DNA from: a virus
Virus record (IMG/VR): IMGVR_UViG_3300017996_000111
Location: 1-32,338 of that record
Direction: 5' to 3' (one strand)
Length of the DNA stretch: 32,338 bases
Shown here: piece by piece, positions 1-32,338 of the stretch
Layout of the letters: each line of letters begins with the position of its first letter
Position numbering within the stretch: position 1 is the stretch's first letter
The notes under the pieces: model-generated
Seen by the model: the letters and a program-made list of their open reading frames with translations, nothing else
What the model was told of the DNA's origin: nothing
Databases searched by the model: none
Position numbers and translations under genes: made by a program

Positions 1-64
1 CTAAGGAAACCGATTGACGCTTTGCGGCATTCCGAACTACACTTTCGCGCGAGAGGTTGATCGA

Positions 65-760
65 ATGCCCGCATACATCGTTTCACCGCTCGACGGTACC
101 CCGCCGATGCTTTTGCCGGGAACTCCCGGCTATTCGTTCGGTACAGCACCAAGCGGGCCGACGGCTCGGATGCTCGTGACGAGCGTTGCGATCAACGGCT
201 CAAACGTCGCAACTCTCGGCGTGCAAATGGTCGAGGGTAATATCCCCGCGGTCGGATCTCTCATCTCTGTGCGCGGCACTCAGACGGTAACTTCGAGCGG
301 CGCGCCGAACTTCAATGTCTCGAACGTCGCGCTCGCTTCCGTTTCGATCAACTCGCAAACCGGCGTCGGCACTGTGACGTTCGCACTCACGAGCAATACG
401 ATCGCGACGACTCCGGATGCCGGTCAAGCAAGTGTTCCGGTTCCAGTGACCATGGAAGCCCTTCCTGGGACGGCGGCCGCCGGTTTGCAGTTCTCCGTAC
501 AATCCGGATCGGGATCGGAAAACACGCAACGCGGCATCACTTGGTTCACGGAGTACACCGGCTCACCATCGACTGTGACTGCGCTCTTGCAAGGCGCGGA
601 CATCGATCAAGATTCGGCCTATACGACGATCGATCAAAGCACGAACACGGCCGGCGAGTCGCGCTCGCTCTCGAATGTGAATTATCAATTCGTGAGAGCG
701 AAGATGGCCTCAACTGGCGGGACAACTCCGAAATGCGCCGCCGGAATCATGGTGCGTTGA
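65..760 (+). CDS. Beta-rich phage structural protein (tail or fibre-associated), unknown
   Basis: A 231-residue protein made almost entirely of Ser/Thr/Val/Gly-rich beta-type sequence, with no catalytic motif. Residues about 35-125 read like a small beta-sandwich module (GSLISVRGT followed by alternating hydrophobic strands). Similar modules recur in the proteins at 21552-22451 and 23961-28526. I chose ATG 65 because GAGAGG lies 8 bases upstream; a TTG at 14 in the same frame, behind AAGGAA, would add 17 residues. The stop overlaps the start of the beta-helix gene (TGATG). A virion surface or fibre role is inferred from composition and neighbour only. I do not recognise a named family. Confidence 0.65.
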   Translation: MPAYIVSPLDGTPPMLLPGTPGYSFGTAPSGPTARMLVTSVAINGSNVATLGVQMVEGNIPAVGSLISVRGTQTVTSSGAPNFNVSNVALASVSINSQTGVGTVTFALTSNTIATTPDAGQASVPVPVTMEALPGTAAAGLQFSVQSGSGSENTQRGITWFTEYTGSPSTVTALLQGADIDQDSAYTTIDQSTNTAGESRSLSNVNYQFVRAKMASTGGTTPKCAAGIMVR

Positions 761-2712
761 TGAAACGCATCTTTCTTTTTCTGGTTTTTCTGCTTTGCCT
801 TCCGCTCACCGCGCGTGCCCAAGTATATCCCCAGCCACCGAACATTGGTCTTCTAGCGAATCGGCCGACATTTTGTTCGTCAACCGGACAGCAGTATTAC
901 GCGATGGACAACTCGACGCTTTACTATTCAACCGTTGCAGGGACGTCCTGTACATGGACTGCGGTCGGCGGTTCCGGTGCTGGCGTGCCATCGCAGCAAG
1001 TCGCGCCGAACATGAATGACGTTTATGTCTCGGAGAACTGCGGCAGTCAGACGAATTGCTTTCAGGCAAATCCTGACTTGAGAGCGAGTGGCTCGTGTGT
1101 ATGGACAGCCAGCAGCTCGACCGTCACCGATGCGACAGATGCACCGTGGACTTCGGCCGACATCGGAAAAAAGATTTACGGGGCGAATACAAGTTCGCAC
1201 GCCTCAGCGATCTCTTCTGGCAATGGCATCGGCACGATCACCGCAGTCGGTTCTCCATCGAGCATTACGATCTCAGGCACGGTTCCCAGTACGATCAATC
1301 CTGGTTCCTGTGCCTGGTATACCGCAGATCAAACTTCAGTTTTTGCCGCAGCACAGGCTTATGCCTTAGCTCTTACAGCGGTGAACGGAATCATCGCTTC
1401 GAGTGTGAGTCCAAACTTTCCATATCGTGTTGTGATTCGTACGGGACCGGGAAACTACAAGGTCAATTCGGCGGTGCTTAACATCACGGCTGGTACACAG
1501 GGTGATACAGGAATAAGTTTTATCGGCTCGGGATCTGGAACTAAGTTCTATCCCGGTCCTGATTTCACCGAGGCCGGTACAACGAGTGGGCTAGTTTTCG
1601 AGTACTCCTATAACGATTACACCATCTCAGATTTTGTTGTCGATGGAATCGGCGGGGCAGTGCCAGGATTTGTGAACTCAACTTGTTGCGGTTTCGTTAG
1701 CGCCTCGAATGGCAGGGACATTCATGTAAAGCGCATCATTATGTTCGGACCGGCCTGGAAAACTTCTCAAGCTTCTCCGCTGCTTGAATCGTATATCGCA
1801 ACAACTGGGTCTACGATCGAAGAAAATTTCATTACTGGCGGAACCGGATTCTCATCGCGTAGCGACCATAGCAGCGCGAGTTACAGTTCGAACTATTTCG
1901 GCAATTCCAATCAGTCGGATGAATGGATCGGGGGCGGCTTCGCTACCAATTTGAGCGAAGCAGCCAATCCAATCGAAGTCAAAAATCATGTTGGTGACGA
2001 ATGCGATTCTCCACCCTGCCATGTCTTTACCGGCGCATGGGTACGGTTTAGCGGCGGTTCTCTCTATGGCGGTCCCGTCCTGTCGTGTGATGGCACAAGC
2101 TATCTAGAGTTCAACGCTATGAGCATTTCGCCATACGGCGGTGCCGATTACGATGGCATCGACGTCAAGGGTGGTTGCGTGATGACCTTCCGCGACAGCT
2201 TTGTCAATGGCGGAAATTCACACAAAGTTTTCGTGCAATCGGGCGGCAGCGGTGCAGGTAATGTCTACGATCTCGGCGGAAATTATTTCCAGACATGCCA
2301 ATCAGCTTTCGGTTCATGCGCGCCAGCGACGACCGGATTGTATTCGGGCACGATGAACTTCTTCGGTTCGCAATCGGCGACTGGAATCGCGCAAACGACG
2401 ACGAATATCGCTCTCACAAGCGGATGGGGCAGCGGAACCAATGTAACGGCAGCTGCCGGCGATTCGCACAGCATGACCTTCTCAATCACCCTCGCCGGGA
2501 GCTCAAGTTCCGGCTCGGTCGTTACGGTCACGTTTCCGACTCCGTTCCTAGTCGCACCGCTTAATTGTTATGTGACGAGCACGACAGGTACGGATGCCTC
2601 GTTGCTGACCTCAGTTGTCGTAGGTACGCCGAGTGCGACATCGGTCACCCTCACCTATAACGGCACTCTCACGGCCGCCGATACCATCATCGAAGGATTG
2701 GTTTGCCAGTAG
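760..2712 (+). CDS. Secreted right-handed beta-helix protein (tailspike / pectate-lyase-like)
   Basis: A 650-residue protein that starts with a clear Sec signal peptide: basic residues at 2-3, a hydrophobic run IFLFLVFLLCLPL, and a cleavage-type site ARA before QVYPQ. There is no lipobox cysteine. The middle (about residues 170-560) has the Gly/Ser/Asn-rich short-strand repeats of beta-helix tailspikes and pectate lyases, including a TSVFAAAQAYALAL helix like the one that often caps such helices. About 17 cysteines, several close together (STCCGF, GDECDSPPC), would suit disulfides in an exported protein. The start follows the previous stop as TGATG; an upstream extension in the same frame overlaps the previous gene and would bury the signal peptide, so it is rejected. 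It could be a depolymerase or a host-envelope protein. Catalytic residues cannot be assigned by eye. Confidence 0.7.
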   Translation: MKRIFLFLVFLLCLPLTARAQVYPQPPNIGLLANRPTFCSSTGQQYYAMDNSTLYYSTVAGTSCTWTAVGGSGAGVPSQQVAPNMNDVYVSENCGSQTNCFQANPDLRASGSCVWTASSSTVTDATDAPWTSADIGKKIYGANTSSHASAISSGNGIGTITAVGSPSSITISGTVPSTINPGSCAWYTADQTSVFAAAQAYALALTAVNGIIASSVSPNFPYRVVIRTGPGNYKVNSAVLNITAGTQGDTGISFIGSGSGTKFYPGPDFTEAGTTSGLVFEYSYNDYTISDFVVDGIGGAVPGFVNSTCCGFVSASNGRDIHVKRIIMFGPAWKTSQASPLLESYIATTGSTIEENFITGGTGFSSRSDHSSASYSSNYFGNSNQSDEWIGGGFATNLSEAANPIEVKNHVGDECDSPPCHVFTGAWVRFSGGSLYGGPVLSCDGTSYLEFNAMSISPYGGADYDGIDVKGGCVMTFRDSFVNGGNSHKVFVQSGGSGAGNVYDLGGNYFQTCQSAFGSCAPATTGLYSGTMNFFGSQSATGIAQTTTNIALTSGWGSGTNVTAAAGDSHSMTFSITLAGSSSSGSVVTVTFPTPFLVAPLNCYVTSTTGTDASLLTSVVVGTPSATSVTLTYNGTLTAADTIIEGLVCQ

Positions 2713-2810
2713 TAGAATGCCAGAGCGCAAGACATACCGGGTCAAGCGTCACCGACCTGGGCCACGCTCCGAACAAGAAGTCGTACATTCGATGGCCTTG
2801 CGGCTATTGA
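2703..2810 (+). CDS. Small 35-residue hypothetical protein with two cysteines
   Basis: A very short reading frame starting at TTG 2703 with GAAGGA six bases upstream, overlapping the end of the beta-helix gene by 10 bases. The product ends in SYIRWPCGY and has cysteines at residues 6 and 32 plus two histidines, the make-up of a small metal-binding or structural peptide. It fills the interval in front of the next gene, whose strongest ribosome-binding site lies at 2829-2834. I counted about 70% G/C at third codon positions over residues 6-35, against about 61% for the competing frame that would extend the next gene. It is too short to be certain. Confidence 0.4.
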   Translation: MPVVECQSARHTGSSVTDLGHAPNKKSYIRWPCGY

Positions 2811-2842
2811 GCAATCAGAAGCACACACAGGAGGCTCTCGAA

Positions 2843-3205
2843 ATGGAAGTAGATCAAGTCGTCTACGAGTACGGCAAACTTCATCTTAACTTCGTCGCGT
2901 GCCAGCGCTCTAACGCCATGCTCGCGACTCAGCTCGCTCAAGCGAACAAGAACATCGCCACGATCACCGCAGACGCCAACAAATCCGCCGCCCGGCTCGC
3001 ACAACTCAGTGCGTGGGCAAACGAACAGAACCTCGCGCTTCCCGATGTGCCGGCACCGGCGGAACCGAAACCAGAAGGCACCGAAGGACTCGAACCGCCT
3101 TCTCAACCTGGAACCCCAGTCGGGATCGCCGGCAGCGAAGCACTTCAACCCGGCGCTGGATCTCGCGTCGTCAAGATCCCGCACAAGCGCGCATCCGAAA
3201 GCTAA
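2843..3205 (+). CDS. Small coiled-coil phage protein, unknown function
   Basis: A 120-residue protein. Residues 1-65 look helical and coiled-coil forming (Ala/Gln/Leu/Asn-rich heptads), followed by a Pro/Glu-rich linker (about 67-95) and a basic tail ending HKRASES. I chose ATG 2843 because a perfect AGGAGG sits 8 bases upstream within CACACAGGAGG, the same extended site found before several other genes here. ATG 2717 in the same frame would add 42 residues but has no ribosome-binding site and would cover the small frame at 2703-2810. It lies 11 bases ahead of the small terminase gene, so it is probably co-transcribed with the packaging genes. Phage spanin u-subunits or assembly factors can look like this, but there is no membrane segment, so I assign no function. 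Confidence 0.6.
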   Translation: MEVDQVVYEYGKLHLNFVACQRSNAMLATQLAQANKNIATITADANKSAARLAQLSAWANEQNLALPDVPAPAEPKPEGTEGLEPPSQPGTPVGIAGSEALQPGAGSRVVKIPHKRASES

Positions 3206-3216
3206 GGGGCTAACTC

Positions 3217-3741
3217 GTGGCACGAAAGCGCTCGAAGCCCGGCGCACGCAAGAAGCGAAGACCGCTCACTCCGCGCCGGGTGAAGTTCGTCAAGCAACTG
3301 GTCCTCGGCAAATCCCTAGCCGAGGCCGCCAGGAAGTCCGGATATACCAAACACAGGGCCAACCAGGCGGGACACCAAGCTCTCGAACAGATCCGAAAAG
3401 CCGCTCCCGAACTCCTGGCCGAGCACGGCCTAACCGATGACGTCCTGATTGATAATTACCTACTCCCGCTGATGAACGCCGAAAAGACCGAGTTCTTCCC
3501 GTACACACAGCGCGGCCAGCGCAAATTGCTCACCGTGAACGTCGTGGACTGGCGAGCTCGCGACGACGGCTTAGAGAAAGCCATGAAGATTCGCGGGCTC
3601 TACGTGAAGGAAGCCGAGAACACCGGACCGCAATTCTCGGTCGTCATCATAAACGGCGACAATCGGCCGCCGTGGTCGCAAATGAAGCGCGCGATGCAAC
3701 CCGCCGAAGCAGCTCCACTCCCAGGAGATCCCGCGCCATGA
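3217..3741 (+). CDS. terS: Terminase small subunit
   Basis: A 174-residue protein with the layout of a DNA-recognition terminase subunit. A basic N terminus (about 1-20) is followed by a helix-turn-helix region: FVKQLVLGKSLAEAARKSGY at about 28-47, then KHRANQAGHQALEQIRK, which resembles the HTH of the terminase small-subunit families. The C-terminal half (about 70-174) would carry oligomerisation and large-subunit contact. Known role: it binds the packaging site and loads the large subunit. The start is GTG 3217 behind AAGGGG. The stop overlaps the next start (ATGA). The matching large subunit lies 2.1 kb downstream, separated by the glycosyltransferase-sulfotransferase gene and three small genes, which is unusual because the two are commonly adjacent. 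Confidence 0.75.
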   Translation: MARKRSKPGARKKRRPLTPRRVKFVKQLVLGKSLAEAARKSGYTKHRANQAGHQALEQIRKAAPELLAEHGLTDDVLIDNYLLPLMNAEKTEFFPYTQRGQRKLLTVNVVDWRARDDGLEKAMKIRGLYVKEAENTGPQFSVVIINGDNRPPWSQMKRAMQPAEAAPLPGDPAP

Positions 3742-5084
3742 TCGTCTTTTGTATTACCTGTCGAGGCCGCAACCAGCACATTCGCCTCACCCTTCCGAAA
3801 AACATCGTAGACAACGCCGACTTCCGAGATTGCAAGTTCGTACTCCTGGACTATGGGAGCCCGGACGATCTCATAAGCTACGTGCTCACCCATCACATGC
3901 GGTCGATCCTGGCCGGCCGGCTCGTGCTCTATCGCTTCCCGGACCAGAAGGGGTTCAAGATGGCGCACGCAAAAAACATGGCGCACCGTCTGGGGATCCT
4001 GGAAGGCGGCGACATCCTCGTGAATCTCGATGCGGATAACTACACCGGACCAGGCTTCGCTAAGTACGTTGCCGAGAAGTTCGCCGCAGATCCGAACGTC
4101 TTCTTGTGGGCAAACCGCAACCAGCCGTCGGAGATCCGGTATCCGAAAGGATGCAACGGCCGGATTGCCGTGAGCAAACATGCCTTCGTCAACGCCGGCG
4201 GTTACAACGAAGGGAAGTATGAAACCTGGGGGCCCGATGACAAAGACTTCAACTTCCGGTTGCGGCGTCTCGGCTACACGCCGGCAGAGATCCCGCGGCA
4301 ATTCTTAGAAGTCGTGCTCCACAACGACAAGATGAGATTTCGCGACTATCCCCACGCGAAGAACGGCGGCTCGAACTGTGACGATGAAATCGTCGAAGGC
4401 AACGAGACGATCGCGAACTTCGGCAACTTCGGATGCGGAACCGTCTATCGCAACTTCGATCCCTCGCCTATCGAACTCAGGCCAGTCCCGACGCGGGTCT
4501 TCGGGATCGGGATGCACAAGACGGCCACGACGTCGCTACATCACGCGCTCAAGATCCTCGGCTACGACTCCGCTCACTGGAAGTCGGCACATTGGGCGAA
4601 GGCGATCTGGCGAGAGATGAACACACTCGGCCGATCGCTCACGCTTGAGAAGAGTTACGCGCTCTGTGATCTGCCGATCACGCTCCTGTACCAGAAGCTC
4701 GACCGCGCTTATCCTGGCTCGAAGTTCATTCTCACGAAGCGATCGGAAGACGGCTGGATCGAGACGGTGCGGAAGCATTGGGATCCCGCGTTCAATCCCT
4801 TCCGCGGCCAGTGGGACGGCGATCCCTTCACGCACCGGATCCACACGATCTTGTACGGAAGCCCTGACTTCAACGCCGAGAAGATGCTCGCGCGCTACCG
4901 ATCGCACAATGCGGCCGTGCTGGAATACTTCAAAGGGCGCCCGGACGATCTTCTCGTGATGGACATGGACTTCGGCTGGCCGAACCAGGATGACGCCGGC
5001 GCCGGATGGTGGGAGCTCTGTTCGTTCCTCGGCGATCGGATCCCGCTCGGCGTACCATATCCGCGCGCGTTCGCGAGCTACTAG
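3738..5084 (+). CDS. Bifunctional glycosyltransferase (GT-A type) - sulfotransferase fusion
   Basis: A 448-residue two-domain enzyme. Residues 1 to about 240 form a family-2-like glycosyltransferase: an N-terminal beta-alpha-beta (MIVFCITCRGR), a metal-binding DxD in NLDADNYTGPGF (D98-A-D100), and the acceptor-side motif GGYNEGKYETWGPDDKDF at about 154-171, as in galactosyltransferase C-terminal domains. Residues about 252-448 form a sulfotransferase: FGIGMHKTATTSL holds the 5'-phosphosulfate-binding loop (K261), and KFILTKRSEDGW resembles the 3'-phosphate-binding region of PAPS-dependent enzymes. Predicted reactions: sugar transfer from a nucleotide sugar, and sulfate transfer from PAPS. The start ATG 3738 overlaps the small terminase stop (ATGA) behind CAGGAG. 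The fold calls are strong; the acceptors are unknown. Virion or host-surface decoration is inference. Confidence 0.8.
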   Translation: MIVFCITCRGRNQHIRLTLPKNIVDNADFRDCKFVLLDYGSPDDLISYVLTHHMRSILAGRLVLYRFPDQKGFKMAHAKNMAHRLGILEGGDILVNLDADNYTGPGFAKYVAEKFAADPNVFLWANRNQPSEIRYPKGCNGRIAVSKHAFVNAGGYNEGKYETWGPDDKDFNFRLRRLGYTPAEIPRQFLEVVLHNDKMRFRDYPHAKNGGSNCDDEIVEGNETIANFGNFGCGTVYRNFDPSPIELRPVPTRVFGIGMHKTATTSLHHALKILGYDSAHWKSAHWAKAIWREMNTLGRSLTLEKSYALCDLPITLLYQKLDRAYPGSKFILTKRSEDGWIETVRKHWDPAFNPFRGQWDGDPFTHRIHTILYGSPDFNAEKMLARYRSHNAAVLEYFKGRPDDLLVMDMDFGWPNQDDAGAGWWELCSFLGDRIPLGVPYPRAFASY

Positions 5085-5091
5085 GCGTAAG

Positions 5092-5289
5092 ATGACGGCT
5101 GAACATTATCCACGCGGGACCGAATCAGTTTTGAAATGGTGCAATCGGTGCGGACGACTGACGAAGCATCGCGTGGATGATGTACGCGCCGGTCGCTGCT
5201 TAGAGCACGATGCGCCCGCTGAATCAAAGAAACAGAGGGCGGCGCGATTGAAACGTGAAGCGCCAGAGACAGGCAAACTCTTCGAGTAG
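5092..5289 (+). CDS. Small zinc-ribbon-like protein
   Basis: A 65-residue protein with CNRCG near residue 17, then CLEH about 20 residues later: a C-X2-C / C-X2-H arrangement that should bind zinc. The rest is highly charged, with basic KKQRAARLKRE near the end. It starts 7 bases after the glycosyltransferase-sulfotransferase stop and ends 8 bases before the next start, so it is part of the same transcript. It is one of several small Cys/His proteins scattered through this genome. DNA or RNA binding is plausible, but no family can be named. Confidence 0.65.
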   Translation: MTAEHYPRGTESVLKWCNRCGRLTKHRVDDVRAGRCLEHDAPAESKKQRAARLKREAPETGKLFE

Positions 5290-5297
5290 GAGCTACC

Positions 5298-5549
5298 ATG
5301 CAAATCCCCGCGGCGATGTTCATCGAATCGGCAGTCGATAGCGTGAAGGCAATCACGGACTTCCAGCGACGCGCTCAGCTCTCCGAACTGCATGAGGTCG
5401 GCGACCAGGCGCTCAAGGGAATGGGCGCGAGCGGCATCAATGACGACGTCGCCGCCGGCTACCTTCTCGGACTTCAAACCGCTCGTGTGATGATTATGAC
5501 GAACGCGAAGATCCAACTTGCCGGCCTGGTTCCTGGCGACATCCTGTGA
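5298..5549 (+). CDS. Small conserved-type phage protein, unknown
   Basis: An 83-residue, mostly helical protein without Cys/His clusters or membrane segments. The start ATG 5298 follows a good AGGAG site 6 bases upstream, and the stop overlaps the next start as GTGA. Its place just ahead of the large terminase suggests a packaging accessory role, but the sequence itself gives no functional motif. Confidence 0.6.
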   Translation: MQIPAAMFIESAVDSVKAITDFQRRAQLSELHEVGDQALKGMGASGINDDVAAGYLLGLQTARVMIMTNAKIQLAGLVPGDIL

Positions 5550-5887
5550 GCTTCGAGCCGATCACTCTCGATGCGATGCAAGGATTTATCGCGCCGATCC
5601 ACGTTCGGAAGATCCTCACTGAGCTCACGCGCCAGTTACAGGATCGTCCAGATCGGGCTCAGTGTCATCCGATCCAGCGCATTTGCGTGCAGAACGCGGC
5701 GACCAGCGTCGGTCCTGTGGACGGCAAGCTGGCGCTCGAAGGAAAACCGCTGCGCGAATATCCGATGACGCTCGGCGGGATCCCGCTCAAATCCGAGAAG
5801 ACCATGCCGGATGACGTCATCGAGTTCTACTGCGGCAACCAGTTCGTCGCGAAGATCTTCAACCTGGCGAAACCGCCGGGCCTCTAA
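5546..5887 (+). CDS. Hypothetical protein preceding large terminase
   Basis: A 113-residue protein starting at GTG 5546, overlapping the preceding stop (GTGA), and ending in TAATG that shares a base with the large terminase start. Such tight coupling on both sides argues for a real gene. Residues about 20-40 look helical; the C-terminal half (MPDDVIEFYCGNQFVAKIF) alternates like beta strands. I see no recognisable motif and assign no function. Confidence 0.6.
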   Translation: MSFEPITLDAMQGFIAPIHVRKILTELTRQLQDRPDRAQCHPIQRICVQNAATSVGPVDGKLALEGKPLREYPMTLGGIPLKSEKTMPDDVIEFYCGNQFVAKIFNLAKPPGL

Positions 5888-7521
5888 TGGGTGTGCCACA
5901 AGTCGATCTTTCGCGGCTGAATACCGCGAGCTTCTATAATCCCTGGCCGAAACAGAACGAGCTCCATACTTCGCCAGCGATCGATCTCCTGGCGATCGGC
6001 GGAAACGGATCCGGCAAGTCGGCATTCCTGTTAGGCGAGGCCGTCTACCTGGCGCTAGAGTTCCCTGGCTCGGATTGCCTGTTGCTCCGCAAGAACTTCC
6101 CCGAACTAGAGAAGGGGCTCATCCTCGACCTCAAGAACACGCTTCCGCCGTCTCTCTATCGCTACAACGACTCGAAGCACATCGCGACATATCCGAACGG
6201 CTCCCACACGTTTTTCGGCCATTGCAAATCAGGCAGCGAGAAAGACCTCGCGAAGTATCTCTCGTCCGCGTTCTGTTTCATCGGGATCGACGAGCTCGGC
6301 CAGTGGAGCTATGACGCCTTCTCGTTCCTCGGCTCGCGCAACAGAATCAACAAAGGATGCCGGCCGAACATCCGCGGCGAGTGGCCGGTTCCTCGCATGG
6401 GCGGCGCGACAAACCCGATGGGACCAGGCTACGGCTGGATCAAGAAGCTCTGGATCGACAAGAAGCCCGTGTCACAGATGGGCAAGGACATCGAAGAGCA
6501 CGAAGGCAAGTGGTACTCGCCGATCACTGACAAGAAGATGCTCGCGCTCGAAGAGATCCGGAAGCGCGTCGTGTTCATCAAAGGCGAGGCGTTCATTTGC
6601 GTTTACGATCCCGCAGACTATTACTTCGTCCACTCGACCGTCGTCGATAACCCGGCGCAGCTTGAGAAAGATCCGGATTACATCAACAAGCTGATGAAGC
6701 TCGCGCCAGCGCTGCGCGCGAAAGCTCTGTACGGGGATCTCAAGTCGATTGCCGGCACGTATTTCTCGAACTTCGCGCAAGATCGGCATGTTCTCAGGCT
6801 TCCGGACGACAACGAGCTTATTGAATGGCAGGACTGGCAACCACGATGGATCGGCATCGATTGGGGGCTTGCTCACTGGTCCGCGGTGTTTTGGGCAACG
6901 AAGGCGCGCGTGCGGAAGTTCGTCGGCGCGCCTTGGCGGCAAGTCACCGTGATCTACCGCGAGCTCATCGAGAACGAGAAAAGCTACGACGAGCTTTGCA
7001 ATCTCATTGTGGACGCGACGCCGAAAGAAGAGCGGGCAACTCTCAAACACGTCTATCTTTCGCCCGAACGATTCGCGCGCAGCGGCGACAAGGATCCCTC
7101 GAAGACGATCGGTATTCAGATGGGGCTCTACTTCAAACCCCTGGGCTTCCCGATGTGCGAGCCGGCCAACAATCGCCGCGTCGATGGCGCCGTCTATATG
7201 TACAACGCGCTAGAGAATGACGAGCTCGTCATCCTAGACAACTGTCCTGGGCTCATCAGCGCACTCGAAGTCGTCACCCGCGATGAGGACAATCCCGAAG
7301 ACGTGCTCAAGGTCGAGGGCGCCGTCGAGGATGACGTATACGACGGTGCGCGCTACACTGTGCTCTCGGAAGCAAAACCGCGACCGAAGACTGGCGAAGT
7401 CGTGTACCATGAGCGCCTGGAAAAGATCCAGGATCCGATGGCTCAGCGAATGTTCAGCTTACAACATCACATGGCGAAGCAACGCAAGTTCAAACCGATC
7501 AAACCGAGGTTTCGGCCATGA
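5887..7521 (+). CDS. terL: Terminase large subunit (ATPase-nuclease packaging motor)
   Basis: A 544-residue protein of normal length for the family. The N-terminal ATPase has a PKQNELH adenine-binding region, Walker A GGNGSGKS (about 38-45, K44) and Walker B FIGIDELGQW (D135-E136). The C-terminal RNase H-like nuclease starts at WIGIDWGLAH (D325), a typical first metal-binding aspartate. DDVYDGARY near residue 492 matches the last acidic position of the nuclease active site. Role: it translocates genomic DNA into the prohead and cuts it at the end of packaging. It overlaps its neighbours by one base (TAATG) upstream and four (ATGA) downstream. Confidence 0.93.
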   Translation: MGVPQVDLSRLNTASFYNPWPKQNELHTSPAIDLLAIGGNGSGKSAFLLGEAVYLALEFPGSDCLLLRKNFPELEKGLILDLKNTLPPSLYRYNDSKHIATYPNGSHTFFGHCKSGSEKDLAKYLSSAFCFIGIDELGQWSYDAFSFLGSRNRINKGCRPNIRGEWPVPRMGGATNPMGPGYGWIKKLWIDKKPVSQMGKDIEEHEGKWYSPITDKKMLALEEIRKRVVFIKGEAFICVYDPADYYFVHSTVVDNPAQLEKDPDYINKLMKLAPALRAKALYGDLKSIAGTYFSNFAQDRHVLRLPDDNELIEWQDWQPRWIGIDWGLAHWSAVFWATKARVRKFVGAPWRQVTVIYRELIENEKSYDELCNLIVDATPKEERATLKHVYLSPERFARSGDKDPSKTIGIQMGLYFKPLGFPMCEPANNRRVDGAVYMYNALENDELVILDNCPGLISALEVVTRDEDNPEDVLKVEGAVEDDVYDGARYTVLSEAKPRPKTGEVVYHERLEKIQDPMAQRMFSLQHHMAKQRKFKPIKPRFRP

Positions 7522-7898
7522 GCGATGAGTTCGAGATCGTTCAGCCGAGCCGCCCCTTGGCAAATCGCATCCGCGATTTCTTTGAGACTTTGTTCACTGG
7601 CCGCTTAGTGTTACAGTTGCGCGCAGATTTAGAGGAAGCCCGTGCTCAACGTGACTACTTCAAAGGCCGCGCGGAACGTCTCGAACTTCAACTCTTGCAA
7701 CCTCGCGTCGCCGCTCATAGCCTTGATGCTGGCACCGCACAACCTCGCGCTCATCCGACGGGTACTCTTGGCGGCCGGAAGACCTGGCAACAAATCGTCT
7801 CGGACCGCCGCAAGCAACTCGCGGAACTCGCAGCCGAAAAGCAAAAGAAACCAGAAACTTCCGCGCCGACAGCATCCGCACCGCCGACGCAGAACTGA
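7518..7898 (+). CDS. Small coiled-coil protein
   Basis: A 126-residue protein with a predicted coiled coil at about 30-60 (LQLRADLEEARAQRDYFKGR), then a Gly/Arg/Trp patch (TLGGRKTWQQI) and a second charged helix. The start overlaps the large terminase stop (ATGA), so it is translationally coupled. It has no membrane segment or signal peptide. It might be a head-assembly accessory, but the sequence gives no direct clue. Confidence 0.6.
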   Translation: MSDEFEIVQPSRPLANRIRDFFETLFTGRLVLQLRADLEEARAQRDYFKGRAERLELQLLQPRVAAHSLDAGTAQPRAHPTGTLGGRKTWQQIVSDRRKQLAELAAEKQKKPETSAPTASAPPTQN

Positions 7899-7909
7899 GG
7901 GGTAATCGA

Positions 7910-8332
7910 ATGGCGTACACCGCAAAAGATGGGAAGCGCTTCGAGAATCAGGAGATCGGCCGCACGTACGATCGAAGCCGCGGCCACGAGCCGCCGAAGG
8001 AAAAGAAGGCGAAGGCAGAGCCGGCCAGCGAGAAAGGCCGCGAAGGCGAAGAAGAGCCGATCGAGGAAGTCGTGAAGGCGCACGGACCTGCACACAAGAC
8101 CGAGATCGAGAAGACCGAAGACGAAGGCGAAGAGTATTCCGTTCACTCGCATCACGAAGACGGACACAAACACTCGTCGCACGGTCACGATCTTGAGTCC
8201 GCGCATCATCACTCGATGAAGGCGCACGGCGCCGAGGGCATGGAAGACGAAGAGCCCGAAGGCGAAGAAGAGGGCGAATCCGCGCCCGCGACGGGATCCT
8301 CGCCGCCGGGAATGCCGGCGATGCAGGAGTAA
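7910..8332 (+). CDS. Acidic, histidine-rich low-complexity protein
   Basis: A 140-residue protein with strongly biased composition: Glu/Lys-rich at about 25-75, then a histidine-rich stretch at about 80-105 (SHHEDGHKHSSHGHD, then HHH), then a Glu-rich tail and a Pro/Gly end. It is probably disordered. The His cluster could bind metal ions such as zinc or nickel, which is inference. The start ATG 7910 follows GAGGGG. The acidic tract resembles those in the portal and scaffold proteins of this window. No enzymatic motif is present. Confidence 0.6.
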   Translation: MAYTAKDGKRFENQEIGRTYDRSRGHEPPKEKKAKAEPASEKGREGEEEPIEEVVKAHGPAHKTEIEKTEDEGEEYSVHSHHEDGHKHSSHGHDLESAHHHSMKAHGAEGMEDEEPEGEEEGESAPATGSSPPGMPAMQE

Positions 8333-8337
8333 CGAAG

Positions 8338-8571
8338 TTGGCTTCTCAGAAGGACGCCGGCAGTGCCGCAACTGGCTTTGTGACGGCGCGGGAATCGGAA
8401 CCGCCGCGGCGGTGTGATAATTGCGAGCACTTCCGCCGCGGCTTGCGGGAATCCGGGTACTGTGACGGTGAACACATTATGCGGGATCCGGAGTTGAAGG
8501 GCCGAAGGAACTCACAGGGCCTCGTGAAAGTTGAGCCCGACTCGTACTGTTGGTGGTACGACGCTAAGTGA
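8338..8571 (+). CDS. Small four-cysteine metal-binding protein (HiPIP/rubredoxin-like in pattern)
   Basis: A 77-residue protein beginning at TTG 8338, with AGGAG 8 bases upstream. Four cysteines are placed as RCDNCEHF (26, 29), GYC (42) and SYCWWYD (70), preceded by a VKVEPDSYC motif. This spacing is seen in small phage proteins often labelled high-potential iron-sulfur-like, which bind either zinc or an Fe-S cluster. The pattern is visible; the metal and role are not. It sits 5 bases after the preceding gene. Confidence 0.65.
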   Translation: MASQKDAGSAATGFVTARESEPPRRCDNCEHFRRGLRESGYCDGEHIMRDPELKGRRNSQGLVKVEPDSYCWWYDAK

Positions 8572-8624
8572 TGAAGCGGAAGTCATCCCCCCGAAGCAAA
8601 ATCACACACAGGAGAAAACAGACT

Positions 8625-9014
8625 ATGGATCCAGCATTTGAAGTCCACAAACTGAACTCACGCGGGATGCAGAAGGCGAAGCGACTCGCCTCGAACTTCG
8701 ACACGCATCTCTCGATCGTTCGCGAGATCGTCGGCGAGGCTTATTCCGAAGGCGGCCTGATGTACAAGTGCATCGAGCATCTTGAGCTCGCGAGCTTTTA
8801 TGCGAAGAAGACTCTCGCGCAGCAACCGGGCAATCAAGATCTCGGAAACGAAGCCGAGGCCGAGGCACCGTTCGCCGCCCTGGCGCAAGATAAAGCGGGA
8901 CCGGCCGCGTTCACCGGGACCGTCGGTGGATTCCTTGGTTTCATTCGTGGTATGAAGTTCACGAAATTCGAGGCCGATCGACTGATGAAGGCGATCGCCG
9001 ACCAGACACGCTAA
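8625..9014 (+). CDS. Hypothetical helical protein
   Basis: A 129-residue protein, mainly alpha-helical. Residues 1-65 are amphipathic; the second half has a Gly-rich segment GTVGGFLGFIRGMKF at about 99-113 that could touch membrane or pack tightly. I chose ATG 8625 over an upstream ATG because it sits directly behind ACACACAGGAGAA, the extended ribosome-binding site repeated in this genome. No functional family is recognised. Confidence 0.65.
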   Translation: MDPAFEVHKLNSRGMQKAKRLASNFDTHLSIVREIVGEAYSEGGLMYKCIEHLELASFYAKKTLAQQPGNQDLGNEAEAEAPFAALAQDKAGPAAFTGTVGGFLGFIRGMKFTKFEADRLMKAIADQTR

Positions 9015-9041
9015 TCGGGAAGTTCACAGGAGAAGACGACG

Positions 9042-9218
9042 ATGCCGAAAGAAGTGAAGGGCGAAACCCGCGGTTATCCATGCGAGGACTGCGGAGAGAC
9101 ATTCGTTACGGCCGAAGATTTCTCGAATCACTTTAGCCGAAACGAAGGCGCGGCCACGATTGAGACATGCAGATACACGCCGGCCGGCGTAAAGAAGCTG
9201 CGGAAAGCGGCCGCGTAA
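9042..9218 (+). CDS. Small C2H2/C2HC-type zinc-finger protein
   Basis: A 58-residue protein. PCEDCGETF (C14, C17) is followed by SNHFSR (H30) and ETCRY (C42), giving a C-X2-C-X12-H-X11-C finger. The start follows TTCACAGGAGAAG, one of six exact copies of the CACAGGAGAA site, with ATG 9 bases after the AGGAG core. Its tail is basic (KKLRKAAA). Nucleic-acid binding is plausible. It is very short, but the ribosome-binding site, the finger pattern and the close neighbours support it. Confidence 0.65.
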   Translation: MPKEVKGETRGYPCEDCGETFVTAEDFSNHFSRNEGAATIETCRYTPAGVKKLRKAAA

Positions 9219-9230
9219 CAGAGAGGTTGA

Positions 9231-9398
9231 ATGCCCTGGACGCCGAAACAGACGCGGTATCTTTTGTCGAAAGTTTCGCCGCTCAGTGAGGACCAGAAGA
9301 GCAAGATGAAGTCGGAGTTACATGCAAACCCCCGCTTAGCTCACAGGAAGAAGAACCCGATTACCCGGGCAAAGGAGCATCGTTCCGGTAACGGTTAA
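9231..9398 (+). CDS. Small basic hypothetical protein
   Basis: A 55-residue, strongly basic protein (12 Lys/Arg) starting at ATG 9231 with GAGAGG upstream (the same GAGAGGTTGA precedes the first gene at 65). The N-terminal half looks helical (YLLSKVSPLSEDQKSKMKSE) and the rest is a Lys/Arg/His-rich tail. Short basic proteins with an MPWTPK-like opening are common between packaging and structural genes of phages. The function is unknown. Confidence 0.55.
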   Translation: MPWTPKQTRYLLSKVSPLSEDQKSKMKSELHANPRLAHRKKNPITRAKEHRSGNG

Positions 9399-9431
9399 TC
9401 CACAATCCGCAAGAGCGGAAGGGGGCAGCAT

Positions 9432-10046
9432 ATGGCCGTGCAAACGATCAACGTCTCAGGAATCGCGGAACTTCGGTTCGTCCTCGCGGCGAACACACAG
9501 TTTTATTTCACAGGCGCGGTCGATAATCAAAAGCTGCGCCTCATCCTACAGCAACCGGTGAGCGGTGGACCATTCACCGTGTCATCGGGAAACTGTCCCG
9601 GACTTCAACAACCCAACGCGACTGCGGGCGACAGTTCGGCACAGGAGCTCACCTACGACGCTGTGACGAATACCTGGAACGGCGTACCACCGCCGGCTAT
9701 CGGTGGAAACTCACAAGCACCGCAGATCATCGCTTATGGCGCATCGGGCGCTGGCCTGGCAATCAACAAAAACGCGGGAATGTGCATTTTGAACGGTGGT
9801 GGTGTGGTTGCGGCGACGCTGGTTCAACCTGTCGCCGGGCCGCCGGGAATCGGAGATGACGGCGTTGTCTTGAAAATCGTATCCGGTTCGGCGAACGCTC
9901 ATACCGTCAAGACTTCGGCCGATGGCATCTCACCGGCAGCGGATACCATCACCTTCGGCACAGTTGGCGCGGGTGTCACGTTGCAAGCCTTTGACGCGGT
10001 GTGGTACATGATCGGCGGGGTAGCTGCAACGCCGACCGAAGCCTAA
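9432..10046 (+). CDS. Beta-rich structural protein (capsid decoration or fibre-type), unknown
   Basis: A 204-residue protein of alternating beta segments. Its opening (INVSGIAELRFVLAANTQFY) and an ITFGTVGAGVTLQAFDAVWY segment near the end resemble surface modules of phage fibres or head decorations. The start ATG 9432 follows GGAAGGGGG. Its neighbour at 10119 is a paralogue of the tail-fibre tip, which supports a virion-surface role. A stem-loop follows the gene at 10071-10094. No catalytic motif is present. Confidence 0.6.
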   Translation: MAVQTINVSGIAELRFVLAANTQFYFTGAVDNQKLRLILQQPVSGGPFTVSSGNCPGLQQPNATAGDSSAQELTYDAVTNTWNGVPPPAIGGNSQAPQIIAYGASGAGLAINKNAGMCILNGGGVVAATLVQPVAGPPGIGDDGVVLKIVSGSANAHTVKTSADGISPAADTITFGTVGAGVTLQAFDAVWYMIGGVAATPTEA

Positions 10047-10070
10047 ACGAGAGAACCTAACAACGCCGGC

Positions 10071-10104
10071 GCGGGCAGCGGCGAATCTGCCCGCCACACT
10101 TTTG
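10071..10104 (+). terminator. Stem-loop with short T run, possible weak terminator
   Basis: An 8-bp perfect stem GCGGGCAG/CTGCCCGC with an 8-base loop is followed after CCACAC by four T. It lies in the 72-base gap between two structural genes. The T run is short and offset, so partial termination or RNA processing is as likely as full termination. Confidence 0.4.
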
Positions 10105-10118
10105 AGGGAGCGTGACTA

Positions 10119-10751
10119 ATGAGTCTAGCGGGAAGCGTTCAAGCGTTAGCGGCACAGGTCACTAAGAACACCGGCGGCGCGCAGTCCGATCGTCTCTTCA
10201 CAACCAGCGTCACTCTGATGGACTCCGCGCTAGGAAGTTCCTTCCGTCTCATCGATTCCGAAGTCGGCCTCGGCTATCAGGGCTCGACATCCGTTTCGGG
10301 AAGCCTGGTTGCCATTCGTGGGAACACAACGATCACCGCCGGGACAACCGTAACCGGCCAGTCGTATCTCTACGGCGTGCAAGGCAAACTCACGATCCAG
10401 GGCCATCACACCGGGACAGCCGAGGTTTCGTGCGGCGTTCTCGGCCAGCTCGATCTATCGGCGGCTCAAGCTGTCACCGCTCCCGTTGCTTGCGTCTGGG
10501 CCGACTGCGGCGCATCGGTCGGGACGGCGACAGGCGCGAACATCGACGGAGTCGTAATCTATAACACGATCTCGACGCTTAAGATCAACTCGGCGATTCG
10601 CATCTCTGCATACTCAAACTATCTGTTCGATCTCAGTGATCCGGGAACGAACTGGTTCCTCGGAACTAATGCGGCGACTGCGGCCGGCACGCTCAAGATC
10701 AACATGAATGGAACGGCGAAGTATATTCAGCTTTACTCATCCGAGAGCTAA
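10119..10751 (+). CDS. Fibre-tip paralogue / decoration protein
   Basis: A 210-residue protein. From about residue 40 to the end it aligns by eye with residues 310-496 of the tail fibre encoded at 22467-23957. Shared landmarks in the same order are IDSE, SVSGS, AIRG, the block YLYGVQGKL (83-91; FLYGVQGKL in the fibre), GQLD/AQLD, and YLFDLSD (168-174). The free-standing copy lacks the fibre's N-terminal Ig-like domain and repeats. It is probably a surface-exposed beta domain, displayed on the head or bound to the fibre. The start ATG 10119 follows GAGGGAG. The duplication is seen in the sequence; the role is inference. Confidence 0.7.
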   Translation: MSLAGSVQALAAQVTKNTGGAQSDRLFTTSVTLMDSALGSSFRLIDSEVGLGYQGSTSVSGSLVAIRGNTTITAGTTVTGQSYLYGVQGKLTIQGHHTGTAEVSCGVLGQLDLSAAQAVTAPVACVWADCGASVGTATGANIDGVVIYNTISTLKINSAIRISAYSNYLFDLSDPGTNWFLGTNAATAAGTLKINMNGTAKYIQLYSSES

Positions 10752-10760
10752 ACGATCTCT

Positions 10761-10827
10761 GGCGGCGCGGCGTGCGCAACGGAAGAACTGAGGGCTTTCG
10801 CTGCGCGATGACCCTCGCCACGCCGCC
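10761..10827 (+). other. Long GC-rich hairpin in the leader of the TTG-start gene
   Basis: GGCGGCGCGGCG at 10761-10772 pairs with CGCCACGCCGCC at 10816-10827, 11 of 12 positions with one C-A mismatch. An inner GCGCA/TGCGC pair (10774-10778 with 10802-10806) extends it. It ends seven bases before the CACAGGAGAA site of the gene at 10850. No T run follows, so it is not an obvious terminator; mRNA stability or translation control is possible. Confidence 0.4.
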
Positions 10828-10849
10828 GGAACACACAGGAGAAGCGAAC

Positions 10850-11218
10850 TTGAAAGAAGCAACCCCCATCACTGGAAGCGTAATCACGAAATCGCTGAAC
10901 GTCCCGGAACGGCTGAACTTACTTTCGATTCTGCCGGTACAGGGGAATCTCGCGACGCTTCGGATCGTTCGCGATCTTCGCGAGAAGCTGAGTTTGAGCG
11001 AGGAAGAGCACAAAGAGTTCGGGATCACAACGATCCACAACGACAACGGTTCGGTTACATTTAACTGGACGAACGGCGATGCGGCACTCACGCCGCGAAA
11101 GTTCCAGTTCCAACCGAAGGCGCTCTCGATTATCGTCGAGGCGCTACGACAGCTCGACACGCAAAAGCAACTTCGCACCGAACACATTTCGCTCTACGAG
11201 GCATTTATCGAGGACTAG
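10850..11218 (+). CDS. Conserved-type phage protein, unknown
   Basis: A 122-residue protein. I chose the TTG at 10850 because ACACACAGGAGAA lies just upstream with normal spacing; a GTG at 10772 in frame would translate through a strong hairpin and the ribosome-binding site. The sequence is helical (LNVPERLNLLSILPVQGNL; REKLSLSEEEHKEF), then beta in the middle, then helical to the end. The pattern resembles a recurrent small phage protein of unknown function. It lies 3 bases upstream of the HNH-like gene. Confidence 0.65.
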   Translation: MKEATPITGSVITKSLNVPERLNLLSILPVQGNLATLRIVRDLREKLSLSEEEHKEFGITTIHNDNGSVTFNWTNGDAALTPRKFQFQPKALSIIVEALRQLDTQKQLRTEHISLYEAFIED

Positions 11219-11221
11219 ACG

Positions 11222-11566
11222 ATGATTGACTTCCAACGTGATTGGCACGGACGGCTCTTGCCGATCCACGGACATGCGCGAGAAGGTCGAGCGTCACGGA
11301 CCTATCAAACGTGGAAGGGAATGATCCAGCGATGCAGGAATCCAAAGGCTGCGAACTATTCGCGATTCGGTGGACGCGGGATTCGAGTCTGCCGTCGCTG
11401 GCGAGTCTTTGCGAATTTTCTCGCTGATATGGGAGAGAGGCCGATCGCAATGACGCTCGATCGTAAGGATGGCAGCAAGGGATACTATCGGCAGAATTGC
11501 CGATGGGCAACTCGCATCGAACAAACGGCAAATCGAGCAAACGTCGGGAGGCCGAAACATGGCTGA
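11222..11566 (+). CDS. HNH-like DNA-binding/endonuclease-family protein (divergent)
   Basis: A 114-residue protein with three blocks that recur in a phage family related to HNH homing endonucleases: TYQTWKGMIQRC (about 27-38), FGGRGIRVCRRW (about 49-60) and MTLDRKDGSKGYYRQNCRWAT (about 77-97), ending EQTANR. The last block matches the beta-beta-alpha metal finger of HNH enzymes, but the usual first histidine is replaced by arginine (LDR), so nuclease activity is doubtful. DNA binding is likely. The stop overlaps the next start by 8 bases. Family resemblance is clear by eye; activity is unknown. Confidence 0.65.
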   Translation: MIDFQRDWHGRLLPIHGHAREGRASRTYQTWKGMIQRCRNPKAANYSRFGGRGIRVCRRWRVFANFLADMGERPIAMTLDRKDGSKGYYRQNCRWATRIEQTANRANVGRPKHG

Positions 11567-11795
11567 GAAATGGATGGGCGAGGTTTCGCGTGGTATCAAG
11601 CGCCGCGGCACGAAAGGCGTCTTCAAACGCGCGGCCGAGCACGCCGGTCAGAGCACCGCCGGCTATGCGGCCAAGATCTCTGCGCGCAACCGCAGATGGC
11701 ATGAGAATCACCCGGACGAGAAAATGCCGCCGAAGATGGCGAAAGCCGGCAAGCGCGCGGGCCTGGCTCGTGCATTTGCATCCGCGCATCACTAA
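11559..11795 (+). CDS. Small basic protein of phage type
   Basis: A 78-residue, very basic helical protein (Lys/Arg/His about one third). The region RRGTKGVFKRAAEHAGQSTA resembles short basic proteins common near portal genes. It starts inside the end of the HNH-like gene (8-base overlap) and ends 7 bases before the portal start. It may bind DNA or RNA, which is inference from charge only. Confidence 0.65.
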   Translation: MAEKWMGEVSRGIKRRGTKGVFKRAAEHAGQSTAGYAAKISARNRRWHENHPDEKMPPKMAKAGKRAGLARAFASAHH

Positions 11796-11802
11796 GAGCT
11801 GA

Positions 11803-14514
11803 ATGCCGACTGACACCCAGGATCTCGACGAGAAGGACGTACAGAACGAAGGCGAGACGAAGGACATCGAAGCTCTCGACTTCCCGCCGGGTGTGCTCGC
11901 TCCCTCAGAGATCAACAAGCAATCTCCCCCGCTTCACTTCGAGGACGACGAGAAGAACGCGATTAAAGCGCTGAATAAGAAAGTCGCTCAGCGCGACATG
12001 CCGGCACGCCGCGAACAGATCATCCGCGTGTGGGAAGCTCGCCTCTTCGATCGACAGTTCCAGCATCTTCTACCGCGCCAAAACGGCGGATGGGAACTCC
12101 CCGCGCTCGGAACCGGCTATGGTCGAGGCGAAGAGGAAGATCGCTCGCAATGGGAAATCGACATTTATTCGAGTTACCGGAAGATCATTTGCGCCGCACT
12201 CACGCGCGAAGTTCCCGGCACTCGATTCGAGCCTGGCGATCCAGACAGCGATCGCGACATCACGGCCAGCTCGAACGCCGAGAAGCTCAAGTCGAAAGTC
12301 GAGCGCGACAATCGGCTCAAGGAATTGCAGGGCGAGACGGCTCGCTTCCTTTGGACCGATGGCCTGGCCGTTCATTTAACGCGCTACGTCCTCGACGCTC
12401 AGGCGTTCGGCTATGAGCCCGAACCCGAAGGCGAGGTTCCCGAAGATGAAGAGACAGGAGAATCCGAACACGCAATCGGTCACGAAGGCGGAAGTGAGGA
12501 AGTATCTGACGAACTTTCCGAAGCTGATGGAAGCGCTTCTGAGGGAGATCACGCCGAATCGGATGAGGAAGAAAAAGCCGAAGGCGGCGAGGGAAGCGAA
12601 GAGGAAGAAGGCGAAGAGGGCGAAGAGTTTGACTCAAGCTGGCAGCCGCGCGGTCAGGAGCTCATAACCGTCGATGGCGCACTCGCCTGGAAGCTCCCGA
12701 TCAAAGCAAACTGTCTCAAGGCTATGCCGTGGGCTCGCTATTCGTTCGAGGTCGATCTCGCCTCAGCGAAGGCCATGTTCCCGGATGTGGCCGACCAGCT
12801 CAAACCGGCGCAGAGCGGATCTGAATCTTCCGACGACGGCGACGATCTCGAACGGCTCGCGCGAATCAATGTGCTCTTGGGTGTCGAAGACAACTTCATC
12901 ACCGAAGACTCGACCGTCTACGACGTCACGATTCAAAAGTTCTGGTATCGGCCAGGCGCGCTCATGGAGATCCCGAACAAGGAAATCCGCGAGCGAATCA
13001 TCAAAAAATGCTGGCGCGGGCTCTATGTCACATTCGCCGGCGGGAACTTCTGCGAAGGCCGCAACGCTTCAATGGATGATTACCTGGCGCTCACCTTTGC
13101 GGATGCCGGCGACGGTGTGCATCGGCCAGCGCTCGGATCTCCGCTCATCGCACCGCAAAAGGTTCTGAACACTCTCGCCGAGCTGGCCTACGACTATTTT
13201 GTTCATGGCGTGCCGATGACGTACATGGACGACGAGATGTTCGACACCGAGGCGATCAACGACCAGGACAATATCGTCGGCGGCGTGCGGCCGTTCGAGG
13301 CGATCCCAGGTCAACAGGTGGACGGCATCTACTGGTTCCGCGAAGAGCCGGTTCCCTTCCCGGAACAGTTGCTCATGTATACGCAATGGCTCATGGACGA
13401 AGTCGCGCAACTGATGAGCGGCGCGTATCCCGCGCTCTTCGGCGGCGATATGACGAACCAGGGCGTCGGCGATGCGCTGATGCAGCGCGACCAGGCTCTC
13501 GGACGTCTCGGCCTTCCCTGGCGGAACATCAAGCAAACAACCGCGGACGTGAATCGCCAGGCGGTGCAGTCTATCTCGATCAACGCGGAAGGCATCATCA
13601 AGCTTGGCGGCGTCGAGAAAGTTCAGGTCGACACAGCCGACCTCAAGGGGAACATCCTTTGCTTCCCCGACACCGACGAGAACATCCCGGAATCGTGGAC
13701 ACAGAAGTCGAACCGCTTCGCGATGATCGTCACGGATGCGGCGACTAATCCCTTCTTTCAACAGTTGCTCGACGATCCCGGCAATTTGAAGCTCGTCAAG
13801 GACATGAGTGGATTCAAGGAACTCCGGATCCCGATGCTCGACTCGTGGGAACAGCAGCTCGGCGAGATCGCGATCTTGTCGGAGTCCGGACCGGCGCCGA
13901 ATCCTGATTATGTAAACCTCGAAAAACAGATCGCGGATCTCACCGCGAAGATCTCGGCGGCCACAACTTCGCAAGCGCCGATGACTGGCGAGATCCCGAC
14001 AGTCGAGGGCGCACAAGTTCCCCCGCCGGCGCCGCCGCAAGCGATCGCTCCCCCGGCCGAACTCGTACAACAGCTCGCGGCGCTCAACGCGCAGCTTCAA
14101 ACCACGCCGCCGCTCATCTCGACGTATCCGATCGACGTCCAATGCGACGATCATGCCGTACACGCGCTTACTTGCTTGGGCCTCATCAACTCGCCGAAAG
14201 GCCGCGCGATGAAGAACGGCACAGCTCAGGACCAGAAGGCGTTCGCGAATATCCGTTTGCACTTCATGGAGCACACCGCGGCGGATGCGAAGAAAAAAGC
14301 ACAGCAACAAGCGCAAGCGGCCGCCGGTCCGACGAAGCCGCCGGCGTTCTCAGCGAACGTGAAGGATCTGCCGCCGAAGGAAGCCGCTCAAGTTATGCAA
14401 AAGGGCGGTGTACAATCCGATCCGAAGGACTTTGCTGCACAGGACACGGCCGAAGCGGTCGCGAAGCATCCCGCGCAATTAGCGAGCGCGATCCCGGCGG
14501 CCACGGGAGCTTAG
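11803..14514 (+). CDS. Portal protein
   Basis: A 903-residue protein, at the large end for portals and similar to long podovirus-type portals. Residues 70-200 have the helical, Trp/Arg-rich opening seen in such proteins (REQIIRVWEARLFDRQFQHL); about 300-640 form the core; the last 200 residues are Ala/Pro/Gln-rich and would lie inside the head. Role: dodecameric vertex for DNA entry and exit, partner of the large terminase. An acidic low-complexity insert sits at about 203-280 (up to runs of EEEE), and its DNA shows unusual codon statistics. Placement after the terminases and before the scaffold supports the call. I see no single diagnostic motif, so size, composition and position carry weight. 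Confidence 0.8.
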   Translation: MPTDTQDLDEKDVQNEGETKDIEALDFPPGVLAPSEINKQSPPLHFEDDEKNAIKALNKKVAQRDMPARREQIIRVWEARLFDRQFQHLLPRQNGGWELPALGTGYGRGEEEDRSQWEIDIYSSYRKIICAALTREVPGTRFEPGDPDSDRDITASSNAEKLKSKVERDNRLKELQGETARFLWTDGLAVHLTRYVLDAQAFGYEPEPEGEVPEDEETGESEHAIGHEGGSEEVSDELSEADGSASEGDHAESDEEEKAEGGEGSEEEEGEEGEEFDSSWQPRGQELITVDGALAWKLPIKANCLKAMPWARYSFEVDLASAKAMFPDVADQLKPAQSGSESSDDGDDLERLARINVLLGVEDNFITEDSTVYDVTIQKFWYRPGALMEIPNKEIRERIIKKCWRGLYVTFAGGNFCEGRNASMDDYLALTFADAGDGVHRPALGSPLIAPQKVLNTLAELAYDYFVHGVPMTYMDDEMFDTEAINDQDNIVGGVRPFEAIPGQQVDGIYWFREEPVPFPEQLLMYTQWLMDEVAQLMSGAYPALFGGDMTNQGVGDALMQRDQALGRLGLPWRNIKQTTADVNRQAVQSISINAEGIIKLGGVEKVQVDTADLKGNILCFPDTDENIPESWTQKSNRFAMIVTDAATNPFFQQLLDDPGNLKLVKDMSGFKELRIPMLDSWEQQLGEIAILSESGPAPNPDYVNLEKQIADLTAKISAATTSQAPMTGEIPTVEGAQVPPPAPPQAIAPPAELVQQLAALNAQLQTTPPLISTYPIDVQCDDHAVHALTCLGLINSPKGRAMKNGTAQDQKAFANIRLHFMEHTAADAKKKAQQQAQAAAGPTKPPAFSANVKDLPPKEAAQVMQKGGVQSDPKDFAAQDTAEAVAKHPAQLASAIPAATGA

Positions 14515-14516
14515 AA

Positions 14517-14708
14517 GTGGCACTCGACGGCGAAGGCTATACCGATAAAGAGTTCTTCAAATTGCGATACCGGCATTTGAAGGAACTCGGTACGCCTGGC
14601 CTCACAAAACGCACGACGACGGTCCAGGACGAAGGCACTAGTAAATGGAGAACGGTCTGGATCATCGAATATGAAGCCGCGGAAGAACCCGCGAAGCTCG
14701 TGAACTGA
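14517..14708 (+). CDS. Small hypothetical protein
   Basis: A 63-residue protein starting at GTG 14517, two bases after the portal stop and behind GGGAG. It alternates charged helix (YTDKEFFKLRYRHLKELG) with a short beta hairpin (SKWRTVWIIEYEA). The gene ends just before the CACAGGAGAA site of the scaffold candidate. The tight spacing on both sides makes it credible; the function is unknown. Confidence 0.6.
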   Translation: MALDGEGYTDKEFFKLRYRHLKELGTPGLTKRTTTVQDEGTSKWRTVWIIEYEAAEEPAKLVN

Positions 14709-14721
14709 CACAGGAGAAAAT

Positions 14722-16149
14722 ATGGACCTCGAAACACGCAGCCTCTTCGCACGTCTGACAACTTTCCTCGGTTTGTTCTTCGCAAGTACAATCCCCGGAG
14801 TGGGCGAAGCCGGCGGTGCGGGCGATGAAGGCGGTGCCGGCGGCGGTGAAGGTGAAGGTGGAGAAGGTGGAGAAGGCGGCGAGGGCGAAGGTGAGGGAGA
14901 GGGAGAAGGCGAGGGTGAAGGCGAGGGTGAAGGCGGCGAAGGTGAAGGTGAGATCGAGGGCGAGGGCGAAGAAGGTGATGGTGAAGGCGAAGGGGAAGGT
15001 GAGGGCGAAGAGGGCGCCGGCAAGGGCAAGCCGAAGAAGCTCGATATTCAGAAGGCGCTCGACAAACTGAAAAAGACGGATCGAGCGCTCGCAGATACGC
15101 TTCGCAAAGAACATTTCTCGAACGTCGATTACAAACGGGCCTTCGCGACTCCGACCGAAGCGCAATCGGCCGCAGATCTCTTGAACCTAGTCGGCGGCGA
15201 AGAGGGAATCTCGACGCTACAGTCGAAGGCCGACGACTTCGCGAACGAACTTACGATGGTTGCCGACGGGGATCCGCAAATCCTCGACGACATCGTTCGC
15301 GATACTCCCGACGGTTTCAAAAAGCTGATGGGTGCCGGGCTTGAGAAGCTCCGGTTGCTCGACCAGGCCACCTATGAGCGGATGACGGCAAAACCGCTTA
15401 TCAATGCGCTGCGCGAGAAGGGCGTGATTAACACGCTCGAAATGATTCGACAGATGGCGCTCGCTGGCAAGGGCCAGGAAGTCTTCGACCTCACTCAAAA
15501 GCTCTTACAGTGGGCCGCGAGTGTCGAACAGTTCGCGCAACGTGCCGGCGAAGAAGCTCCGAGCGAACGTGAGAAGGCCGCCGACACAAAAATCAAGCAA
15601 GCCGAGCAAATCGCACGCCGCGGCTATCTCCGCGAGGTCGGAACAGCCTCGAATCGAGTCACATCGGGCGAAATCAAGCGCTTCCTCGATCCACTCATCC
15701 GCGATGCGAAGAAGCGCGGCGTCGTTTTGAAGATGGAACAGCTACAGGACGTCTCGAAGGGGATCTATGACGAGATCGCGGCCTCGCTGAAAGCAAATTC
15801 GGCTTATCAGCGCCAGATGCAAGCCTACTACGCGAAGGACGCGGATCCCGACGACATCGCGAACTATGTTCGGCAGAAAGTCGGATCCTTGGCCGAAGCC
15901 GCGGCGAAAAAAGTCTGGTCGCGCAAAGGATGGGCGACCGCGCGCGGAAAAGTTCGCACCGGTGGCGGCGGAAAGCCGGCCGGCGGATCTGGCGGCGGTC
16001 CGAGCGTCTTCGTTGCGAAGCCGCCGCAACCTGAAACGATCGACTGGTCGAAGGATCCTCAGCGCGTCCGCTTCATGGGTAATGGTCGCGTCGGCGAGGC
16101 CACTCTCAAGGGAAGCGGTAAGGTAGTGCGTTTTCGGTGGGACACGTAG
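14722..16149 (+). CDS. Probable capsid scaffold protein with long Gly/Glu tract
   Basis: A 475-residue protein in the standard scaffold position between portal and capsid genes. Residues 6-26 are hydrophobic, about 27-100 are almost pure Gly/Glu repeats, and about 100-400 are helical and charged with coiled-coil character (AADTKIKQAEQIARRGYLRE). The end is Gly-rich and then short beta (KVVRFRWDT). Scaffolds are typically acidic, helical and low in complexity. ATG 14722 sits only 4 bases after the AGGAG of CACAGGAGAA, a short spacing. The role is inferred from position and composition; there is no sequence-specific motif. Confidence 0.65.
   Translation: MDLETRSLFARLTTFLGLFFASTIPGVGEAGGAGDEGGAGGGEGEGGEGGEGGEGEGEGEGEGEGEGEGEGGEGEGEIEGEGEEGDGEGEGEGEGEEGAGKGKPKKLDIQKALDKLKKTDRALADTLRKEHFSNVDYKRAFATPTEAQSAADLLNLVGGEEGISTLQSKADDFANELTMVADGDPQILDDIVRDTPDGFKKLMGAGLEKLRLLDQATYERMTAKPLINALREKGVINTLEMIRQMALAGKGQEVFDLTQKLLQWAASVEQFAQRAGEEAPSEREKAADTKIKQAEQIARRGYLREVGTASNRVTSGEIKRFLDPLIRDAKKRGVVLKMEQLQDVSKGIYDEIAASLKANSAYQRQMQAYYAKDADPDDIANYVRQKVGSLAEAAAKKVWSRKGWATARGKVRTGGGGKPAGGSGGGPSVFVAKPPQPETIDWSKDPQRVRFMGNGRVGEATLKGSGKVVRFRWDT
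14803..15024 (+). repeat. GGN-GAR hexanucleotide-type low-complexity tract
   Basis: About 220 bases of degenerate GGN GAR repeats that encode the Gly/Glu tract of the scaffold candidate. Codon choice varies along it (GGC/GGT/GGA with GAA/GAG), so it is not a recent pure repeat expansion. Frames on either strand that read as Pro/Ser or Lys/Arg tracts here are mirror images. Confidence 0.75.
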
Positions 16150-16160
16150 TACACTTCGGT

Positions 16161-16235
16161 CGCGCGGATGGAGCAACGGCGGCTCGCCTGGCTCATTACC
16201 AGGAAACCAGGAGTTCAATTCTCCCCGCGCAACCA
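16161..16235 (+). tRNA. tRNA-like element, anticodon CAU (Met/initiator-like), encoded CCA
   Basis: Folds by eye into a cloverleaf. Acceptor GCGCGG (16162-16167) pairs with CCGCGC (16225-16230), preceded by a C1-A72 mismatch as in initiator tRNA. The D stem is GAGC/GCTC with GG in the loop, the anticodon stem is CCTGG/CCAGG around CTCATTA (anticodon 16194-16196 = CAT), and the T stem is GGAG/CTCC with a normal TTCAATT loop. It ends in A-CCA. Oddities: three bases instead of two before the D stem, a 4-bp T stem, T at position 37, and no GGG/CCC triplet in the anticodon stem. It may be functional, an initiator-type decoy or a decayed gene. It fills the gap between scaffold and the next gene. 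Confidence 0.65.
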
Positions 16236-16247
16236 ATCGGAGACGAG

Positions 16248-16559
16248 ATGGATGCGAAAGAGCTCAGAAAAAAGCTCGACGAGGGTTTGAAGCCGGATTC
16301 GAGCGGCAAGACAACGCCGATCCAGCGGCTCACCCCGTTTCTACATGATCTCGTCGATTATCTCGAACGGACCGAAAATCAATTCAAGGAAGGCGCGACG
16401 ATACGCGGCCATCTTGACGAGCACGGCGCTTTTGTGGCCGACTCGATCGAACAAGTTTCCAGCGAGCCCACGTTCTCTGACATTGTGAGAACAGATTATC
16501 CGGGCCGCAAATCATTTTCCAGCGACGACGCGACGGAGAAAAATGAACCGGCAACATGA
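16248..16559 (+). CDS. Small hypothetical protein between tRNA-like element and HNH gene
   Basis: A 103-residue acidic, helical protein; the clearest helix is PFLHDLVDYLERTENQFKEG at about 30-49, and the C-terminal third is Ser/Asp/Glu-rich. I chose ATG 16248 with GGAG upstream; a GTG-type extension to 16137 would run through the tRNA-like element and is rejected. Its end overlaps the HNH gene start by 17 bases. No function is recognised. Confidence 0.6.
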   Translation: MDAKELRKKLDEGLKPDSSGKTTPIQRLTPFLHDLVDYLERTENQFKEGATIRGHLDEHGAFVADSIEQVSSEPTFSDIVRTDYPGRKSFSSDDATEKNEPAT

Positions 16560-17064
16560 AGCTCGGGCGTGCCGCAATCGCCATTGTCGCGTGGAGTTCT
16601 CCCCGCTTCATGGGAATCGGCAGTACTGCACTCCGCGATGTTACGAAGCACGCCAGAATCAGACGCTTCACAAGCGAGAGCATCGGAGCCTTCTGAATCA
16701 AAGGCTTCATCGAAAGTTTGGCGTTCTCTGCAGACATGCTCGGCAGCGAGGCATAGAAAACGTCCTTAATCTCACGGAATACGGACTTCTTGTGGAAGAC
16801 GCATCGTGCCACTGGTGCGGTGGAACTCTTCCGCTGATCGGTCATGGACTTGATAGGCTCGACTCGACGAAAGGCTACTCGATAGCGAACTGCGTCCCAT
16901 CCTGCGAGGCGTGCAATCTTGGCCGACGCGATATGACGCCCGACGAGTTCAGGGCATGGATCAAACGAGTTTACGAACGACAATTTTCCAGTGACCAGGT
17001 GACGCGGCTCGTATCCGCGCAAACAACCAACGAAAACCTGGGCGCTTCAAAACCCGCGGCCTAA
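16543..17064 (+). CDS. HNH endonuclease (free-standing, homing type)
   Basis: A 173-residue protein. The N-terminal part has an additional zinc site (CRNRHC at 10-15, QYCTPRC at 29-33). The nuclease domain has CHWCGG (89-92), then HGLDRLDSTKGY (101-112), then NCVPSCEACNLGRRDMT (116-132): the two CxxC zinc knuckles and the Asp-Arg-Asp/Asn pattern of the phage HNH family with a GLDR motif. Role: metal-dependent nicking or double-strand cutting that drives its own spread into relatives lacking it. It is inserted directly upstream of the capsid gene. GGAG lies 5 bases before ATG 16543. A short imperfect repeat flanks this region (16194-16213 and 17119-17139). Confidence 0.85.
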   Translation: MNRQHEARACRNRHCRVEFSPLHGNRQYCTPRCYEARQNQTLHKREHRSLLNQRLHRKFGVLCRHARQRGIENVLNLTEYGLLVEDASCHWCGGTLPLIGHGLDRLDSTKGYSIANCVPSCEACNLGRRDMTPDEFRAWIKRVYERQFSSDQVTRLVSAQTTNENLGASKPAA

Positions 17065-17093
17065 CCCGCCACGGGTGAGCACAGGGATCTAAG

Positions 17094-17115
17094 CGGACGC
17101 TTGGAAAAGCGTTCG
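17094..17115 (+). promoter_or_regulatory. Stable hairpin with GNRA tetraloop upstream of the capsid gene
   Basis: CGGACGCTT (17094-17102) pairs with AAGCGTTCG (17107-17115) around a GGAA loop: nine pairs including one G-T wobble. It lies in the 112-base gap before the capsid gene, which also has a short ACCCG/CGGGT hairpin at 17064-17076. There is no T run, so it is more likely an mRNA-stabilising or processing element than a terminator. Confidence 0.45.
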
Positions 17116-17148
17116 GGCCATTGCCAGGCGAACCAGGAGCGCCGGCGA

Positions 17149-17211
17149 ATGAGCTCACTCTTCCAGAGTGTGCCTAATGGCTTTAGCAGAGGCGGCGGTT
17201 CAAGGAATTGA
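17149..17211 (+). CDS. Possible 20-residue leader peptide overlapping the capsid start
   Basis: ATG 17149 lies 9 bases after AGGAG (17135-17139), a better ribosome-binding site than the one in front of the capsid ATG at 17177. The frame runs 20 codons, overlaps the first 35 bases of the capsid gene and stops at 17209-17211. It could couple translation into the capsid frame, or be chance. Confidence 0.25.
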   Translation: MSSLFQSVPNGFSRGGGSRN

Positions 17212-18514
17212 ACTCGAAGCCTGGAACAAAATGATTCCCTCTGTGATCTACAGCGGGAAAACCCTCTACAACCGCATCAAGCAAGGAACGAAGACTTATC
17301 CGACGGCGAACGTCACCGCGCGACCGGGCAACATCGGCGCGACGACTGGCCTCGCACAGCGGGCGGCCTTCCAGGTTCCGATGCGGATCCAGTCGGGCGC
17401 AACAATCGTGCAGGGAACCGGCGACGGCGATTCACTCGGCCGCGGTACGGGCTCTCAGTGGATCACCGGCGATATTGCTCCGGTCTTCCTGTTTTCCGGT
17501 TGCGAAATCACCTACCTCGCACAGATGGCGACCGCGGGACCGAAGCGCGGCCTCGTTTCAGTGCGAGCTCAGGAACTCAAGAACTCGCTCGACTCTTATC
17601 TCCGCGGCATCGAAGCTCTGTTCAACGGTGACGGATCCGGCGCTCTCGACCAGATCCCGACCGGCGCCATCGTCAATAATGGCACCGGGACCGGCGTGCA
17701 GACGTCCTCGATCCAGGGGATGAACAACGCAAACCAGTTCCAGGATCAACAGGTCGTGCAGGTCTTTACCGCAGTGAACGGAACTCTGCGCGGCTCGTTC
17801 CAGATCTCGTACGCCGATGGCGTGTCGAACACGTTGTATAGCTCGACCGCTCTGCCGGCTGGAACAACTAACGGCGACTTCCTGATGGTCGCGGGTTCGA
17901 GCGGCGCAGCGAATACCTCGCTCGCCGGCATCAAGACGTACCAGGTCGCGGGCAATTCCGGGACAGTCCTCGGCATTCCCCGTGCGAACTTCCCTTCGCG
18001 TCTCTCGACTCCCAACATCAACCTCAACAACAACCCGATCAACCCGGCCGTGCCTTATCGGGCGCAAATCCTGGTCGATCGTGGCCTTGGCGAAGATGCC
18101 GAGGAAACAGAGGGCGCAATCTGGTACGGCGGTCCGGGTCAGCAACTCGCGGTCACGAACCTCTATCAGAATGTGCTCATCGCAAACGCACAAGAAGTGA
18201 AAGGCGATAAGGCGCTGGACATGGTGAAGAAGTTTATGATTACGACTTTCGGCGGTCGCGAGTACGTCACCGGCTACAACGCCACACCGAATCGCCTCGA
18301 TCTTCTGTGCCTCAAGTCGTGGGGGATTGCCGAAATGATCGAGCCTTCGCTCTACGATTTCGGAAACGGCGTGACAAACATGCCGGTTCCGGATCCGAAC
18401 GGCAACGGCTGGCTCACGTCGAATATCTTCTACTACAACTCAGCGATGAACCTCTTCAACTCGAACATGAAGGCGGGCGCCTACGTCACACAGGCGGCCG
18501 AGCCGACGATCTAA
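17177..18514 (+). CDS. Major capsid protein (HK97-fold type)
   Basis: A 445-residue protein of typical length. The N terminus is helical (about 1-35, LEAWNKMIPSVIYSGKTLYN), followed by a long beta arm with QVPMRIQSG and FLFSGCEITYLAQ strands, then a long spine-like helix (about 120-150, VRAQELKNSLDSYLRGIEALF), beta-rich central regions, and a C-terminal P-domain-like segment. It follows the scaffold candidate and precedes a terminator and connector genes, the usual place for the capsid gene. ATG 17177 is preferred; a GTG at 17168 would add three residues. Family assignment is by architecture and context, since no short diagnostic motif exists. Confidence 0.8.
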   Translation: MALAEAAVQGIELEAWNKMIPSVIYSGKTLYNRIKQGTKTYPTANVTARPGNIGATTGLAQRAAFQVPMRIQSGATIVQGTGDGDSLGRGTGSQWITGDIAPVFLFSGCEITYLAQMATAGPKRGLVSVRAQELKNSLDSYLRGIEALFNGDGSGALDQIPTGAIVNNGTGTGVQTSSIQGMNNANQFQDQQVVQVFTAVNGTLRGSFQISYADGVSNTLYSSTALPAGTTNGDFLMVAGSSGAANTSLAGIKTYQVAGNSGTVLGIPRANFPSRLSTPNINLNNNPINPAVPYRAQILVDRGLGEDAEETEGAIWYGGPGQQLAVTNLYQNVLIANAQEVKGDKALDMVKKFMITTFGGREYVTGYNATPNRLDLLCLKSWGIAEMIEPSLYDFGNGVTNMPVPDPNGNGWLTSNIFYYNSAMNLFNSNMKAGAYVTQAAEPTI

Positions 18515-18530
18515 GTCCGACAGTCGAAGC

Positions 18531-18564
18531 GAGGCCGGCGCGCGAGTGCCGGCCTCAATCTTTT
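18531..18564 (+). terminator. Intrinsic terminator after the capsid gene
   Basis: A perfect 9-bp GC-rich stem GAGGCCGGC/GCCGGCCTC (18531-18539 with 18548-18556), an 8-base loop, then AATCTTTT. It sits 16 bases after the capsid stop. Partial termination here would give more capsid mRNA than downstream mRNA, as is common in phage head operons. Confidence 0.65.
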
Positions 18565-18583
18565 CTCACAGGAGAAGGTGACG

Positions 18584-18961
18584 ATGGCTCAAATGAAGAG
18601 CTCAGCAGTTCGCGAGATTCCCCCGAAAAAACTCGAGATTTCGCCGCTCGAATACTTGCACGACAACTTCGACGCGCTGGTCGATTTTATTCTCGTCGTT
18701 CCGATCGAGAAGCCGCTCAGCGAGGAAGTGAACCTCGAACAGTCCGATCACTATAAAGAGAAGCCGACCTGGGGAATCGTCGCCGCAGTCGGAACCGGCC
18801 GCGTTGTGAATGGCGTGCTCATACCGATCGACGTCGAGTTCGGTGACGAGGTCTACTTCACGAAGTACGGCGAGGATGTCGAGCTCGACGGCCGCAAGGC
18901 GCAACTGATTCACGCGAGCGAGGTCAAGATCCGCCGGAAACAAAGGACGGCGTTACTGTGA
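18584..18961 (+). CDS. GroES-like co-chaperonin (phage-encoded)
   Basis: A 125-residue protein. From about residue 30 on it follows the GroES core: LVDFILVVPIEKPL (first strand), a mobile-loop region at about 44-58 with a short hydrophobic V-N-L, then KPTWGIVAAVGTGRVVNGVL, PIDVEFGDEVYFTKYGEDVE and a final LIHASEVK strand. GroES has TRGEVLAVG, VKVGDIVIF and SDILAIV in the same order. The N-terminal 25 residues are extra. Role: the lid of the host GroEL cage, as for T4 gp31, for capsid folding. The gene is the first after the capsid terminator and has CACAGGAGAA upstream. No GroEL is present. Its stop overlaps the next start (GTGA). Confidence 0.82.
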   Translation: MAQMKSSAVREIPPKKLEISPLEYLHDNFDALVDFILVVPIEKPLSEEVNLEQSDHYKEKPTWGIVAAVGTGRVVNGVLIPIDVEFGDEVYFTKYGEDVELDGRKAQLIHASEVKIRRKQRTALL

Positions 18962-19644
18962 ATAATCTTCGCAGAGCCGAACGGCGCTTGTGTCCGGATG
19001 AGTTTCAACAGGCGATCGACGAACGCTTCGGCCTCAATCGCTTCGGCACGTCTAACTTCCGCATGGCCTGGGGAGAGACAGAAACGATGCGAGTCGCCGG
19101 CGTGCGCAGCTATGAAGATCGGCTGATGTGCGGGAACATCGCATGTTGGAACCTTCTCAGATGGCGGCCGCCTGAATCCTTCGGCAGTCCCGAACTCTTC
19201 GAGATCTTAAATCGCGATCTCGATAGCGGGTTGTGCATCCTCGGCGAGTATCCGTACGAGGGGCGCTACGACATTTTGCAACCGCTCATGGCGAAAGAGT
19301 TCAAGAACGGCCGGCTCGAAATCGAGGCATTCCCGCTGAGCTACCAGATCCTCGACACGATCATCCCGATCGTCCTTCAATCCGAAGAGATGACCGGAAT
19401 GGAGATCGCGGCGGCGAATGCAGTCATCGAAGCACGCGAGAACAAGGTGATCGTCGAAGAGATCACCGATCGGTTGCTTGACGAGATGCCGACTCGCCTC
19501 GGACCAGTGTCGTACTCGAAGCACGGATGCAAAACAGCAGCAATCACAAAGAAGATGGACGAAATATCCCGTGTTTGGAACCGGATGAGCGTCGGCGCAC
19601 TCAAGCGGCCGCGCCGCGGTTTCTACCAGGGAAACCCCAACTAG
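18958..19644 (+). CDS. Hypothetical head-region protein
   Basis: A 228-residue protein starting at GTG 18958, coupled to the co-chaperonin stop (GTGA). It is mostly helical, with a GEYPYEGRYDILQPL segment in the middle, an LQSEEMTGMEIAAANAVIEA helix near residue 140, and a basic end. There is no metal site or membrane segment. Position between capsid and connector genes suggests a head-completion role, but the sequence does not show one. Confidence 0.65.
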   Translation: MNNLRRAERRLCPDEFQQAIDERFGLNRFGTSNFRMAWGETETMRVAGVRSYEDRLMCGNIACWNLLRWRPPESFGSPELFEILNRDLDSGLCILGEYPYEGRYDILQPLMAKEFKNGRLEIEAFPLSYQILDTIIPIVLQSEEMTGMEIAAANAVIEARENKVIVEEITDRLLDEMPTRLGPVSYSKHGCKTAAITKKMDEISRVWNRMSVGALKRPRRGFYQGNPN

Positions 19645-19666
19645 AAGCTCACAGGAGAAGAAGACT

Positions 19667-20623
19667 ATGCCGAGAGTAACAGCGGTCATCTCAAGTGATT
19701 CACGGAATGCACGCCGGCTCACGCGGGCGAAGATGAACGAGCTCAATCCGGAACCGGAACAGATCCTCGACGCCAACATTCGGCGCAAACCCGAATACTA
19801 CGTCTATATCTACAACGTCTCGACGATGGAGCAGAAAATCGCGCGGCCGTGGGCGCATCCCGCGCTTATCATTCCGGCGTGTGAACCGGATCAGCCGTAC
19901 AGCCAGCCGCTCGTGCTTCCTGACATCGTCCAAGATCGCGTTGAGCGTCCGGGATCCTGGGACATCGGGATTCGCGGAGTCGATGCCACGTTCCTCGCGC
20001 AAGACGCGCTTCACCCGGACCTCATTGGCGGCGATTGGAAAAGCTACCGGCCGATCCCGAAAGGAAGCGCGGCGAACGACGGCACCGATCTTTATGCGTA
20101 CGGTTGCTGGTGGTCACTGAACAATCCGCCGACTGAGGAAGAAGTGGAGACGGCACGCAATCGACTCGCGGCCACATATCGTCAAGAGATCCGCAAAGCG
20201 ACCGCGCTGCAAATGCAAGGCAAGCCCGACGAAATCTCACCGATGGCGCACCGAGCCGCCGACTTCTTCGACCTTGAGCTTCCGTGGCACGCAGAGCTCA
20301 CCGCGCGAATCGTTTGCCCTGGTTGCGGCGAGAAAATTCCGTCGAGCATGGTTCGCCACATGCCGCGCGAGAAGTGCGGTTACGTCTTCGACTGGAATCG
20401 AGCGATCCGCGCCGGCGTGGCAACGAAGAAGGAAGCGGACGACGCCGGCGTCATGCTCGGCGTGGAGGATCCAGAGGCTTTCGAGGAACGACTCGAAGCC
20501 GAAGAGGCCGATGCAGTGGATAACGAGCCGACGGAAGGAACAGACGAACCCGCTCCGGTTATCGGAACGAAATCAGCAGAGACGGAGAAACCCGCGCCGA
20601 AGAGGTCGCGCCGTCGAAGCTAA
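19667..20623 (+). CDS. Hypothetical structural-region protein with a zinc-ribbon site
   Basis: A 318-residue protein. Residues 1-160 are mixed alpha/beta with aromatic-rich blocks (YYVYIYN, YAYGCWWSLNNPP). At about 223-250 CPGCGEKI followed by HMPREKCGY gives a plausible Cys/His metal site. The last 60 residues are acidic then basic and likely disordered (KPAPKRSRRRS). The start is directly behind CACAGGAGAAG. Possible head-tail or DNA-contact protein; the function is unknown. Confidence 0.65.
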   Translation: MPRVTAVISSDSRNARRLTRAKMNELNPEPEQILDANIRRKPEYYVYIYNVSTMEQKIARPWAHPALIIPACEPDQPYSQPLVLPDIVQDRVERPGSWDIGIRGVDATFLAQDALHPDLIGGDWKSYRPIPKGSAANDGTDLYAYGCWWSLNNPPTEEEVETARNRLAATYRQEIRKATALQMQGKPDEISPMAHRAADFFDLELPWHAELTARIVCPGCGEKIPSSMVRHMPREKCGYVFDWNRAIRAGVATKKEADDAGVMLGVEDPEAFEERLEAEEADAVDNEPTEGTDEPAPVIGTKSAETEKPAPKRSRRRS

Positions 20624-20630
20624 CGAACTT

Positions 20631-20695
20631 CACAGGTGGGCCGCGCGATCGGGGGTCGGTTCCTGTGCCGAAGAAGATCAAAGCGGCCGCCTGTG
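20631..20695 (+). promoter_or_regulatory. Long intergenic hairpin ahead of the connector gene
   Basis: CACAGG (20631-20636) pairs with CCTGTG (20690-20695) and GGCCGC (20639-20644) pairs with GCGGCC (20683-20688), 12 pairs with a small bulge. The structure ends five bases before the AAGGA ribosome-binding region of the gene at 20709, so it could affect its translation. No T run follows. Confidence 0.4.
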
Positions 20696-20708
20696 ATGTA
20701 AGGAATGA

Positions 20709-21494
20709 ATGAGCGTCTCACCACAACAGCCATATCCGAGCGCCGATAAAGTGATGAATCGCGCTCGTGCGTTCGTCAACGACGCTTTCCAGGGCGGCGC
20801 CGGTCGGATCCTCACGAACGCAGCGCCGTTCACGGTCGAGTACCTCAATTCGTCGCTCGAAGAGCTTGCACAACGAATCCGAAATCGCGGCGTCATCACG
20901 CTTGAGTACGACAACTGGATCCTCACGCCGATCACCGCGCTACCGGCGCCGGATCCGGCCGTTCAGATCTATGTGAGCTTCGGCGGTTTCTTCAACGGCT
21001 ATTCGATGGTAAAGACGCCGGTCCTTCCTGGAAACTGCCTTCAAGTTCTCGAAGTATGGGAGCGGCAAACCGGATCCGGGCTTCCATTCCAGCCGATGAA
21101 GCCGGTCCGACCGCTCTCATCGGCGAATCAAGGACCGTATCTCCGAAATTGGGAGTTCCGCCAGGACCGCATCAACATGCGCGGCTCGACCGTGACCGAG
21201 GATCTCCGGATTCGATTCACGGGTTCACTTGCACAGATCGCGCCGGCGACGACGGAGAATCCCTGGTCGGATGTGACGATCCAGATCCTTGCGAGCACGA
21301 ATGCACTCGCGAAGATCGTCGCTTACAACTATGCGCTCGCGCGCGGCGCCGCGGCGGCCGACAAGATGAGCGCGGACGCAGACAAGTACACAAGGCTTAT
21401 CACCAATGCTTATACGCGGCAGAACCAGCGCACGCCGGCACGCCGGAAGCAATTCGGCCAGCGGAACATCGGCGGCGTGAATCTGCCGTGGTAA
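20709..21494 (+). CDS. Probable head-tail connector / adaptor protein
   Basis: A 261-residue protein with helical ends and a beta-rich middle. Residues 1-65 are helical (VMNRARAFVNDAFQ; LNSSLEELAQRIRNRG), residues 70-190 are mainly strands, and a C-terminal helix with Ala-rich sequence (about 195-235) runs into a basic tail. This resembles podovirus gp11-like adaptors in outline. It starts at ATG 20709 with AAGGA close upstream. Position after capsid and before fibre and nozzle genes is the main support; the assignment is tentative. Confidence 0.55.
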   Translation: MSVSPQQPYPSADKVMNRARAFVNDAFQGGAGRILTNAAPFTVEYLNSSLEELAQRIRNRGVITLEYDNWILTPITALPAPDPAVQIYVSFGGFFNGYSMVKTPVLPGNCLQVLEVWERQTGSGLPFQPMKPVRPLSSANQGPYLRNWEFRQDRINMRGSTVTEDLRIRFTGSLAQIAPATTENPWSDVTIQILASTNALAKIVAYNYALARGAAAADKMSADADKYTRLITNAYTRQNQRTPARRKQFGQRNIGGVNLPW

Positions 21495-21551
21495 GAACGG
21501 CGTGAGGAACGCTGAAACCAGCAACAAGCGTCGGGGAGGCGCTTAAAACCA

Positions 21552-22451
21552 ATGAGCTACACCGCAACGAAGTACCTCGGAGTCAGGCCGTTTCCATTTC
21601 CAAAGGGCAACGACATCACACAGCGCCGCGCCATCATCAGCGGCCAGCTCGTCGATTGCGACACGGCGACGGAGTACACGCCGGGCGGCATCGGCTCTTC
21701 GAGCTTTGAAGTCACCGCATTCTCAGCGGTCGGCCTCGTCACCTACTCGGGTTTGAAGGGCGCACCACTCGTCAACGGCCAGCGAGTCGTGATCTATAAC
21801 ACGGCCTCGAACACTAACGACGGGACGTACATCGTCTCGCAACTCACACCGGCGTCGGCCACGGCCGGCACATTCGTCGCGATCGCAATTCCTGGCAGCG
21901 TGATCGCGGGAAGCGGGCAGACCGGGCAAACCGCCGAAGGTGTGGGACAGATCCAGTGGGGCGCGCGTGTGCAAGAAGCGCAAACCTTCACGGTGACGGC
22001 CGTTTCCTGGTCGGGCGGCGTGATGACTTGCACGTACACCACGCTCACCGGGCCGCAACTCACTCCGGGCGATAACGTCTTGCTCGCCGGAATGTCGAAC
22101 GCCGGCAACAGCGGATCCTTCGGACTCACGGGCGTCTTCCCGACGTCCTCGACTGGCGGATCCTTCACTGTCAACAATCCGAATGGCGTCACGACCGATT
22201 CAGGCACCGGCACGGGCAACTTCCAGGCCGGTTCCGAGAACGCGAGCACCACGAACGAAACGCCGATCGAAGTCCGCATCGATTCATCGAAGGGATGGGT
22301 CTATCGCTTCGATTACACGAACCTCACAATCCGGATCTATGTGACCGGAAGCGCTTCGACCGACATTCTGAATGAAGCGGCGGTCGGTGCTACCGTGGCG
22401 TTCGATCCGACGATTACGTTCCGGGCCGAGTTCGCTCGGACTCAGGCGTAA
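21552..22451 (+). CDS. Beta-rich structural protein with Ig-like modules
   Basis: A 299-residue protein. Two related beta modules are visible: about 75-125 (NGQRVVIYNTASNTNDGTYIV) and about 170-225 (GDNVLLAGMSNAGNSGSF, then FTVNNPNGV), each a strand pair followed by a short loop and a 'new value' strand. The C-terminal 70 residues (IEVRIDSSKGWVYRFDY to TFRAEFAR) match a recurrent small phage structural domain ending in FRAEF. Virion decoration or tail protein is likely. The start follows GGGGAGG at normal spacing. Confidence 0.6.
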   Translation: MSYTATKYLGVRPFPFPKGNDITQRRAIISGQLVDCDTATEYTPGGIGSSSFEVTAFSAVGLVTYSGLKGAPLVNGQRVVIYNTASNTNDGTYIVSQLTPASATAGTFVAIAIPGSVIAGSGQTGQTAEGVGQIQWGARVQEAQTFTVTAVSWSGGVMTCTYTTLTGPQLTPGDNVLLAGMSNAGNSGSFGLTGVFPTSSTGGSFTVNNPNGVTTDSGTGTGNFQAGSENASTTNETPIEVRIDSSKGWVYRFDYTNLTIRIYVTGSASTDILNEAAVGATVAFDPTITFRAEFARTQA

Positions 22452-22466
22452 ACCAGGGGGCGGCGA

Positions 22467-23957
22467 ATGGCAGCGACCTACTTCCGGATGGATGGATGGG
22501 TTCAGACTCCGACCGGCGAAGCTGTGCCAGGCGCTTCCGTTGCCGTCCTCGATCAACCAGCAAACTTCACTTCACAACCTGGCTCGCCGTTGGCGACGAT
22601 CTTCGCGGCTCCAAATTCCAATAGCGCGAGCATCTCAACGGCGAGTTGGGCCGCTCAGCAAATCACGTTCGAGTTCTCGACGACGCCGCCGGCCGACGTC
22701 GTCGAGGGCTCCTATATCGCGGTGAGTAGTGCAAGCCCGGCCGGCTACAATGCCGCTGCTTGGCTCGTTCTTTCAGTGAACGGTGACAACGTCGTCGTTC
22801 AAGCGCTCTCGAATCCTGGCACATACGTCTCAGGCGGCACCGTCGCAACATCCGTACTTCCGAACCCGGTTTCAACTGATGGGAACGGCCATTACTTCTT
22901 CTATGCTGCGCCTGGAATCTATTCAGTTCAGGTCTACGGTGAAACGATCTTCGAGCAAGACTATCCGGATCAAGGAATCGGAACCGTCGCCGGCGGATCC
23001 GTGACCTCGGTCGCGATGACGGTTCCGAGCTTCCTCACGATCTCAGGATCTCCGATTACCGGCGCCGGCACGCTCGCGCTCGGACTGGCAGTTGAAAACG
23101 CAAAGCTCGTCCTCGCGGGGCCGACCAGCGGACCAGCCGCCGCTCCGACTTTCCGGAGCCTTGTCGCCGCAGACATTCCGAGCCTCAGCTATGTCGCGAG
23201 TGTCGGCTTGACGCTCGCTGTGCCGAGTTCGATCCTCACCGAAAGCGTGACCGGCTCGCCTATCACCGGAACTGGAACACTCGCGGCTACGATCGGGTTA
23301 CAGGTACAAGACGCGAACGAAGTGTGGGCCGGGCCGACCTCTGGCGGAACGGGAGCGCCGACCTTCCGCAGTCTTGTGACCGCAGATCTGCCCACGGAGA
23401 TCTACTCGTACGAGCTTCTCTCTACGGCGGCGCAGCCGACCTTGCGACAGATCGATTCCGAGCTCGAACTTTCATCCGCTGTGACTTCGGTCAGCGGAAG
23501 TGTCGCTGCAATTCGCGGCGCGATCACGACCGATTCCGGCGGAACAATCGGCGGGAGTTCATTTCTCTACGGCGTGCAGGGAAAATTGATTCTCGATGGC
23601 ACGCTGAACAACCTCTCGGCTTTCAATGCGGGCGTGTTCGCTCAACTCGACACGTCCGGAGCCGGTTTCGCGCATACGTCCGGTTATCTCGCGCCGATCA
23701 TTGCGGACATGGGGGCGACGTCACACCTTTCGAGCGATGCTCTGGCGAATCTAGTCGTTTTGCTGAACACGACGACGTCACTCATCAATGCGATTCTGAA
23801 AACAGAAGCGAAGGCGAGCTACCTCTTCGATCTGAGCGATCTCGGCCAGGGTGCCTACATTGTGGCGGCGGGTGTGGCCGGCAATCAGGACAAGTGCCTT
23901 GCGATCCTAGTCGATGGCACACCGTACTTCATTCCAATCAACTCAGCGCACGCCTAG
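22467..23957 (+). CDS. Tail fibre protein with repeats and duplicated tip domain
   Basis: A 496-residue protein in three parts. (1) Residues 1-170: an Ig-like, carboxypeptidase-regulatory-type beta sandwich (TPTGEAVPGASVAVLD; GHYFFYAAPGIYSVQVYGE). (2) Residues about 178-310: two copies of a fibre repeat, each with VPS, SGSPITG-GTL / TGSPITG-GTL, then AGPTSG and PTFRSLV-AD-P. (3) Residues about 311-496: a domain that matches the protein at 10119-10751, with FLYGVQGKL (356-364) and YLFDLSD (432-438). Role: host recognition fibre or appendage, anchored by part 1 and exposing part 3 (inference). The next gene starts three bases after its stop. Confidence 0.75.
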   Translation: MAATYFRMDGWVQTPTGEAVPGASVAVLDQPANFTSQPGSPLATIFAAPNSNSASISTASWAAQQITFEFSTTPPADVVEGSYIAVSSASPAGYNAAAWLVLSVNGDNVVVQALSNPGTYVSGGTVATSVLPNPVSTDGNGHYFFYAAPGIYSVQVYGETIFEQDYPDQGIGTVAGGSVTSVAMTVPSFLTISGSPITGAGTLALGLAVENAKLVLAGPTSGPAAAPTFRSLVAADIPSLSYVASVGLTLAVPSSILTESVTGSPITGTGTLAATIGLQVQDANEVWAGPTSGGTGAPTFRSLVTADLPTEIYSYELLSTAAQPTLRQIDSELELSSAVTSVSGSVAAIRGAITTDSGGTIGGSSFLYGVQGKLILDGTLNNLSAFNAGVFAQLDTSGAGFAHTSGYLAPIIADMGATSHLSSDALANLVVLLNTTTSLINAILKTEAKASYLFDLSDLGQGAYIVAAGVAGNQDKCLAILVDGTPYFIPINSAHA

Positions 23958-23960
23958 CAA

Positions 23961-26900
23961 ATGAACAACCCCGGCACAGGACAGCAAGACTCACCGCTCG
24001 TCATCTTCGGCGGCCTCGTCGCTGAACTGAATCCCGCAGATCTCCCGGAAGGATCCGCTGCGATCTGTTGCGACATGGACTTCACCGTCGGCTCGGTGAA
24101 GACGCGCTACGGCATCGAGAACGTCTACGTCTATGATGGGAGCGACGAAGTCCTGGAAGTCGGTGCCGGCGTCAACGTGGCAAACGGCGGCGCCGCCTGG
24201 TCGAACCCGACGAATATCGAGCACGACTCGCCGCCGAGCTATGCCTCGGTCATCCTAAACGCGGCACCTGTAACGCCATCAATCAACAACATCCAGAACA
24301 CCTTCGTCCATGCGTCGAACGCGACGACGGCCACGAATACGATCACGCCAGCAAGTACCGCGATCAACGTCGGCGACACTGGCTTCCTGATGGTGAACGT
24401 CTACTATCCCTACGGCACGCCGAGCCCGCCGATCGCGATCACGATTCCGCCGGATTCTCTCGGTAATACCTGGACGCCGATCGGATCTCCACAGCACGAT
24501 CCGGGCGAAGGCGTTACGTTCCAAATGTTCTACGCGCGCATGGGAACGGCCGTCCCGATCTCATCGAGCCTCGTTATCACCGGACATTTCGCGTACACGC
24601 CGGATCCCCGCATCGGAGTCACGAACTTCGCTTTTATGAATGTCACCGGGCTCCTGGCGATCGATCAAACCTTACAGGCTGGCGGCTCGACGACGACGCC
24701 TTCGGCCGGGCCGATGACGATCACGCAGAGCGAAGTTCTTTTCAGCTTCGCGTATACGGAAACGACAGCCACGGCGCCGGCGAGTCCGTGGGCGATCCTC
24801 AGTTTCGGGAGTAGCGGCGCCGGCGCGGGACAGGCAGCGACTCTTACGGCCACGCCAGGAACCTACAACGCAATATGGGGAGAATCGAGCGGCGATCCCT
24901 GGCTCGTGACTGCCGTCGGCTTCACGATCGCGACAGTACCAGCGCCGGCTTTTTCCGACATCTTACAAGCCTCCGGTTACGGGTTCTCTGTGCCGCTAAA
25001 TTCACAGATCCTCGGCGTCGAGGTTCAGGTCAAAGGAAAGCAAACTTCGACGGATCCGCGCTCGACGATAACGATGACTCCGATCGTAGGCGGCGGCGGT
25101 CCGATCGAATTGCAACTTCCGACGGCGCAAGGGACGGTGACGCTCGGCGGACCAGGCAATACGCTCGGAATGACGCTCACGCCGGCGATCGTGAATGGCG
25201 GCGGCTTCGGCTTCAACTTCGAGGCGTTCGATTCGACCGGCCTGGGCTCGACCTTCGATCTTTCCGCGGCCGTCACGACTGTCTGGTACACGCCGCCGAA
25301 CTCCACGAACTTCAACTGGATCTCGACGTTCGATCTCACCGACGGCGGCGTCTTTACGCTCGCGCTCGATGATGGCGGCGTGCTCTGGCAAGAAGACGTG
25401 CTCAACGCCGAAGGGATCCTCACGCCGATCTACACGGCGATCGAGCCCGACACCTTCGCGAAGGGCGCCGAGGTTGACGATCGCGAGTTCATCGCGCTCT
25501 CGGATCTCATCAACGGGACGGATATGCCGCGCCAGTGGACCGGGCAATGGCTCGATCGCGTGTCCCAAGTCGGGCCAGGCGTTCCACCTTCGTTCACGGC
25601 GACCTCAACCGAATACACGATCACGACGATCACGCAACCGACCGCGGTGACGAACGGAAGCCAGGGCAATCCGATCCGCGCGATCCTCTGGTCGTCCGGG
25701 CCAGGCGTGAAGTACCAGGCCGGCTCGATCATCACGATCGAATACACACTCGCGCCGGCTTTGCCGGATCCGAACATCACGGTCGGCGGAGGCGTCGTGC
25801 TTTCCGGTTTCAATAGCACGGTCGCCGGCGTGGATGGTTCCTACATCGTGATCTCGGTTCAGCAAACAAACACGGGGAACGGACTGCGGAACTCGTTCTC
25901 GGTTCAGGCACCGAATTCCGGGAATTACTATCGAGATCCAAACACGGGCGCCTCGTATCAAGCCTCGATCGCAACGCTAACGCTCAACGCGCCAGCTTCC
26001 GGCGTGCAAGTCGGAACGCAAGTCCTCATCTCCGGAACCAGCGTTACGCCACTCAACGAGAGCTGGACGATCCTTAATGCGCTGAACGCCGCGCAGCTCA
26101 ATATCACCGGGACGTCACTGACTTCGGACACAGCGACGTACAACTTCACGCTCATCTCCGGAAGTTTGCCGGCCATTGGCCAGCAGGTCACGGTGACGAA
26201 CACAGCGAACGGCGACGGGATCTTCAACGTCGTTAACGCGATCATCACCGCGGCGAGCCCGTCGAGCTTCGCGATCGCGATTAACTCTCCGGATATACCA
26301 GCCGCGGCCGAAGCCGGCGCGCAAGCGATCATCAACGGAACCGAGTTCCAGTTCGATCCCGGTCCGAGCTGGATCGGCACGACGCCATCGGCTCCGACCG
26401 AACCGTTCATCTTCGGGACATCGACCGGCGGGACGATCGTGCAGCAGGGCCAGCTCGGCGCCGGGCCACGAAAAGGCGTCTGCCTGTTCCTTACTCGGAA
26501 CGGTTTGCTCACACCGGCGTCGCCATACGTCGAGTTCACACTGACTACCGGCGCGAACTCGATCATCGCGAATAACATCCCGATCGGACCGCCGAACGTC
26601 ATCGCGCGCGTCATCGCGCTCACCGGCGCAAATGGCGGCTTCTATTTCTGGATCCCGCAACCCGTGACGGTCACAAGCAACGGCCAGCTCGTCACCTATG
26701 ACGCGACGATCATCCACGACAACGCGACGACTTCGGCGACCTTCAACATCACGGACGCCGTGCTTCTAGCGGCAAGCTCGATCGATACCCAGGGCTCGAA
26801 CAACTTCGCGCAAATTGAGCTCGGCTCTTGCCTGGGATTCGTCTCGTACTCTCAGCGGATCTTCGCGTGGGGAGAACAAAACAAGATCCAGAACCTCATC

Positions 26901-28526
26901 AACCTGAGCTTCGATGGCGGCTACGTCTCACAGAACCCCGCGACACCGATCACGCCGGCCGGCTGGACCGTGGACCAGATGAACGGCGCCGGCGGCGTTT
27001 TGCAGAACTTCCCGCTCTTCGGCCAGTCGTACTACATCCAGAACACGACCGGCTCGACGCAAGCGCTGTACGGGATGATCGAGCAAAGCGCTTTCGAGGA
27101 CCAGCTCGCGACGCCGATCATCGAAGTGCAGACTCAATACGGCGCGCGCGTCACGGCGCGGTGTCCTTCCGGAGTGACGAGCGGCAGCTTGGTTGTGGAT
27201 CTGTTCTCGCCGAGCTTCAATCGGATATATGGATCCTTCTCGATCCCGCTCGCCTCGATGACGGACACGATGCAGATCTTCACCGGAACGCTTCTCTCGA
27301 CGGCGTTCATCACACAAATCCCATCGGACTTGCTCTACCGGATCTATGCATCGGCGATCCCGAACGGCGGCGACGTCGAGATTGATCGCACCGAACTCTT
27401 CAACCTGGCGCAACCCGTTCTCTCGACACAGCTCCGCGGATCCTACTTCGACAACTTCGAGGCGTTCGACGGTGTGACCGGGAACCTCGGCGTCGCGGTC
27501 GAGAATCAACAGGCGGTCACGAACGTCTTCGAGCTCTTCGACAACCTGTACATCGTGAAGACGGCGTCGTTCGTCGAGACGACTGATAACGGCATCACCG
27601 AGCCCGACGGCTGGACCGTGAAGGAAGTCTCGAACAAAGTCGGCACTCCCTCGATCAACGGCGTGGACGTCGGCGAAGGATGGGCGCTCGTGGCCGGCCT
27701 GGCCGGCGTATATCTGTTCGAGGGCGGCAAACCGCAGAAGATCTCTCCGGAGATCGATCCGCTCTGGCAGAAAATAAATTGGGCCTACGGCTATACACTT
27801 TGGATCCGCAACGACACGAACAGCCGGCGAATCCTCATCGGCGTCCCGATTGCAACGCCGAATCAGTGGATGCCGAACTTCCCGGTCAACTCGAACCCGA
27901 CTTCGCCGAACGTCGTGCTCACTTGCACGTACAAAGAACTGATGACTGCCGGCGCGCTGGCAGGCGAAGGATCGATTCGCCAGGGATATACCGGCCAGCT
28001 TCGGAGTTTCCAACTCGGCCGGCGCTGGTCCGTCTGGTCGATCGAAGCGGCGTATGCAGACTTCATCGAGCGCGGCGATACGACGACGCCGGCCTTCTTT
28101 TGCAGCAACTTGGGGAACGGGAAGATCTACCAGCAGATCACCGGGAACTATTTTGACGACGGTCAAGAGATCCTCGACCTGTACGTCTCTTATCCGTTTT
28201 TGCAGTCTCAGGAAGCGCAGCAGATTCACGCCGGGCTTCACGAGCTTCTCGCGACCTACGCTTCGATGCTGGTTGTCGGCGAAGGGGAACTCAACCTCAC
28301 GATTCTCCCGGACACGTTGCAAACGCCATACGGCGATGCGCTTCTCCCGATCGAGCTCGGCAACCCGCCATCCTGGGGCGACACTGAGACGCCACTAAAC
28401 GACGTCGGGACGCGCTTCTTCGTTCAGTTCGAGACGGAGAATCCGGGCGACTGGTTCGAGCTCTCGCGCTTCGTGATGACGGTGACGCAGAACCCTTGGG
28501 CGCCTGTGCGTGGGGGAAACTTCTGA
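23961..28526 (+). CDS. Large tail protein, nozzle / stabilisation-like, with tandem beta modules
   Basis: A 1521-residue protein. The first 50 residues (ELNPADLPEGSAAICCDMDF, then VGSVKTRYG) match the start of podovirus nozzle or stabilisation proteins that describe 'no more than the genome passes through' tubes; the rest is beta throughout, in line with a beta-propeller and platform. Between about residues 540 and 790 there are at least three tandem modules with GSIITIEY, GTQVLISGT and GQQVTVTNT openings, similar to those in the genes at 65 and 21552. Role: tail tube end or hub through which DNA is ejected. The stop overlaps the next start (TGATG). The function is inferred. Confidence 0.65.
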   Translation: MNNPGTGQQDSPLVIFGGLVAELNPADLPEGSAAICCDMDFTVGSVKTRYGIENVYVYDGSDEVLEVGAGVNVANGGAAWSNPTNIEHDSPPSYASVILNAAPVTPSINNIQNTFVHASNATTATNTITPASTAINVGDTGFLMVNVYYPYGTPSPPIAITIPPDSLGNTWTPIGSPQHDPGEGVTFQMFYARMGTAVPISSSLVITGHFAYTPDPRIGVTNFAFMNVTGLLAIDQTLQAGGSTTTPSAGPMTITQSEVLFSFAYTETTATAPASPWAILSFGSSGAGAGQAATLTATPGTYNAIWGESSGDPWLVTAVGFTIATVPAPAFSDILQASGYGFSVPLNSQILGVEVQVKGKQTSTDPRSTITMTPIVGGGGPIELQLPTAQGTVTLGGPGNTLGMTLTPAIVNGGGFGFNFEAFDSTGLGSTFDLSAAVTTVWYTPPNSTNFNWISTFDLTDGGVFTLALDDGGVLWQEDVLNAEGILTPIYTAIEPDTFAKGAEVDDREFIALSDLINGTDMPRQWTGQWLDRVSQVGPGVPPSFTATSTEYTITTITQPTAVTNGSQGNPIRAILWSSGPGVKYQAGSIITIEYTLAPALPDPNITVGGGVVLSGFNSTVAGVDGSYIVISVQQTNTGNGLRNSFSVQAPNSGNYYRDPNTGASYQASIATLTLNAPASGVQVGTQVLISGTSVTPLNESWTILNALNAAQLNITGTSLTSDTATYNFTLISGSLPAIGQQVTVTNTANGDGIFNVVNAIITAASPSSFAIAINSPDIPAAAEAGAQAIINGTEFQFDPGPSWIGTTPSAPTEPFIFGTSTGGTIVQQGQLGAGPRKGVCLFLTRNGLLTPASPYVEFTLTTGANSIIANNIPIGPPNVIARVIALTGANGGFYFWIPQPVTVTSNGQLVTYDATIIHDNATTSATFNITDAVLLAASSIDTQGSNNFAQIELGSCLGFVSYSQRIFAWGEQNKIQNLINLSFDGGYVSQNPATPITPAGWTVDQMNGAGGVLQNFPLFGQSYYIQNTTGSTQALYGMIEQSAFEDQLATPIIEVQTQYGARVTARCPSGVTSGSLVVDLFSPSFNRIYGSFSIPLASMTDTMQIFTGTLLSTAFITQIPSDLLYRIYASAIPNGGDVEIDRTELFNLAQPVLSTQLRGSYFDNFEAFDGVTGNLGVAVENQQAVTNVFELFDNLYIVKTASFVETTDNGITEPDGWTVKEVSNKVGTPSINGVDVGEGWALVAGLAGVYLFEGGKPQKISPEIDPLWQKINWAYGYTLWIRNDTNSRRILIGVPIATPNQWMPNFPVNSNPTSPNVVLTCTYKELMTAGALAGEGSIRQGYTGQLRSFQLGRRWSVWSIEAAYADFIERGDTTTPAFFCSNLGNGKIYQQITGNYFDDGQEILDLYVSYPFLQSQEAQQIHAGLHELLATYASMLVVGEGELNLTILPDTLQTPYGDALLPIELGNPPSWGDTETPLNDVGTRFFVQFETENPGDWFELSRFVMTVTQNPWAPVRGGNF

Positions 28527-28810
28527 TGAACGTCACAATCCCCAAGGGTGATCGCGACTCACCGGCACCGTGCTGGATTGCTGTAGAGGATACTTCCGGC
28601 AAGCGACTCAAGCCGTTAATAAAATGCCAGTGCGGGAGGATTTTAGCAATCGGTTTGCATCACGTCCATGCCGATGGAAGAGTAACAGCGTCATTTTTCC
28701 ACGACGCCGCACCGCACCCTGATATTGGCTATGCCGGCGGCGGTTGCGGCTGGCATGTTTTCCTTTTACTGAAAGATTATGACCGGGGGGAATTTCCGCC
28801 CAATGCTTGA
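28526..28810 (+). CDS. Small Cys/His-rich putative zinc-binding protein
   Basis: A 94-residue protein with KCQCGR (about 34-38), a histidine run LHHVHADG (about 44-51) and GGGCGWHVF (about 72-79), a plausible CxC...CxxH zinc site. Its start overlaps the large tail gene (TGATG) and its stop is inside the next gene, so it is embedded in the tail operon. No family is recognised. A structural zinc fold is the most likely reading. Confidence 0.6.
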   Translation: MNVTIPKGDRDSPAPCWIAVEDTSGKRLKPLIKCQCGRILAIGLHHVHADGRVTASFFHDAAPHPDIGYAGGGCGWHVFLLLKDYDRGEFPPNA

Positions 28811-29381
28811 CATCGACAACTTTATCACCGAGCTCTCAGTCGAGGCGCCGCGCCTGGCGCTGATGATGCGGAAGGTCGTCACCGCGGTCAATCAGACAGC
28901 GGGAGTCCTGGGGATCGATTCGACTTCGCACGCTTCGCCGCCGGATCCGCCGCAAGGGATCAACGTGAAAGCGGCGAACGGCCTCGCGCACGTCACGATC
29001 ATGGATAACTCGCAACGCGGTCGCTCGCTAAACTATTTTCTCGAACACGACACGAATCCAGCTTTTCCGGCGCCGCACGTCGTTCACCTTGTCGCAAGCC
29101 GCGGTGCATTCCTGAGTCTGCCGGCGAAGGATGACGGCGGCTCTCCGCAGAGCTGGTACTTCCGTGCGTTCTCGATGAATCCAGGGTCTAGCCAGCGAAG
29201 TGCTCATGTTGTCTTCGGCGGCTTCGCCACTCCGACAGCCGTGAACGTCGGGGGATCGACTTCGTTGACGCCGCTTCCCTCGACCGGCGCCGGCACCGCA
29301 TCGACGACGGGCCAGCAAGGTGGCCAGGGATTCGGTAGCGCACAGTTCGCTCAACCAGAGACAGGAGTCAAATTGCCGTGA
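28803..29381 (+). CDS. Tail-associated hypothetical protein with Gly/Gln-rich end
   Basis: A 192-residue protein. Residues 1-40 are helical, 50-140 are beta-sandwich-like (fibronectin-type pattern, SLNYFLEHDTNP; PQSWYFRAFSMNPGS), and the last 45 residues are Ser/Thr/Gly/Gln-rich and probably disordered. I prefer ATG 28803, overlapping the previous stop by 8 bases and lying behind GGGGGGA, over ATG 28779. The stop overlaps the next start (GTGA). Tail component is inferred from place. Confidence 0.6.
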   Translation: MLDIDNFITELSVEAPRLALMMRKVVTAVNQTAGVLGIDSTSHASPPDPPQGINVKAANGLAHVTIMDNSQRGRSLNYFLEHDTNPAFPAPHVVHLVASRGAFLSLPAKDDGGSPQSWYFRAFSMNPGSSQRSAHVVFGGFATPTAVNVGGSTSLTPLPSTGAGTASTTGQQGGQGFGSAQFAQPETGVKLP

Positions 29382-29809
29382 GCATGATCGTCCGACCGTA
29401 CACCGATGAAGATCTCGCCGCGATCGTGCGGATCCACACAGCCAATGGACTCCCGCCGAATTGCTTGCCGGCGTGCTGCAAACGAGATGCCGCGGGCAAC
29501 CCGATTTACGCTCCACTTTTCTTTATGAAGAAAATCCTAGCAGACGGTGATAGGATTTGCCTGGCTAGTTTTCTCAAGCTCACGAGTGAAGCATTTCTTT
29601 TCGTGGATCACGAGTACGCGGATCCCGAGAGACGCTGGCTTGCATTGCAGAAGTTGACGGCGGCGACGTTAAGCGAGGCCGCGAAAAAAGGCGTGGAAGA
29701 CGTTACGGCGTGGGTTCCCCCCGCACTCAACAGGCCGTTCGGCGAACGGTTAATCGCTCTAGGGGCAACGAAGAGTCCTTGGGACAGTTACAGTTTCCTG
29801 TTGGAGTGA
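29378..29809 (+). CDS. GNAT-fold acetyltransferase-like protein
   Basis: A 143-residue protein opening with IVRPYTDEDLAAIVRIHT, the N-terminal strand-helix of GNAT enzymes, and ending with the strand-helix-strand FGERLIALGATKSPWDSYSF typical of the C-terminal half of that fold. The acetyl-CoA pyrophosphate-binding (Q/R-x-x-G-x-G/A) motif is not evident, so catalysis is uncertain. GNAT-like proteins occur beside ejection proteins in several podoviruses. The start GTG 29378 has AGGAG 10 bases upstream and overlaps the previous stop. Confidence 0.6.
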   Translation: MSMIVRPYTDEDLAAIVRIHTANGLPPNCLPACCKRDAAGNPIYAPLFFMKKILADGDRICLASFLKLTSEAFLFVDHEYADPERRWLALQKLTAATLSEAAKKGVEDVTAWVPPALNRPFGERLIALGATKSPWDSYSFLLE

Positions 29810-29813
29810 ACGA

Positions 29814-30473
29814 ATGCGGATTCACACAAAAACTTCCATCGACATCGCAACAGGCAAAGTCCTCGAAGATCAGTTTTACGAGTACGACGGGCCGCTCGCT
29901 CTGGCCGATCGTTCGATTCAGGGTGCCGCGCAAAACAATGCGAAGACCGCTGGCACGACGGCCGCTGGCTACGGAACGACAGCCGCCGCGATCGGCGCTC
30001 CCCTCACCACGACGCTACAGAACGACGTAAATAATCCAATCGGATTCACTCCTACAGAAACCAACAATATGCTCGTCGCCGGCGAGCAAGGTGCGGGCGG
30101 TGCGAATGCCGGCATCGCGGGCGCGGCCGGACTCAACGCGATGCGAACTCGGAACAGCGGCGCTCTCTCAGGCGTGCTTGACCAGTCCGCGCGAATCAAA
30201 CAACAGCAACTCTCGCAAAACGCGCTCGGCGTGCAGAACGAATCGGCAAGACTCGCGCAGCAGAAGCGCGCCTCGGCTCTCGGCGGATTGCAAGGGCTCT
30301 ACGGAACAGACGTCAACGCGCAGCTCAAGGCGATGGGAATACAGGATCAAGATCTACAGACGGCGATTCAGGCCGGGAACTCTGGCTGGTTGCAGAACAC
30401 GATGGGAGTGATCGGCGGCCTTGCGGGTGCTGCTAGCAAGGGAGCGGGAATCGCGGGCGGATACGCGGGCTGA
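29814..30473 (+). CDS. Ejection-type internal virion protein
   Basis: A 219-residue, Ala/Gly/Gln-rich helical protein. The N terminus (MRIHTKTSIDIATGKVLED, with YEYDGPLAL soon after) is a pattern I associate with podovirus proteins upstream of ejection genes. The middle is helical (SARLAQQKRASALGG), and the end is a glycine-zipper-like stretch MGVIGGLAGAASKGAGIAGG, suited to membrane insertion. Inferred role: part of the channel that carries DNA across the host envelope. It has GGAG upstream and is 2 bases ahead of the next gene. Confidence 0.6.
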   Translation: MRIHTKTSIDIATGKVLEDQFYEYDGPLALADRSIQGAAQNNAKTAGTTAAGYGTTAAAIGAPLTTTLQNDVNNPIGFTPTETNNMLVAGEQGAGGANAGIAGAAGLNAMRTRNSGALSGVLDQSARIKQQQLSQNALGVQNESARLAQQKRASALGGLQGLYGTDVNAQLKAMGIQDQDLQTAIQAGNSGWLQNTMGVIGGLAGAASKGAGIAGGYAG

Positions 30474-30475
30474 TA

Positions 30476-32248
30476 ATGGCTGAAACGGCGAGCACAATTC
30501 CGAGCGTTGGCGATGACGATCTGAAAGCTCTCATCGCGGCGGGAGCGATCCCGGCATCGGCCGCTATGCCGTCTGTGATGACTCCGCGAAGCACGATGTC
30601 GCCGCTCCAACGGAACAACATGGCCGCGGATCTGGCCGTCTCAGGGCGCAACGCCGTGGCGCCGGTTGTGGCATCCGCGGGGATTCCGGCAGTTGGCGCA
30701 GCTCCGGAGATCTCTGCGGCTCCTGGAACTTCCGCTCTCGCCGGCGGGATCCCGTCGATCGCCGCTCCGACGAAGCAAGCCGCTCAAGCCGCGGGCCGGC
30801 GCGAGTACGCCGAAGGATTGCCGCAAGTCACCGCTGCGCCGTTCACGAAGGAATACGAACAGCAGGAGCGAGCGCTCTCGGACTTCAAGGCCGCACACCC
30901 GCTCGGAAGCGACATCTCGGCCAGGCCAGGTCTACTCGGCAAGATCGAGCACGGGCTCGCGAGGGTCGGGAACATTGCCGGCGACATCATCGCGCCTGGC
31001 ACGATGGCGCTCATCCCTGGCACCGATCTCAATACTCGCGCGCAGCGTGCGGGACAGGAGCGCGGCTTCACGGCGGCAAGTGAAGCGGGATTGCGCGAGG
31101 CGCAAGCGGAGAACCTCGAATCGGAAACCGCGCAACGTAACGCTCCTGGATGGAAGCCGCTAGGCGAACCGAAACAAGATCCGACGACGGGCAACTGGTT
31201 CCAGGCCGGCCAGGAAAAAGACACGAGCGGGAACGTCGTCACGAGCTGGAAGCCGCTCGCCGGCGGTCCTACGGGCGGCGATGAAACGAAGCAGCCGGTC
31301 GGCCAGGACTACGCGACACAGTTCGGGCAACAGCTCGGCACGCTCACCGCCGGCATGAGTCCCGCAGACCAGCAGAAGTTCGCTCAAGCCTACGCGATCA
31401 AGCCGACGGATACCGGCGCCGTCGCTGAGAAGCGTCTCGCCGATGCGAAAGCGGCCGCGGCGCTCACTGGCGAAGAGCGCGATCGCAAAGTTCGCGAGGA
31501 TGCAACGGCCGCGCAAGAAGCCGAGACGAATCGGCTCAAGGAAGAAGAGCTCAAGCTGAAAGAAGCCGGCGGCGCCACTGGCGGAACCGAAGTCGTCCGC
31601 GGCTATGACTATGACGCGAACGGAGTTCCGCATCCGCAGCTCACATCGCAAGCGGACGCGAAGGCACGGGGGCTCACGAATATCACGAAGGCGACCGATA
31701 AAGACATCGACACCGCGCGCACGCACAACGTCGTGCTCAACGACATGCAAGTGAAACTAAACGACGTCGTGAAGTCCGCGGGAGCTCTGAACCAGAATGA
31801 AGCGCAGCGGACGATTATCGCGAAGGCGCTCTCGGATGAGAAAAACACGATCTGGCAATCGCTTCTCGCTTCCGGGTTGCTGAGCCAGGCCAGCCAGCCG
31901 ACGAAGGACTACATTCAAAGCGTGCTCTCGCTGCGCGAGTCCGCGATGGGCTTGCCGAAGGAAATCACCGGCGGCTCGCGTGTCAGCGAAATCCAGTCGT
32001 CCGCTTTGTGGGCGACCCTTCCCGGCGCCGCTTCCCTGGATCGCAATTACGCGCTCTCCCAAGCGAAGAAGTTCCAGGCGAACATCGATCGGCTCTGGCA
32101 GCGCGTCGATTCCGTGCAAGGGATGTCTCACGAAGAGCCGGCCGAAGAGGTCGCTCCGGAGAAGAAGCCCGCGGCGGCCGCTGGCGCCGAGAAGCCGAAG
32201 AAGATCCAGTCCTTCGCGGAGTTCCAGCAGAGCAAAGGCGGCGGCTAA
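30476..32248 (+). CDS. Large ejection / internal virion protein
   Basis: A 590-residue protein. Residues 1-130 are Ala/Ser/Pro-rich and flexible, about 130-230 have a Gly-rich segment and helices, and about 280-560 are long charged helices (AEKRLADAKAAAALTGEERD; TNRLKEEELKLKEAGG). The C-terminal tail is Glu/Pro/Lys-rich. No enzyme motif is visible. It lies between two ejection-type genes, and composition matches internal core proteins of podoviruses. The stop shares a base with the next start (TAATG). Confidence 0.6.
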   Translation: MAETASTIPSVGDDDLKALIAAGAIPASAAMPSVMTPRSTMSPLQRNNMAADLAVSGRNAVAPVVASAGIPAVGAAPEISAAPGTSALAGGIPSIAAPTKQAAQAAGRREYAEGLPQVTAAPFTKEYEQQERALSDFKAAHPLGSDISARPGLLGKIEHGLARVGNIAGDIIAPGTMALIPGTDLNTRAQRAGQERGFTAASEAGLREAQAENLESETAQRNAPGWKPLGEPKQDPTTGNWFQAGQEKDTSGNVVTSWKPLAGGPTGGDETKQPVGQDYATQFGQQLGTLTAGMSPADQQKFAQAYAIKPTDTGAVAEKRLADAKAAAALTGEERDRKVREDATAAQEAETNRLKEEELKLKEAGGATGGTEVVRGYDYDANGVPHPQLTSQADAKARGLTNITKATDKDIDTARTHNVVLNDMQVKLNDVVKSAGALNQNEAQRTIIAKALSDEKNTIWQSLLASGLLSQASQPTKDYIQSVLSLRESAMGLPKEITGGSRVSEIQSSALWATLPGAASLDRNYALSQAKKFQANIDRLWQRVDSVQGMSHEEPAEEVAPEKKPAAAAGAEKPKKIQSFAEFQQSKGGG

Positions 32249-32338
32249 TGCCTGGCTCAGTCGCGGAAGCGGTTCAAGATAAAGACTTCCTGGCGGCACC
32301 GCCGTCTCAGCAGTTGACCTACCTTGCGGCGGTCGATC
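32248..32338 (+). CDS. Start of next ejection-module gene (partial, cut by window end)
   Basis: The first 30 residues of a gene that runs off the right edge. It starts at ATG 32248, coupled to the previous stop (TAATG). The opening (DKDFLAAPPSQQLTYLAAVD) resembles the start of large internal proteins or transglycosylase-like ejection proteins in podoviruses. Too little is present to assign a function. Confidence 0.6.
   Translation, partial: MPGSVAEAVQDKDFLAAPPSQQLTYLAAVD

Follow-up and report, generated by a model that had tools for sequence, protein, structure and literature searches.

A single phage gene was found to join a GT-A glycosyltransferase (GT) to a PAPS-type sulfotransferase in one polypeptide of 448 residues, which, judging from its sequence and predicted structure, is probably an active bifunctional enzyme carrying out both sugar transfer and PAPS-dependent sulfation. 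The gene lies in a 32,338-base IMG/VR virus record (hereafter the window, meaning the whole stretch of DNA that was analysed) and occupies positions 3738-5084 on the plus strand, with its ATG at 3738 and its stop codon at 5082-5084. A sequence-only reading had placed the ORF at these positions and called the two domains from visible motifs. The location was confirmed, as were the motif positions, namely D98-A99-D100, GGYNEG...WGPDDKDF (GGYNEGKYETWGPDDKDF) at residues 154-171 and GMHKTATTS at residues 258-266 with K261, and both domain calls and their fusion were borne out by profile searches, predicted structure and residue conservation. An AlphaFold2 model of the whole protein, built from an alignment of 27 viral relatives, reached a pLDDT of 89.1 and a pTM of 0.89, with a GT-A fold in the first half and a sulfotransferase fold in the second. 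The two assignments stand because profile, fold and sequence matches to solved structures agree. The G+C content of the gene (0.589) is typical of the window genome, and its GC3 of 0.78 falls towards the top of the range seen in that genome.

The glycosyltransferase half, residues 1-240 (3738-4457), was delimited from a Glyco_transf_7C match, the predicted fold and comparison with GT-only relatives, and includes a GCGTVxxNF tail. The Glyco_transf_7C match (PF02709, residues 133-181) is marginal, with 23.8 bits against a cut-off of 23, and spans only profile positions 14-61 of 78; Glyco_tranf_2_2 (PF10111) fell below its curated cut-off in the Pfam search of the fusion (22.7 bits versus 27.3). 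Structural comparison using VIA-align matched residues 1-223 of the model to the chondroitin polymerase K4CP (2z86) at Z 18.5, and Z-scores of 16-18.5 over about 200 residues were obtained for K4CP, SpsA and GalNAc-transferases, with heparosan synthase and WrtF also among the solved structures matched. In addition, the domain resembles the polysaccharide polymerase structure 8vh7. Such matches from the PDB show the fold, not the donor specificity. Conservation was scored across 58 non-redundant fusion ORFs, which were also used for the trees, and, for the GT motifs, across eight GT-only relatives. The DxD motif (D98-A99-D100, 4029-4037), which by analogy would bind metal and nucleotide sugar, is present in 58/58 fusions and 8/8 GT-only proteins. 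The conserved GPDDKD motif (residues 166-171, 4233-4250) may, by the same kind of analogy, occupy the position of the 'GGED' catalytic segment of GT7 and GT27 enzymes; within it, D168 is kept in every fusion and every GT-only relative and D170 in 53 of the 58 fusions. H195 (4320-4322) is a candidate third metal ligand and is, like D98, D100, N101, D168 and R200, invariant across the fusions.

The sulfotransferase half, residues 252-448 (4491-5081), was recognized from both profile and fold. Sulfotransfer_4 (PF17784) matched residues 253-444 with 103.5 bits (E 1.8e-29, cut-off 22.8), covering profile positions 1-209 of 215, and residues 250-448 of the model superposed on Cpz8 (9kf2) at Z 19.0 with an rmsd of 2.5 over 182 residues. 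SgdX2 and schistosome sulfotransferases were further matches among solved structures, by fold as well as by sequence, and profile A1 detected Cpz8 by sequence with an E-value of 1e-17. The 5'-phosphosulfate loop GMHKTATTS (residues 258-266, 4509-4535) retains G258, T262 and T264 in all 58 fusions, with residue 261 being lysine in 53 and arginine in five. A predicted 3'-phosphate-binding segment, R335-x7-T343 (4740-4766), keeps R335 in 57 fusions and serine or threonine at 343 in 56, the window having T343 where nearly all relatives show the R-x7-S form. D311 (4668-4670), which aligns with the aspartate of the schistosome 'tDlP' motif, is a candidate catalytic residue present in 58/58 fusions, and W340 is likewise invariant. 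H280 and H369 are fixed in the fusions and variable in single-domain sulfotransferases, pointing to a candidate acceptor site particular to the fusion, as would suit a site adapted to a single product. Among close fusion pairs for which dN/dS could be computed, values were 0.04-0.2 in both halves. These values, together with the residues kept in 58/58 fusions, indicate that the fusion is not a chance ORF, and the retention of catalytic-type residues in 56-58 of the 58 fusions alongside low dN/dS argues for two working active sites.

We found the same fusion, encoded as a single ORF, in at least 60 IMG/VR contigs and in three MAG or genome contigs. One of the latter (L032) is a MAG contig whose neighbourhood matches that of viral L111, another (L033) is nearly identical to viral L017 and carries TerL and a portal-type protein, and in the third (L034) the fusion adjoins chromosomal genes of an alphaproteobacterial MAG. 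Identity to the window protein is 46-60%, except in L002 and L012, two contigs of the window virus itself, whose DNA is 99.6-99.9% identical to the window over 12 kb. A lone copy (L023:9956-11346) is split within its sulfotransferase half by a frame break, reflecting either assembly error or decay. The view that phage sulfotransferases are rare holds for cultured phages, since the sulfotransferase half had no tblastn match at E 0.01 in 50,697 GenBank phage records, but not for uncultivated ones, given the number of contigs above. The GT half had a single match among GenBank phages, in the unannotated faecal contig MT837976, and a plasmid search returned single-domain matches and no fusion. Other sulfotransferase families likewise occur in viral contigs, and large viral contigs contain tandem pairs of stand-alone Sulfotransfer_4-type genes (L129/L130:9986-11073 and L131:10199-11176).

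Single-domain relatives are bacterial, with GT-only proteins mainly in Alphaproteobacteria and sulfotransferase-only proteins spread across many phyla. In the trees built from each half, a single branch separates the 58 fusions from all other sequences (SH-aLRT 100 for the GT half and 98 for the sulfotransferase half), which fits a single fusion event followed by joint inheritance of the halves. The GT-only proteins end in GCGxVxINF, and in the fusions the same element stands ahead of the sulfotransferase, which was therefore most likely added after a complete GT; the GT-only relatives form the outgroup and probably represent the pre-fusion state.

We additionally examined the genomic setting. 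In the window, the fusion gene follows the terminase small subunit gene terS (3217-3741; phrog_51, E 3.4e-6), with which it shares an ATGA overlap at 3738-3741, and two or three small genes separate it from the large subunit gene terL (5887-7521; phrog_979, E 4.2e-30). Upstream of terS lie a candidate Rz-like spanin gene (2633-3205; phrog_89, E 2e-4) and a tail-fibre-like gene (904-2712; weak Gp53-like_C match, E 0.006), all four being on the plus strand. The overlap with terS among head and packaging genes suggests late expression alongside virion proteins. The location between the two terminase genes, which the sequence-only reading had singled out, was verified for the window but did not generalize: TerL lies within 1.5 kb of the fusion in 5 of 29 records against 3.6 expected (p 0.28; this and the other linkage p-values are rough, as records were treated as independent). 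Because this proximity is at chance level, we rejected the terminase link as a functional clue; the setting is particular to the window virus and a few others.

Several other features of the window genome were recorded. Compared with L012, the window is 99.6% identical over 2708-15081 and 92% identical over 1-444, and the tail-fibre-like gene between them (445-2707) is replaced. G+C falls to about 0.53 at this gene, and the segment looks like a swapped receptor-binding gene. The structural region further contains a tRNA-Met(CAT) gene (16161-16235) and two HNH/endonuclease VII-type genes (11222-11563 and 16543-17061), and a weak match to a GroES-like co-chaperonin (18578-18958; phrog_3188, E 2e-4) is found amid probable head genes.

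Across relatives, Pfam families were counted in 136 genes located within two positions of the fusion, and the top family was APS kinase, the enzyme that produces the sulfate donor PAPS. Four neighbours, in L007, L106, L121 and L122, exceed the equivalog cut-off of TIGR00455 (apsK), the L106 match being interrupted by one stop codon. A PF01583 match lies within 1.5 kb of the fusion in five of the six records that carry one (0.52 expected, p 6e-6), and these five comprise the four apsK-level genes and an APS-kinase-like gene in L005. L007 and the L106/L121/L122 group fall on separate branches of the GT tree, indicating that the APS kinase link was not inherited as a single block. The window has no APS kinase gene in its available sequence, and the same is true of most relatives, IMG/VR records being largely fragments in which the absence of a gene is weak evidence. 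The gene adjoining the fusion in L005 (L005:11326-12108) joins an APS-kinase-like domain, well below the TIGR00455 cut-off, to an NMNAT/cytidylyltransferase-type nucleotidyltransferase with an HxGH motif, and possibly encodes an unusual PAPS-forming enzyme or an unrelated bifunctional one. Among viral contigs with this kind of APS kinase (L213-L252), 14 of the 37 that lack the fusion carry a PF13469 sulfotransferase anywhere in the record, and viral sulfation therefore probably reaches beyond the fusion.

The commonest neighbour overall is a papain-fold protein (phrog_19005; for example L007:12326-13132, L014:9162-9917 and 12 other loci), found within 1.5 kb of the fusion in 12 of the 15 records having one (1.6 expected, p 4e-11). 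Members are about 266 residues long with an invariant Cys and His, occur in at least 200 IMG/VR contigs, and include one annotated as a cysteine protease adjoining an amidase; the model (pLDDT 84) has xylellain as its best structural match. Since the fusion is present at just 2 of 80 papain-fold loci in IMG/VR, we regard this as a common phage gene and not as a part of the system, and reject it as a dedicated partner; the two may merely share an insertion site. A role as a defence protein was also rejected, PADLOC giving no match for the fusion, the papain-fold protein or the APS kinase.

Based on these results, we propose that the N-terminal domain would use the DxD-bound metal to transfer sugar from a nucleotide-sugar donor onto an acceptor. 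The C-terminal domain, predicted to hold PAPS through the GMHKTATTS loop and R335/T343, would then transfer the sulfuryl group from PAPS to a hydroxyl, most simply on the sugar just added, as we infer from the two halves being fused and tracing back to one shared origin. That one sugar is both added and sulfated in a single step, as first suggested from the sequence, is plausible, and the resulting glycan would carry sulfate and a negative charge. PAPS would come from host sulfate assimilation and, in some relatives, also from the adjoining APS kinase gene; for the window virus we assume host PAPS. Phage enzymes that glycosylate phage proteins and host surfaces are known. To our knowledge, hardly any work has dealt with sulfated glycans in phages and no sulfated-sugar virion coat is known in phages so far; one made by the fusion would, if true, be the first.

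Our first choice of acceptor, which we hold tentatively, is a phage virion protein. It is favoured because the fusion sits with head and packaging genes in the window virus, and because some relatives apparently raise the supply of PAPS, as would suit an abundant acceptor; against it, relatives show no general link between the fusion and virion genes. The second choice, which we consider possible but do not expect to hold, is a surface polysaccharide of the host, or a precursor of it: a sulfated sugar placed on a cytoplasmic capsule, O-antigen or exopolysaccharide precursor would alter the receptor and block competing phages. Such a role accords with the likeness of the GT domain to polysaccharide polymerases (2z86, 8vh7), with the presence of the fusion in contigs binned with bacteria (L033 and L034), and with the chromosomal location of the GT-only relatives in Alphaproteobacteria. 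Two of these adjoin polysaccharide genes: L047 neighbours genes for a Polysacc_synt flippase and a GT4, and L035 neighbours one for a GT2-type membrane synthase. This speaks more for a glycan than for a protein as the acceptor; L036 and L050, however, have no polysaccharide genes beside them. Moreover, the commonest neighbour families of the fusion lack the flippase, lipid-carrier GT and acyltransferase of classical O-antigen conversion clusters, and the position of the window fusion in an operon of packaging genes, where late expression is probable, also speaks against a host-surface role.

It is unlikely that the two halves are uncoupled, acting on different acceptors or being fused for co-expression only, such that the added sugar is never sulfated. 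Single-domain relatives of each half do exist and act alone, but all 58 fusions group together in the tree of either half, and split pairs are almost absent among the viral contigs found with the query, where the exceptions are the frame-broken L023 and the sulfotransferase-only L129-L131. We consider it more doubtful still that the phage decorates a small molecule or secondary metabolite of its host. The nearest solved sulfotransferases, Cpz8 (caprazamycin) and SgdX2, belong to antibiotic pathways and, as far as the titles of the structures tell, act on small molecules, a point that also counts against our preferred reading; the GT half, on the other hand, resembles polymer and protein glycosyltransferases, and the window has no biosynthetic cluster near the fusion. 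DNA, which had been named as a further target, is highly improbable as the acceptor. A passage of PMC10829341 credits Iyer et al. 2013 with proposing phage nucleotide modification based on glycosyltransferases and sulfotransferases, and a hypermodified base could in principle be glycosylated and sulfated in this manner. TET/JBP enzymes, however, passed their cut-off in none of 56 records and thymidylate-synthase-type enzymes in 3 of 56, these records being mostly fragments, and the structures nearest in fold are glycosyltransferases of carbohydrates and proteins, leaving this target unsupported.

Taken together, our results suggest that some phages make sulfated sugars. The broader proposal, that many uncultivated phages have their virions coated with sulfated sugar by a virus-specific, single-polypeptide sulfoglycan synthase that in some cases brings its own supply of PAPS, is one that we put forward as speculative and, in its entirety, rather unlikely. 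The fusion and its occasional APS kinase nonetheless yield a clear and testable claim, namely that infected cells make a sulfated sugar, and the protein represents a compact natural bifunctional candidate for the production of sulfated glycans.

Finally, we compared the fusion with known systems. With the Sulfotransfer_4 enzymes Cpz8 (9kf1/9kf2), SgdX2 (8y9p) and the schistosome sulfotransferase (4mua, 5tiv) it shares the fold, the PAPS loop GxxxTxTxS, the R-x7-S segment, the aspartate at D311 and the C-terminal signature 'GW..LC.FL...P...yP'. Those enzymes have a single domain, whereas here the sulfotransferase makes up the C-terminal half of a protein that begins with a GT, and only the fusions keep H280 and H369 without exception. 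The GT-A fold over residues 1-223 is common to K4 chondroitin polymerase (2z86/2z87), polypeptide GalNAc-transferases and beta-1,4-galactosyltransferases, as are the DxD, the D168 segment and a histidine near 195, although these enzymes carry no fused sulfotransferase and the sequence match to Glyco_transf_7C is marginal. The alphaproteobacterial glycosyltransferases L035-L040, L047 and L050 have 32-40% identity over the GT half, the DxD and the GCGxVxxNF tail but, unlike the fusion, are chromosomal and without a sulfotransferase domain. Mycobacteriophage glycosyltransferases such as that of Maravista, thought to act on capsid protein (PMC11256854), are phage-encoded like the fusion but involve no sulfation. 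A literature search, confined largely to papers outside subscription journals, retrieved no description of a phage GT-sulfotransferase fusion or of a phage APS kinase-sulfotransferase pairing. Both enzyme families are already known. Viral sulfotransferases are listed as auxiliary metabolic genes (AMGs) in passages of PMC8290583, PMC12285232 and PMC10829341, which name the sulfotransferase alone and mention neither a GT fusion nor an adjacent APS kinase; the enzyme proposed here would assign a defined function to some of what is now vaguely annotated as 'sulfotransferase AMG'.
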